53,789 nucleotides of DNA from Arboricoccus pini. GTDB lineage: Bacteria; Pseudomonadota; Alphaproteobacteria; Geminicoccales; Geminicoccaceae. A model generated the notes under the pieces. The model did no database searches. It worked only from the letters and a program-made list of their open reading frames with translations, and had not been told where the DNA came from. Below, piece by piece: positions 1-53,789 of this stretch (positions within the stretch are counted from its first letter, which is position 1; every line of letters begins with the position of its first letter). The position numbers and the translations under genes are program-made. The stretch spans positions 1 to 53,789 of the forward strand of contig NZ_FYEH01000021.1 of the NCBI RefSeq assembly GCF_900187945.1, in the 5' to 3' direction.

Positions 1-233
1 CGCTCCTCATAAGGGAGCGATGCCACCGCGCTGTAATGCCGAAGCAGCTCCTGGAACTCCTCATCCCGCAGCAGCTTCTCGACTTCCATGACGGGAACGC
101 GGTTGACGAGCGCCATCTCCTGGGCGGTACGTCCGGCCGCCATGGCCTGGGCCGTGCGCCTGCGGTCGCGCCTGGCCCAGAAGGGGTAGCGGCGCCGTGG
201 CGGCTTGGGGGCGAGGCTATCGGTCCAGTCCAT
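1..233 (-). CDS. HTH-domain protein, N-terminal 77 residues (cut by window edge)
   Basis: Reading the minus strand from the ATG at 233 gives an open frame running off the window edge (start MDWTDSLAPKPPRRRYPFWA). It is nearly identical over this whole length to the N-terminus of the complete gene at 32097-32933, so the two are paralogues. A basic, proline-rich N-terminus (about residues 8-27) is followed by a helix-turn-helix-like stretch (about 28-70; AAGRTAQEMALVNRVPVMEV), the kind seen in small DNA-binding proteins and phage terminase small subunits. The function is unknown; DNA binding is inferred. The start is supported by the paralogue and by an identically spaced promoter directly upstream. 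Confidence 0.8.
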   Translation of the reverse strand, partial: MDWTDSLAPKPPRRRYPFWARRDRRRTAQAMAAGRTAQEMALVNRVPVMEVEKLLRDEEFQELLRHYSAVASLPYEE

Positions 234-240
234 GGGGCCC

Positions 241-269
241 ACTGTACAAGGAATATAGTCCTTATACAA
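241..269 (-). promoter_or_regulatory. Probable leaderless promoter with overlapping operator dyad
   Basis: On the minus strand a TTGTAT hexamer (264-269), a 17-bp spacer and TACAGT (241-246) are followed after 7 nt by the ATG of the HTH gene. The mRNA would thus begin at or one base before the start codon, and no ribosome-binding site is visible. A dyad, TGTACAAGGA (243-252) / TCCTTATACA (259-268), with 9 of 10 pairs matching and a 6-bp centre, covers the promoter. The paralogue at 32933 has the same 17-bp and 7-nt spacings. Autoregulation is inferred. Confidence 0.5.
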
Positions 270-606
270 CAGATCTCATGCGCTGCCCGCTATCCGACCA
301 CCCCAACCCCATGGGGTCCAGGGGCCTTTCGGCCCATCGACAGCAGAGCTGTCGATCCGTGCTCGCGCAGCGAGACGTCGATCATCAGATCGCCGAGGGT
401 CGCCGAAGGCCTCCTCCGCGCTCGCGTGAGGTGACGGGGTGCTCGAGCGTTGACCTCTCGCTCCGGGCTCAGCCGGATGCTTGAGTACGCCGCCATGCCC
501 TGGGCGGGACCGGGATCTTCCGGCCTCTCGATTGAGGGTCGCCTGGCTTGAAGTGAAGGTCTGCCTGTGTCTGGAAACACAGGATTAGTGGCATCCTTCT
601 GATCGC
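270..606. other. Non-coding gap with several dyads
   Basis: I see no convincing gene here. The stretch holds a perfect 12-bp palindrome (ACCCCATGGGGT, 306-317), a GGGCC/GGCCC hairpin (322-335), a 9-bp stem ATCGACAGC/GCTGTCGAT with loop AGA (336-356), and a hairpin just after the helicase gene (564-583). The clustered dyads suggest structured RNA ends or a small intergenic repeat element, but nothing identifies the element. Confidence 0.4.
564..583 (-). terminator. Weak hairpin after the EndoQ-helicase gene
   Basis: CCTGTGT (564-570) and ACACAGG (577-583) form a 7-bp stem with a 6-nt loop, 24 nt beyond the stop of the minus-strand helicase gene. No T-tract follows on that strand, so this is at most a weak or Rho-assisted terminator. 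Confidence 0.3.
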
Positions 607-3600
607 TTATCCGGCCTTGCGACCAGCGTGTTGACGCGGCTTTGGTCCAGCCGGCAATTCGAACATGCTCAATTGCCGCGCCCGTCGGCGCGGATTGGCG
701 GGCTGAGAGTTCGCGGTAGTCAGCGTCGCGTCGAAGGCCTCCAGATAGGGCGAGGGGGGCAACATGCGCTGGGAGCCTTGCCAGAAGCGGCGGGCGGCGC
801 GGGTGAGATAGAGGCGATCCATGGCGCGCGTCATCGCCACGTAGAAAAGACGGCGCTCCTCGGCCTCATCCTCGGGGATGCCGTCGCCAAAAGCGAACGG
901 CGTGATCCCGGTTTCCAGGCCGACGACGAAGACGACGGGAAATTCCAGGCCCTTGGCCGCGTGCATCGTCAAGAGCGCGACCCTGGCCGCGCGCGCATCG
1001 TGGAAGTCCAACTCGGTCGCCAGCGCCACCTGTTCGCGCAGCGCCCGCTCGTCGCCGGCCGTGGCGGCCAGGCTCCGGAGCCAGGCCTTGGCCTCGGCCA
1101 GGGCCGCGAGGTGGGTCTTGTTCTGCTGCTCGGCGGCGGCGATGGCCTGGTCCAGGCGTTCGGTCAGTGATGCCTCGCCGGCGGGCAGGCTGGCCAGAAT
1201 CAGCATGACGCCCGGATGCGTCGCCAGCCTGTCCGGCGAACTCTTCTTATGGGGGATGCCTGCTTCGTCCAACGCCTGGCGGAGTGCGCGGGCCTGGGCG
1301 TCGGTACGATAGAGAATGGCGATATCGGCAAAGCCCAAGGCCCGGGCGTCGTTCCCGGCCCTGCCGCTGTCGCGCTGGGCAGCCAGCATGTCGTGACCGC
1401 CGATCAGGGTCTCGATCGTCGCGGCGACGAAGGCGGCCTCGGCCGTCTCGTCGGCGGCGGCATGCAGTATGATCGGCTGGCCCTTCGGCCGCTGCGGAAT
1501 GGCGGCCTTATCGCCGATGAGAGCCGAGGCGGCGGCGACGATGGTCGCACTGGAGCGGTAATTGCGGCCGAGTCTCAGCTCTTGCGCGTCGGGGTAATCG
1601 GCGCGCAGGCGGGCAAAGCAGCTCGAATCGGCGCCGCGAAAACCATAGATCGCCTGATGCGGATCGCCGATCACGCATAGATGCGCTTTCTTGCCGGCCA
1701 GCAGGAGCAGCAGCCGGTATTGCTGCTCGTCGATGTCCTGGAACTCGTCGGCGACGATATGGGCAAAACGCTGGCTCCACCGGTCCCGTAGCTCGGCATG
1801 CTGTTCCAGCAGTCGGACTGTCAATCCCACGAGGTCGTCGAAATCGACCCAACCCTCGGCCAGTCCCTGCGCCCAAAGATGTGCCTTGGCCCGCGCGGCG
1901 TCGCCCTCACCCTCCTGGCCGGTCCGCTTCAGGCGCGAGACTTCCTTGAGCAGCCGTCCGGCATCACGGTCGGAGCATCCCATGGCGGCACTGAGATGCG
2001 CGCGCCGCTCGGCCTCGTCGGCCAGGCGGAAACCGGCCGGCAGGCCAAGGCGATGCCCATCGGCGCGAAGGATGAGCAGGCCCAGCGCATGGAAGCTCAA
2101 GACTTCGACTTGGTCCGCGCGCGGACCAAGGAGCAGCCGGAGGCGCGTCTGCATCTCCTCTGTGGCCCGGCGGGTAAAGGTGACGGCCAGGCAGGCCCCG
2201 GGAGCTACGCCTTGCTCGGCCACGAGATGGGCCAGGCGATGCGTGATCATGCGCGTCTTGCCGGAGCCAGGGCCGGCCTGGACGATCAAGGTGCACTCGC
2301 TCAGGGCAGCCGCTTCCGCCTGGTCGGCGTCCAGGGCCGCAAGAATACCCGTCCGCGTCGAGACCGGTACTGGTGTCTCTGCCGGACCCGGCATCGGCAG
2401 CGTCGTGGCGGCGGGCTCCGGCGCAGCCTTGCGCCTTGCCGGTACCGGCCGCGATGCCATGGATGCCTCGAAGAGCATGGCACCCTTGGTCAGCCTGGTG
2501 AGCTCGCGCGCCTCGAAGAGCCGGATGACGCCGTATTCGCCATCATAGCCGGGCTCGCGGATGACCTGGCCGGCACGCAGCCTGGCCACGGCCTCGGCTA
2601 CCAGGGCGTCGGCCTTCCTGATGTCCTCGAGCGGCAGCATTTCCAGGAGCGCCAGCTCCGGACCGAGCGCGGCGGTCGCGCGGTCATAGGCGTGGGCGAC
2701 GCGTTTCGTCGCCACGCCGCTTTGCATGATCTCTGAGAGGATCTCGGGCAAGGGGACGAGGCTGGTGACGGCGCCGGCCGTCGGCGGCGGGGATGCCTCG
2801 GCCTCGCTGCGGTCGGCCAGGAGCTCGACCCGGTGCGCCACGCCCACCGTCACCCTGTGGCCGCAGACGGGACAGCGCCCCTCCAGGGCAAGGGTCTCCT
2901 TGGGATCGAGGCGGACCTCACAGGCGCGATGGCCATCCATGTGATACTTCCCTTCCTCGGGGAAGAACTCCACGGTGCCGCCATAGCCCTCGCCGGTCTC
3001 AAGGGCCGCCCGGATGCCAAGGTAGCTGGGCTCGCCCGAAAAGCGGGTCGCCTCGCGCCCGAGCTTGCCTGGAGAGTGGGCATCGGAATTCGAGGTCAGG
3101 CGGAAGCGGTCCAGCGATGAAAGGCGCCAGTTCATCGCCGGATCGGAGGACAGGCCGGTCTCGACGGCGAAGATATGCGAGGCCAGGTCGCCATAGCAGG
3201 CATCGATCGAATCGAAGCCCGATTGCGAGCCCATCGCGGCGAACCAGGGCGTCCAGATATGTGCCGGGACCAGATAGGCTTCCGGCCCGGAGGCCAGGGT
3301 GACCTCCAGAAGGTCACGCGAATCGAGGCCCAGGATCGGCCGCCCGTCCGAGGCGATGTTGCCGATGCGCCCCAGCCTCGCCGCGAGCGCGTCGACGGTG
3401 GCGAAGTCCGGCGCGTAGATGAGGTGATGGACCTTCCGGGTCTTCTCGCCCTTCTTGTAGATCGTCGAGATTTCCGTCGACAGCATGAAGCGGACGGGCC
3501 GGCGACAGGCGGCGGGCAGGGTTGCCAGCACCGCCGCTTCGATCTCGGGCTTGAGGCGAAAAAGGCCCTCGCCCGCGGGCAGGAGCTTGTCCTTGAGTTC

Positions 3601-3777
3601 GGCAAGCCAGGCCGGATGGACGCAATCGCCCGTGGCGACAACCTCGATGCCCTTGCGCGCCGCCCACCACGCCAGATGCTCGAGGTCGAGGTCACGGCTG
3701 GTGGCGCGGGAATATTTCGAGTGGACGTGAAGGTCGGCCAGGTAGGTTTGCATGGTTGCCGGGATCGAGGGGATCAT
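607..3777 (-). CDS. EndoQ-like PHP nuclease fused to UvrD/Rep superfamily 1 helicase
   Basis: The 1056-aa protein joins two enzymes. Residues about 12-435 match the endonuclease Q/COG1379 family. They carry PHP metal ligands (DLHVHS with H17 and H19, GDCVHP with D51 and H54, E102, H117/H118, H173, E206, D232/H234) and a zinc ribbon around CPVCG (302-306). Family members nick DNA 5' of deaminated bases. After a Pro/Ala-rich linker (about 440-475) comes a full SF1A helicase: Walker A AGPGSGKT (501-508), DEFQD Walker B, GDPHQAIYGFRGA, TMHAAKGLEFP and a VAMTRA motif. A role in repair of deaminated DNA, with nicking coupled to unwinding, is inferred from the fusion. An alternative start at M9 (3753) would match the family N-terminus better. 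It is a single gene upstream of no obvious partner. Confidence 0.9.
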   Translation of the reverse strand: MIPSIPATMQTYLADLHVHSKYSRATSRDLDLEHLAWWAARKGIEVVATGDCVHPAWLAELKDKLLPAGEGLFRLKPEIEAAVLATLPAACRRPVRFMLSTEISTIYKKGEKTRKVHHLIYAPDFATVDALAARLGRIGNIASDGRPILGLDSRDLLEVTLASGPEAYLVPAHIWTPWFAAMGSQSGFDSIDACYGDLASHIFAVETGLSSDPAMNWRLSSLDRFRLTSNSDAHSPGKLGREATRFSGEPSYLGIRAALETGEGYGGTVEFFPEEGKYHMDGHRACEVRLDPKETLALEGRCPVCGHRVTVGVAHRVELLADRSEAEASPPPTAGAVTSLVPLPEILSEIMQSGVATKRVAHAYDRATAALGPELALLEMLPLEDIRKADALVAEAVARLRAGQVIREPGYDGEYGVIRLFEARELTRLTKGAMLFEASMASRPVPARRKAAPEPAATTLPMPGPAETPVPVSTRTGILAALDADQAEAAALSECTLIVQAGPGSGKTRMITHRLAHLVAEQGVAPGACLAVTFTRRATEEMQTRLRLLLGPRADQVEVLSFHALGLLILRADGHRLGLPAGFRLADEAERRAHLSAAMGCSDRDAGRLLKEVSRLKRTGQEGEGDAARAKAHLWAQGLAEGWVDFDDLVGLTVRLLEQHAELRDRWSQRFAHIVADEFQDIDEQQYRLLLLLAGKKAHLCVIGDPHQAIYGFRGADSSCFARLRADYPDAQELRLGRNYRSSATIVAAASALIGDKAAIPQRPKGQPIILHAAADETAEAAFVAATIETLIGGHDMLAAQRDSGRAGNDARALGFADIAILYRTDAQARALRQALDEAGIPHKKSSPDRLATHPGVMLILASLPAGEASLTERLDQAIAAAEQQNKTHLAALAEAKAWLRSLAATAGDERALREQVALATELDFHDARAARVALLTMHAAKGLEFPVVFVVGLETGITPFAFGDGIPEDEAEERRLFYVAMTRAMDRLYLTRAARRFWQGSQRMLPPSPYLEAFDATLTTANSQPANPRRRARQLSMFELPAGPKPRQHAGRKAG

Positions 3778-3882
3778 GGGCGGCGGGCCCGAAGGCTTCG
3801 GGGTTAGTGGTCCGGTCTTTCCTTGTCCACCGTGCCGGCCGACGCGCTCAGGTGCGCGTGCCCGGCCTGCGCGTCGCCGGCG

Positions 3883-4467
3883 CTAGCGTCCGTCCCGGGC
3901 GATGCTGGCCGCCAACTGGTCGAGCGCCTCGCTCAGCGCCTGGACGATGGCATCGTAGGAGCCGGGCGTGGCCACGGGCGCGACGATGGAGAAGGGGGCG
4001 CCCGAGGTGGCCTCGTTGTTCTTCGGGCTGACGAGCTGCCAGCGGCCGGCAATGGTGGCGTTGCCGCTTTCGTCGGCATCAAAGCGCTCGATCGAGAGGA
4101 TCAATTCCCGTGAGGGCTGGATGTCGAAATCAGTCGGCAGCAGCGTCACGCTGGCCGAGCCCAGATGAGCGCGCAGATCCGCAGCCAGCGTGCGCGCGAT
4201 CATCAAGCTCAGCTTCTCGCCCCAGCGTTCCTGGTCATTGATGTTGATGCGCGCGGCCTCGCTCGTCGTCACGATCTCCGAGCGATCGAGATAGTCGGCG
4301 ACAGCGACGGGCCGAATGCCGATCGATTGGAGCGGGCTTGGCAATTGCTGTGGGCTGGACGATGGCGCGCCTTTCAAGAGATAGTAATCAGGCGGCAGAG
4401 ACTGGCAGCCCGCCAGCAGGCAAATCGCCGCCGCCGCCGACAGGCGGGCTTTGGTCATCCTGGACAT
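3883..4467 (-). CDS. pqiC: PqiC-type outer-membrane lipoprotein (ABC_trans_aux family)
   Basis: The 194-aa protein has a lipoprotein signal peptide with lipobox LLAGC (Cys21), followed by QSLPPDYYLL, typical of the PqiC/YmbA (DUF330) family. In that system PqiC sits in the outer membrane and joins the PqiB needle, which bridges the periplasm for lipid traffic. Its ATG overlaps the pqiB stop, so it is the last gene of pqiA-pqiB-pqiC. Length and order fit the family; lipid transport is inferred from homology. Confidence 0.85.
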   Translation of the reverse strand: MSRMTKARLSAAAAICLLAGCQSLPPDYYLLKGAPSSSPQQLPSPLQSIGIRPVAVADYLDRSEIVTTSEAARININDQERWGEKLSLMIARTLAADLRAHLGSASVTLLPTDFDIQPSRELILSIERFDADESGNATIAGRWQLVSPKNNEATSGAPFSIVAPVATPGSYDAIVQALSEALDQLAASIARDGR

Positions 4468-6185
4468 TATCGATCTCCCTGCCGTCCGCGCAACAGCGCG
4501 CTGGGATTGCGATCCAGATAGTCGGTGAAGGACCGGATCGAGCGGGCGGTCTGAGTGAACTCGTCCAGCGCCGAGCGGAGTTGATAGTTGAACTGCGAGG
4601 AGGTGCCGAAATTCTGCCGCACCTCGCGCATGGTCTGACCGGCATCCGTGGCCGTGCCGCGCAGGGCACCCAGGAGGGCCGGCATGTTTGCCTGGAGGGA
4701 GCCGGCCACCTGCTGCAATTGCACGAGCGTCGCATTCAAGGCGTCGAACGATTTGTCGAGGCGGGCCCCGCCAACGGCTCGGTTCGCCGTCGCCGTCAGG
4801 GACTCGAGGGAGCCCAGCGCGTTGTTGGCCCTCCCGACCATCTGCTCGAGCGGCAGGCCAGCCAGGCGTTGCAGGGTGCTGCTGACCGAGGTCGTCAACT
4901 GGTCCAGCTGTGAGGGCAGGGTGGGAACGGCATAGAGGCCGTCTTGCTGCTCCAGCTTGGCGGGCGCGGCATCGGGAAACACGTCCAGTGCGACGACGAG
5001 TTCGCCAGTGATCAGGCTTCCCGATCGCAACTGGGCGCGCAAGCCGTGCTCGACGAGGCGCGACATGGCGGCAAAGCCGGCGCCGTCGGCCGTCCCTAGC
5101 TTGCCGCGCACCTTGAAGCGGCTGGGCTCGATCTCGAAGGTTACAGGGATCGTCGCCGCGCCCGTATCCGTATCGAAATCCAGGACGACGCTGCGCACGG
5201 TACCGACCCGCATGCCGCGAAATTCCACCGGGCTCCCGGCCCGGAGACCGCGAAGCGAGCCGTCGAAATAGGCCACGTATTGCTGGCCGCCGCTACCGGC
5301 ATCGTTCTGCACGGCATCGGCGTTGGCGAAGAGCGGAAAGCTCGTCTCCTCCTTGGCCTCCCCGGTATCCTCAGTTGGGGGGCCGGACGCGGGCGGGCTG
5401 TCGAACTCGATACCGCCCACCAGCATGGCCTGGAGTGGCGGAACCTGCAACGAGGGGGTGCCGCCGCTCGTGGAGAGCGACAGGCTGCCGGCGTTCCAGA
5501 ACCGGCTATTGGTCTTGACCAGCTTGTCATAGGGCTGGCTGACAAAGATCCGGATCAGGACCTGCGAGGAGGCCTCGTCGAACTGGTAGCCCAGAACCTG
5601 CCCTACCGGGATTCCCAGATGATAGATTGGCGCACCTTGCGAGATGCTGCCTAGCGTCTTGCTAACGAGGACGAATTGCCGCCCGGGCGTGGTCGATTCG
5701 ATCAGGGGCGGTTCTTCGAGGCCGACGAACGACCTCTTGGCGGTGCCCCCGCCTGGCGTGTCGACCTGGATGTAGGAGCCCGAGAGCAGAGTATCGAGGC
5801 CGCTGACGCCGCCCGCGCCGATGCGCGCCCGGACGATCCAAAACCTGGCCTTGTCCGTCAGGAAGGGATCGGCTGTCGCATCCATGCGAGCCTCGACCGT
5901 GACGTGGCGAAGGTCGGGCTGCAGAGCGATATGCTCGACTGTGCCGAGGTCGATGTCCTTGTAGCGGATCTTCGTCTTACCTGGTTCGATGCCGCTCACC
6001 GACTCGAAGGTGATCTCGATGAGGGGACCGCGACTGCTATAGGTCGTCCAGGCGATCCAGCCGGCAATGAGGATGGCCACGACCGGCACGATCCAGATCG
6101 GCGAGATCGTCCGCCGCTTTTTCAGGACCGCCGCGTGCTGGTCACTTGCCTCAGACGCGCCAGTTCCGTGTTCGCTCACGCCCAT
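4467..6185 (-). CDS. pqiB: PqiB, MCE/MlaD-repeat membrane protein
   Basis: The 572-aa protein has one N-terminal membrane segment (about 29-49, PIWIVPVVAILIAGWIAW) followed by three MCE/MlaD repeats (about 52-145, 168-240 and 298-400) and a long helical C-terminus. This is the PqiB architecture, which forms stacked hexameric rings and a periplasmic needle. The reading frame begins 34 bp before the pqiA stop, so translation is probably coupled. Length is close to the usual 545 residues. Confidence 0.9.
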   Translation of the reverse strand: MGVSEHGTGASEASDQHAAVLKKRRTISPIWIVPVVAILIAGWIAWTTYSSRGPLIEITFESVSGIEPGKTKIRYKDIDLGTVEHIALQPDLRHVTVEARMDATADPFLTDKARFWIVRARIGAGGVSGLDTLLSGSYIQVDTPGGGTAKRSFVGLEEPPLIESTTPGRQFVLVSKTLGSISQGAPIYHLGIPVGQVLGYQFDEASSQVLIRIFVSQPYDKLVKTNSRFWNAGSLSLSTSGGTPSLQVPPLQAMLVGGIEFDSPPASGPPTEDTGEAKEETSFPLFANADAVQNDAGSGGQQYVAYFDGSLRGLRAGSPVEFRGMRVGTVRSVVLDFDTDTGAATIPVTFEIEPSRFKVRGKLGTADGAGFAAMSRLVEHGLRAQLRSGSLITGELVVALDVFPDAAPAKLEQQDGLYAVPTLPSQLDQLTTSVSSTLQRLAGLPLEQMVGRANNALGSLESLTATANRAVGGARLDKSFDALNATLVQLQQVAGSLQANMPALLGALRGTATDAGQTMREVRQNFGTSSQFNYQLRSALDEFTQTARSIRSFTDYLDRNPSALLRGRQGDR

Positions 6186-7557
6186 CCTCCTCGACGTCCC
6201 ACATCAGCTTGGGGTCAAAACTCGCCGAGCCGAGCATGGTCAAGATGACGACCGCGGCGAAAGCCAGGGCGCCGGGACCGGGATCAATGCGCGCCAGCGC
6301 CCCCAGTTCCACGAGCGCCACAAGAATTGAAATCATGAAGATATCGACCATCGACCAGCGTCCGACGCCCTCGATGATCCGATAGATCTTCGTCCGCTGG
6401 CGCAGCCGCTGGCGCGACTTGAACTGCACGCTCAAGAGCAGCCAGACCAGGCCGCAGAGCTTGAGAACCGGCACGAGGATGCTGGCAAAGAACACCAGGA
6501 GGGCCACAGGGAACATGCCTGCCGCCAGCAGCGACTTGACGCCGCTCAGGATCGTGTCGGGCTCGCTGTTGCCTAGATATGTAACGGTCATGACCGGCAG
6601 CAGGTTGGCCGGAATATAGAAGATCGTCGCCGCCAATAAGAGCGCCCAGGTCCTGGCCAGGGAATTGGGCTTGCGTCGATGCAGGCTGGCGCCACATCTC
6701 GAGCAGGCTACCCCATGCTGCGCGCCGGCCGGGGCAACGTCCACCTGGCCGCAGGCATGGCAGGCCAGCAGCGGCTGCCCGGCCGCCAAGGAGAGCGGCG
6801 GGCGGGCGCGGATCTTATCCCAGATGACCGCGGGCTCGGTGATCAGGTCGGCCAGCAGCAAGAGGAGAATGACGCCGACGAAGGCATAGAGGCTGAGACC
6901 GAGCTGTACCGAGGCAAGATCGATCAGCTTAACATAGGCGACGATCAATCCCAGCAGCATGATCTCCATCATCGACCAGGGCTTCAAGGAGCCGCCAAGC
7001 CGCATCAGCCAGGCGCCGGCCCAGGGGCGCCGTCCGATCGTGATCGGTCCGAGGATCAATATGTTGCTGAGGATGCGAAGGGAGGGAATGACCGAGACGA
7101 CGATGACGACGAGCAGGCCCAGCGGCCACATGCCCTGCTGGATCAGCATGGCGGGACCGGTGACCAGCGTTGCCGTCTGGGTCTTGCCTTGAATGTCGAG
7201 CCCCATGATGGGGAAGCTATGGGCAACGACGACCAGGACGGCCGCCGCCAGATAGATGGCCAGCAGACTCTCGGGCTCACTGCGCTTGCCGCTGGTCAGC
7301 GGCGAGTCGCAGGTCCGGCAATGCGCCACGCGATCAACGGGCAAGCCGGCGATCGCGTGCACCGATCCGCATTCATGACAAGCGATCAGCCTTCGCGGGC
7401 CTGTCGACTCCATCCGCGCCGTCTTCATGTCCTTGGCACGGAGGCGAAATCCCTCATTCTGCGATTGCTGGTCTACCGGCCCGCGGCTAATGCTATCGTT
7501 ATTCACGGCGACGTCAATCACCTCTGAGCATCGCGAAGGAGAACGGTGGAATCCCAT
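6151..7557 (-). CDS. pqiA: PqiA, paraquat-inducible inner-membrane protein
   Basis: Two homologous halves each begin with a zinc-ribbon CxxC pair (first C60/C63 and C80/C83 in CHECG...CRTC; second CHACG...CSRCG) followed by about four membrane helices. This is the PqiA tandem architecture. It is the first gene of pqiABC. The start is unresolved: the frame opens at 7557, but homology begins only near residue 55, so M44 (7428) or M49 (7413) may be the true start. None has a clear ribosome-binding site. Confidence 0.85.
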   Translation of the reverse strand: MGFHRSPSRCSEVIDVAVNNDSISRGPVDQQSQNEGFRLRAKDMKTARMESTGPRRLIACHECGSVHAIAGLPVDRVAHCRTCDSPLTSGKRSEPESLLAIYLAAAVLVVVAHSFPIMGLDIQGKTQTATLVTGPAMLIQQGMWPLGLLVVIVVSVIPSLRILSNILILGPITIGRRPWAGAWLMRLGGSLKPWSMMEIMLLGLIVAYVKLIDLASVQLGLSLYAFVGVILLLLLADLITEPAVIWDKIRARPPLSLAAGQPLLACHACGQVDVAPAGAQHGVACSRCGASLHRRKPNSLARTWALLLAATIFYIPANLLPVMTVTYLGNSEPDTILSGVKSLLAAGMFPVALLVFFASILVPVLKLCGLVWLLLSVQFKSRQRLRQRTKIYRIIEGVGRWSMVDIFMISILVALVELGALARIDPGPGALAFAAVVILTMLGSASFDPKLMWDVEEDGRERTRNWRV

Positions 7558-7791
7558 TCACTAGACAAAAAATATTCGGAAAACCCGCAAGTAAGACTCA
7601 ATATTCGTATGGTTGAGGAAACCGCGTCGGCACGTCATCACGTAAATGCAACTGATATATTTCTGATTGATACCTGGATTTATGTCATCGACCTGACAGA
7701 ATTTCAAACCGAATAGGACGAGGGGACCGCAGTTAGTGGTCATCCTGGCATCGACGATATGGCGCGTGGCGTCCGGACCGACCGCCAGATC
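7558..7791. other. AT-richer intergenic gap
   Basis: This 234-bp gap lies between the end of the importer operon and pqiA, both on the minus strand. It is clearly more AT-rich than its surroundings (7560-7700) and presumably holds the pqiA promoter. A 60-codon minus-strand frame (7561-7743) has no recognisable content, and I do not call it. Confidence 0.3.
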
Positions 7792-9411
7792 TCAAACAGG
7801 TTGAGTCTGGAGAACGTCCAGGCGTTCGGCAAGCCAGCCGATTCGCATTTCCGGCACGCTATCCAAAAGCCGCTGCGTGTAGGCCGCGCAGGGCGGGGTG
7901 AAGATCTCGCTGGTCGTGCCTTGCTCGACGATGCGGCCATGCTGCATGACGACGACGCGGTCCGCCATCCGGCGCACGACACCCAGATCATGAGTGATGA
8001 AGAGCATCGCGAGCCGCATGCGGCGCTGCAGGTCGAGGAGCAGGTCCTGCACGCCCTCGGCCACCAGGGGATCGAGGGCCGAGGTGACCTCGTCGCAGAT
8101 CATGAGGTCGGGCTCGGCCGCGAGGGCCCGCGCGATGCAGACGCGCTGTTTTTGACCGCCCGAGAGTTGGACAGGATAGCGTCTGGCCAGGGCGGGATCC
8201 AGGTCGACCAGCGCCAGTAGCCGGGCTATTTCCGTCTCCAGCTCGCGGCCGCGCAGGCCGCGGAACATGGAAAGCGGCCTGCTGATCACGTCGCCCACGC
8301 GATGGCGCGGGTTGAGGGCCACGTCCGGCAATTGGTGGATCAGCTGGATGCGCCGGAGGTCGTCGTCGGAGCGCTGCGCCAAAGCAGGGCTCAAGGGCTT
8401 GCCCTGGAACTCGATCCGTCCCTCGGCCGGTGGCAGGAGGCCGGTAATGACGCGGGCAAGCGTACTCTTGCCGCTGCCGGATTCGCCGACGATCGCCACG
8501 GTCTCGCCTGGATGCACGCTGACGTCGATGTCAAAGAGCACCTTGTGCGCACCCCCGCCATAGGCGGCCGAGACGGCGCGTATGTCCAAAAGCGGCGTGG
8601 TGGCGGCGTGCGCCAGCTCCTTCATCCGATCGGCCCTGGCGGCGACCAGCTCTTGCGTATAGGCCTCGCGCGGATGGTGCAGGATGGCCTCCGTCGTATC
8701 CAGCTCGACCATGCGGCCATGGCGCAGGACCAGGATGCGATCGGCCATCTGCGCCACGACGGCCAGGTCATGGCTGATATAGAGGGCGGCCGTGCCGTGC
8801 TGGTCGATGACGCGCCGCATGGCGGCCAGCACCTCGACCTGGGTCGTGACGTCCAAAGCCGTGGTCGGCTCGTCGAAGACGACGAGGTCGGGCCGGCCCG
8901 CCATCGCCATGGCGATCATGGCGCGCTGCAACTGGCCGCCCGAGGCCTGGTGCGGGTAGCGGTCGCCGAAATGCTCGGGATCGGGCAAGGCCAGCTCGGC
9001 GAACAGGGTGCGGGCCTGATCAAGGGCGGCCTCGCGGCTGGCCAGGCCATGGCGGAGCTGCACCTCGATCACCTGCTCGCCGATCGTCCTCGCCGGATTG
9101 AAGGCAGCAGCAGCACTCTGCGCCACATAGGCCACCTTACGACCACGCAAGGCGCGCAGCTGAGCCTCGCTCATCTGGCGGAGATCCTCTCCGTCCAGCA
9201 GGACCTCTCCCCCGGAGAGCCGCACGGCGCCACGCCCAAAGCCTAGCGCCGCCAGGCCGATGGTCGACTTGCCCGCGCCGGATTCGCCGATCAGCCCCAA
9301 AACCTCGCCGCGCTGCAATTCGAAGGAGACGTTTTCGACGATGGCGCGGGGTCCATCCGCGCCAGGCACGGTGATCTGCAGGTTCGAGACGCTAAGGAGG
9401 GGGTCACTCAT
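7792..9411 (-). CDS. Peptide-type ABC importer, fused double ATPase (DppD-DppF-like)
   Basis: The 539-aa protein contains two complete ABC domains in tandem. The first has Walker A GESGAGKST (42-50), signature ASGGQLQR (156-163) and Walker B VFDEPT. The second has GESGSGKST (309-317), signature LSGGQKQR and a Walker B ending in CDEVTSALD, where Val replaces the usual Pro. Fused DppDF-type ATPases such as YejF and GsiA power import of peptides or related solutes. Its ATG overlaps the stop of the upstream permease, and it ends the operon starting with the Rieske oxygenase. Confidence 0.92.
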   Translation of the reverse strand: MSDPLLSVSNLQITVPGADGPRAIVENVSFELQRGEVLGLIGESGAGKSTIGLAALGFGRGAVRLSGGEVLLDGEDLRQMSEAQLRALRGRKVAYVAQSAAAAFNPARTIGEQVIEVQLRHGLASREAALDQARTLFAELALPDPEHFGDRYPHQASGGQLQRAMIAMAMAGRPDLVVFDEPTTALDVTTQVEVLAAMRRVIDQHGTAALYISHDLAVVAQMADRILVLRHGRMVELDTTEAILHHPREAYTQELVAARADRMKELAHAATTPLLDIRAVSAAYGGGAHKVLFDIDVSVHPGETVAIVGESGSGKSTLARVITGLLPPAEGRIEFQGKPLSPALAQRSDDDLRRIQLIHQLPDVALNPRHRVGDVISRPLSMFRGLRGRELETEIARLLALVDLDPALARRYPVQLSGGQKQRVCIARALAAEPDLMICDEVTSALDPLVAEGVQDLLLDLQRRMRLAMLFITHDLGVVRRMADRVVVMQHGRIVEQGTTSEIFTPPCAAYTQRLLDSVPEMRIGWLAERLDVLQTQPV

Positions 9412-10250
9412 GCGGGGCGCTCCAGCATCGCCTTGCCCTGGCGGGCCAGCATCCAGTCAACGACGAGATTGACGCCGACCGTGAGAATGGCGATGGCGGC
9501 TGCCGGGATGAGCGGTGCCGCGATGCCGAAATTGATCGCCTGGGCGTTCTCGCGCACGAGACCGCCCCAGTCGGCGGCGGGCGGCTGGATGCCCAGGCCC
9601 AGGAAGCTCAGCGTGCTGATGAAGAGGACGACAAAGCAAAAGCGCAGGCCGAATTCCGACATGAGCGGCAAGGTGGTGTTGGGCAGGATCTCGCGGCGCA
9701 TGATCCAGAGCATGCTCTCGCCCCTGAGCCTTGCCACCTCGACGAAATCCATGGCGGCAAGATCGAGGGCCAGGGCCCGCGCGAGGCGAAAGACGCGGGT
9801 CGATTCCAAGATCGCGATGACAACGATCAGGACCGGCACCGAGGTGCCCATGACCGAGAGGACGAGGAGCGCGAAGAGCAGGGTCGGGATCGCCATCAGC
9901 GCATCGACGATCCGGCTCAGGACCTGATCGACCGCGCCCCGGCCGAGCGCGGCGATGAAGCCACCCAGCACGCCGATCACGAAGGCCAGTGCCGTGACGG
10001 CGAGCGCGATGCCGATCGTCAGTTGGCCGCCCTCCAGCATGCGGCTCAGCATGTCGCGACCCAATTGGTCGGTCCCAAGCCAGTGCTCGGCGGTAAAGCC
10101 TTCCCAGAGGCCGCCCACGGGATCGGCCGGATCGTAGGGCGCGATCCAGCCGGCGAGAATGGCGCAAAGCGCGTTGCCGACGACGATGACGAGCCCGATC
10201 CAGGCGCTCAAGCTGGCCTCCCTCAAGGCACGGAAGAACGCTTTCATCAT
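9408..10250 (-). CDS. Peptide-type ABC importer permease (DppC-like)
   Basis: The 280-aa membrane protein has a short cytoplasmic N-terminus, about six hydrophobic segments, a WLGTDQLGRDMLSR motif after helix 1 and an EAA-type loop (DFVEVARLRGESMLWIMRR), the hallmarks of DppC/OppC. It overlaps its neighbours by 4 bp on both sides. The solute is not evident, but genes upstream encode oxidative and hydrolytic enzymes rather than peptidases of peptide nutrition. Confidence 0.92.
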   Translation of the reverse strand: MMKAFFRALREASLSAWIGLVIVVGNALCAILAGWIAPYDPADPVGGLWEGFTAEHWLGTDQLGRDMLSRMLEGGQLTIGIALAVTALAFVIGVLGGFIAALGRGAVDQVLSRIVDALMAIPTLLFALLVLSVMGTSVPVLIVVIAILESTRVFRLARALALDLAAMDFVEVARLRGESMLWIMRREILPNTTLPLMSEFGLRFCFVVLFISTLSFLGLGIQPPAADWGGLVRENAQAINFGIAAPLIPAAAIAILTVGVNLVVDWMLARQGKAMLERPA

Positions 10251-11197
10251 CGGGGGTGCCTCAGACGCGGGTTGGCGAGGATGCCCACGATGTCGGCCAG
10301 GAGATTCAAGAGCACATAGACGAGGGCGAAGATCAAAACGCAGGCCTGGACGACCGGCATGTCGCGCTTGGAGACCGCGTCGACGAGATATTGCCCCATG
10401 CCCGGATAGACAAAGACGACCTCGACGACGACGACGCCCACGACCAGATAGGCAAGGTTCAAGGCGACGACGGTGACGATCGGACCCAGGGCGTTGGGCA
10501 GCGCATGCTGGATGACGATGCGCCAGGGCTTGATGCCCTTGAGCCGTGCCATCTCGATATAGGGCCGCTGCAGCACGTCGATCACCGCTGCGCGCGTCAT
10601 GCGCATCATATGGGCCATCACGACGAAGGTTAAGGTGAGCGCCGGCAACGCCATGGCGTAGACGCGCTCGAAGATGCCCATGCCCGGCTCCACCAGGGCC
10701 AGGCTCGGGAAGAGCTGGAGATTGGTCGCCAGGATGATGATGAGCAGATAGCCCATGAAGAACTCGGGCACGGAGATGGTGGCCAGGGAGAAGGTCGAGA
10801 TGATCTTGTCGAGGGCGCGATCCTCGAAGATCGCGGCCAGCAGGCCCAGCGCAATGGCGAGCGGCACGGCCACGAGTGCCGCCAGGCCGGCCAGGGCAAG
10901 CGTATCCATCAAACGCGGCACCAATTGCACCGAGACGGGCTCGTTCGTCGTCAGGGAGTTGCCGAAATCACCCTTGAGGAAGCCTTCGAGCCAGCGCCCG
11001 TAGCGGACATAGGCCGGGTGGTCGAGATCAAGTTCGCGATGGATCTCGGCCACGGCCTCGGGCGTGGCACCCTGGCCCAGGATCGCCGTGGCGACGTCGC
11101 CCGGCAGCAGCTCGGTCACCGAGAAGATGAGGACCGAGACGACGAAGATGGTGATCACACCAAGTGCCAGGCGGCGCAGCGCCAGCTTGAAGATCAT
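10247..11197 (-). CDS. Peptide-type ABC importer permease (DppB-like)
   Basis: The 316-aa protein starts with the classical DppB pattern (helix 1, then ELLPGDVATAILGQGATPE, then LDHPAYVRYGRWLEGFLKGD) and carries an EAA loop (YIEMARLKGIKPWRIVIQH). About six membrane segments are visible. It pairs with the DppC-like protein immediately downstream. The substrate-binding protein gene ends 15 bp upstream. Confidence 0.92.
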   Translation of the reverse strand: MIFKLALRRLALGVITIFVVSVLIFSVTELLPGDVATAILGQGATPEAVAEIHRELDLDHPAYVRYGRWLEGFLKGDFGNSLTTNEPVSVQLVPRLMDTLALAGLAALVAVPLAIALGLLAAIFEDRALDKIISTFSLATISVPEFFMGYLLIIILATNLQLFPSLALVEPGMGIFERVYAMALPALTLTFVVMAHMMRMTRAAVIDVLQRPYIEMARLKGIKPWRIVIQHALPNALGPIVTVVALNLAYLVVGVVVVEVVFVYPGMGQYLVDAVSKRDMPVVQACVLIFALVYVLLNLLADIVGILANPRLRHPR

Positions 11198-11212
11198 GGG
11201 CTGCCGCCTCCC

Positions 11213-12796
11213 TCAAGCCTTGAGCCAGGCTTTCTCGATGATGCGGAAATTCGAGAGCTCGTAGGAGGGATGCGGCTCGAAGCCCTCGACCTTGGCGCCG
11301 CGCCCGTCGACGAAGTCTGCAAAGGTAGCGATCATGTTGCCGCCATCCTCATGGACCATCTTTTGCAGATCCCAGTAGATGGCCTTGCGCTTGTCGAAAT
11401 CGGTAATGCCGCGCGCCTCGACCAGCATCTTGTCGAACGCCGGCCGCTTCCAATAGCTGTCGTTCCAGGACGCGTCCGACGCATAAGCCGTCGAGAACAT
11501 CATGTCCGGCACCGGCCGCCCCATCCAGTAGGACATGCAAAAGGGCTGCTTCATCCAGATATTGTCCCAGTAACCATCGGCCGGATCGCGCTGGACGTCG
11601 ACCAGGACGTTGCCCTTCTTCGCCTGCGCGCGGTAGAGCACGGCCGCGTCCGGCGCGCCGGCATAGGCGGCATCGGAGGTGTGCAGCGTCACCTTGAAGT
11701 CTGCCATGCCGGCCTGCTTCAGGTAATATTTCGATTTGTCGGGATCGTAGGGGCGGATTGGCAGCTCGCTGTTGTAATAGGGATTGGCCGGCGAGATCGG
11801 GTGGTCGTTCCCCTCGGTGCCAAAGCCGTTCAAGATGGTCTTGACCATCTGCTGACGATCGATGCCGTATTTGACGGCCAGCCGCAGATTATTGTCGTCG
11901 AACGGCTTTCTGTCGCAGAGCATCAAAAAGGGATAATGCTGGCCGCTCGTCGAGCGGACGATGGCCACGGTCGGCGCGCGCTGCAAAAGCTGCACCGTCT
12001 TGCGGTCGATGCGGTTCATGACATCGATCTGGCCCGAGATCAGCGCGTTCAGCCTGGCCGTGCCGTCATTGATGACGGTGAGCTCAAAGCGATCGACATT
12101 GCCGCGCCCGGCCTTCCAGTAATCGGGGTTGCGCACGCCGGAGGCCCGCACGCCCGGTTGGAAGCTCTCGAGCTTGAAGGCGCCCGTGCCGATGAGCTTG
12201 GCCCAGTCGGTGAAGTCCTTGGGCACGATCACAAGATGGTAGTCGGAAAAGATGTAGGGCAGGTCGGCATTGGGCTCGGTGAGCGTCACCGTCAACTCGT
12301 GCGGTCCACTGGCCTTGATATCGGCGATACCGGAAAGGATCGACTTGGCCGGCGACTTGGTGTTCTCGCCGCGATGCAGGTTGATCGAGTAGACCGCATC
12401 CTCGGCCTCGAACGCCTTGCCATTGTGGAAGGCGACGCCTTCCTTCAGCTTCAGGACCCAGGTCTTGGCGCCGTCGGCCGTCGCCCAGCTCGTCGCCAGC
12501 TCGGGCGTGGCCTGTCCCTTGGCGTCGATCTCGACAAGGGCGTTGGTGATGGCCGAGACAATCGTCGTCGGCACGGAATCGGTAAGGGTGCGCGGGTCGA
12601 GGCTGTCGGTCGAGCTGCCCCCCGCGATGCCGAGCTTGAGCGTGCCGCCCTTCTTGGGCTCGGCCGCCCGCGCGCTGTCGCTGAGGAGGAAGGAAGGGGC
12701 CAATCCTGCGGCCAGCCCGCCGGCGCCGCCCACGAGGGCGGTCGAGGAAAGAAAACCCCGGCGGTCAAGTCGCATCGTCCCGTTTCCTCTCGACAT
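11213..12796 (-). CDS. Periplasmic solute-binding protein, family 5 (peptide/opine type)
   Basis: This protein of about 527 residues has a twin-arginine signal (LDRRGFLSSTALVGG) and the family 5 binding-protein fold, with a segment like AFHNGKAFEAEDAVYSI. It would be exported folded and deliver solute to the DppB/DppC permease. I chose the ATG at 12796 because AAAGGAAG precedes it at a good distance. An in-frame ATG at 12823 and another at 12775 are alternatives. It may have its own promoter in the 146-bp gap upstream, although it is co-directional with the hydrolase gene. Confidence 0.9.
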   Translation of the reverse strand: MSRGNGTMRLDRRGFLSSTALVGGAGGLAAGLAPSFLLSDSARAAEPKKGGTLKLGIAGGSSTDSLDPRTLTDSVPTTIVSAITNALVEIDAKGQATPELATSWATADGAKTWVLKLKEGVAFHNGKAFEAEDAVYSINLHRGENTKSPAKSILSGIADIKASGPHELTVTLTEPNADLPYIFSDYHLVIVPKDFTDWAKLIGTGAFKLESFQPGVRASGVRNPDYWKAGRGNVDRFELTVINDGTARLNALISGQIDVMNRIDRKTVQLLQRAPTVAIVRSTSGQHYPFLMLCDRKPFDDNNLRLAVKYGIDRQQMVKTILNGFGTEGNDHPISPANPYYNSELPIRPYDPDKSKYYLKQAGMADFKVTLHTSDAAYAGAPDAAVLYRAQAKKGNVLVDVQRDPADGYWDNIWMKQPFCMSYWMGRPVPDMMFSTAYASDASWNDSYWKRPAFDKMLVEARGITDFDKRKAIYWDLQKMVHEDGGNMIATFADFVDGRGAKVEGFEPHPSYELSNFRIIEKAWLKA

Positions 12797-12942
12797 CGGC
12801 GCTTCCTTTAATTGGACGTCCATTATGCTTCAGACCGGCTTAGCAATCGTCGTGCCTAGATGCTAGAGCGGTTTTAATCTTCTGATCCGGCCGGCCAGCC
12901 TCCCTGCGGCATTCCGACCGACCTGCCCGGCCCCGGGCGCGG

Positions 12943-14955
12943 TCAGATCAATTCCCTCGGTATTCTGGCCTCATGGTCCCGCTCATACACGAGGCGGTCG
13001 CCCTCATAGGCCTCGATCCGTGCCCGGACGTGGAAGGCATCGCGATCCGCTCTTAGGCTACTGTAGGTCTCGGTCCTGATCTCCCAACCGTCGCGCGCCA
13101 GCCGCTCGCTCCAATGCGCGCGACCCTCGGCGGTGAGCGGATCGTCGGCGCCGATCTCCCAGGTCTCGCGCGCCACCTCGTCGGTTACCAGGCCGTGCGC
13201 ATCATCCCGCACCGCACCGAAATCATCCTCGATCACGAGCCGGCTGCGGCCTGCCACGACGTCCCGCTCGAAGCGCCGCACATGGCTCGCCTGGCGCAGA
13301 GTCGTCGCGGCCCAGGGGGTGGCGGTCTCGGGTGGCGCGAAGGTGGGAGCCGGCAGGCTGGTCGCCACGCGCAGGGGCAGGTCCAGGCCCGAGCGCGCCG
13401 TCGTGACGGTCAAGGTGGCACGCTCGGGAGAGGGCCAGATCATCGGCCAGTAGGCACTGGAGACCGCCAGGCGCAGCCGGTGCCCGGCCGCCAGCTTGTA
13501 GGCCACCTCGTCCAGGAGCAGCTCGACGTCGTAGACCCGCCCTGGCTCCAGGGGTTCGGGAGCGGCGTGGCTCCTGGCGTGGCAGAGATTGAGGATGCCG
13601 TAGGTGATCCTGGCCGAGGCGCCGTCCGGTGCCACATCGCAGAGCCGGACGGCCACGAAGGCCGCGGCCTTGTCGCTGGCGATGGCGAGCCTGACCCGGG
13701 CCCGGCCCATGATCGCCAGGGGTTCGGGCAGCGGTTTGGTATCGAAGCAGAGCGAGCCGGCATCGTCTTCCCGCTGGTCGAGGGGAAGCTCGGGCCCCAG
13801 CCAGATGGCGCAGTACTCGCCGCTGGCCATACCGCAATCCTGCGGCGAGCGGATCGAGAGGTCCGGCTGGTCGGCTGGCGCCGTCGTCGCCAGTGTGCCC
13901 CGGCCCAGCGTCATGGCCAGGGGGGCCACGCCCGGCGAGGGCAAGGCCGGCTCCGCCACCCATTCACCGGCCCGCTTGGCGTAGAAGCCCTTGGGCGGCT
14001 CGCTGTCCATCATGAAGACCCGATAGGCCGGGTCGTCCTCGGCACCGTTCGCCACGCCCTTCAGCCAGCGATCCCACCAGCGCACAGCCTCCTGCAGGAA
14101 GCCGATGCGAGGCTCGGGTGCCGCGAATTCCGGATATTTATGGATCCAGGGGCCGATGATGCCCTTGGCCGGCGCCTTCAGGTTCTGGACCAGGGCCGGC
14201 ACGGCGTTCTTGTAGGAATCGTTCCAGCCGCCGACCGCCAGCGTCGCGGCCTCGATGGCAGCATAATCCTCGCAGACCGAGCCATGGCGCCAATAGGCGT
14301 CGCGCGTCTGGTGACGCATCCACGTGTCGAGGAGGATGCTCTCATTCTCGAGGCGGTCCAGCCACATCGCCCGCCAGCGATCGCCCACCAAGGCCGGATC
14401 GGGTGGCCGCGAGGAATAGGCCAGCATGGTGGCGGCCCAACCCAGATTTTCGTTCAGGAGGCAGCCGCCTTTATAGTGGATGTCTTCGGCGAAGCGATCG
14501 ACGGTCGAGCAGAGCGTGATGATGGCCTTGAGGGCGGGCGGCCGCCTGGCTGCCACCTGCAGGCCGTTGAAGCCACCCCAGGAAATGCCCATCATGCCGA
14601 CCGCGCCGGTGCACCAGGGCTGGGCCGCCAGCCACGCGATCACCTCCAGGGCGTCGTCCTGCTCCTGCTTGAGATATTCATCCAGCATGATGCCGTCGGA
14701 ATCGCCGTTGCCGCGCATGTCGACCCGCACGCAGCCATAGCCGAAGCCGGCCATGTAGGGATGCTGCAGCGCATCGCGCCAGACGGTCCCGTCGCGCTTG
14801 CGATAGGGCAGGTATTCGAGCACCGCTGGTACGGGATCTTCGAGGGCATCCTCGGGCAGCCAGAGGCGGGCCGCCAGCCGGCAGCCGTCGCTGAGCGGGA
14901 TCCACATGTTCTCGATGGTGCGGACAGCGCGGGGAAAATCGGTACGGACGGTCAT
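12943..14955 (-). CDS. CocE/NonD-family serine hydrolase
   Basis: The 670-aa alpha/beta hydrolase belongs to the X-Pro dipeptidyl-peptidase S15/cocaine-esterase group. The nucleophile motif GISWGG has Ser125. The frame also shows VDMRGNGDSDG after the third strand, a likely Asp in GGWNDSY, a likely His in GPWIHKYPE, and the C-terminal jelly-roll domain typical of the family. Members cleave esters or amides. The frame is open upstream to 15231, but homology begins at the ATG at 14955, placed 68 bp after the XRE-cupin gene. A role in hydrolysing the imported compound is inferred from the operon. Confidence 0.88.
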   Translation of the reverse strand: MTVRTDFPRAVRTIENMWIPLSDGCRLAARLWLPEDALEDPVPAVLEYLPYRKRDGTVWRDALQHPYMAGFGYGCVRVDMRGNGDSDGIMLDEYLKQEQDDALEVIAWLAAQPWCTGAVGMMGISWGGFNGLQVAARRPPALKAIITLCSTVDRFAEDIHYKGGCLLNENLGWAATMLAYSSRPPDPALVGDRWRAMWLDRLENESILLDTWMRHQTRDAYWRHGSVCEDYAAIEAATLAVGGWNDSYKNAVPALVQNLKAPAKGIIGPWIHKYPEFAAPEPRIGFLQEAVRWWDRWLKGVANGAEDDPAYRVFMMDSEPPKGFYAKRAGEWVAEPALPSPGVAPLAMTLGRGTLATTAPADQPDLSIRSPQDCGMASGEYCAIWLGPELPLDQREDDAGSLCFDTKPLPEPLAIMGRARVRLAIASDKAAAFVAVRLCDVAPDGASARITYGILNLCHARSHAAPEPLEPGRVYDVELLLDEVAYKLAAGHRLRLAVSSAYWPMIWPSPERATLTVTTARSGLDLPLRVATSLPAPTFAPPETATPWAATTLRQASHVRRFERDVVAGRSRLVIEDDFGAVRDDAHGLVTDEVARETWEIGADDPLTAEGRAHWSERLARDGWEIRTETYSSLRADRDAFHVRARIEAYEGDRLVYERDHEARIPRELI

Positions 14956-15022
14956 GGCAGAATTCAGTCGGAGAGTTACACGAGGGCGGCCCCGACATGG
15001 CTGGCAGGACCGGGCCCAAAGG

Positions 15023-15646
15023 TCAAAAGCTGGGCGGGGTGATCGCCCAGACCACCCGGGTCGGCACCGTGCCCGGGTTGCGATAGCGATGCGGCCGGGT
15101 GCTCTCGAAGGCGAAGCTGTCGCCGGCCTCCAGGATGTGCAGCCGGTCCTCGATCCAAAGCTCCAGCAAGCCCTCGAGGATAAGCCCGGCTTCCTCGCCC
15201 TCGTGGTCGTAGCTCTCTTTGCTGCCGGCACCCGGCTGGATGGTGCAGAGCAGGAGCTCGAGCGTGCGATCGAGGTCGGGGACCAGAAGCTCGTCCTTCA
15301 GGCCCAGCCCCTCCATCTTGAGGACGCGCCGCCGTCCGGCCCTGACGATGAAGGGCTCGTCCTCCGCCGGTGGCAGGCTGGCCTCATGGCGGAAGAACCA
15401 GCCGATCGTGACGCCAAGGGCAGAGGCGATCGCCTGGAGCTGGCGGATCGAGGGCGTGGAGATGCCGCGTTCGACCTGGCTTAGATGACCGAGCGACATT
15501 TCGCAGAGGGATGATAGCTTTGAGAGCGTCATGAGCCGCTGCTGACGCAGATCGCGAATCTGCGGACCCAGAAGGGCTACGGGATCAGAGGCCGGGTCCA
15601 GAGCCTGGCCATCACCCTCCCAGTCGGGGCTGCCATCGTCGTTCAT
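15023..15646 (-). CDS. XRE-family regulator with C-terminal cupin domain
   Basis: The 207-aa protein has an XRE helix-turn-helix (about 30-85, with LSQVERGISTPSIRQLQAIA) and a cupin sensor domain (about 130-205, GEEAGLILEGLLELWIEDRL). Regulators of this type sense a small molecule of the pathway they control. It overlaps the FAD oxidoreductase gene by 4 bp and lies inside the operon it probably regulates. The paired dyads at 18445-18531 are its best candidate operators. Confidence 0.9.
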   Translation of the reverse strand: MNDDGSPDWEGDGQALDPASDPVALLGPQIRDLRQQRLMTLSKLSSLCEMSLGHLSQVERGISTPSIRQLQAIASALGVTIGWFFRHEASLPPAEDEPFIVRAGRRRVLKMEGLGLKDELLVPDLDRTLELLLCTIQPGAGSKESYDHEGEEAGLILEGLLELWIEDRLHILEAGDSFAFESTRPHRYRNPGTVPTRVVWAITPPSF

Positions 15647-17277
15647 GCGCGCCTGGCCTTGACGTCACGCAGGATCTCGCGCGCGGCATTGTGGCCGGGA
15701 ATACCCGAGACGCCGCCACCCGGGTGCATCGACGAACCGCAGACATAGAGCCCTTTGATGGGCGTGCGGTAATCCGCATAGCCCGAGATCGGGCGCTGAA
15801 AGAAGAGCTGGTCGCTCGCGAGTTCGCCGTGGAAGATGTGGCCCTGCGGCAGGCTGACGATGTTCTCGATGTCGGGGGGCAGCAAAAACTGCGCATTGAT
15901 GACGTCGCTGGAAAATCCCGGCGCGTATTCTTCGATCGAATCGAAGACGATCTTCTTGAATGTGTCTTTCTCGGTGGCCCAGTCGCCGCCTTTCAATTCA
16001 TAGGGTGCGTGGCCGCCAAAAAGGTTGACGACGTGCTTGCCTGGAGGTGCCAGCGTCGTGTCCACCATGGTCGGCACGACCGGGGTGATGAAGGGCCTGG
16101 AGGAGTACCAGCCATGCTTGGCATCGTCATAGGCCCGCTCGAGATAGTCGATGTCGGGGGCGATGTGCATGTAGGTGGGATAGCTGAAACTGCCCAGTGC
16201 CCCCTCGCGCCGCACACGGTCCAGCATCCGGTATTGCGGCGGCCGCTCGCAGGCGATGTTCATCTTGAAGGCGGTCGAGAAGCAGCGATAATTCCTGATC
16301 TCGCGCAAGACCTCGGCTGGCAGGTGCGCCTCGCCCACCATGTCCAGGTAGAGGGACTTGGCGTTGGCGTTGGAGATGATGATCGGTGCTTGGTAGTCGT
16401 CGCCCTTGGTGGTGAGGACGCCGGTCGCCCGCCCGTTGCTGACGCGCACCTCGGCGATCCTGGCACCGGTCTTGATCTCCACGCCCTTCTCGCGGGCCGA
16501 GGCGGCCAGGGCCGTTGTGATCGAGCCCATGCCGCCCTTGATGAAGCCCCAGCCGCCGGCCCCTTCGTGCTCGCCCATGATGTGGTGCATGATGACGTAG
16601 GCCGAGCCCGGCGTCTTTGGCCCGGCGAACGTGCCGATCGAGGCGTAATAGGCAAGGACCGCCATGATGCGGTCGTCCTCGAACCACTCCTTGAGGAAGT
16701 CGTAGGCACTCATCGTCAGCATGTCGGCGATGCGGTACATCTTCCGGCCGACCTTGCGGTAGCGCCACAGCAGGGAGGCACCGTCCTTGAAGGTCTTCCA
16801 GTCGCGCCTGGCCGGATCGACGGGTGTTTCCCAAAGGAGCTTGCGGACGATCGTCGCCGCCTCCTGCAGATAGCGGTCGAACTCGGGATAGATTTCGGCA
16901 TCATGCGGCGAGAAACGCTTGAAGCTCGCCTGCGTCCGGGCGTGATTGTCGGAGAAGAGGATGTAATCCTCCCCGCCTAGCGGCGAGACCATGTCGGAGC
17001 AGGGAAGGACCTCGAGCCCGTGCCGCGCCAGCTCGAAGTCGCGGATGATCCGGGGGTGGAGGAGACTCATCAGGTAGGAGAAGATCGAGGCGCGAAAGCC
17101 GGGAGCGATTTCCTCCGTCACCGCCGCCCCGCCGATGACGTCGCGGCCCTCGAGGATCAAGATCTTCTTGCCCGCCCTCGCCAGATAGTTGGCACAGACG
17201 AGGCCGTTATGCCCCGCCCCGATGACGATGGCATCGTAGCGGCTCTGGGTTGCCCCAGCCGATGCGGCCGTGCTCAT
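15643..17277 (-). CDS. FAD-dependent oxidoreductase, phytoene-desaturase-like
   Basis: The 544-aa protein begins with an FAD-binding Rossmann motif (GAGHNG at 20-25, then LEGRDVIGGAAVTEE). It ends with the conserved C-terminal signature of this family (YVCGSSMHPGGGVSGIPGHN). These CrtI/COG1233-type enzymes dehydrogenate or isomerise C-C bonds of diverse compounds. No carotenoid genes are nearby, so a carotenoid role is unlikely and the enzyme probably acts on the compound handled by this operon. It follows the Rieske gene after 65 bp. Confidence 0.88.
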   Translation of the reverse strand: MSTAASAGATQSRYDAIVIGAGHNGLVCANYLARAGKKILILEGRDVIGGAAVTEEIAPGFRASIFSYLMSLLHPRIIRDFELARHGLEVLPCSDMVSPLGGEDYILFSDNHARTQASFKRFSPHDAEIYPEFDRYLQEAATIVRKLLWETPVDPARRDWKTFKDGASLLWRYRKVGRKMYRIADMLTMSAYDFLKEWFEDDRIMAVLAYYASIGTFAGPKTPGSAYVIMHHIMGEHEGAGGWGFIKGGMGSITTALAASAREKGVEIKTGARIAEVRVSNGRATGVLTTKGDDYQAPIIISNANAKSLYLDMVGEAHLPAEVLREIRNYRCFSTAFKMNIACERPPQYRMLDRVRREGALGSFSYPTYMHIAPDIDYLERAYDDAKHGWYSSRPFITPVVPTMVDTTLAPPGKHVVNLFGGHAPYELKGGDWATEKDTFKKIVFDSIEEYAPGFSSDVINAQFLLPPDIENIVSLPQGHIFHGELASDQLFFQRPISGYADYRTPIKGLYVCGSSMHPGGGVSGIPGHNAAREILRDVKARRA

Positions 17278-17342
17278 GTTTCTTCAAGATCCCGTCGCTT
17301 GAGTGAAAAACGCCAGCCCCGAAGGCGCGTGCTTCGGCGCGC

Positions 17343-18422
17343 TTATTCAGCGGCGATCGGCCAGGCGGGCTTGGGTTCGAGCTCGTCCATCACCATGGCC
17401 TGGAAGGCCTTCACCGAGGCCTCGTAGCGCGGAGAGAGCGGGCCCCGCTCATAGATGCCGGCATTGAGGTTGGCCTGCACGCCAGTGATGATGTCCAGAT
17501 CCTCGGTGATGATCTGCGCCGACCATTCGGCTGAGCGCCGGTTCTCCTGGGCTTTCGCGGGCGAGACGTCGTTGAAGAAATACCAGTTGATGTGGCGGAT
17601 GCGACCGGGGCCCAGCGGCTCGATCGTGGCGATCGAGCTGCCCCAGTCGTAAAGGTTCAGCATCAAGAACGGGAAGCGGTAGAAGTAGAGACCTCGCGTC
17701 AGGCCGCCTTCGCGCCTTGGCGCATGCAGATGAAAGAATTTCTGCTCCTGGTGGACGTCGACCCGGTATTGCTCGATATCCATGGCAAGGCAGAGGCCGG
17801 GATGCATCGTCCGGCAATGATAGCATTCGAGATAGTTCTCGCCATAGGTCTTCCAGTCGACATCGCAGTCGCGATCCTTCGACATGAAGTAATGCTGCTG
17901 GTCGAGCGGATAGTCGGCGGCCATGGTGTGGATCGGCCCCAGCCAGTCGATCAGCGAGGGGCCGCCGCGCGTCAATCGGAGGAAGACGAGCCCGCGCCAT
18001 TCCTCGGCATCAAGCTCGTAGAGGCTCCAGGCCTCGGCATCGAATTGGACCTCGCCACCAAAATCCGTGGCCTTGGCCAGCCTTCCGTCACGGCCATAGG
18101 TCCAACTGTGATAGGGGCAGGTCACGCGTTTGGCACAGTGGCCACTCTCTTCGGTCAGGAGCCGGGCGCCCCGATGTCGGCAGACATTGTGGAAGGCGCG
18201 CACCTTGCCGGCATCGTCGCGGATGACGAAGATCGGATAGCCTGCGAGCGTGCCGGTCACATAGTCGCCTTGCTTCGGCAGCCGCTCCGACCAGGAGAAG
18301 AGCATCCAGTTCCGCGCGAAGATCTGCTGCTGCTCGCGCGCGTAGAGCTCGGGATCGCGATACATCGACGCCGGAAGCGTCCATTCTAAACCGCTGGCGT
18401 TCGATGCGCTCGGTGCAGCCAT
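17343..18422 (-). CDS. Rieske non-haem iron oxygenase, alpha subunit
   Basis: The 359-aa protein has a Rieske [2Fe-2S] motif (C81-x-H83 and C102-x2-H105) and a mononuclear iron site in NYLECYHCRTMHP (H202, H207), with a downstream acidic ligand near D310 (EDLDIITGVQ). NYxECYHC is typical of the betaine/carnitine/choline-oxygenase branch of these enzymes rather than classical benzoate dioxygenases. It hydroxylates or demethylates its substrate with O2. No reductase gene is adjacent. It is the first gene of the operon running down to 7792. Confidence 0.9.
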   Translation of the reverse strand: MAAPSASNASGLEWTLPASMYRDPELYAREQQQIFARNWMLFSWSERLPKQGDYVTGTLAGYPIFVIRDDAGKVRAFHNVCRHRGARLLTEESGHCAKRVTCPYHSWTYGRDGRLAKATDFGGEVQFDAEAWSLYELDAEEWRGLVFLRLTRGGPSLIDWLGPIHTMAADYPLDQQHYFMSKDRDCDVDWKTYGENYLECYHCRTMHPGLCLAMDIEQYRVDVHQEQKFFHLHAPRREGGLTRGLYFYRFPFLMLNLYDWGSSIATIEPLGPGRIRHINWYFFNDVSPAKAQENRRSAEWSAQIITEDLDIITGVQANLNAGIYERGPLSPRYEASVKAFQAMVMDELEPKPAWPIAAE

Positions 18423-18444
18423 AGTCCCCGTCCATCCGATTTTA

Positions 18445-18531
18445 TTTCACGAGGATGAACATAAGCCGTCTTGCTTCGCAAGGATTTCAACGGGCTCCGA
18501 TCGGACCGCAGGAAATTTCATGGAGATGAAA
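18445..18531. promoter_or_regulatory. Two copies of a TTTCAy-n4-ATGAA dyad upstream of the Rieske operon
   Basis: A perfect dyad TTTCATGGAGATGAAA lies at 18516-18531, and a degenerate second copy TTTCACGAGGATGAAC at 18445-18460. They are 71 bp apart centre to centre, about seven helical turns, and lie 23-110 bp upstream of the Rieske start. Another small dyad (CTTGC-TTC-GCAAG, 18470-18482) lies between them. The arrangement suits looping by a dimeric repressor, and the operon's own XRE-cupin protein is the obvious candidate. Confidence 0.5.
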
Positions 18532-18566
18532 CGACATTTGCCGGCCGCTATGGTGTGATGAACAGC

Positions 18567-18597
18567 AAAAGGGCCACCTGGAACAGCCGGCCCTTTT
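18567..18597. terminator. Bidirectional intrinsic terminator
   Basis: AAAAGGGCC (18567-18575) and GGCCCTTTT (18589-18597) form a perfect 9-bp inverted repeat with a 13-nt loop. Each strand reads as a GC stem followed by a short T-tract. No intact gene ends here today; the gene remnant at 18803-19042 on the minus strand ends about 205 bp upstream of it. Confidence 0.55.
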
Positions 18598-18802
18598 GCA
18601 CGATGAAAGCAGGAAGCGGCGAGTGTCGGATTTCTAGAGTCGTCTCGTCGTCGCAGCCCCAGATAGCCCAGAGCCGTCAAAGTCGGTGCGACCAAAGCAA
18701 GCGTGGCGGCGGCCGGGCGTGATGCTCAGATCGAACGAAACCAGCAGGCATCGCCCTCGTGGGGCGCCTAGGCGGCGAGGTTGGCGGAGTATGTCTGGCG
18801 GG

Positions 18803-19042
18803 TCAGGGCGAATAGGTGAGGACGACGGATGCCAGCGACACATCGGCGGTGAGGGAATTGTGGGGCATGTATCCTCTGGTGCCATAGACCTTGAAATAGT
18901 TCGATGCGCTATTGATCGTCTCGGAAGCACCGGTCGAGGAGACGGCAAAGAGCGAGCCCTCGACGATCTCGAATTCGAGATATCCTGTCCAAGGGAAAGT
19001 CTTTTGGTTGATATTTAAAGGCGCTGCACGCCAACCTCGATA
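18803..19042 (-). pseudogene. Start-less 3' gene remnant
   Basis: On the minus strand an 80-codon frame, open from a stop at 19043-19045 to a TGA at 18803-18805, has protein-like composition (for example FPWTGYLEFEIVEGSLFAVS and later LTADVSLASVVLTYSP). It has no usable ATG, GTG or TTG near its beginning. It looks like the C-terminal end of a lost gene. I do not recognise the family. It is short, so chance cannot be excluded. Confidence 0.3.
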
Positions 19043-19312
19043 TCAACCCTAAGGATCATTCAGGACGCTGATAAGCAGTGCAGCAAGTGTGTCGCCTATC
19101 GTCGATTATCGCGTGATATCCATAGTGTTTCACCACGCTGCATGAAAGGCGCGACATCGCGCTTTGGTAGAAAAGCCGCGGATGCGAGTTGCGGCCGGCG
19201 TTCGCCTGGAGCGACGCAAAAGCTATATCTCTTCAAGACTGATTGTAGGAAATAGTCCCAGGCCACTGGCTTCTCGGCTGGACGGTCGTGGATATCAACG
19301 AGGCTGAATGTG

Positions 19313-19765
19313 ATGACAGCGCTGAAGATCAACGGCGAGGTGCAGCAGGTCGACGCACCCGACGACATGCCACTGCTCTGGGTCCTGAGGGACGTGCTTG
19401 GCATGACCGGCAGCAAATTCGGCTGCGGCATCGCCCAATGCGGTGCCTGTACGGTGCACCTGGACGGTCAGGCGATCCGCTCCTGCGTCACCCCGCTGGC
19501 GATGGCCGCCGAGGGCGAGATCACCACGATCGAGAAGATCGGCGATACGCCGGTGGGCCAGCGGGTGCAGGCCGCATGGCTCGACCTGGAGGTCGTCCAG
19601 TGTGGCTATTGTCAGTCCGGTCAGATCATGTCGGCGGTAGCCCTTCTTGCCGCTAATCCGAACCCCAGCGACGCCGACATCGATGCCGGCATGGCGGGCA
19701 ATATCTGTCGCTGCGGCACCTATCCCCGCATCCGGGCCGCCATCAAGAAGGCGGCCACGCTTTGA
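19313..19765 (+). CDS. [2Fe-2S] small subunit of a molybdenum hydroxylase (IorA/NicA-like)
   Basis: The 150-aa protein carries the eight cysteines of the xanthine-oxidase-family iron-sulfur subunit: a plant-type cluster (CGIAQCGAC plus a later Cys) and the C-terminal cluster (CGYCQSGQ and CRCG). It passes electrons from the molybdenum site of the large subunit. The ATG at 19313 is preceded by GAGG at 9 nt; an overlapping GTG at 19310 is an alternative. Its stop overlaps the next start. Confidence 0.92.
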
Positions 19766-21954
19766 GCCCGCGCCTCGAAGCCGCGCCACCCGTGGGGCGT
19801 CATGCCCTTTCGCGTCGCGCCATCTTCAAAGGGAGCGCCCTCCTGGGCGGCGGCCTTGTCCTCGGCGCCTTGATGCCCAGGGTGACCAAGACATGGGCGC
19901 AGGCGGCGGGCACGCCGCCGCCGATCGAACCGCCGTCGGCTTTCCTGCGCATCGACGAGGATGGCCTCGTGACGATGATCATCCCCTCGACCGAGATGGG
20001 CCAAGGCATCTACACGGCCGAGGCCGCCCTCTTGGCCGAGGAACTCGACGTCGGCCTCGAGCGTGTCTCGCTGGTGGCGGCACCCCCTGACGAGAAACTC
20101 TACGCCAATGCCTTGATCGGCATGCAGATGACGGGCGGCTCGACCTCGATCCGCGCCTGGTTCCTGCCTCTTCGGCGAACCGGCGCGGCCGCGAGGCAGA
20201 TGCTGATCGAGGCCGCTGCCGGCTCCTGGGGCGTTCCACCCGGCGAGTGCATCACCTCGAACGGTTCGGTCTCGCATGCCGCCAGCGGGCGGATGGCCGG
20301 CTATGGCGAACTGGCAGCGGCGGCCATGGCACTGCCCGTGCCAAGCGCGATTACCCTCAAGGCCACCGATCAATTCCGCCTGATCGGCAAGTCCCTGAAG
20401 CGGCTGGACACCCCCGACAAGGTGAGGGGCAAGACCGTCTACGGCATCGATGTGCGCCTGCCGGGGATGAAGATCGGCACGGTCGCGAGCTGCCCCGTCT
20501 TCGGCGGCAAGCTGAAATCGGTCGACGAGGCGGCGGCCCTGGCCGTGCCGGGTGTCAGCCATGTTCTGAAGCTCGACGATGCCGTGGCCGTCGTCGGCGA
20601 CCATATGTGGGCCGCCATCCAGGGCATGCAGGCGGCAGCCCCGGTCTGGGACGGCGGCGCCTTCAAGGACATGAGCATGGAGGTCTTGGTCGGCTCCATG
20701 GCCAAGGCCGCCCAGTCCGACGGCCTCGTGGCACACGACCAGAATGATGCGCCCGGCGCTTATGGCAAGGCGGCGACAAAGCTCGAGGCCACCTACCAGC
20801 TGCCTTTCCTCAGCCACGCGCCGATGGAGCCCATCAACTGCACCGTCCAGGTGAAGGACGGGGTCTGCGACGTCTGGGTCGGCACGCAGGTGCCGACCCG
20901 TGCGCGCATGCTGGCAGCCAAGGGCGCGGGCCTGGCCGAGGACAAGGTGACGATCCACAATTATCTGATCGGCGGTGGCTTCGGCCGGCGCCTCGAGGCC
21001 GAGTATGTGGGCCAGACGGCCGCCTTTGCCCGCCAGGTCGACTTCCCCATCAAGCTCGTCTGGTCGCGCGAGCAGGATATCCAGCACGACACCTATCGGC
21101 CTTACTACTACGACCAGCTGCGCGCCGGACTGGACGGCCAGGGCAGGATCGTTTCCTGGCAGCATAAGGTGACGGGCGCCTCGGTCTATAATTCCTATAT
21201 GGGCGGCTGGCCGGCCGACAAGGTCGATCCGGACGCGGTCGAGGGTGCCGTCGAGACGCCCTATGCCTTCCCGGCCCAGCGCGTGGACTATGTGCGCTGG
21301 GATCCGGCGCCAATGCCGATCTCCTGGTGGCGCGGTGTCGGCCCGGCGCACAATGTCTTTGTCGTCGAGAGCTTCATGGACGAGCTGGCGCATGCGGCCA
21401 AGCAGGACCCGGTGGCCTTCCGCCTGCCGCTCCTGGAGAAGGACCCGCGCGCCAAGGCGGTTCTCCAGCTCCTGGCCGACAAATCCGGCTGGTCCTCGGC
21501 GGCACCGGCCGGTGTCGGCCGCGGCCTGTCGCTGCAACTGGCCTTCGGCTCCTATGTGGGGCTCGTCATCGAGGCATCGGTCGGGGAGGGTGGCCTCATC
21601 CGCGTGCACAAGGCCACCATGGCGATCGATTGCGGCTTCGTGGTCAATCCGGACACGGTCAGGGCGCAGATGGAAGGCGGGCTGATCTTCGGCCTGACGG
21701 CCGCGATGTATGGCCAGATCACAATCGAGGGGGGACGGGTCCAGCAGAATAATTTCAATGATTACCGCATGATGCGCATCGACGAGGCGCCCGTCATCGA
21801 CATCCATGTCGTTGCCAGCGAGGCGGAGCCGGGCGGCATCGGCGAGACCGGGACCACGGCCGCCTTCCCGGCCCTGGCCAACGCCGTCTTCGCCGCCACG
21901 GGCAAGCGCCTGCGCAAGCTGCCGCTCAGCCCCGTCGATCTCGGCGCCGCCTGA
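19762..21954 (+). CDS. Molybdopterin large subunit, isoquinoline/nicotinate/aldehyde dehydrogenase type
   Basis: The 730-aa protein matches the IorB-type large subunit of the xanthine dehydrogenase family. A twin-arginine signal ([15 protein letters not shown]) predicts periplasmic location; the small subunit would be carried along. Segments around [15 protein letters not shown] and the C-terminal [10 protein letters not shown] contain the cofactor loops and the active-site Glu. Enzymes of this type hydroxylate N-heterocycles or oxidise aldehydes. The downstream cytochrome c is the expected electron acceptor. The actual substrate cannot be read from the sequence. Confidence 0.9.
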
Positions 21955-21976
21955 GCGCCAGCCTGAGGATCATGCG

Positions 21977-23230
21977 ATGAGCATCTTTACCCGGGGGGCC
22001 GTCTTGGCCCTCAGCCTCCTTTGCCTGGCGGCACAGGCCGCCTCGGCGCGGGCCGACGATGACCTGGTCGCCAAGGGCGACTACCTGACCAAGGCCGCCG
22101 ACTGCGTCGTCTGCCACACCGCACCCGGCGGCAAACCCTTCGCGGGCGGGCGTGCCTTCAGCCTGCCGATCGGCACGATCTATTCGCCCAACATCACGCC
22201 CGACAAGACAGCTGGTATCGGCGACTGGACGGACGAGGAGTTCGTGCGTGCCCTGCATGAGGGCATCGCCAAGGACGGCTCGCACCTCTATCCGGCCTTC
22301 CCCTACACGTCCTACACGCTAATGCCGCGCGAGGACGTCTTGGCAATCCGGGCCTATCTGGCGACCCTCGAGCCCGTGAGCACGCGGCCGCCGGAGAACG
22401 AGGTCAGCTTTCCTTTCAATCAGCGCTGGCTGATGTGGGGCTGGAATCTGGTCTTCAACTCCGACAGCCGCTTCGCGCCCGATCCGGCCAAGTCGGCCGA
22501 ATGGAATCGCGGCGCCTATCTCGTGCAGGGCCCGGGCCATTGTGGCGAGTGCCACACACCGCGCAATATCGCTCAGGCCAGAAAGAGTTCGATGGAGCTG
22601 GGCGGCGCCGAGATCCAGGGGTGGCAGGCCTATAATATCACCTCGGACGTCAAGACCGGTATCGGCGGCTGGACGGAAGAGGATCTTGCGGCCTACCTCA
22701 AGAACGGCTTTGCCGAGGGTCATGGTGCGGCGGCGGGCTCGATGGCCGAGGTCGTCAGCTACAGCCTGCGCTATCTGACCGACGCCGACCTCAAGGCCAT
22801 TGCCATCTATCTCAAGAGCGTGCCGCCGGTCGATAGCGGCACGCCCGCCATTCCGCGCGCGGCACCGCCCTCGATCTATGCCGCAGCGGCGCCGGCCAAT
22901 GACGAGGCGACCGGCCAGCGGGTCTTCGCGCAGGCCTGCGCCGGCTGCCACGCCTGGAGCGGGCAGGGTCTGCAAACGCCCTATGCCGCCCTGATCGGCG
23001 ACCGGGCGCTGAGCGATCCGACCGGCGCCAATATCGCGGGCGTGCTGCTTTGTGGCTCGCATCTGCAGAGTCCGGACGGTCCCATGTTCATGCCGTCCTT
23101 CGCCAAGGGCTACTCAGATACGGAACTCGCGGCGGTCGCCAACTTCGCCGCTAGCCGGTTCGGCGCCGGCCGGACCGAATTGACGCCCGAAGGGTTGGCC
23201 GAACGTCGCAAGGACGGCTGCGAGGGCTAG
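21977..23230 (+). CDS. Triheme cytochrome c (dehydrogenase electron acceptor)
   Basis: The 417-aa protein has a Sec signal peptide (about 1-26) and three haem c sites: CVVCH (43-47), CGECH (189-193) and CAGCH (321-325). The layout equals the cytochrome subunits of membrane-linked alcohol, gluconate and aldehyde dehydrogenases and the cytochrome part of nicotinate dehydrogenase. It lies 22 bp after the large subunit and completes a three-gene periplasmic enzyme feeding the respiratory chain. The chosen ATG gives a normal signal peptide; the frame is open further upstream. Confidence 0.92.
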   Translation: MSIFTRGAVLALSLLCLAAQAASARADDDLVAKGDYLTKAADCVVCHTAPGGKPFAGGRAFSLPIGTIYSPNITPDKTAGIGDWTDEEFVRALHEGIAKDGSHLYPAFPYTSYTLMPREDVLAIRAYLATLEPVSTRPPENEVSFPFNQRWLMWGWNLVFNSDSRFAPDPAKSAEWNRGAYLVQGPGHCGECHTPRNIAQARKSSMELGGAEIQGWQAYNITSDVKTGIGGWTEEDLAAYLKNGFAEGHGAAAGSMAEVVSYSLRYLTDADLKAIAIYLKSVPPVDSGTPAIPRAAPPSIYAAAAPANDEATGQRVFAQACAGCHAWSGQGLQTPYAALIGDRALSDPTGANIAGVLLCGSHLQSPDGPMFMPSFAKGYSDTELAAVANFAASRFGAGRTELTPEGLAERRKDGCEG

Positions 23231-23581
23231 CGCCAGCGCGCGGGTCGTCCCCCGGCCATGATGCTCGGGATCAAGCGCCTGCACGCGGCGGCGCCATGCC
23301 GTCGCGTGCATCGGCCTATCGGCTCGCTCCAGGCCGGGCGCTGGCGCCAGATGGACGAGCCGACGAGGCCAGATCACGTTCACCGCCTGCCTGCGGGCGG
23401 CCCAGCACGTGGCGCGCCTGGGCTTGGGGCATTCCCTTTCAGCGCTGCCCCACATTGACCGCATCCCGCTTCGGGTCCGCTTCGACGTCGCGGGTGCTCG
23501 AGGAGACGCCTGCGCCGTCCGCGTCCCCTCGTCGCTCGATCCGGCCCCGGTCGCGCCGACCCTCGCTCGGTGCGACAGCGA
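23231..23581. other. 351-bp gap between convergent genes
   Basis: This gap lies between the cytochrome c gene (plus) and the ABC ATPase gene (minus). Short frames exist on both strands, including a protein-like plus-strand stretch at about 23360-23580, but none has a recognisable start or family. I found no clear terminator hairpin. Confidence 0.3.
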
Positions 23582-24364
23582 TCAATGCAGGATCGAGCTG
23601 ATGAAGCCCTTCAGGCGGTCGCTCTCCGGCGCATCGAAGACACGCTCGGGCGTGCCCGATTCGACGACGATGCCCTCGGCCACGAAATGGACGCGATCCG
23701 CCAGGCGACGCGCGAACTTCATCTCGTGGCTGACCACCACCATGGTCATGCCTTCCACGGCCAGCTGACGGATAGTGTCCAGGATGCCCGAGACCAGCTC
23801 CGGATCGAGGGCCGAGGTCGGCTCGTCGAAGAGGATGAGTTGCGGTCGCATGGCCATGGCCCGGGCGATGGCGACGCGCTGCTTTTGGCCGCCAGAGAGC
23901 TGGTCGGGATAGAAATCCTGACGCTCGAGCAGGCCCACTTTGTCGAGAATGACGCGCGCCTCGGCGATGGCTTCTTCCTTGTTGCGCTTTTGCACCCGCG
24001 TCGGGCCCTCGATGACGTTCTCGAGCACGGTGCGGTGGTTGAACAGATTGAAGTGCTGGAAGACCATCGGCATCCGGCTTCGCGCGTCACGCAACTCGCG
24101 TTCGGGGACGACGTGGAAGGTGTTGCCATCTTCGTGGCAAAGGCGCCGGTCGCCAAAGATGATCTCGCCGCCAGACGGCTTGACGAGAAAGTTGAGGCAG
24201 CGAAGGAGCGTCGACTTGCCGCCGCCCGAGGGGCCGATGATGAAGCTCACCTCGCCGCGCTTGACCTTGAGATCCACACCCTTGAGCACATAGGTCGCGC
24301 CGTAGGCCTTGCGCAGTTGGCGGACGGTGATGAGATCCTCTTGGGCAGAATGGGGCTGGCTCAT
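23582..24364 (-). CDS. Polar amino acid-type ABC transporter ATPase
   Basis: The 260-aa ATPase of the GlnQ/HisP group has Walker [10 protein letters not shown], an [22 protein letters not shown]-loop region, signature LSGGQKQR and [12 protein letters not shown]. It overlaps the permease gene by 4 bp (start ATG 24364). The frame is open far upstream, but that part belongs to the permease region. No binding-protein gene is attached, so the solute is unknown. The pair diverges from an LLM monooxygenase gene and shares its operator-bearing promoter region. Confidence 0.92.
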
Positions 24365-25098
24365 GGCGTGCTCGTGCTGGTGTGCGCGGCCGGCAGGGCG
24401 TCGAGCGGGGTGGGGGCCACCGTCGGGACATTGCGGCGCAGATGCTTGGGCGTGAGGATGAATTCGAGCCTGGCCACGAGACGCGAGGCCGTGAAGCTCA
24501 TAACGAAATAGATCATCGCCACCATCAGATAGATCTCCATGCTCCTGAAGGTGCTGGAGATGACGATCGTGCCATGGCGGAGCAATTCGTTGACGGCGAT
24601 GAAGGAGACGAGCGAGGAATCCTTCAAGAGCGAGATGAAATAGCCGCCCACGGTCGGCAGGGCGATCCTTAAGGCCTGGGGCAGGATGACGCGCGAATAG
24701 ATCATCGTCCGGGACATGCCGATCGAGAGGCCGGCCTCGCGCTGCCCGTCGTCGATCGAGGTGATGGCAGCCCTGAAGACCTCGGAGAGATAGGCCCCGA
24801 GATTGAGGCTGAGGCCGAGGACGCCCGCCCAAAAACCGGGCAGCCTGATGCCGATCTGCGGCAGCGTGAAGTAGATGACGAGAAGCTGGACGACGAGCGG
24901 CACGTCGCGCCAGATCTCGACATAGGCATCGAGCGGTCGCGCCAGCAGGGCTCTGTCGCTCAACCTGCCAAGCGCCACCAGGATACCCAGGACGAGGGCG
25001 AACGCCATGCTGGTGATCGAGAGTTCGAGCGTCACCAGCGCCCCTTCGAGGAGATAGGGCATATGGCGCGGTATCAGGACGAAGAAGAAATCATACAC
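24361..25098 (-). CDS. Polar amino acid-type ABC transporter permease
   Basis: The HisM/GlnP-type permease has about five membrane segments (PYLLEGALVTLELSITSMAF is helix 1) and an EAA loop (DGQREAGLSIGMSRTMIYSR). The GTG at 25098 (VYDFFFVL) is preferred because family members begin about there; an in-frame ATG at 25158 would add 20 unlike residues. Only one permease gene is present, so it may work as a homodimer. Confidence 0.88.
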   Translation of the reverse strand: MYDFFFVLIPRHMPYLLEGALVTLELSITSMAFALVLGILVALGRLSDRALLARPLDAYVEIWRDVPLVVQLLVIYFTLPQIGIRLPGFWAGVLGLSLNLGAYLSEVFRAAITSIDDGQREAGLSIGMSRTMIYSRVILPQALRIALPTVGGYFISLLKDSSLVSFIAVNELLRHGTIVISSTFRSMEIYLMVAMIYFVMSFTASRLVARLEFILTPKHLRRNVPTVAPTPLDALPAAHTSTSTP

Positions 25099-25220
25099 TG
25101 GCGAAGATCCAATCGATCCATCGTCTTGGCCGCCATGATGCGGCCGCTGTTGGTGCACTTAGAGCAAACGTCAGGCCAGACCGGCCGCCGGTATGGATTT
25201 TGCTCTGGCACGACGAAACG

Positions 25221-25236
25221 CTAAACGAGCGTATAA
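25221..25236. promoter_or_regulatory. TetR-type operator, copy 4 (LLM1/ABC divergent promoter)
   Basis: CTAAACGAGCGTATAA matches the 16-bp palindrome TTAARCGNNCGYTTAA at all but two defined positions. It lies 46 bp before the LLM1 start and 122 bp before the permease start. Equivalent sites are at 42734, 52167 and 52207. Binding by the TetR protein encoded at 48629-49252 is inferred. Confidence 0.55.
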
Positions 25237-25282
25237 GCGAGGGCGACGGGCCGGGTCACGCCCGTCGGTTTGGAGATGATCG

Positions 25283-26593
25283 ATGGCGAAGTGCTTTCAC
25301 CTCGGCTGGTTCCTGCAGGGATCGAGCATCCAGTCCTGGAATCAGCCCTGGACGGGCAATATCGCTGACGACTGGATGTTTCCCAGCTTCTTCATGGAGC
25401 TCGCAAAGTCGCTTGAGCGGGCGAAGTTCGACTATGTCCTGATCGAGGACAGTTCCTATGTGGGCGAGGCCTGGAACAATTCGCGCGAGATCTATTTGAA
25501 GAACGGCATTTCGGTGCCGCGTCAGGATCCGGCGATCACCGCCACCTTGCTGGCCCAGGCGACCTCTCGCATCGGCATCGTGCCGACGCTGGCCACCTTC
25601 ACCCACCATCCCTATCTGGTGGCGAGGCTCATCTCCAGCCTGGACCAGATCTCGGCCGGCCGCATGGGCTGGAACATGGTGACCGGCAGTTCCGACTTCG
25701 CCGCCAAGAATTACGGCCTGGATGCCCTACCGCAGCACGATCTGCGCTACGACATGGCCGATGAGTATATCGACTGCGTCAAGCAGCTCTGGGCCTCCTG
25801 GGAGCCCGGCGCCATCGTCGCCGATGCGGAGAGCCGCACGCTGATCGATCATACCAAGGTCAGGCAGATCGACTTCAAGGGCAAGTATTACGCCTCCCGC
25901 GGGCCGCTCAATTCGGGGCCCTCGCCGCAGGGCCAGCCGGTGATCGCCCAGGCCGGCGGTTCGCCGCGCGGTCGCGCCTTCGCCGCCAGGCACGCCGATA
26001 CGATCGTCGCCAGCGTGCGCGGCGTCGATGCCATGCGCGACTACAAGGCCGATCTCGTCCACCGGGCCATCGAGGCCGGTCGGGATCCGAGCACGATCAA
26101 GCTCCTCTTCCTGATCGCCCCCATCATTGGCGGCACCGAGGAGGAGGCGCTGATCGAGAAGAAGCGCCGCTCCGAGCAGGATGCCGACAGCATCCAGCAG
26201 CGCTTGGCCTTCCTCAGCAAGATCACCAATATCGACTTTTCGACGCTTGATCTCGACCAGCCGGTCCCGCCGCTCACGACCAACGGCCACCAGCAGCTCT
26301 TGGAGGAGTTCATCGCCTTTGCGGGCAGACGCACGCTGCGTCAGGCCCTCTCGGACTTCAACGCGGCGGGCGAGGCGATCGATCTGGTCGGCACGCCCGA
26401 GCAGATCGCCTTGCAGATGAGCGAGGTCATGGAGCAGTCGGGCGGTGACGGTTTCCTTTTCTCGCCGCCCAATACCAATCGCCGCAGCGTGGCCGAGGTG
26501 GCCGACGGGCTAGTTCCGGCCTTGCAGCGCCTGGGCGTGGTCCGCAAGGCCTATAGCCACGACCAGTTCCGCGACAACCTTTTGGCCTTCTAA
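25283..26593 (+). CDS. LLM-class flavin monooxygenase, NtaA/SnaA/DszA family (copy 1)
   Basis: The 436-aa protein matches the bacterial-luciferase-like monooxygenases acting on nitrilotriacetate, EDTA, pristinamycin and dibenzothiophene sulfone (for example GRMGWNMVTGSSDFAAKNYG, DEYIDCVKQLW and VIAQAGGSPRGRAFAARHAD). They use reduced FMN from a separate reductase and O2 to break C-N or C-S bonds. About half its residues equal those of the second copy at 52294. A GGAG element precedes the ATG. It converges on ureD with only 10 bp between. The substrate is unknown. Confidence 0.9.
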   Translation: MAKCFHLGWFLQGSSIQSWNQPWTGNIADDWMFPSFFMELAKSLERAKFDYVLIEDSSYVGEAWNNSREIYLKNGISVPRQDPAITATLLAQATSRIGIVPTLATFTHHPYLVARLISSLDQISAGRMGWNMVTGSSDFAAKNYGLDALPQHDLRYDMADEYIDCVKQLWASWEPGAIVADAESRTLIDHTKVRQIDFKGKYYASRGPLNSGPSPQGQPVIAQAGGSPRGRAFAARHADTIVASVRGVDAMRDYKADLVHRAIEAGRDPSTIKLLFLIAPIIGGTEEEALIEKKRRSEQDADSIQQRLAFLSKITNIDFSTLDLDQPVPPLTTNGHQQLLEEFIAFAGRRTLRQALSDFNAAGEAIDLVGTPEQIALQMSEVMEQSGGDGFLFSPPNTNRRSVAEVADGLVPALQRLGVVRKAYSHDQFRDNLLAF

Positions 26594-26603
26594 GGCGATC
26601 GTT

Positions 26604-27440
26604 TCACTTGCGCCTCGGCGCCAGGGGGCTGCCCAGCAGCGCCGCGGCCGCGCGGACCGCGGTGTCCAGGGCGCTCGCGATGAACCCGCCATCCGGCCCC
26701 AAGAGGCGCAGGACCAGACCGGCGGCGTGGGGCAGGGCAGAGGCGGCGGCCTGACAGCCCATGCCGCGCAGGCCGGCTTCCAGGCCGCGTGCGTCCAGGG
26801 GCTTGCGGGTGAGGATGGTGACCGTACCGACGCCGCCCTGGCCGTGCAGCGGGCCGTCCTGGTCGGCAAAGTCCTGGCCGTCGACTCGCCAGCAGTCCAG
26901 CATCAGCAGATCCTCCGCCGGCGAGCGTACGCAGGTCTTCCAGTCCAGGCGGGCAAATCGGCCGGCCTTGCCCATGGGATCGTGTGTGCCGGCGCCATCG
27001 GCCAGGATGACGCTGGCCTCGGGGTCGATGACGAGGTCCAGGTGGCTGCGCATCGCCGCCTCTGGAAAAAGAACGAGCGGGTCCTGCGCCAGGATGAGGA
27101 AGGCGCCCTTGCCGACGCGCAGGCGGATATCCAGGCCGGCCCAGCCGCCCTTGGTGTCGTGGACGATGGTCGAGGCCTGGGTCGTCACATGGGCAGCGGC
27201 ACCCGGCTTCACCTCGAGGTCGAAGCTGAGCCTGTCGTCGCGATAGATGCCGCCCGAGGAGGATTGCAGATAGAGCGTCGCCATCCCTGCCGGCCCGTCG
27301 CCCAGATGGAAGGGCCGGGTTATGTGGAACGGGTAGGGGATATGCTGGAGGGTCAGCCGAGTGCGGCCGCCCGCCTCTGCGAAGACGAGGCGCGCCTCCG
27401 CAAGGGTCGCCCTGCGGCTCAGCGCCACCGGGCCATTCAT
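26604..27440 (-). CDS. ureD: Urease accessory protein UreD (cluster 1)
   Basis: The 278-aa protein has the UreD/UreH pattern: [20 protein letters not shown], then [15 protein letters not shown], then a late [10 protein letters not shown] segment. UreD binds apo-urease and helps channel nickel from the UreG/UreF complex. The ATG at 27440 overlaps the ureG stop, so it is translationally coupled as the last gene of ureE-F-AB-C-G-D. An overlapping longer frame on the same strand is a shadow. Confidence 0.88.
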
Positions 27441-28093
27441 CGCTCCAGGAGGACGGCGTGCAGGATGATGTCGGCCAGCTCCTCGATGGCCTGGCCCGTG
27501 CGCGCGTTGGTTGCCAAGACCGGGCGGCCATTGCGCACCGACCTCGCATCGGCCAGCATCTGGTCGAGATCGACGCCCACATGCGGCGCCAGGTCGACCT
27601 TGTTGACGACCAGGAGATCGGAGCGCAGCACGCCCGGACCGCGCTTCCTTGGAATGTCGTCGCCGCCCGCCACGTCGATCACGAACATCCACCAGTCGAC
27701 GAGGTCCAGCGAATAGGTCGAGGCCAGATTGTCGCCGCCCGATTCGAAGATGACGAGCTCCAGCCCCGGATGAAGGCGCTCCATCTCGTCGCCGGCCGCG
27801 ATATTGAGGGTCGGATCCTCGCGAATGACCGTATGCGGGCAGGCGCCGGCCTCGACGGCACTGACCCTCGTGGGATCGATGAGCCCGGAGCGCTGCAGGC
27901 GCAGCGCGTCCTCCTTGGTGACCAGATCGTTGGTGACGACGGCGAAATTGATGCCGCGCCGCTGCAGGACGGGGATGAGGCGCTCAATCAGCGCGGTCTT
28001 GCCGCAGCCGACCGGGCCGCCGATCCCGATCCGGGCAGCAGCCGGTGCCGCCGTGGGGGCTTCGTTCGAGAGCTCGATCGACTGCATGGTCAT
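27437..28093 (-). CDS. ureG: Urease accessory GTPase UreG
   Basis: The 218-aa GTPase has P-loop GPVGCGKT (26-33), the nickel-binding CPH motif in [12 protein letters not shown], an ESGGDNLAS segment and [10 protein letters not shown] for guanine recognition. UreG hydrolyses GTP to load nickel into urease. It is the only ureG in the window, so it probably serves both urease clusters. The ATG at 28093 is in the ureC overlap; a second ATG is two codons later. Confidence 0.95.
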
Positions 28094-29802
28094 CTCAACA
28101 TATAGCGCTGGGCCAAGGGCAGGGTATCGGCCGGCGCGCAGGTCGCAAGGGCCCCGTCGATGAAAACGTCGAATGTCTGGGCATCGACGCGAATATCGGG
28201 GCAGGCATCGTTCAGATGCATGTCGTTCTTGCCAAGGCCGCGCGTGCCGCTGGCCGGCAGGAACGATTTTCGTAAGCCCAGTTCCTCCCTCAGGCCGCGC
28301 GCGATCGCCCTTGGATGCACGAAGCAGGAGGAGAGTGCCTGCTTGGCCAAGCCGAAGGCGCCCCATTGCGGCCGCAGGAGGATGGGCTCGCAGGTCATGA
28401 GCGAGGCCGCCGAATCGCCCATGGCGCCATACGCGATAAAGCCGCCTTTGACGACGAGCTCAGGCTTGATGCCGAAGAACGCCGGCCGCCAGATGACGAT
28501 GTCGGCGAGCTTGCCGTCCTCAAGCGAGCCCACATGGTCGGCGATGCCGAAAGTGCGCGCCGCGTTGATCGTGTATTTGGCGATGTAGCGCTTGATCCTG
28601 GCATTGTCGCCCATGCCCGGCACGTCTTCCGGCAGGGTGCCGCGCTGATCCTTCATCTTGGAGGCCAGCTGCCAGGTCCGGCAGACGACCTCGTGGATGC
28701 GCCCCATGCCCTGACTGTCGGAGCCCAGCATCGAGATGGCGCCGATATCGTGGAGAATGTCCTCGGCAGCGATGGTCTGCGCCCTGATGCGGCTCTCGGC
28801 GAAGGCCACGTCCTCGGGAATAGCGGGATTGAGATGATGACAGACCATCGTCATGTCGAGATGCTCGTCGAACGTGTTGACCGTGTAGGGATTGGTCGGG
28901 TTGGTCGACGAGGGCAGGCAATTGGCGATGCCGGCCACCTTGATGATGTCGGGCGCATGGCCGCCGCCCGCACCCTCGGTGTGGTACATGTGGATGGTGC
29001 GGCCGCCGATGGCCGCCAGCGTATCCTCAAGAAACCCCGATTCGTTCAGCGTGTCGGTGTGGAGCTGCACCTGGAAGTCCAGCTCGTCCGCCACCTTGAG
29101 GCAGGTGTCGATCGCAGCCGGCATGGCGCCCCAGTCCTCGTGGATCTTGAGCCCCAGGCAGCCCGTTTCCAGCTGCTCGGGCAGCGAATCCGGCAGATGG
29201 CTGTTGCCCCGGCCGAGAAAGCCGAAATTGACCGGCCAGGCCTCGGCCGCCTGAAGCATGCGCGCGGTGTTGAAGGGGCCGCCCGAATCGATGCCGACGG
29301 TGATCGGCCCGAGCGAGCCGCCGATCATCGTGGTCACGCCGCTGGCGATCGCATGGTCGGGCAGAGCGGCGGAATCGAAATGCACATGCACGTCGATGGC
29401 ACCCGGCGTGGCGATCAGGCCCTCGCAGTCGCGTACCGTCGTGGCCGCGCCGACGATCAGCCTCGGATCGACGCCGTCCATGATGGCGGGATTGCCGGCC
29501 TTGCCGAAGCCCACGATGCGGCCATCCTTGCAGCCGAGATCGCCCTTGACGATGCCAAGGATCGGATCGATCACGAGCACGTTGCAAAGGAGGAGGTCGA
29601 GGACGCCATCCTTCGATGTCAGGCCGGCCGCGAGGCCCAGGCCGTCGCGCAGCGTCTTGCCGCCGCCATGCAGGCATTCATCGCCATAGACGGCATGGTC
29701 ATGCTCGACCACCGCCCTCAGCGAGGTGTCGCCCAAGCGGACGGAATCGCCGGTCGTCGGTCCATAGAGCGAGGCGTAGGCGGCGCGCGAGATCACGACC
29801 AT
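28090..29802 (-). CDS. ureC: Urease alpha subunit, divergent substrate loop (UreC1)
   Basis: The 570-aa nickel amidohydrolase keeps all metal ligands: H139/H141, carbamylated Lys K219, H248, H274 and D362. It also keeps H221 and the flap C321-H322. Compared with Klebsiella urease from memory, the usual CPQQ after the HxH motif is replaced by SAAL, and the pocket loop after GP ([14 protein letters not shown]) is about three residues shorter. The frame is open upstream, but [15 protein letters not shown] at 29802 is the true start and shares a base with the ureAB stop. It probably hydrolyses urea or a urea-like amide. Confidence 0.93.
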
Positions 29803-30515
29803 CAGGCGTCCCCTTCGCGCACGGCGCCCTTGAAGCCGCCCGCCACGGCGCGGGCCAGTGCTGCCTTCTTCCGCTCGGGATCGCCAACGCCACCGTTCGT
29901 CAGATTGTTGAGCCCACCTACTTCCTGCCGGCCGCCGAAGGTCACGAGCGTTACTTCCTTGGTCTGGCCGGGCTCGAAGCGCATGGCGGTCCCGGCGGCG
30001 ACGTCGAGGCGCATGCCGAACGCCTGGGCGCGGTCGAAATCGAGGGCCTTGTTGACCTCGAAGAAATGGAAATGCGAGCCGATCTGCACCGGTCGGTCGC
30101 CGGTATTGACCACGCAAAGGCTTACTCTTCGCCGCCCGGCGCTGAGCTCGACCTCGCCCAGGGCGGCCTCGATCCGGCCGGGCTCGATCGGATCGGCCAC
30201 GCTTCCTTCGGCCGGCCGGATGGGCTCGTGCACGGTGACGAGTTTGGTTCCATCCGGAAAGACGCATTCCACCTGAAGGATGGGGATCATCGCCGGCACA
30301 CCCTGCATGACATCGTCGGCGCCGAGGATACGCGAGCCCAGCCCCATGAGCTCGGCCACGCTCCTGCCTTCCCTCGCACCTTCGAGGATCTCGTCCGTGA
30401 TGAGGGCCACGGCCTCGGGATGGTTCAGCTTCAGCCCCTTGGCTCGCCGTTTGCGCGCCAGCTCGGCGGCCGTGAAGATCGTGAGCCGTTCGAGCTCGGT
30501 CGGTGTCAGCAGCAA
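29802..30515 (-). CDS. ureAB: Fused urease gamma-beta subunit (UreAB, cluster 1)
   Basis: The 237-aa protein joins UreA ([20 protein letters not shown], residues about 1-100) and UreB (from about 105, with [20 protein letters not shown]), separate chains in most bacteria but fused in some lineages. A TTG at 30515 is chosen as start: GGGAG precedes it by 7 nt and it places LLTPTE exactly at the family N-terminus; no ATG is available there. Its stop overlaps the ureC ATG. Confidence 0.93.
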
Positions 30516-30540
30516 GGCAAGGCTCCCAGGGGGGCGAGGG

Positions 30541-31212
30541 TCAATTGACGAAGAGGCGAAGGTCGGCCTGCGCGTGTTCCAACGCCATGATCTCGAGCCA
30601 GGGCACGAAGCTCGAGGGCATGGCGTCATCGCCGACGGGCTGGGCCACGGTCTGGTCCAAAACCGGCAGCAAGTCACGGACGATGGCGTGCGCCTGGATC
30701 GCACCCAGCCGACCAAGCCGTGTGGCCACGCTCGCAAGGCTGCTCAAGGCGGCATAGCCCGCCGCCAGCGAGGCCTGGCGCTCATCCATGCCGAGTTGCC
30801 GCCAGATGGCGCCCTGGAGGACCGGCAGGTGGCCCAGGATCTCCTTGCGGTCGAGCGCTTCCTTGAGTGCCGGCGCGCCGGGCGAGCGCAGCCTGGCGTG
30901 CGATGTGAGAAAGGCCCGGCCCTGGCGCCGACTGCCCACCCGGAGCGGCTCGGTCAGCGAAGCTGCCTCGAACTGACGGTCGATCGCCGCCAGCCGCCGC
31001 CGATCATCGGCGTGTCGGTGCGCCTGAACGAGAATGACCCGGTCCGCCGTCGACCAGCGATGCCTGAGGATCGTCGCGAAGAGGGCGGCTATACGGTGGA
31101 TGCTCCAGTCCTCCTTGACCCCAAGCGCTCCTTCGAGCCCATGGGAGAAGGCGAAGGCGCCGGAAGGGAAGGCGCTGTCGCTCTGCCAGAGCATGTGCAA
31201 GAGCGCCTGCAT
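30541..31212 (-). CDS. ureF: Urease accessory protein UreF (cluster 1)
   Basis: The 223-aa protein starts with the UreF pattern ([20 protein letters not shown]) and ends with a conserved tail. UreF bridges UreD and UreG during nickel insertion. The ATG shares a base with the ureE stop. A second UreF is encoded at 47916-48611 and is clearly different in sequence. Confidence 0.9.
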
Positions 31213-31685
31213 CAGGACACCTCACGCCGCTCGTCCGGCCCCTCGACATGATGCGGCACATGCGCCGCCAAGTGCCCGAGCCTTGCGAGATAGTCAGCGG
31301 CCGGCGCTTCCAGCGCCACCAGGAGGCGACCCTCGTCGAAACGCACGCGCCAATGAAGGTTGCCCGCGTGATAGCCGAGCTCCAGCGCCTCGGGCACAGA
31401 GGATGGCATCAGCACCAGCCAGCGCTCCCCTCTGACGCGCACCACGAGGGCGCTCTCTTCGTCCATGTGCAAGACGGCGCCGTCGAAAAGCCGCTCCTCG
31501 CGCGGCAGCATGATGCCTACATCGAGACCATCCGCCGTCGTCGCCCGGAGGCGGCGCCTTGCGGTATCAGCCGTCTCCAGCTCCAGATACCGGATCGTGC
31601 CGTGATGGCTCAAACCGTGCAACTTTTCGGCGAGGTCCGGATCGAGCCTGCTTCCAAGCACATGCACGACGTCAAGCGTGGCCAA
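31212..31685 (-). CDS. ureE: Urease nickel metallochaperone UreE
   Basis: The 157-aa protein has the UreE two-domain layout and keeps the conserved dimer-interface His (YHAGNLH). The C-terminal tail has only a few His residues (HVPHHVEG), so the nickel-storage tail is minimal. A TTG at 31685 is chosen because AGGAG lies 7 nt upstream. The open frame further upstream is low-complexity and not family-like. It is the first gene of the cluster and the only ureE in the window. Confidence 0.85.
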   Translation of the reverse strand: MATLDVVHVLGSRLDPDLAEKLHGLSHHGTIRYLELETADTARRRLRATTADGLDVGIMLPREERLFDGAVLHMDEESALVVRVRGERWLVLMPSSVPEALELGYHAGNLHWRVRFDEGRLLVALEAPAADYLARLGHLAAHVPHHVEGPDERREVS

Positions 31686-32096
31686 TTGATTTCTCCTGCA
31701 ACCCTTCCTTGCCAACCGTCGGCCTGGGGCCATCCGGTCGGCGGCGGCAATGCGAATTCTCAACCCTGGCGCTAGTTCCGTCAGCCGATCAAGGCCTTGA
31801 ACGAATGCCAGCGATGCTCTTCTTCGTCGTCGTTCGCCACTTCTTGGGCCACGCAAGGAGCGCGCCATCCCGACCGAGGCCGGCGCGGCGCCGCGGCTCG
31901 CCCAATTATATGCCTATAATTTGGGCAACAATTGCCGATCTTCTTAGACGTGTCGACCCGCTCCCGGTCCAACCCCCGACTGCTATCATCAATGCCCGGG
32001 CCCCCCTAGCCGGCATGGGGAAAGCGCTTCCAGCGGCCAGGATGCACCGGACATCCTGGACCTGATCGTTTCGGGAGTTGGCGTGGGCCGGCGGCG
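31686..32096. other. 411-bp leader/promoter region of urease cluster 1
   Basis: No gene is convincingly present. Short minus-strand frames through here are arginine-rich and unrecognisable. The region holds one AT-rich inverted repeat (31899-31925) that may be the promoter, leaving a leader of about 215 nt before ureE. Confidence 0.4.
31899..31925 (-). promoter_or_regulatory. AT-rich inverted repeat, possible ure promoter/operator
   Basis: GCCCAATTATA (31899-31909) faces TATAATTTGGGC (31914-31925), an 11-bp inverted repeat with one bulged base. A TATAAT hexamer occurs on both strands. On the minus strand a TTGTTG lies 15 bp before it, so a urease promoter is plausible, with the dyad serving as binding site. 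This is the only AT-rich block in the region. Confidence 0.4.
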
Positions 32097-32933
32097 TCAG
32101 CGCGGGGGGCGGGTGCCTCGGGGTGGCGGGGTTTCGGGTATGGCGGGGCGGGGAAAACCCAGGCGGCGGGCGGCTTCGAGACGCTCCGCCGCCGCCATGC
32201 TTTGCGCCGGGCGCTCATGATAATATCGGGCCACGCCGCGCGCGGCGGCTTCCAGCGTCAGCGCCCGCGCTGCCTCGGGCGTGGCCAGGTGGCGAAAATC
32301 GCCAAGGCCGGTGCCCACGCGCTCGGCCTCGGCGGTCAATCTGACGGCCAGGCTGGCCTGCCGGACGCGACGCAGATCGCCAATTGCCAGGGTCTGGGCC
32401 TGCTCTTCCGTCTCGTGCACGGCGGCGCAATGATTCCAGGTGCCGCCGCGCGGTTGCGTCGACGTCGAGAAGGCCTCGTTTGCCGGGTCCGGGACGGGCT
32501 TCCGTCTTGCCTCAAGATCGCGCACTGGCCGGGTATCCTCCGCCTGCGCCTCGATGCGGCGCACGGCATGCGCGGCCAGTCGCCGCGCCGGATCGCGCCC
32601 CCGGTTCTGTTCGTAAAGGACGAACATGGCGACCCGCAGGTCGCCCGTCTCCAGTCCCATCTTCAGGATCTGAAGGGCGATGGGGGCCATTCTGGCCACA
32701 CGCTCGTCATAAGAGAGGTCGGCGATCGACCGGTAATGCCGGAGGAGTTCCTGGAACTCCTCGTCCCGCAAGAGCTTCTCGACCTCCATGACCGGCTGGC
32801 GATTGATCAGCGCCACCTGCTCGGTACTGCGCCCACTCGCCAAAGCCTGCGCCGACCGCCGCCGATCACGCCTGGCCCAGAAGGGATAGCGGCGCCGGGG
32901 CGGCTTGGGAGCGAGACGGTTTATCCAGTCCAT
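32097..32933 (-). CDS. HTH-domain protein of unknown function (full-length paralogue)
   Basis: The 278-aa protein shares its first 77 residues almost unchanged with the partial gene at the window start. It has a basic N-terminus (KPPRRRYPFWARRDRRR), an HTH-like region (about 28-70), a helical middle (MAPIALQILKMGLETGDLRV) and an Ala/Arg-rich helical C-terminus ending in a Pro/Arg tail. It resembles chromosomal relatives of terminase small subunits, but I cannot name the family. DNA binding and self-regulation are inferred from the HTH and the dyad in its promoter. Confidence 0.8.
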   Translation of the reverse strand: MDWINRLAPKPPRRRYPFWARRDRRRSAQALASGRSTEQVALINRQPVMEVEKLLRDEEFQELLRHYRSIADLSYDERVARMAPIALQILKMGLETGDLRVAMFVLYEQNRGRDPARRLAAHAVRRIEAQAEDTRPVRDLEARRKPVPDPANEAFSTSTQPRGGTWNHCAAVHETEEQAQTLAIGDLRRVRQASLAVRLTAEAERVGTGLGDFRHLATPEAARALTLEAAARGVARYYHERPAQSMAAAERLEAARRLGFPRPAIPETPPPRGTRPPR

Positions 32934-32940
32934 GGCGAAC

Positions 32941-32969
32941 AGGATATTAGGAGCAAAAGCCTAAGTCAA
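32941..32969 (-). promoter_or_regulatory. Probable leaderless promoter of the HTH paralogue
   Basis: On the minus strand TTGACT (32964-32969), a 17-bp spacer and TATCCT (32941-32946) lie 7 nt before the ATG, exactly the geometry seen for the copy at 233. A dyad TTAGG (32947-32951)/CCTAA (32960-32964) lies in the spacer. The transcript would have essentially no leader. Confidence 0.55.
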
Positions 32970-33017
32970 GCTGAAAAGTCAGACGCCTTCCCTTGGCCGG
33001 GAACGGCTTTGCCTGGG

Positions 33018-33042
33018 ACGGCCCGCGTCGATACCGGGCCGT
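33018..33042 (-). terminator. Hairpin after the M20 amidohydrolase gene
   Basis: ACGGCCCG (33018-33025) and CGGGCCGT (33035-33042) pair perfectly over 8 bp with a 9-nt loop, 65 nt beyond the M20 stop. No T-tract follows on the minus strand, so termination strength is uncertain. Confidence 0.4.
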
Positions 33043-33106
33043 TCTTCTGTCGAGGTGTCGTGGTCGCGGATCGGATGGCTGCCGTCTCGTGCTGGACGAC
33101 GCGCGA

Positions 33107-34342
33107 TCAGTCGGTCACCAGTACGCTTAGCATGCGGGCCAGATGCTCGGTGCCCAGGACCATGTCCGCGTCGCTGGCGAATTCGTCAGGGTGGTGGGTG
33201 ATGCCGTCGCGACAGGGGATGGTGAGCACGAGTGCAGGGCCGAGCAGGGTCATCATGCTGCCGTCATGCGCCGTGGCGCAGTGCAGGCGGGCGAAGCGTT
33301 CGCCCATGGCGGCGGCCTCGCGCTCGGCCAGGGCGAAGAGATCCTGGCTGAACTGGCGGATGCCGCGGCGCTCGGCGCGGCGAAGCTCGAAGGTCACGCC
33401 GGCCGCCTCGGCCGCGACCTCGATGGCGCGCATCAGGCCGGCTTCGGCGGTCTCGAGGATGGCGGCATCGGGCGAGCGCAATTCGACATGGGCGATCACG
33501 AGGGAGGGGACGGTGTTGGGCGAATTGGGGTCGATCTCCAACCGCGCCACCGAGGTATAGAGCGTGCCGGCCGCCGCCTCGTAGAGACCCCGGACGGCGG
33601 TGATCAGGTGGCCGGCCGCCAGCATGGCATCCCGGCGATCCTCCATGGCGGTGGGGCCGGTATGGGCCTGGCGGCCATGGAAGGCCACCTGGAACTTGAA
33701 GGCGCCCCATTGGTCGATGAAGGCGCCAAGGCGCTGGCCGCTCTTCTCCATGACCGTCGATTGCTCGATATGGAGCTCCAGATAGGCGGCCGGGAAGGGC
33801 AAGTCGGCATCGCTGCCGGCATAGGCGATGCGGGCCAGCTCCTCAGCGACGCTCCGGCCGTCCTGGTCCCGGGGCCGCAGCGACTCCTCCAGCGTGCGCT
33901 GGCCGGTATAGACGCCCGAGCCCAGGAGGCTCGGCTGGAAGCGGGCCCCTTCCTCGTTGGTCCAGTTGACGACCACCAGATTGTGGGTGGGCAGGATCTC
34001 GCCCCGCTTGCAGGCGTCGCGCACGGCGATGGCGGCCTGGAGGCCGGCGACGACGCCCAGCTGGCCATCGAAGCGGCCGGCCGTGGGCTGGCTGTCCAGG
34101 TGCGAGCCGGTCATGATCGCGGGTGCATCCTCGCCGGCGAGATCGAGGATGCCGAACATATTGCCGATGGCATCGACCATGAGCCGGAAGCCCTCTGCCT
34201 TGAAGATCTCCGCCAGCAGGTCGCGCGCGGCCTTGTCGGCATCGGAGAGGGTCGGGCGATCCAGCCCGCCATTCGGCAGGCCACCGATCGCCGAGAAGGT
34301 GTTGAAGCAGGCAAGAAAGCGGGCGGGATCGACAAGCGGCAT
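33107..34342 (-). CDS. M20-family N-carbamoylase/allantoate amidohydrolase-type enzyme
   Basis: The 411-aa protein matches the Zn-dependent hydantoinase/carbamoylase family: metal-site segments GSHLDSQPTAGRFDG, NEEGARFQPSLLGSG and ELHIEQS, plus the late HDGSMM region. These enzymes split N-carbamoyl amino acids, ureidopropionate or allantoate, releasing ammonia and CO2 or a ureido product. The ATG at 34342 begins the family homology; the frame is open further up without homology. It stands alone between the HTH gene and the amidase operon, and fits the ureido/amide theme. Confidence 0.9.
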   Translation of the reverse strand: MPLVDPARFLACFNTFSAIGGLPNGGLDRPTLSDADKAARDLLAEIFKAEGFRLMVDAIGNMFGILDLAGEDAPAIMTGSHLDSQPTAGRFDGQLGVVAGLQAAIAVRDACKRGEILPTHNLVVVNWTNEEGARFQPSLLGSGVYTGQRTLEESLRPRDQDGRSVAEELARIAYAGSDADLPFPAAYLELHIEQSTVMEKSGQRLGAFIDQWGAFKFQVAFHGRQAHTGPTAMEDRRDAMLAAGHLITAVRGLYEAAAGTLYTSVARLEIDPNSPNTVPSLVIAHVELRSPDAAILETAEAGLMRAIEVAAEAAGVTFELRRAERRGIRQFSQDLFALAEREAAAMGERFARLHCATAHDGSMMTLLGPALVLTIPCRDGITHHPDEFASDADMVLGTEHLARMLSVLVTD

Positions 34343-34969
34343 GAGGGGCTCCAACTGGGCGGGCTGCGTTTTATCCCGCGCTCGCCCGGGGCTACCAGTC
34401 CTGGCACCCATGGTCCACCGCCGCGACTGCCACCATCGGGGCATCGCTAAGGATTTCGTCTTAGAGGGCCGGCACATTCGCCGGCGCAAACGATTGTACG
34501 GTGGTGACGGACAACGAAAAGGACTTCGCCGGCCTTCAGTTCATAAATCCCATGCGCAGCGCAGCCTGATGCCCTGGCACCAGGAGCGCCATTGGCAAAT
34601 CGTCGGCTGCGGCCGCGATTGGGACCTCGGCATTTACCATGTTTAGATAACGCCAAGGTAGTAACAGTAAAATAAATCCTATTTTTTATCGATCGTTTTG
34701 TACTAGATGTTTTACGCGGAGCCCTATTTGAACGCCGCGTGGCACTACTACGCTGGGCGATCTTTCCGCATGACCGGTCTAGACCTTGCACCGTGCGAAT
34801 TTCCTGTGCCGCATGTGGTGCGTGGCCATGGGCGGCATATCCGGCTGCAGAGGAAAAAATCGGCTGCGATCGTGAATGGATAGCAGTCTAAACGCGCGCT
34901 GGCAGTACAACACGCGCCCGCGCCGAAAGGCCGTTTGCCCCCCGGCGTCGCGATCGGCTGATTACCCCC
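34343..34969. other. 627-bp gap upstream of the M20 gene
   Basis: An AT-rich block (34640-34710) is the likeliest site for a promoter. A weak match to the regulon palindrome (TAAACG-CGC-GCT) lies at 34889-34900. Apart from the small plus-strand frame listed separately I see no gene. Confidence 0.4.
34707..34883 (+). CDS. Possible small orphan protein
   Basis: A 58-codon plus-strand frame begins with ATG after an AT-rich block and has balanced composition (MFYAEPYLNAAWHYYAGRSF), unlike the arginine-rich shadows elsewhere. There is no clear ribosome-binding site and no recognised family. It could be a chance frame. Confidence 0.18.
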   Translation: MFYAEPYLNAAWHYYAGRSFRMTGLDLAPCEFPVPHVVRGHGRHIRLQRKKSAAIVNG

Positions 34970-36484
34970 TCAGAATCCCTTCCAGTCGCCGGCTTGTTCG
35001 AAGGCGTGGGCGGCCTGGTAGATGGTGGATTCGGCGAAATGCTTGCCGATCAGCATCAGGCCGGCAGGCAGGCCGTCGATCATGCCGCAGGGCAGGGACA
35101 TGGCCGGATGGCCCGTGATGTCGAAGGGACTGGTATTGGCGAGCATCTCGAAGGCGCGCTGCAGATACTCGGCCAGAGGCGCGTCGGGGGCCGGGATGGG
35201 CGTGGCCTTCATGGGCGTGGTCGGCATCAAGAGAAGGTCGCATTCGCCCAGCGCCTTGTCATAGGCGGCTTTCAGGACACGCATCTGGTTTTGCGCCTTG
35301 GCGTAATAGCGGCCGCGATAATGGCGCGTGAAGTATTCGCCCGTGAACATCGAGATCTTGAGCGTGTCGGAAAGGTCGTTCGCCCGGTCGCGCCAGGCGG
35401 CGTGCGCATCGAGGAGGGCTGTCGAGTACTGGCCCTTCCAGTTGAAGCCCATGCCGTTGCCATGCATCATCTGCATCGTCAGGCCCTCCAGGCCGATCGG
35501 TGCCCAGATGTCCTTGCCGATACGGTGCATGGGGATCGAGATATCCGAAACCTCGGCACCCAGCTGGCGCAGCCGGTCGGCCGCCGCCAAGATCTTCTTG
35601 TCGACGGCGGCCTCGGAGACCTCCCAGCCAAAGCCTTCCTTGACGATGCCGATCTTCAGGCCCTTCACGCCCTTGCCCAGCGCCTTGGTATAGGCATCGA
35701 CCTTGGGGTTGGCCTGACGGGGGTCGAGGCCGTCCGGGCCGGCCAGGACCTCGAGCAGCAGCGCATTGTCGGCGACGTTTTGGCTCATCGGCCCGGTATG
35801 GTCGATGGTAAGCTCGATCGGCATGACGCCCGTATAGGGAACGAGGCCCCAGGTGGGCTTCATGCCGTAGACGCCGCAGAACGAGGCCGGCATGCGGATC
35901 GAGCCGCCCTGGTCGCCGCCAATGGCGAGGTCGACCTCGCCCATCGCCAGGAGCGCGCCGCTGCCCGAGGAGGAGCCGCCGGCCGAGTAGCCGCGCTTGT
36001 GCGGGTTATGGACGGCCCCCGTGGCCGAGGTGTGGCTGCCGCCCGAGAGGCAAAAGCACTCGCAGGTTGACTTGCCAAGGATGGTGGCCCCGGCATCCAG
36101 CATGCGGGTGATGATGGTGGCGTCCTGATCGGGCACGAAGCCCTCCAGCGTGGCCGAGCCATTCATCATGGGTACGCCCGCCACCTGGACATTGTCCTTG
36201 ACGGCCACGGTCTTGCCCTTGAGCGGCCCGTTGGCGGCGCCCTGGATCGTGCTCTTCACATACCAGGCATTGTTGGGATTCTCATCGGCACCCGGCTGGT
36301 AGCCGGGCGTCCTTGGATAGGTGACGACGGGCTTGTCGTCGGGCAACGCGTCGACGACGTCGTAGGAGGCGATCGAGGCCTCCATCAGACCGAGAAACGC
36401 ATCCAGGCGCTCCTCGGTGAGTTCCATGCCGAGATCGGCCACGATCTCGGCCAGCTGCTCGCGGGTGGGGCGTTGTACGGGCAT
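34970..36484 (-). CDS. Amidase-signature hydrolase (amidase 1)
   Basis: The 504-aa protein has the amidase-signature triad: Lys96 (VAVKDNV), cis-Ser171 in the GGSSSGSG loop and nucleophile Ser195 ([10 protein letters not shown]). The N-terminal helical extension and length resemble aliphatic and enantioselective amidases. It lies 52 bp after the last urt gene, in the same direction, so it probably hydrolyses an imported amide to acid plus ammonia. It is only distantly similar to amidase 2 at the other end of the operon. Confidence 0.9.
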
Positions 36485-36536
36485 GGTCTTCCTTGATCCC
36501 TAAATGGGACATGCTGGCTGGATCGGGCGACGACGC

Positions 36537-37247
36537 TCAGGCCTCGATGCCGACAAATTCCTCGAGCATCGAGGGGTCGGCGATCGCCTCAGGCGGCACC
36601 TCGCGGGTGATCCGGCCTTTCTGAATGATGAGGATGCGCTGCGAGAGCGCGGCGATGAAATTGAGCTTCTGCTCGACCAGCACCATGGTGAGGTCGCGGC
36701 TTTGGCGCAGGTTCAAGAGCGTCTCGATCATCTCCTCGATGATCGAGGGCTGGATGCCCTCGGTCGGCTCATCCAGAAGGATCAGCTTGGGATCGCCGCA
36801 AAGGCAGCGGGCCAGGGCCAGGAGCTGCTGCTCGCCGCCGGAGAGCGCCCCGCCATTGCGATCCAGGAGGCGCTTCAGGCGGGGGAACTCCTCCAGCACC
36901 TGCTCGATCGTCTGCTTCTCGTTGGTCTTGGCCAGCAGGCAGCCCATGCGGAGATTCTCGAGGACGCTGAGGGCCGGGAAGATCTCGCGGCCCTGCGGCA
37001 CGAAGCCGATGCCCGCGCGCGCGCGGACATAGGGCGAGGCCTTGGTGATGTCCTTGCCCTTCAGCTTCACATGGCCGCCGGTTGCCGGCAGATAGCCCAT
37101 CAGCGTGCGTAGGAGGGTCGTCTTGCCCATGCCGTTATGGCCGAGAATGCCGACGAAACCACCGGCCTCGACCTTGAAATCGACGCCAGCCAGGATCGGG
37201 ATGCGGCCATAGCCGGAGCGGAGACCGGAGACTTCCAGCATCGTCAT
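36537..37247 (-). CDS. urtE: Urea/amide-type ABC transporter ATPase, UrtE-like
   Basis: The 236-aa ATPase of the LivF/UrtE group has Walker A GHNGMGKT, the IGFVPQGREIFPALSVLENL Q-loop region, signature LSGGEQQ and LLDEPTEGIQPSI. UrtE-like details (TLMGYLPATGG) favour the urea/short-amide branch over branched-chain amino acids. It overlaps urtD by 4 bp. Confidence 0.9.
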   Translation of the reverse strand: MTMLEVSGLRSGYGRIPILAGVDFKVEAGGFVGILGHNGMGKTTLLRTLMGYLPATGGHVKLKGKDITKASPYVRARAGIGFVPQGREIFPALSVLENLRMGCLLAKTNEKQTIEQVLEEFPRLKRLLDRNGGALSGGEQQLLALARCLCGDPKLILLDEPTEGIQPSIIEEMIETLLNLRQSRDLTMVLVEQKLNFIAALSQRILIIQKGRITREVPPEAIADPSMLEEFVGIEA

Positions 37248-37972
37248 GCCGCCTGCTTTCCCAGATAGACGTCGCGCACGCGCTGATCGGCAAGGACGAC
37301 GTCGACATCGTCCTCGATCAGGATGCGGCCCTGGTTGAACACCGTCACCGTCTTGGCGATCATGCGGATGAACTGCATGTCGTGCTCAACGACGATGATC
37401 GCCTGCGTCTTGTTGATCTCGCGGATGAGCTCGGCCGTCCGCACGATCTCCTCGTGCGTCATGCCCGCCGCCGGCTCGTCCAGGAGGATGAGCTCGGGCT
37501 CCTGCGCCAGGACGGTGCCGATCTCGACCCATTGGCGCTGGCCGTGCGCCAACTGGCCCACGATCCGGTGGGCGATGCCGGTCAGCCCCAGGCGTTCCAG
37601 CGTCGCGCTCGCGATACGCTTGGTCTGCTGCATCGATTTGTTGCGAGCGGCGGCGACGAAGATGTTCTCGTGCACGGAGAGCCCGTTGAAGACGTTGGGG
37701 ATCTGCGTCTTGATGCCGATGCCGTGCCTGGCGATCTCGTGCGATTTCGCGCCCGTGATGTCCTGACCGCGAAAGAACACCTTGCCCTCGGAGGGGGTGA
37801 GCTGGCCGGTCAGCATCTTGAAGAAGGTGCTCTTGCCGGCGCCGTTCGGACCGATCAGGCAGCGCAGCTCCACCTCGCGGAGGAGAAAATTGACGTCCTC
37901 ATTGGCGGTGACGCCGCCAAAGCGCATCGTCAGGCCCTTGGCCTCGAGAAGCGGCACGGAAGACGTGCTCAT
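37244..37972 (-). CDS. urtD: Urea/amide-type ABC transporter ATPase, UrtD-like
   Basis: The 242-aa ATPase has Walker A GPNGAGKST, the UrtD-typical GIGIKTQIPNVFNGLSVHEN and GQRQWVEIGTVLAQEPELIL, and LLDEPAAGMT. The signature reads LAHGQ instead of LSGGQ, a change common in UrtD. ATG at 37972 overlaps the urtC stop; the longer open frame upstream is not homologous. Confidence 0.9.
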   Translation of the reverse strand: MSTSSVPLLEAKGLTMRFGGVTANEDVNFLLREVELRCLIGPNGAGKSTFFKMLTGQLTPSEGKVFFRGQDITGAKSHEIARHGIGIKTQIPNVFNGLSVHENIFVAAARNKSMQQTKRIASATLERLGLTGIAHRIVGQLAHGQRQWVEIGTVLAQEPELILLDEPAAGMTHEEIVRTAELIREINKTQAIIVVEHDMQFIRMIAKTVTVFNQGRILIEDDVDVVLADQRVRDVYLGKQAA

Positions 37973-39012
37973 GAGCGCACCTCCGCGCCGCGTGTCGTCT
38001 GCTTCTGTTCTTCGCTCCCGGTGCCAGCACGCCGCTGCCAGAAGCCGGTGATCGTGTCGCGCACCACCGGCACCAGGCCCTGCGGGACCAGAAGGACGAA
38101 GGCGACGAGGACGACGCCTAGGACAAGATTGCTGTCGACGGCGCTTTGCGAGCCGGCGAAAGAGATCAGCCACTGGATGAGCACGGCACCGAGGATGGGC
38201 CCGAGCAGAGTGCCAAGGCCGCCCACCAGCACGTAGATGATGACCTGCGCCGACATTGCGAGAGCGAAGACGGTCGGGCTGATGAAGGCGCCCCAGTTGG
38301 TATAGAGGCAGCCGCCGATGCCGGCGATCATCGCCCCGATGATGAAGGTGATCAGCTTATAGAGGCGCGGGTCGTAACCGATCAGGGTGGCGCGTGTTTC
38401 GTTCTCGCGGATGGCGACGATGACGCGGCCCAGCCGCGAGGCCAGAATCCCGCGCAAGAGCACATAGACCAGGATCAGCGTGGCGATCGTTACATACCAG
38501 AGTTGCTCGGGGTCGAGGATCGTCGAAGGATCCCCCGGCATGTTCAAGGTCGGCACCGAGGGCATGCCGTTGAAGCCGCCAAGCGGTGCATTGCCAATCG
38601 TGTACCAATCGCCCGACGTGGCATTGATCAGGTTGAAGAGGATGACCGTAACGGTCAGCGTGATTACGCCGATATAGGCATCGCTGATCCGGCCATAGAA
38701 CATGAAATAACCAAGAAGCGCCGCAAACAGGCCCGGGACGATGATGGCCAGGGCCACCGCACCCGTGCTGTCGCCGAAATTGATGGCCGCCACCGCGTAG
38801 GTATAGCCGCCCAGGCCGAAAAACGCCGCCTGGCCGAACGACATGATGCCGCCATAGCCCCAGATGAAGCCCTGGCTGAGCGCGAAGATCGCCATGACGA
38901 CGAAGACCGTCATCTGCATCAGGCCGAACATGTCGGTCGTGTGGGGCAGCGCGAACATCAAGACGATGCCAAGGGCCACCACGGTGATGAAGCTCGCTAG
39001 AGCCGATTTCAT
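37969..39012 (-). CDS. urtC: Urea/amide-type ABC permease, UrtC-like
   Basis: The 347-aa permease of the LivM/UrtC group has about ten hydrophobic segments and the conserved SQGFIWGYGGIMSFGQAAFF and RENETRATLIGYDPRLYK segments. It lies 13 bp after urtB and overlaps urtD. It forms the channel with the UrtB-like protein. Confidence 0.92.
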   Translation of the reverse strand: MKSALASFITVVALGIVLMFALPHTTDMFGLMQMTVFVVMAIFALSQGFIWGYGGIMSFGQAAFFGLGGYTYAVAAINFGDSTGAVALAIIVPGLFAALLGYFMFYGRISDAYIGVITLTVTVILFNLINATSGDWYTIGNAPLGGFNGMPSVPTLNMPGDPSTILDPEQLWYVTIATLILVYVLLRGILASRLGRVIVAIRENETRATLIGYDPRLYKLITFIIGAMIAGIGGCLYTNWGAFISPTVFALAMSAQVIIYVLVGGLGTLLGPILGAVLIQWLISFAGSQSAVDSNLVLGVVLVAFVLLVPQGLVPVVRDTITGFWQRRAGTGSEEQKQTTRGAEVRS

Positions 39013-39025
39013 GCGACCTGCTCCC

Positions 39026-39892
39026 TTAGATGCTGCGCTTGAAGAAGCGGCCGGTGATGCCTTGCGGCAGGATGCGGATCATGACGATCGCGGCGGCCAG
39101 CAACGCCACCTCGCCCAGGACCGGGGTCGATTTGAACGAGACGATCTCGTTGATGAAGCCGAAGATCATCGAGGCTAGGCCCGTACCGGTGATGATGGCG
39201 GCACCGCCGCCCAGAACGGTGATGAAGGCCTTGGCGATGAAGGCGGCGCCCATGACGGGCGACACACCCGATATCGGCGCCAGGACCCCGCCCGCCAGGC
39301 CTGCCAGAGCGGCGCCGAGCGCGAAGGTCGACATATAGATGCGCGAGGGTGCCACACCCAGGGCCGAGGCCATGTTGGCATTTTGCATGGTGGCGCGCAC
39401 GATGAGGCCGTAGCGCGTGTAGCGCAGCATGCAAAAGAGACCGACCAGCGTCAAAGCGGCGACGATCAGGATGACGATGCCGTAGCCGCTGGCGCCGAAA
39501 TTGCCGATCGAGAAGCCGCCCACCGGCGCCGGCACGCCGCGCACGTCATTGCCGAAGATCGTCGTCATGAGGCCGATCAGGGCGAGGCTCAGCCCCCAGG
39601 TGGCCAGCATGGTGTCAATCATGCGCCCATAGAGGAAACGGATCAGCAAGCGCTCGACGATCAGCCCGACGATTCCCACAACCAACGGCGCGATGACCAG
39701 CATGGCCAGCCAGATATTGATGCCGTTCGTCACGGAAATGACGGTGGTGTAAGCACCCAGCATCATGAACTCGCCATGCGCCAGGTTGATGATTTTCATC
39801 ATGCCGTAGATCACGCCGAGACCGACGGTGATGAGTACGAGCGTGCCAATACCAACCAGGACATTGAACGACACAAGGCCGATCAGATCCAT
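39026..39892 (-). CDS. urtB: Urea/amide-type ABC permease, UrtB-like
   Basis: The 288-aa permease of the LivH/UrtB group shows GVIYGMMKIINLAHGEFMML near the start and GRMIDTMLATWGLSLALIGL in the middle. The ATG at 39892 is preceded by GAGAGGA at a normal distance; an earlier in-frame ATG at 39928 lies inside the intergenic hairpin and is not used here. A strong palindrome separates it from urtA. Confidence 0.92.
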   Translation of the reverse strand: MDLIGLVSFNVLVGIGTLVLITVGLGVIYGMMKIINLAHGEFMMLGAYTTVISVTNGINIWLAMLVIAPLVVGIVGLIVERLLIRFLYGRMIDTMLATWGLSLALIGLMTTIFGNDVRGVPAPVGGFSIGNFGASGYGIVILIVAALTLVGLFCMLRYTRYGLIVRATMQNANMASALGVAPSRIYMSTFALGAALAGLAGGVLAPISGVSPVMGAAFIAKAFITVLGGGAAIITGTGLASMIFGFINEIVSFKSTPVLGEVALLAAAIVMIRILPQGITGRFFKRSI

Positions 39893-39927
39893 CTTTGATC
39901 CTCTCGCGGGGGCAGGCCAGGAAATCA

Positions 39928-39955
39928 CGAAGACGTCCGCTAGCGGACGTCTTCG
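39928..39955. repeat. 28-bp perfect palindrome between urtA and urtB
   Basis: Both arms read CGAAGACGTCCGCT (39928-39941 and its reverse complement to 39955), with no mismatch. In RNA it makes a very stable hairpin (CTAG loop) 10 nt after the urtA stop, with no T-tract. Such elements commonly protect the abundant binding-protein mRNA or attenuate downstream genes. Confidence 0.75.
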
Positions 39956-39965
39956 CTAGGGGGTG

Positions 39966-41216
39966 CTACATCTTAACGTCGACGACGAACTGCTTGTTCG
40001 TATTGGGCGCCTTGATCAGGTCGCAGACCGCCGCCGTGTCTTCGGGCGGCGCATCAGGGAAGGTGTCGATGATGTCCCATTTACGGTCGTGCGCCTTGGC
40101 CAGATAGGCGTTGCGGATCGTGTGGTGGGTGGCCGGATCCATCGTCACGGTCCCGGAGGGCCCCTCGATCGACAGTTTGCTCTCGAGTGCTTCGATGACC
40201 TTCATGCGCTCGACGGAGCCGGCCTTCTTGACCGCGGCCGCCCAGAGCATGATGCCCTCATAGGTCGCACTGCCGAGCTCGCTGATCTCGGCGTCGTTGC
40301 CGAACCTCTTGCTCATCGCCTCGATGAACGTCTTGTTCTGCGGCGTGTTCACGCTCTCGTAATAACCATAGGCGGTCACGATTCCCTCGGTCGTCGCCTG
40401 GTCAAGCGTGCGCAACTCGTTGGACAGGCCAAAGACGCTGGAGGCCACGGGGATCTTGCCCTTCATGTCGGCGGCCGCCCACTGGCGATAGAAACCCACA
40501 TGGTTGGCGCCCACGAGCGCTGAGAGGACAACGTCCGGCCCGGCATTTTGGATCTTGCTGATCGCCGAGGAGAAATTGGTGACATCAAGCGGGAAGAAAT
40601 CGACAGCAGCGATGCTGCCGCCAGCTTCCTGCGTGTATTTCGTCATCCATTTCGAGGTGATCTGGCCGTAATTATAATCGGCCGCCACGATATAAGCCTT
40701 CTTGCCCCAGTTCTTCATGGCATAGGGGACGATCTTCGAGACCGTCTGAGCCGGCGTCGTTCCGGTGCAGAAGGTGTTACGATCGCAGACGCCGCCTTCA
40801 TACTGGGTGTTGTAGAAATAGAGCGTCTTGAAGCGGTCGAAGATAGGCCGGATAGCCTCGCGCGAGGCCGAGGTGATGCCGGCCTGGACGACGTCCACCT
40901 TGTCCTTCAGCGCCAGCTGCTGGGCGAACTGGGTGTAGAGCTGCATGTTCGACTGGGTGTCGTAATTGATCAGCTCGACCTTGCGGCCCAGGAGGCCACC
41001 CGCGGCATTGATGTCGTCCACCGCCAGTTGAACCGTCTTGATCATCGACTGGCCGGAAAGGCCGATCGGTCCGGACAGGTCGAGCAGGCTTCCGACCTTG
41101 ATCGGCGCGTCGGCGGCAAGGCCGTTGCGGGCGATGAAGGGCATGGCCACGGCACCCGCGGCCAATGCCGAGCCACCCTTGAGAAGCGTGCGTCGGCCAA
41201 GTCGCATTACAACCAT
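39966..41216 (-). CDS. urtA: Urea/amide-type periplasmic binding protein, UrtA-like
   Basis: The protein of about 416 residues has a Tat signal (RLGRRTLLKGGSALAAG) and the UrtA/FmdD-type fold: KVGSLLDLSGPIGLSGQSM, QAGITSASREAIRPI and YIVAADYNYGQITSKW. Homologues bind urea or short-chain amides. ATG at 41216 has AAAGGA 10 nt upstream; an overlapping GTG at 41222 is too close. Its neighbours are two amidases rather than urease, which favours an amide solute. Confidence 0.9.
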   Translation of the reverse strand: MVVMRLGRRTLLKGGSALAAGAVAMPFIARNGLAADAPIKVGSLLDLSGPIGLSGQSMIKTVQLAVDDINAAGGLLGRKVELINYDTQSNMQLYTQFAQQLALKDKVDVVQAGITSASREAIRPIFDRFKTLYFYNTQYEGGVCDRNTFCTGTTPAQTVSKIVPYAMKNWGKKAYIVAADYNYGQITSKWMTKYTQEAGGSIAAVDFFPLDVTNFSSAISKIQNAGPDVVLSALVGANHVGFYRQWAAADMKGKIPVASSVFGLSNELRTLDQATTEGIVTAYGYYESVNTPQNKTFIEAMSKRFGNDAEISELGSATYEGIMLWAAAVKKAGSVERMKVIEALESKLSIEGPSGTVTMDPATHHTIRNAYLAKAHDRKWDIIDTFPDAPPEDTAAVCDLIKAPNTNKQFVVDVKM

Positions 41217-41312
41217 CGTCACAAGGTCCTTTTATCCGCCGTTGGGTAGATTGCGGACTTTGTCAGCAACAACGATGCCAAACGCTTGGCCGACGCCCGT
41301 CCGACTACGGAA

Positions 41313-42725
41313 TCAGCCGATCTTGGGGTGGCGTAGATGCCAGTCGGTGACGCGCTGGAATGCCGCACCCGCCTGGACCAGCAGCGCTTCCGAGAGATGC
41401 GTGCCGACGAGTTGCAGGCCGATCGGTACGCCGTTGGCGTCAAAGCCGCCAGGAAGTGTGATCGTCGGATTGCCCGCCATGTCGAAGGGGGCCGTGAATT
41501 TGAGGACGTTGGTCAGGACGTCGGCACTCCGTTCGTTGGCCCATTGCTCGAGCGTGGGCACGGGACCGGTCAGGACGGGTGCCAGCATCAGGTCGACCTC
41601 GGCAAAAAACGCCTTCAGGCGGGCTTTGAAGACGTCACGCGCGATCTGCAGCCTGGCGATCTCGACACCCGTCGTGGCGTAGCCCAAGTCGATCAGCCCC
41701 TTAAGCTCGGGACCATATTCGCTGGCGCGCGCGGGGTAGGTCGCAAGATGGGCATAGGCCGTCTCGACCGCGCAGTAGGTCGTCCAGCCCTCCAGCACGT
41801 CCGTCCAGTCCGGCATCGGCACGACGCGCACATCGGCGCCCAGGTCCTTCAAGACGGCCAAGGCTGCGTCGAGTGCCGCCACGATGGCGGGGTCGCTGCC
41901 CTCCATGATGTAGGCCGGATCGTAGGCGATCCGCAGGCCCTTGACGCTGCCTGCCTTGCCCAGCGTCAAATAGTCCGGCACCGGATCGGGCAGGCTGGTC
42001 GGATCGTTTTGATCCTTGCCGGCGATGGCGCCAAGGACGATGCCGGCATCCAGGGCATTTCTTGCCATCGGCCCCACATGATCAAGCGAATCGGAAAGCG
42101 GCATGACGCCGTAACGGCTGACACGGCCCCAGGTGGGCTTGATGCCGGTTAGGCCGCAGGCGCCTGAGGGAAAGCGGATCGAACCACCGGTGTCCGAGCC
42201 CAGTGACGCGAAGCAGAGCCCCGCCGCGGTGGCAGCGCCCGAGCCACTTGAGGAAGATCCGGTCCAGCGCTCAGCCGCCCAGGGGTTGCGCGGCGCCTCG
42301 ATCGAGGGATGATGCGCACTGAAGGCACCCTCGGTCATCTTGAGCTTGCCCAGGAGCACGGCACCCGCCTGCGCCAGGCGCACCGTCACCGTCGCATCGA
42401 AGGCCGGCTTTTGCGCCGCATGGATCGGCATGCCGCCACCTGTCGGGATATCCTTGGTGAAGCAGAGATCCTTAAGGGCGATGGGCACACCGTGCAGGGG
42501 CCCCCGCCATTGGCCGCGATCCAGCTCGGCCTCGGCCGCCTCGGCCTGAGCGCGGGCATGCTCGGGCGTGACGAGCTGGTAGCTCTTCAGGCCGGCATCG
42601 AGCTCGCTTATCCGGGTCAGCATCGCCTCGGTCAGCGTCACGGGCGAGACCTCGCGCCGCCGGATGGCCTCGGACAATTCGGTAATGGACCAGAAGGGCA
42701 GGGCAGCCGCTGTCATCGTCGTCAA
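41313..42725 (-). CDS. Amidase-signature hydrolase (amidase 2)
   Basis: The 470-aa protein has Lys85 (IALKDL), the cis-Ser in TGSSSSGSG (157-158) and nucleophile Ser182 (SDTGGSIRFP), the full amidase-signature triad, and resembles GatA-like amidases. It is the first gene of the operon amidase 2-urtABCDE-amidase 1. A palindrome matching the regulon consensus lies only 9 bp before its ATG, so repression of the whole operon is plausible. No gatB/gatC partners are present, which argues against tRNA amidation. Confidence 0.9.
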   Translation of the reverse strand: MTTMTAAALPFWSITELSEAIRRREVSPVTLTEAMLTRISELDAGLKSYQLVTPEHARAQAEAAEAELDRGQWRGPLHGVPIALKDLCFTKDIPTGGGMPIHAAQKPAFDATVTVRLAQAGAVLLGKLKMTEGAFSAHHPSIEAPRNPWAAERWTGSSSSGSGAATAAGLCFASLGSDTGGSIRFPSGACGLTGIKPTWGRVSRYGVMPLSDSLDHVGPMARNALDAGIVLGAIAGKDQNDPTSLPDPVPDYLTLGKAGSVKGLRIAYDPAYIMEGSDPAIVAALDAALAVLKDLGADVRVVPMPDWTDVLEGWTTYCAVETAYAHLATYPARASEYGPELKGLIDLGYATTGVEIARLQIARDVFKARLKAFFAEVDLMLAPVLTGPVPTLEQWANERSADVLTNVLKFTAPFDMAGNPTITLPGGFDANGVPIGLQLVGTHLSEALLVQAGAAFQRVTDWHLRHPKIG

Positions 42726-42733
42726 CTCCAGAA

Positions 42734-42749
42734 CTAAACGCGTGCTTAA
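42734..42749. promoter_or_regulatory. TetR-type operator, copy 3 (amidase-urt operon)
   Basis: CTAAACGCGTGCTTAA shares TAAACG-n3-GCTTAA with the reverse complements of the sites at 52167 and 52207. It lies immediately upstream of amidase 2, where it would block transcription or translation initiation. It is in the gap shared with the MFS gene, whose start is about 226 bp away. Confidence 0.55.
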
Positions 42750-42975
42750 CCTTTGGGCAGATGCGCAAGGCTAGATGAAACCGTGATCACAGACCCTGAA
42801 GTCGCGACGTCAGGGCGCCCAAATCGCCATGCCCGTCCAGCGCCCGCTAGTTCCATGCCAGCAAGTCCCACCGCGCTGCGCGACCCTGGGCGGATATCGG
42901 CCGTAGAAGAATGACACTAGGATCGGCGGCACGCCACTCGGCGCCCGGACCCCCTTGGAGAGAAGAGCCAAGCGC

Positions 42976-44163
42976 TTGAAGACCATTGCCCACGTGGCCG
43001 CCATCGAGCCCGACAAGGCCGCCATCGCCGCGATCGTCCTTGGCGTCACCGCCTTTTCCGTGGCCCAGGGTCTGACCTACCCGCTGATCGCCCTCAATCT
43101 CGAGGCAAGGGGCCTTCCGGCCTGGCAGATCGGCTTGAACGGCGCCGCCTTCGCAGCTGGCCTCGCTACCACCACCTTCCTCATCGGCTGGCTCACCAAG
43201 CGTGTGCGCGGCGACTGGCTGATCGTCCTCGGCCTGCTGGGCTGCTCCTTGGCGCTGGCTCTTCTTTGGCTGACCCACTCGGTCCTGTTCTGGCTGCCGA
43301 TCCGCTTCGGTCTGGGCGTTGCCGCCAGCCTCGTCTTCATCATGAGCGAGGCCTGGCTGAACGCCGCCACGCCCGAAACTCTGCGCGGCCGTGTTTCCGG
43401 CCTCTACGGCTTTGGCCTCTGCCTGGGCTTTGCCGCCGGCCCCCTGGCCATCCCCGTCCTTGGCACCTCCAGCAGCTTCGCCTTCGGCATCCTGGCGATC
43501 TACGTGGCCCTCGTGGCCTTCGCCACGGTGGTCCTCAGTCGACGCGCGCAGACCGTGCCGGCACCCTCGCCGGCCGGCGCTCTCTGGCATTTCCTGCGCC
43601 ACGACCCCATTCTCGTGCTGATGGTCTTCGCCTTCGGCTTTGCCGACATCGCCGCCATTTCCGGTATGCCCGTCTATCTCATCCGCAGCGGTCAGTCCGA
43701 CACGCTGGCGGCCTTGAGTGTCAGCGTGATCGCGCTGCCAACCGCGATCGCCCAGCCCTTCGTCGGCTACCTCTTGGACCGCGTCGCGCGTCGGCGCGTG
43801 GCCATCGGCGCCAGCCTCCTGACGGCCTTGAGTTTTCTTTGCGTGCCGCTTTTGGAATCGGCAGCGGGCATCTTGGCGGACTTTGCGCTCCTGGGCGTGG
43901 GCAGCTTCGCGCTCTATACCTCGGCACTCACCTTACTGGGCGAACGCTATTCCGGTGGCCTCCTCGTCGCCGGGAGTGCCGCCTTCTCAATAGCCTACGC
44001 ATCGGGCAGCGGCGCCGGCTCGGCCGCGATCGGTCTCGCCATGGATACCCTGGGGCTGGCGGCTGGCCCTGCCTGCACCGGCCTCATTCTTCTGGCGCTG
44101 ACCGGCCTTCTCCTCGTCAAGGACCCGGGAGCGCTGCCCGCGGCACCGCTGGACGCCGGGTAG
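42976..44163 (+). CDS. Major facilitator superfamily transporter
   Basis: The protein of about 395 residues has roughly twelve membrane helices and the MFS loop after helix 2 (GWLTKRVRGDW) with a repeat in the second half (GYLLDRVARRR). It is likely a drug or metabolite exporter of the YcaD-like type; the substrate is unknown. There is no ATG. TTG at 42976 has GGAGAGAAG 10 nt upstream; TTG at 42955 is an alternative. It diverges from amidase 2. Confidence 0.85.
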   Translation: MKTIAHVAAIEPDKAAIAAIVLGVTAFSVAQGLTYPLIALNLEARGLPAWQIGLNGAAFAAGLATTTFLIGWLTKRVRGDWLIVLGLLGCSLALALLWLTHSVLFWLPIRFGLGVAASLVFIMSEAWLNAATPETLRGRVSGLYGFGLCLGFAAGPLAIPVLGTSSSFAFGILAIYVALVAFATVVLSRRAQTVPAPSPAGALWHFLRHDPILVLMVFAFGFADIAAISGMPVYLIRSGQSDTLAALSVSVIALPTAIAQPFVGYLLDRVARRRVAIGASLLTALSFLCVPLLESAAGILADFALLGVGSFALYTSALTLLGERYSGGLLVAGSAAFSIAYASGSGAGSAAIGLAMDTLGLAAGPACTGLILLALTGLLLVKDPGALPAAPLDAG

Positions 44164-44222
44164 AAGCGGCATCCCGGCATCAGGCCGGCCGCCATTCCGC
44201 GCCGGTGCCTCGTCTCTCCGGA

Positions 44223-44504
44223 TCAGGTGGCCGCGCCCTGGCGGTAATCCATGGCCTTGAGATCGCTGATCAGGCGGGGGCCCTCAGGCTGCCAACCCAA
44301 CCGCTCGCGTGTCCACGCACTTGATGCCGGCATGTCGAGGCGGATGAACATCGCCAGCCAGCCGAAATGACCCGCCGCTTCCTCCGGGAACAGCGACCTG
44401 ACCGGCACGCCCATGCCAGCGCCGATCGCCGCCGCGATATCCCGCACAGGGACGCCTTCCTCGGCCACCGCGTGATATCGGGCACCGGCTTCATGCTGCG
44501 TCAA
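44223..44504 (-). pseudogene. C-terminal fragment of an SDR/epimerase-family dehydrogenase
   Basis: A 93-codon frame matches only the last part of extended short-chain dehydrogenases (ARYHAVAEEGVPVRDIAAAI, then AGHFGWLAMFIRLDMPASSA and RERLGWQPEGP). The Rossmann domain and YxxxK site are missing. Upstream DNA carries only scrambled traces, so this is a truncated, probably dead gene. Confidence 0.6.
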
Positions 44505-44648
44505 TGCCGGGCGATGGCGCCTGGCGACGCCGATGAGCGGCGAGATCAGACCCTGCTTCTAGGTATCGTGGACGTGGGACAGTCGCACCACCGCGAGAAC
44601 GAGCTAGCCTCGCCATCCAGTCCTCGCCGCTGGCCGCTCGGAGTTTCG

Positions 44649-45476
44649 TCAGGGGCCAGGGAGTTCTGCTTGGATCGCCTCCAGACGTTCGGTGAAGCGC
44701 AGCATGCCGTCATCCAGGCCGCCACCATCCAGGGCGGCCAAGCGGACGAGCAGGCCCGCCTCGCGCCTGAGCGGCGTCGCCGCCACATGCAGGCCCGGCA
44801 TCTCCACGGCCTGGAGAGACTGCGCCAATTCCGTCCAGGGCGCGGGCCTCAGGCTGGCCAGGAGGAGCGTGCCGAAGGCGCGATAGGGCCCGATGATGCC
44901 GGGTCCGCCCGCCGCCAGCGCCAGGCCCGTCACCGACTGGCGATCCAAAAGGATGCGCCGGCCCGCCGCCGAGCAAAGGTCGATCTCGTTCGCCAGCAGT
45001 CTGAAATGCTCCCCGGCCGCCCAGGGATCATGCGTCATGAAGCCGTCGCGAAAGATCAGCGTGGCACCGGCTGCGAGCCTGAAGCGGAAACGCTGCGTCA
45101 CCTGGCTTTGCGGAAAGAGGATGAGCGGGCGGGCCAGATAGGCAAGGCATCCGCCGGGGGCGATCTCGACCTCGACCTCGACCTCCGCCTGACCCCCGTC
45201 CCGCATGGCGTGCACGGTGGTCGCGGCCGGCAATTCCAGGCGCGCGTCGGCGCCCGACTCGACCGCCAGGCACTGGCGAAGTTGCTCGCCCGAGAACAGG
45301 CCGCCCGAAGCCGACTGGACGATGACGTGGCAGCCGGCCGCAGCGCGGGCAGGACGCAATGGCGCCTGGATCGCATAGGGATAGGCGACCCGCCGGCGGA
45401 CCAGCCGGGTATCGGCTTGGGCGCGGCGAAAGACGAGGTCGAGTGCCGCGGGCTCGACCGGGATTGGGGCATCCAA
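44649..45476 (-). CDS. ureD: Urease accessory protein UreD (cluster 2)
   Basis: The 275-aa protein has the UreD pattern (VIVQSASGGLFSGEQLRQCL, LPAATTVHAMRDGGQA, FRDGFMTHDPWAAGE). It is strongly diverged from the cluster 1 UreD. No ATG is available in frame near the ureC2 stop, so TTG at 45476, 2 bp after it, is inferred as a coupled start. It is the last gene of the importer-TetR-urease operon. Confidence 0.82.
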   Translation of the reverse strand: MDAPIPVEPAALDLVFRRAQADTRLVRRRVAYPYAIQAPLRPARAAAGCHVIVQSASGGLFSGEQLRQCLAVESGADARLELPAATTVHAMRDGGQAEVEVEVEIAPGGCLAYLARPLILFPQSQVTQRFRFRLAAGATLIFRDGFMTHDPWAAGEHFRLLANEIDLCSAAGRRILLDRQSVTGLALAAGGPGIIGPYRAFGTLLLASLRPAPWTELAQSLQAVEMPGLHVAATPLRREAGLLVRLAALDGGGLDDGMLRFTERLEAIQAELPGP

Positions 45477-45478
45477 GA

Positions 45479-47185
45479 TCAGCGCATCATGTAGCGGCGG
45501 TTCAACGGAACGCGGGCGGCAGGCTCGCAGGTCAACGGCACGCCATCGGCGCGAACGACGAAGGTCTGCGAATCGACCTCGATGCGCGGCAATGCCGCGT
45601 TGCGGACCATGTCCTTCTTGCCCAGGCGGCGCACCGACTTGATTTGCACGAAGGCCTTGCCGACCTTGAGCTTGGTGCGCACGTCGGCCTCGATCGCCAG
45701 CTTCGAGACGAAGGTGACGCCCAGTTCCTGCGGCGAGCGGCCGAACGAGCCCCACATCGGCCGTTGGATCATGGGCTCGGATTCGATCTGGCTCGCATTG
45801 CCGTCGCCCATGACCGCCCAGACGATGAAGCCGCTCTTGATGACGGCCGCGGGCTTGATGCCGAAGGAGGCGCGGGGCCAGAGCACGATGTCGGCCATCT
45901 TGCCGGGCTCGAGCGAGCCCACATGTGCATCGATGCCCGAGGCGATGGCGGGGTTGATCGAGAGCTTGGCGATATAGCGCTTGATGCGCTCATTGTCGGC
46001 CCTGGCGGTTGTCTCCTCGGGCAGCCGGCCGATCCGCTCCTTCATGACATGCGCCAGCTGCCAGCATTTTGCGGCGTTCTCGGCCAGCCTTCCCATGCCC
46101 TGCGTATCGGTTGCGAAGATCGAGATCGCCCCCATGTCGTGGAGGAAGTCCTCAGCCGCCATTGTCTGCGGCCGGATGCGGGATTCGGCGAACGCCAGGT
46201 CCTCCGGCAGGCGCCAGTCCATCATGTGCGCCAGCATGGTCATGGGAATCCCCTCGTTCAGCGCATAGGCGGTGAAGGGATTGGTGGGGTTGGTCGAAGA
46301 GGGCAGCACGTTGGCCTGGCCGTTGACGCGCAAGAGGTCGGGCGCGTGGCCGCCGCCCGCCCCTTCGGTATGGAACATGTGGATCGTGCGATCGCCGATC
46401 GAGGCCAACGTGTCCTCGCAAAAACCGAACTCGTTGATCGTGTCGGTATGCAGGTTGACCTGGAAATCGTTGCGATCGGCGGCGATGAGCGAACCATTGA
46501 TCACCGCACCCGACGCCCCGAAATCCTCGTGGATCTTCACACCCAGCGCGCCGCCGGCCACCGATTCCTCGACGGCGGCGGGATCGGAACAGCCGCGTCC
46601 GAGGAAGCCGAAATTCAACGGCGAGAACTCGGCCGCCTGGATCATCTGGCCGGTCACGTTGGGCCCAGAAGTGCTGACGTCGAAATGCGGCCCCGGCGAC
46701 ATGCCGATCATCGTCGTGGTGCCACCGGCCAGCGCGTGCTCGTTTTGCTGCGGCGAGAGAAAATGCGCGTGCGCCTCGATCGTCCCAGGGGTCGCGATGA
46801 AGGCCTCGCCATGGATCACGGTCGTGTTGGGGCCGCAGACGAGAGCCGGATCGACGCCCGCCATGATGTCGGGATTGCCGGCCTTGCCCACGCCGGCGAT
46901 CCGCCCGTCGCGAATGCCGATATCGGCCTTGATGATGCCGAGGACGGGGTCGATGATCGTGGCGTTCTGGATGACCGTATCGAGCGCGCCGGATGCATAA
47001 GTGCCGTCCGTCTTGAAGCCTTCGCCATCGCGCATAGATTTTCCGGCGCCGGTCGTCAGTTCGTCGCCGTAGCTGGTCAGGTCCTGCTCGATCATGGCCA
47101 GGAGGTTGGTGTCGCCCAGGCGTACCATGTCGCCCTTGGTCGGGCCGTACATCGAGGCGTAGCGCTCGCGGGTGAGGGTCGTCAT
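45479..47185 (-). CDS. ureC: Urease alpha-like amidohydrolase with altered flap and pocket (UreC2)
   Basis: The 568-aa protein keeps the dinickel ligands H139/H141, K217, H246, H272 and D360, and the catalytic His320. Against Klebsiella urease, recalled from memory, the flap Cys319 is Ala (MLAHMM for MVCHHL), KIHEDWG is KIHEDFG, and the substrate loop after MIGMSPGP is about four residues shorter. PQQ is kept. ATG at 47185 gives MTTLTRERYASMYGP; an open extension upstream is not homologous. It may act on urea weakly or on a substituted urea or guanidine-like compound; this is inference. Confidence 0.9.
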   Translation of the reverse strand: MTTLTRERYASMYGPTKGDMVRLGDTNLLAMIEQDLTSYGDELTTGAGKSMRDGEGFKTDGTYASGALDTVIQNATIIDPVLGIIKADIGIRDGRIAGVGKAGNPDIMAGVDPALVCGPNTTVIHGEAFIATPGTIEAHAHFLSPQQNEHALAGGTTTMIGMSPGPHFDVSTSGPNVTGQMIQAAEFSPLNFGFLGRGCSDPAAVEESVAGGALGVKIHEDFGASGAVINGSLIAADRNDFQVNLHTDTINEFGFCEDTLASIGDRTIHMFHTEGAGGGHAPDLLRVNGQANVLPSSTNPTNPFTAYALNEGIPMTMLAHMMDWRLPEDLAFAESRIRPQTMAAEDFLHDMGAISIFATDTQGMGRLAENAAKCWQLAHVMKERIGRLPEETTARADNERIKRYIAKLSINPAIASGIDAHVGSLEPGKMADIVLWPRASFGIKPAAVIKSGFIVWAVMGDGNASQIESEPMIQRPMWGSFGRSPQELGVTFVSKLAIEADVRTKLKVGKAFVQIKSVRRLGKKDMVRNAALPRIEVDSQTFVVRADGVPLTCEPAARVPLNRRYMMR

Positions 47186-47198
47186 GGCTGTATCCTCC

Positions 47199-47903
47199 TC
47201 AAGCGCCCTGATAGCCGCGCTGCTTTGCCAGATCCCGGGCCGCTTGGCGAACGGTCTCGTCGCCGATGGCACCCTCGGTCAGTCCGCCCTGGCCGCGCAC
47301 GACGCCGTTACCCGCCATGGGCACCAGCTGCACTGTTCGCCGCAGCCCGGGCTCGAAGCGCACGCCCGACCCCGAGGCCGCGTCGAGGCGCATGCCGAAC
47401 GCCTTGGCCCGATCGAACTGCAGCATCCGGTTGACCTCGAAGAAATGCGTGTGGCTCCTGACCTGGATGTCCCGATCGCCTAGATTAACAACATCCAGGC
47501 TGATTCGAGGGCGGCCGGCATTGAGTTCGATCTCGGGCGCTGCCTCGTCGACGATCACCTCGCCAGGCACCAGGGCATCGGCGATGGGCTCCTTGCCGGT
47601 GGCGATCGGATCGAAGACGATCACCATCTTGGTGCCTTCCTCGAAATTGGCCTCCACGGAGATCTTCTCGATCATCCTGGCCACGCCCGGCATGACGTCG
47701 TCGGTGGTGAGCAACTGACCCGCCATCTCGACGATCGCCTCGTAGGTCATGCCCATCCTGGCCCCAAGCAGCATTTCGTCGGCGATGAGGGCAACCGCTT
47801 CCGGCTGCGACAGGCGGCAGCCCCTGGTCTTCAAGGTCCGCGCCAACTGCGCCGCGTTGAAGATGATCAGCCGCTCCATCTCGGTCGGTGCCAGGTTCAT
47901 CAT
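47199..47903 (-). CDS. ureAB: Fused urease gamma-beta subunit (UreAB, cluster 2)
   Basis: The 234-aa protein joins UreA (NLAPTEMERLIIFNAAQLAR) and UreB (THTHFFEVNRMLQFDRAKAF). The same fusion occurs in cluster 1, but the two sequences differ widely, so this is an old duplication or separate acquisition rather than a recent copy. Two ATGs in tandem (47903, 47900) are possible starts. It lies 13 bp upstream of ureC2. Confidence 0.9.
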   Translation of the reverse strand: MMNLAPTEMERLIIFNAAQLARTLKTRGCRLSQPEAVALIADEMLLGARMGMTYEAIVEMAGQLLTTDDVMPGVARMIEKISVEANFEEGTKMVIVFDPIATGKEPIADALVPGEVIVDEAAPEIELNAGRPRISLDVVNLGDRDIQVRSHTHFFEVNRMLQFDRAKAFGMRLDAASGSGVRFEPGLRRTVQLVPMAGNGVVRGQGGLTEGAIGDETVRQAARDLAKQRGYQGA

Positions 47904-47915
47904 CGACTTCTTCCT

Positions 47916-48611
47916 CTAGCTCGCGAAAAGGCGTCCGGATTGGCTCGCGTGACGCATCATCGCCATGTCGGCAAGGGGGGTGAAACTCGTGGCCGCGCTC
48001 AGGGGCGGCAGCGACGGATCGGCCGCTGCCGCGATCTCGGCGCGGCAGGCAAGGAGGGCGCGCTGGCCATCCAGGTGGCTGATCAGCCCGAGCCTGGTTG
48101 CGGCCGAGCAGAAGGCCGCCGCCGTCTGGTAGGCAGCAACGAGCAGCGTCTCCATGAGCCCGAGTCCGACCCCCGCCAGGACCAGGCCCTGAACGATCGG
48201 CAGATGACCCTGGACCTCGCCGGCCAGGACCAGACGGCGATAGGAGGCGACGCCCGGCGTGCCCAGTTGCGCGTGTACCAGCAAGAGCGAGCCACCGGCC
48301 CGAATGGAGCCCAGTCGCTGCGTCTCGCCGACGAGCATTGCGTCCAGCAGATCGTCGTCGATGCCAAGGGCGGTGGCATCGCCGGCCTTGGCGTGCGCAT
48401 GGCCGACGAAGAGCCGGTCGAAGCTGGCCCAACGCCCGGTCATCTGGCCGCCAAGGAACGCGGCGAAGCCGGCGCGATCCAAGTGCCCGTCCGCCTGCAG
48501 CGTCTCCAGCCCCCAGGAGAAGGCAAAGCTGCCGCCGGGAAACTGGCTGTCGCCATGCTGGAGAGCTGTCAGGAGCGACAGCTTTCCAGCCATCGCCGAA
48601 GTCTCACTCAT
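47916..48611 (-). CDS. ureF: Urease accessory protein UreF (cluster 2)
   Basis: The 231-aa protein begins with the UreF signature (ALQHGDSQFPGGSFAFSWGL). It would assemble with the UreD of this cluster. The cluster has no ureE or ureG, so nickel delivery must use the UreE and UreG encoded at 27.4-31.7 kb or elsewhere. It follows the tetR gene by 17 bp. Confidence 0.88.
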   Translation of the reverse strand: MSETSAMAGKLSLLTALQHGDSQFPGGSFAFSWGLETLQADGHLDRAGFAAFLGGQMTGRWASFDRLFVGHAHAKAGDATALGIDDDLLDAMLVGETQRLGSIRAGGSLLLVHAQLGTPGVASYRRLVLAGEVQGHLPIVQGLVLAGVGLGLMETLLVAAYQTAAAFCSAATRLGLISHLDGQRALLACRAEIAAAADPSLPPLSAATSFTPLADMAMMRHASQSGRLFAS

Positions 48612-48628
48612 CTGTTCCAGCTCATCAC

Positions 48629-49252
48629 TCAGGACGTCACCGCCAGAACATGCTCTTGCAGATCGGCCCAGCTGTCAGCGGCCAGCGCCTTGATGTCCGT
48701 CGAGGGTCGGGTCATGGCGACGAAGAGCAGGCCGTCGATCTGGATCGAGATGAAGCGGATCGTCCGATCGACGTCGAGACGGCGAAACAGGCCGGCCGCC
48801 ATGCCGTCCTCGAGGCAGGCGCGCAGGATCTGCCGTTCGCGCTCGTAGAGATAGTCGATGAGCTCGTTCAGCCGTCGATCGTCCTGCAGGCTGCCGCGAT
48901 AGGCGATCATGATGCGCGCCATCTTCCGCAGCGATTCGAACATTTCGATATTGACGTTGAACCAGTCCGTCAGTGCCCCCACCGGGTTGCCATCCGTCGA
49001 TCGCGCGCGGTAGCGCTCCAGCGTGCGATTGACGGCCAATTCGAGTGCTGCGTGGCAAAGATCGTTCTTGCCAGCAAAATAATAATAGATGAGAGCGACG
49101 TTAACGCCGCAGCGATCGGCGACCTCACGCATCGAGACCGAGGCGAAGTCGCGCGTCGAGAAGAGATCCAGGGCAGCATCCAAGATAGCGGCGGCCCTGC
49201 CATCCGGCGGCAATGCCCGGCCGCTCGATGCCGGCAGTTCGAGCGCACCCAT
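48629..49252 (-). CDS. TetR-family transcriptional regulator
   Basis: The 207-aa protein has a TetR DNA-binding domain (about 15-66; MREVADRCGVNVALIYYYFA) and an alpha-helical ligand domain. It is the only TetR protein in the window and lies inside the importer-urease operon. It is therefore the best candidate to bind the four 16-bp palindromes at 25221, 42734, 52167 and 52207. The ligand could be the transported compound. Its start overlaps the ATPase stop. Confidence 0.9.
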   Translation of the reverse strand: MGALELPASSGRALPPDGRAAAILDAALDLFSTRDFASVSMREVADRCGVNVALIYYYFAGKNDLCHAALELAVNRTLERYRARSTDGNPVGALTDWFNVNIEMFESLRKMARIMIAYRGSLQDDRRLNELIDYLYERERQILRACLEDGMAAGLFRRLDVDRTIRFISIQIDGLLFVAMTRPSTDIKALAADSWADLQEHVLAVTS

Positions 49253-50028
49253 CAGGCGACGGCCTCCAGCATCCGGACAGCCTCGGCCTTGCGTGATTCG
49301 CGCACGATCTTGGACTTGGCCTCTATGTCGGAGACGATGCGCGAGCCATAGGCGGTGGGGTCCTGCGGGTCGTAGCGGATCTTGTCGATCGCGATGACCC
49401 GCGTGCTCAGCGAGAAGGCCTCCGAGAGATCATGCGTGACCATGACGATGGTCATCTGGTTTTCCTCCCACAGCTCGCGGACGAGATGGTGCATTGATTT
49501 TCGCGTGTGCGGATCGAGCGCCCCGAAGGGTTCGTCCAGCAGCAGCACCTTGGGCCGGACGATGAGCGCCTGCGCGATGGCGAGACGCTGCTGCATGCCG
49601 CCCGAGAGCTGGTGGGGAAACTTGTCGGCCGACGACCCCAGTCCGACGCGCTCCAAAAGACGCATCGCCTCGGCTTCGACTTCTCCGCGCTCCTGGCCGC
49701 GCAGTCGGCCAGTAAGGGGCGCCTTCGCCCATTCCCGGCCCAGCGTGACGTTGCGCAGGACCGAGAGATGCGGAAAGACCGAGTAGCGCTGGAAGACGAC
49801 GCCTCGGTCCTGCGAGGGCTCCGGCGCGATCGGCTGCCCATCGATCAGGATCTTGCCATGCGTGGGCTGCTCCTGGCTCAGCAGCAGGCGCAGAAAGGTC
49901 GATTTGCCAGCACCGCTTGGCCCGACGACGCCCAAAAACTCGTGGTCGGCGAGCTCCAGCGAGATGTCTTCGAGCACCCTGACGCCGCCATATTCCTTGG
50001 AGACGGACTTGAACGCGATGGTCGTCAA
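49252..50028 (-). CDS. Taurine/nitrate-type ABC transporter ATPase
   Basis: The 258-aa ATPase of the SsuB/TauB group has Walker A GPSGAGKST, signature LSGGMQQR and LLLDEPFGALDPHTR. Its C-terminal extension after VIAIDKIRYDPQDP resembles ATPases next to urea-carboxylase genes. TTG at 50028 is inferred, 4 bp after the permease stop, because homology starts there. It energises the importer encoded upstream. Confidence 0.88.
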   Translation of the reverse strand: MTTIAFKSVSKEYGGVRVLEDISLELADHEFLGVVGPSGAGKSTFLRLLLSQEQPTHGKILIDGQPIAPEPSQDRGVVFQRYSVFPHLSVLRNVTLGREWAKAPLTGRLRGQERGEVEAEAMRLLERVGLGSSADKFPHQLSGGMQQRLAIAQALIVRPKVLLLDEPFGALDPHTRKSMHHLVRELWEENQMTIVMVTHDLSEAFSLSTRVIAIDKIRYDPQDPTAYGSRIVSDIEAKSKIVRESRKAEAVRMLEAVA

Positions 50029-50032
50029 GGAT

Positions 50033-50851
50033 CTACCCTTCCTTGGGATTGTACCAGGGGTAGCAGCGACGTTGGGTGGCCACGAGGGCCACATCCATGA
50101 GGAAGGCCAGGAGCGTTATCCACGCGACGTAGGGCAAGATAACGTCCATGGCCAGATATCGCCGGACCAGGAAGATGCGATAGCCGAGGCCGCCCTCGGA
50201 GGAGATTGCCTCGGCGGCGATCAGATAGAGCCAGGCCGGTCCGAGCGAGAGGCGCAGCATGTCGATCAGGCGTGGCATGACCTGCGGCAGCACGATGCGA
50301 AGGATCATCTGCCAGCTCGAGCCGCCCAGGGTCTGCGCCTTGATCATCTGCTCCTTCGGCAGTTCGCCGACGGTGAGCGCCACCGCGCGAACGATGTAGG
50401 GCGCCACGCCGATCACCATCAAGATCAGCTTGGCGGGCTCGCCCAGGCCGAAGAGGATGAAGAGGATCGGCAGGATCGCCAAAGGCGGGATCAGCGAGAT
50501 GACCGCCACCAGGGCGCTGAAGCCCGCTTTGACATAGGGAATGAAGCCGATGACGATCCCTAAGACGAGCCCGATCACGGTCGAGATCAGAAGGCTTGAG
50601 AACAGCCGCAGCAGGCTCACATAAGTGTCGGTCCAAAACAGATACTGGCCGCTCAGGGGATCGACTTTCAGGGCCATGCGCGCGAGCGCGGCGCCGAAGG
50701 ACGAAAACGACGGCATGAGCTTGTCGGCCGGATTGACCGCCAGCCTCGCTTCGGATGCCGTCAAATAGACGAAGCCGATCAAGAGGAAGGGCAGAATGGC
50801 CAGGAACAGGCCGGGCCCGCGGCCAGGGCTGTAATTGATGACGCGTTTCAT
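50033..50851 (-). CDS. Taurine/nitrate-type ABC transporter permease
   Basis: The 272-aa permease has about six helices and an EAA-type loop (LPKEQMIKAQTLGGSSWQMI). The first helix is followed by a large periplasmic insert (about 40-80), as in the urea-carboxylase-associated permeases. It lies between the binding protein and ATPase genes. Confidence 0.9.
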   Translation of the reverse strand: MKRVINYSPGRGPGLFLAILPFLLIGFVYLTASEARLAVNPADKLMPSFSSFGAALARMALKVDPLSGQYLFWTDTYVSLLRLFSSLLISTVIGLVLGIVIGFIPYVKAGFSALVAVISLIPPLAILPILFILFGLGEPAKLILMVIGVAPYIVRAVALTVGELPKEQMIKAQTLGGSSWQMILRIVLPQVMPRLIDMLRLSLGPAWLYLIAAEAISSEGGLGYRIFLVRRYLAMDVILPYVAWITLLAFLMDVALVATQRRCYPWYNPKEG

Positions 50852-50919
50852 CAGGCACCGCCGATCAGGAGGCGGTCCGGGCCCTCATGGCGACCCGGAC
50901 CAGGAAAGACAGGCAAAGG

Positions 50920-51996
50920 CTAGAGCTTGCCGGCCGCCGCCAGGGCCGTGATATCGTCATTGACCCTGAGCTTGACGTTGGCGGTGTTGCCCAGGACCGA
51001 GCCGTCCGGGAAGCTGATGCCAACGTCGTCCTTCGAGGTGGCTCCCTGGCCGAAGAGTCCCTGCTCGAAGGAGAAGGTGCGGATATTGTCCCAGATTTCC
51101 TTGGTCGAGGCGGCGGTCAAAAAGTCGCTCGCTTCCTTGGCTGTCTTGAAGAAATGCGTCGTCGCCTCCTGGCTCTCGAAGCCGGCGACATCGGTGCCCA
51201 TACCGGCTGCCATGACCTCGCGCATGTCCTTGGCCTTGGCATCGTTGCCGCTCAAGATGCCAAGGGCCTCGTACCAGGCCCCGGCCAGCGCCTTGATGGC
51301 TTCGGGGTGCGCCTTCATCGTTGCCGTCTTGGTGATGAAGACATCCATGATCTCGCCTGGAATCTCCTGCGAGGTGAAGAGCACCTTGGTGCCTGGCACG
51401 CCCTTGATCATGTCGTCGGTCATGGGCTTCCAACTGGCCACGTTCGTGACGTCGGGCGAGGTCAGGTAGGCCGAGGCGATGTCGGCGTCGGAGATGTTGA
51501 CCGTCTTGACGTCGCCAAGGCCGGTCATCCCGTTCTTCACCAGCGCGCGCTGCAAGAGATAATGCGAGACCGAGAACTGCACGAGGTCGACGGTCTGGCC
51601 CTTCAACTCCTTGACCGAGCCGGCCTTCTTGGACAGGAGGACGTCATTGCCGTTGGAATAGTCGCCGATCATGAAGAGCGTCGTGTCGACGCCGCCGGCT
51701 GCCGGCATCGTCAGGCCGTCCATGCCGGCCACGGTGACGATGTCGAGGTCGCCGCCGATGAACTGATTGATGCTGCCCACATAGTCGTTGACCAGGGTGA
51801 CCTTGAGGTCGACATTATATTTGTCGCCCCATTTCTTCAGGATGCCGCTCTTTTCCATGTAGACCAGCGGCATGAAGCCCACATAGATCGACCAGCCGAT
51901 CTTGATGGTCGGCCGTTCGGCCGCCCGCGCCGGCGCCAAGCCCGTCACCAGGAGGACGGCTACGAGGCAGATTGCCCCGATGATGCGTCTGTTCAT
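50920..51996 (-). CDS. Periplasmic binding protein, urea-carboxylase-region type
   Basis: The 358-aa protein has a Sec signal (MNRRIIGAICLVAVLLVTGL). The mature part begins IKIGWSIYVGFMPLVYMEKS and continues NDYVGSINQFIGGDLDIVTV and LTMPAAGGVDTTLFMIGDYS. As I recall it, this is the pattern of the binding proteins found beside urea (guanidine) carboxylase genes. Here the neighbours are urease-like genes and no carboxylase, which points to a urea- or guanidine-like solute. ATG at 51996 gives a normal signal peptide. Confidence 0.88.
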   Translation of the reverse strand: MNRRIIGAICLVAVLLVTGLAPARAAERPTIKIGWSIYVGFMPLVYMEKSGILKKWGDKYNVDLKVTLVNDYVGSINQFIGGDLDIVTVAGMDGLTMPAAGGVDTTLFMIGDYSNGNDVLLSKKAGSVKELKGQTVDLVQFSVSHYLLQRALVKNGMTGLGDVKTVNISDADIASAYLTSPDVTNVASWKPMTDDMIKGVPGTKVLFTSQEIPGEIMDVFITKTATMKAHPEAIKALAGAWYEALGILSGNDAKAKDMREVMAAGMGTDVAGFESQEATTHFFKTAKEASDFLTAASTKEIWDNIRTFSFEQGLFGQGATSKDDVGISFPDGSVLGNTANVKLRVNDDITALAAAGKL

Positions 51997-52043
51997 GCAA
52001 TCTCCCATCTCTGGCGCCACCGGACATCCGCCCGGGGCCTGCG

Positions 52044-52059
52044 CCGGACACCTGTCCGG
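52044..52059. promoter_or_regulatory. GC-rich dyad in the importer operon leader
   Basis: CCGGACACCTGTCCGG has 7-bp arms around a 2-bp centre, 48 bp upstream of the binding-protein start, with a related CGGACATCCG nearby (52021-52030). It could be a leader hairpin or operator. The stretch does not show the conserved guanidine-I riboswitch sequences I would recognise. Confidence 0.3.
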
Positions 52060-52166
52060 GCCACCTCGGTGCAAGGGGTGCAAGATGCGGGCCTAGGCGA
52101 ATTGCATTTGCGGCGCCCCGGGAAAGTTCGCTAACAGCGCCCAATTTGACGTCATCAGCCTCAAAA

Positions 52167-52182
52167 TTAAGCGCTCGTTTAA
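52167..52182. promoter_or_regulatory. TetR-type operator, copy 1
   Basis: TTAAGCGCTCGTTTAA is an imperfect 16-bp palindrome (TTAARCGNNCGYTTAA). It lies in the divergent region between the importer operon (start 51996) and LLM2 (start 52294), 40 bp (about four helical turns) from copy 2, which suits cooperative binding on one DNA face. Confidence 0.65.
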
Positions 52183-52206
52183 GCGTTCGCAGACCCGGCA
52201 ACTGAT

Positions 52207-52222
52207 TTAAGCGGTCGTTTAA
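52207..52222. promoter_or_regulatory. TetR-type operator, copy 2
   Basis: TTAAGCGGTCGTTTAA differs from copy 1 by a single base in the centre. It lies 72 bp before the LLM2 start. Together with copy 1 it could control both divergent transcripts. Confidence 0.65.
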
Positions 52223-52293
52223 GAGCTTCACGCGTCATCACGGCGACTGGCCTGTTCCTTGCGGCGCGGCCTCACGAATAGAGACCGTTTTGG

Positions 52294-53619
52294 ATGAGGA
52301 TGATGGCGCAAAAGAAATTCCACATGGGCTGGTTCTTGAACTTCACGGTCGACGAATGGACCGAGCCGCATGCGGGGCTGGGCGGCAATCCCTGGAACGG
52401 CAAGTTCTATGTCGAGGTCGGGCAGATGCTGGAAAAGGCTTGCTTCGACTACATGATGATCGAGGACAAGCTGATCGTCTCCGAAGCTTATGGCGGCACG
52501 TCCGAGGTCTATCTCAAGCACGGGCTTATGGCGCCCAAGCACGATCCCGTGCCGCTGGCGACGACGGTGGGAGTGATGACGCAAAAGCTGGGCGTCGTCG
52601 CCACGATCTCGACCCTGGGCTATCCGCCTTATCTCCTGGCGCGCGCCTGCTCGACGATCGACAGCCTGGTCGAGGGGCGCTTCGGCTGGAACATCGTCAC
52701 CTCGGCCGAAGATTTCGCCGCGCAGAATTTCGGTATGGAGAAGCTGCCGCCGCGCGAGCAGCGCTACGAGATGGCGGACGAGTATGTGGATCTCGTCAAT
52801 CAACTCTTCGATTCATGGGACAAGGATGCCGTCGTCCTGGATCGCGAGAGCAGGACCTATGTCGATTACAAGAAGGTCCGTCCGATCCACTTCAAGGGCA
52901 AGTATTATTCCTGCCGTGGGCCGCTCAACACGGTGCCCTCGCCGCAGCATCGCCCGGTCTATGTCCAGGCGGGCGGCTCGCCGCGCGGGCGCGACTTCGC
53001 CGCCAAGCACGCCGATTCGATCATCGCCGTTGCCAACGGCGTGCAGGAGATGAAGGCATATCGTGAGGACATTCGCGCCCGCGCGGCCAAGCACGGTCGC
53101 AATCCCGACGACGTCAAGGTGCTCTACCTGATATCGCCCACGGTTGGCGCGACGACCGCCGAGGCCAAGGAGAAGTTCCGCCGTATCGTTGAGCACCCGG
53201 ACTATATCGAGCAGTCGCTGGCGCTGATTTCCTTCATCACCGACATCGATTTCGCCCAGTTCGATCTCGACAAGCCTTTGCCCGGCAAGCTGACGACGAA
53301 CGGCGAATCCGGCTCGCTCGACAAGTTCCAGCAATGGGGCAGCGGCAAGACGCTGCGCCAGCTCTGCGTCGACGAGGCGGGTGGGGCGGTCTCCTCGATC
53401 GAGCTGGTCGATTCCTACGCCAACGTCGCCGAGCGCATGGCCGATGCCATGGCCGAGGTCGGCGGCGATGGCTATCTGATCACCTCGCCCTCGCACCGCG
53501 TCAGTCGCCGCTATGTCAGCGACATCTGCGAAGGCGTCATCCCGATCCTCCAGCGCCGGGGCGTCGTGCGCACCGAATATACGGGCAAGACGCTGCGCGA
53601 GACGCTGCGGGAGTTCTAG
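52294..53619 (+). CDS. LLM-class flavin monooxygenase, NtaA/SnaA/DszA family (copy 2)
   Basis: The 441-aa paralogue of the protein at 25283 shares long segments with it (for example FKGKYYxxRGPLN and QAGGSPRGRxFAAxHAD). It should use FMNH2 and O2 to cleave a C-N or C-S bond, and needs a flavin reductase not seen in the window. The start is uncertain among ATGs at 52294, 52300 and 52303. It diverges from the importer-urease 2 operon across the two palindromes, a strong hint of a shared pathway. Confidence 0.9.
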   Translation: MRMMAQKKFHMGWFLNFTVDEWTEPHAGLGGNPWNGKFYVEVGQMLEKACFDYMMIEDKLIVSEAYGGTSEVYLKHGLMAPKHDPVPLATTVGVMTQKLGVVATISTLGYPPYLLARACSTIDSLVEGRFGWNIVTSAEDFAAQNFGMEKLPPREQRYEMADEYVDLVNQLFDSWDKDAVVLDRESRTYVDYKKVRPIHFKGKYYSCRGPLNTVPSPQHRPVYVQAGGSPRGRDFAAKHADSIIAVANGVQEMKAYREDIRARAAKHGRNPDDVKVLYLISPTVGATTAEAKEKFRRIVEHPDYIEQSLALISFITDIDFAQFDLDKPLPGKLTTNGESGSLDKFQQWGSGKTLRQLCVDEAGGAVSSIELVDSYANVAERMADAMAEVGGDGYLITSPSHRVSRRYVSDICEGVIPILQRRGVVRTEYTGKTLRETLREF

Positions 53620-53650
53620 AGCGGGCTAGCCTCGGAACCAGCCAGCGCAA

Positions 53651-53709
53651 GGCCGCTCGATGCGGGTTCACTTGCGCGCCAGCACTTTGCTTCTGGCGCG
53701 CGAGCGGCC
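53651..53709. terminator. Nested inverted repeats between convergent genes
   Basis: An inner stem GCGCGCCAG (53674-53682)/CTGGCGCGC (53693-53701) with a 10-nt loop lies inside an outer stem GGCCGCTCG (53651-53659)/CGAGCGGCC (53701-53709). Both are perfect 9-bp pairs sharing base 53701. The position between the ends of LLM2 and the next minus-strand gene suits a bidirectional terminator; T-tracts are short. Confidence 0.55.
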
Positions 53710-53712
53710 CGG

Positions 53713-53789
53713 CTATTTATTGAGATCGACGACGCGCAGATAGGGCTTGAGGGTCTTCCAGCCCTGGGGGAAGCGGGCCTTGGCGTCCT
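53713..53789 (-). CDS. C-terminal end of an unidentified gene (cut by window edge)
   Basis: The minus strand has an open frame from the window edge to TAG at 53713-53715, ending RVVDLNK. The 25 residues (including ARFPQGWKTLKPYLR) are protein-like and precede a hairpin. Too little is visible to name the family. Confidence 0.45.
   Translation of the reverse strand, partial: DAKARFPQGWKTLKPYLRVVDLNK

Follow-up and report, generated by a model that had tools for sequence, protein, structure and literature searches.

UreC2, a urease alpha homologue encoded by Arboricoccus pini, is probably a working nickel amidohydrolase of the urease family that serves amide or ureide catabolism and whose main substrate is not free urea. 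We read UreC2 as a working enzyme because its gene is intact and under purifying selection, its catalytic set is complete, and it has its own UreAB, UreF, and UreD proteins. We read its main substrate as something other than urea because a further UreC occurs everywhere checked, amidase genes are linked to ureC2-type genes, and the accompanying importers appear not to be of the standard Urt type. On the wider proposition, that UreC2 typifies a widespread nickel amidohydrolase subfamily of alpha- and betaproteobacteria that is annotated as urease and cleaves a small amide or N-substituted urea, with urea itself not the main substrate, in an import-amidase-"urease" pathway, we consider the evidence evenly poised. 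The name "UreC2 subfamily" was coined in this analysis.

The ureC2 operon and its surroundings

The window, by which we mean the whole stretch of DNA analyzed (53,789 nucleotides of contig NZ_FYEH01000021.1), carries ureC2 on the minus strand at positions 45479 to 47185. Its translation comprises 568 amino acids with zero internal stops. It is part of a compact series of minus-strand genes that encode, in order, a substrate-binding protein (SBP), permease, ATPase, TetR protein, UreF, UreAB, UreC2, and UreD; 68 nt follow the first gene, and all other neighbors overlap or lie at most 20 nt apart. The features of this operon and of the adjoining DNA are as follows.

34970-36484, minus strand: amidase of subfamily PRK07235 (832.9 bits; cutoff, 545)
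36537-39928, minus strand: LIV-type ABC permeases and ATPases (LivH, 39026-39928; LivM, 37969-39012; LivG, within 37244-38173; LivF, 36537-37247)
39966-41222, minus strand: LIV-type ABC substrate-binding protein, UrtA-like (below cutoff for both TIGR03669, 348.1 versus 494.8 bits, and TIGR03407, 264.4 versus 492.75 bits)
41313-42725, minus strand: amidase-signature protein, the second amidase (PF01425, 351.3 bits)
44649-45755, minus strand: ureD2 accessory protein, longest open reading frame, overlapping ureC2 (PF01774, 101.6 bits)
47199-47903, minus strand: ureAB2, fused gamma/beta subunit (NF009671, 297.6 bits; cutoff, 243)
47916-48611, minus strand: ureF2 accessory protein (PF01730, 84.6 bits)
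48629-49252, minus strand: TetR-family regulator within the operon (PF00440, 60 bits)
49252-50094, minus strand: ABC ATPase (all NCBIfam matches shown are below cutoff; nitrate, taurine, and sulfonate types are among the best)
50033-50851, minus strand: ABC permease (best match TauC, below cutoff)
50920-52083, minus strand: ABC substrate-binding protein of the urea-carboxylase-associated (uca) type (TIGR03427, 397.2 bits; cutoff, 333.9)
52166-52183 (one mismatch) and 52206-52223, between the divergent transcripts: two copies of TTTAAGCGNTCGTTTAAG, candidate TetR operators
52294-53619, plus strand: NtaA/DmoA-family FMN monooxygenase (LLM), divergent from the ureC2 operon (TIGR03860, 400.3 bits; cutoff, 279.7)

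The likely start of ureD2 is the TTG at 45476, the first ATG, GTG, or TTG past the ureC2 stop codon (45479-45481). The LIV transporter and the PRK07235 amidase form a module (34970-41222) that adjoins the second amidase; the Liv gene names derive from clustering with the annotated Liv genes of locus L061 and from the translations. The original prediction placed an importer and a monooxygenase in the ureC2 operon. The importer is indeed part of it, but the monooxygenase gene is divergently transcribed and stands outside. By shuffling, 0 occurrences of the TTTAAGCGNTCGTTTAAG pattern are expected, although the pattern itself was derived from these same two sites; the copies are plausibly operators of the TetR protein.

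Elsewhere in the window lies a second atypical urease operon (UreE-F-AB-C1-G-D, 26590-31868, minus strand), the UreC1 of which belongs to a short-loop clade termed C1; UreF1 and UreD1 were identified by position and clustering. An allantoate-amidohydrolase-like gene (33107-34489) is located near this operon, and a second LLM monooxygenase gene (25283-26593, plus strand), convergent with ureD1, encodes a protein that shares 46% identity with the monooxygenase at 52294. An LLM gene thus adjoins each of the window's urease-like operons.

Active-site residues of UreC2

In a Pfam search, UreC2 matches PF00449 (Urease_alpha) and PF01979 (Amidohydro_1). Against the NCBIfam equivalog TIGR01792 (urease_alph; cutoff, 680), it scores 715.2 bits, a pass at no great distance that counts against a non-urea reading; for comparison, the window's UreC1 reaches 809.3 bits. 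UreC2 numbering coincides with that of the Klebsiella enzyme across most of the active site. The nickel ligands H139, H141, K217 (predicted to be carbamylated), H246, H272, and D360 and the catalytic residues H219, D221, H320, and R336 are present in UreC2 and invariant in all 84 aligned UreC proteins, the catalytic four accordingly in 35/35 UreC2-type proteins. The flap reads A319-H320-M321-M322, HEDFG replaces HEDWG, and the TDTQG motif is seen. The presence of all nickel ligands, the replacement of C319 by Ala, the AHMM flap, the HEDFG motif, and a substrate loop about four residues shorter had all been described in the original prediction, and each of these observations held; the loop stretch has 27 residues, versus 31 in 27/29 rows outside the short-loop clades.

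The main rival to a non-urea reading is a specialized true urease: UreC2 would be an isozyme retained for particular circumstances (urea set free within an amide or ureide pathway, a separate regulator, or a different affinity or pH range), and its pocket changes would be neutral or would adjust kinetics. We regard this as possible but rather unlikely. The retention of every catalytic residue and the TIGR01792 match speak for it, and crystal structures of C319A are known, judging from the structure titles, as urease variants, which also counts against a non-urea reading. Against it stand two residues that are invariant in canonical rows, the Trp of HEDWG and the second His of the flap; each is replaced in 35/35 UreC2-type proteins. 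Residue 321 is never His in these proteins, and residue 222 is Phe (n = 26), Leu (n = 5), or Tyr (n = 4), never Trp. Judged from the alignment, these two absences are the group's own marks. Residue 319 (Ala, n = 27; Cys, n = 7; Gly, n = 1, the window protein included) is no clade marker since it varies inside the group. Residues 312 and 363 are Gly in 35/35 proteins each, residue 359 is Thr, and the loop stretch 155-181 spans 27 residues in 35/35.

The variation at residue 319 also bears on a third reading, in which UreC2 would be a urease with a flap changed so as to withstand thiol-reactive inhibitors or metals, whose target is Cys319, with the substrate unchanged. Ala or Gly occupies the position in 28/35 proteins, and inhibition by chemicals aimed at the flap Cys is described in PMC7433671; the Cys is kept, however, in 7/35, and resistance would leave the loss of H321 and W222 and the linkage to amide hydrolases unexplained. 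We therefore consider this reading very unlikely.

According to the same review, PMC7433671, the Klebsiella (KAU) pocket consists of A167, H219, E220, D221, G277, C319, H320, R336, A363, and M364, and the NH groups of urea are contacted by G277, A363, A167, and possibly C319. UreC2 retains 7/10 of these residues; positions 167, 319, and 363 differ, which are three of the four NH-contact positions. Because C319 varies and residue 363 is Gly in other clades too, this score is not decisive for urea use. Moreover, the contacts of Ala363 and Ala167 are made by their main-chain carbonyls and need not be lost when the side chain changes. Canonical-conserved columns were altered in 22/92 cases near the active site and in 34/187 elsewhere, with no significant enrichment (Fisher p 0.27; L056 and L071 were left out of the canonical set), and the pocket argument is thus weak by itself.

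The short loop and the phylogeny of UreC

The 84 aligned proteins were reduced to 72 rows for a quick tree and to 47 rows for a careful search with the pocket columns dropped, both rooted on jack bean urease, the one characterized enzyme in these trees (the chromosomal Klebsiella and the Sporosarcina ureases are not among the rows). Gene fragments (L017-L019 and L022-L029) were left out, and the partial L053 was left out of residue counts. In the 47-row tree, UreC2 types form one clade with support of 100/100 and a stem of 0.60, which counts for the main reading, and the long stem weighs against a true urease. The window protein falls in this single clade obtained without pocket columns and carries a non-His residue at 321, a non-Trp residue at 222, G312, G363, and a 27-residue loop. 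UreC2, the clades C1, S, and N, and a Haloarcula protein together form a short-loop superclade (support, 100/99), apart from which stands the canonical clade (99/92) containing UreC3 of the window's genome. The 72-row tree agrees. The phylogenetic check suggested in the original prediction thus places UreC2 outside the canonical bacterial clade, but in a superclade that includes the Haloarcula protein.

A loop of 28 residues together with G363 is found in 20/20 proteins of clades C1 (which includes the window's UreC1), S, and N. Outside the short-loop clades, the loop has 31 residues in 27/29 rows, the exceptions being L139 (30 residues) and L071 (27 residues and A363), a UreC encoded on the Haloarcula hispanica plasmid pHH406. 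The loop was probably shortened a single time, earlier than UreC2 emerged, and the short loop alone cannot mark a new substrate. Urease activity has been reported for H. hispanica at the species level in PMC12330313 and PMC7305310, which quote Mizuki 2004, and a short loop in a UreC of such a species favors the true-urease rival.

Clade C1 adjoins Urt, allantoin, or urate/purine genes in several loci, and these neighborhoods look like urea or purine nitrogen use. The occurrence of the short loop and of A363G in C1 therefore makes these pocket features weaker evidence for a changed substrate. For the different or bulkier substrate that had been proposed from the residues, the description stands while the inference is weakened (loop and G363 in C1, loop in Haloarcula, Ala/Cys toggling at 319, and p 0.27); the proposal gains support from other evidence, namely, the further UreC in 30/30 genomes and the linkage to amide hydrolases.

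Two of the short-loop clades have peculiarities of their own. Clade N (L123, L130, and L132, from the genomes of L052, L049, and L040) is strongly diverged, with a CHNL flap and HEDWSSS, and its stem of ~1.05 makes it the longest-stemmed UreC group in these trees. Clade S (L069, L070, L116, L118, and L131) has Ser at the flap Cys position and a short loop. Four of its five members are on plasmid records, one of them at a locus on a conjugative plasmid of Klebsiella aerogenes, and its loci adjoin ABC transporter genes, with ANTAR-domain regulators in three.

Predicted structure

The AF2 model of UreC2 has a mean pLDDT of 84.8 and a pTM of 0.91, and its best PDB matches are ureases (1ie7_C: Z 46.0; rmsd 2.4; 557 aligned residues). 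To judge from sequence and model, the fold, metal site, and catalytic apparatus of UreC2 are those of a urease, and the superposition of the model on solved ureases speaks for the true-urease rival. The changed loop residues 169-171 have pLDDT values of <50, and the shape of the pocket is not fixed by the model. An AF2 control on the canonical UreC3 was poor (pLDDT 66.5) and was left unused.

Redundancy, selection, and metal loading

The genome of the window encodes three UreC proteins. A further UreC (48-57% identity) was present in 30/30 genomes reached via the related loci L030-L060 (L056 omitted), which weighs against a true urease, and also in genomes G003 and G004. Within the family of the window, 3/31 genomes, including the window's own, have UreC2. 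Pairwise dN/dS values for UreC2 ranged from 0.020 to 0.215 (11 valid pairs, with the L040/L057 pair excluded); UreC2 is under purifying selection but is not the cell's only urease-like enzyme in the genomes checked. That its physiological role differs from that of the resident urease is well supported by this redundancy and by genomic context.

UreC2 might also be inactive or not metallated, for example because the operon lacks ureG and ureE. The ureC2 operon indeed contains neither gene, the genome's only two UreG genes stand with UreC1 and UreC3, and no UreG match was obtained in the stretches examined for eight clade A loci (L037-L043 and L057; L037 is a short contig). All ligands are invariant, however, and dN/dS is far below 1; UreE and UreG genes lie ~14-18 kb from ureC2 in the same window, and UreC2-type loci have their own UreG in 14/23 cases for clade A and 12/12 for clade B. 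We give an inactive UreC2 hardly any credence.

The eight loci without a UreG match come from betaproteobacterial metagenome-assembled genomes (MAGs) and have an ureAB-ureC2 arrangement, with the LIV transporter and amidase in 7/8; the stretches examined gave no match to UreE, UreF, or UreG queries. In L040, a CobW/COG0523-type GTPase gene adjoins ureC2.

Gene neighborhoods of UreC2-type and canonical loci

As a control for gene neighborhoods, we used canonical urease loci from 20 of the 30 genomes, taking ~9 kb per side where the contig allowed (control stretch L149 covers 11 kb, mainly on one side); all were motif checked (20/20). Three UreC2-type loci on short contigs (L037, L049, and L053) were left out of the counts. 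A PRK07235 amidase (at least 50% identity) occurred in 12/21 clade A loci and 0/20 canonical loci (Fisher p 5e-5). No amidase at 50% identity was found in the stretches examined for the other 9/21 clade A loci, which counts against the main reading. Clade A loci also carry a LIV-type ABC transporter, with a UrtA-like SBP, at least 35% identical to that of the window, in 10/21. Linkage to a true Urt urea transporter is frequent, though not general, for functional ureases. Counted as UrtA-like hits at an identity of at least 35%, such proteins were found in 0/21 clade A, 0/11 clade B, and 9/20 canonical loci; at 30%, the count for clade A rises to 9/21.

Clade B loci showed a different set of neighbors. 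Proteins with an asparaginase domain (10/11), FmdA/AmdA-family proteins (9/11), and Dpp/Opp-type permeases (10/11) were each present in 0/20 canonical loci, and UreF, UreAB, and UreG accompany UreC2 in 11/11 long clade B loci. The Dpp-type transporter was considered as a nickel importer; the five proteins examined, all from one locus, scored below the NCBIfam nickel cutoffs. At the Chthonobacter locus L035, a Dpp-type ABC transporter occurs together with PRK07235. One asparaginase-domain protein of 562 amino acids (L062, 11456-13144) and its homologues have an asparaginase-like stretch at residues 231-338, and the remainder matches no Pfam family.

UreC2-type loci differ from canonical ones in the branch of their transporters and in carrying genes for amide hydrolases, whereas canonical loci have Urt genes or neither kind; this argues against a true urease. 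A small amide or an N-substituted urea as the substrate would fit these neighbors best. A urt-like transporter encoded beside FmdA and an aliphatic amidase is interpreted in PMC3098086 as a non-urea importer, possibly one for acetamide or formamide. A C1 locus of Ancylobacter has an aliphatic amidase, and one S locus has a nitrilase-family gene; amide-type genes are thus not exclusive to UreC2. The amidases could merely belong to a general nitrogen-scavenging island, which would speak against the main reading.

Genes found only in the window

The uca importer, TetR, and LLM monooxygenase genes stood beside 0/35 other UreC2 loci in the stretches examined. We therefore rejected the importer and the monooxygenase as general UreC2 partners; they are local additions to the gene cluster of the window. 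The importer SBP falls in TIGR03427, a family named putative urea transporter, and this favors the true-urease rival.

In Salipiger, the trio of TetR, uca ABC transporter, and LLM lies beside a creatininase-family gene (identities to the window of 40% for TetR, 56-66% for the uca ABC proteins, and 64.5% for LLM). LLM was also rejected as a general partner of uca, as Salipiger was the only case among nine LLM loci (one of which, L178, spans only 3.7 kb) and no uca SBP match was found at the eight others. In Agrobacterium vitis, a 55% identical asparaginase-domain homologue adjoins an ABC transporter and an NtaA/DmoA monooxygenase that is only 28% identical to the window's. The pairing of an oxygenase with an amide or ureide hydrolase would thus seem to recur, if thinly. 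A link to guanidine was rejected as well. The window contains no Rfam match of any kind at the gathering threshold, hence no riboswitch by this criterion, and a urea/guanidine-carboxylase-type gene was located on a different contig (C20), where the uca transporter proteins have no match at E 1e-5 in the 18 kb around it.

Proposed function and implications

Judged by residues and context together, UreC2 may be a urease relative shifted to a different substrate. As its main job, it would hydrolyze a small amide or an N-substituted urea (ureide) that the cell has imported, and not free urea. Its dinickel center would be built with UreG, and probably UreE, from the UreC1 or UreC3 operon. The carboxamide would bind to nickel as urea does and be attacked by the bridging hydroxide beneath the H320 flap, and the loss of the Ala167-type loop, the C319 thiol, the second flap His, and the bulk of Trp222 may leave room for a substituent. 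The partner amidase would act on another amide, either in that compound or in a related one, and the presumably TetR-controlled uca importer and FMN monooxygenase could supply an oxidized or dealkylated precursor.

If the substrate has changed, UreC2 would exemplify how substrates can diverge within the urease alpha family, and it would offer a natural comparison for what the Ala167 loop and two flap residues, the Cys and the second His, contribute in urease. A gene called ureC in a genome or metagenome would then not always signify urea use, and MAGs that carry such genes would be misinterpreted. Even as a true urease, UreC2 would mark a clearly delimited group of paralogues and raise a question amenable to testing. 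A search of PMC titles and abstract openings (subscription journals lay outside its scope) returned, among the matches listed, no paper on a urease alpha paralogue group with a different substrate.

Comparison with known systems

On the theme of multiple urease operons, PMC2492869 states that Brucella has two and that, by the evidence available, just one of them codes for an active urease. Modules resembling the LIV transporter-amidase module of the window occur elsewhere. Stretches of Shinella, Tistrella, and Caballeronia carry SBP-LivHMGF-PRK07235-like amidase modules, accompanied by a MarR gene and another gene of the substrate-binding type, in which the SBP is 59-62% and the amidase 64-66% identical to the window's; unlike the window, these stretches have no ure genes nearby.

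Among UreC proteins, clades C1 (UreC1 of the window, Aminobacter, and Methylobacterium), S (Klebsiella and Comamonas plasmids), and N share the short loop and G363 with UreC2. Unlike UreC2, all three clades retain W222; the second flap His persists in 12/12 C1 and 4/5 S proteins, while N has Asn. Residue 319 is Cys in C1 and N and Ser in S, as opposed to mostly Ala in UreC2. The UreC of H. hispanica resembles UreC2 in its 27-residue loop and its place in the same superclade but, unlike UreC2, keeps C319, H320, H321, W222, and A363.

The canonical UreC proteins of K. aerogenes, Sporosarcina pasteurii, and jack bean have the same fold as the UreC2 model (Z 44-46; rmsd 2.3-2.8; 524-557 residues). 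UreC2 shares with canonical UreC the nickel ligands, the position of the carbamylated Lys, H219, D221, H320, R336, the partner subunits, and UreF and UreD. It differs in sequence (44-48% identity), in a loop four residues shorter, in having mostly Ala at 319, no second flap His, Phe, Leu, or Tyr at 222, and G363, and in belonging to a separate clade with an amide-type neighborhood.
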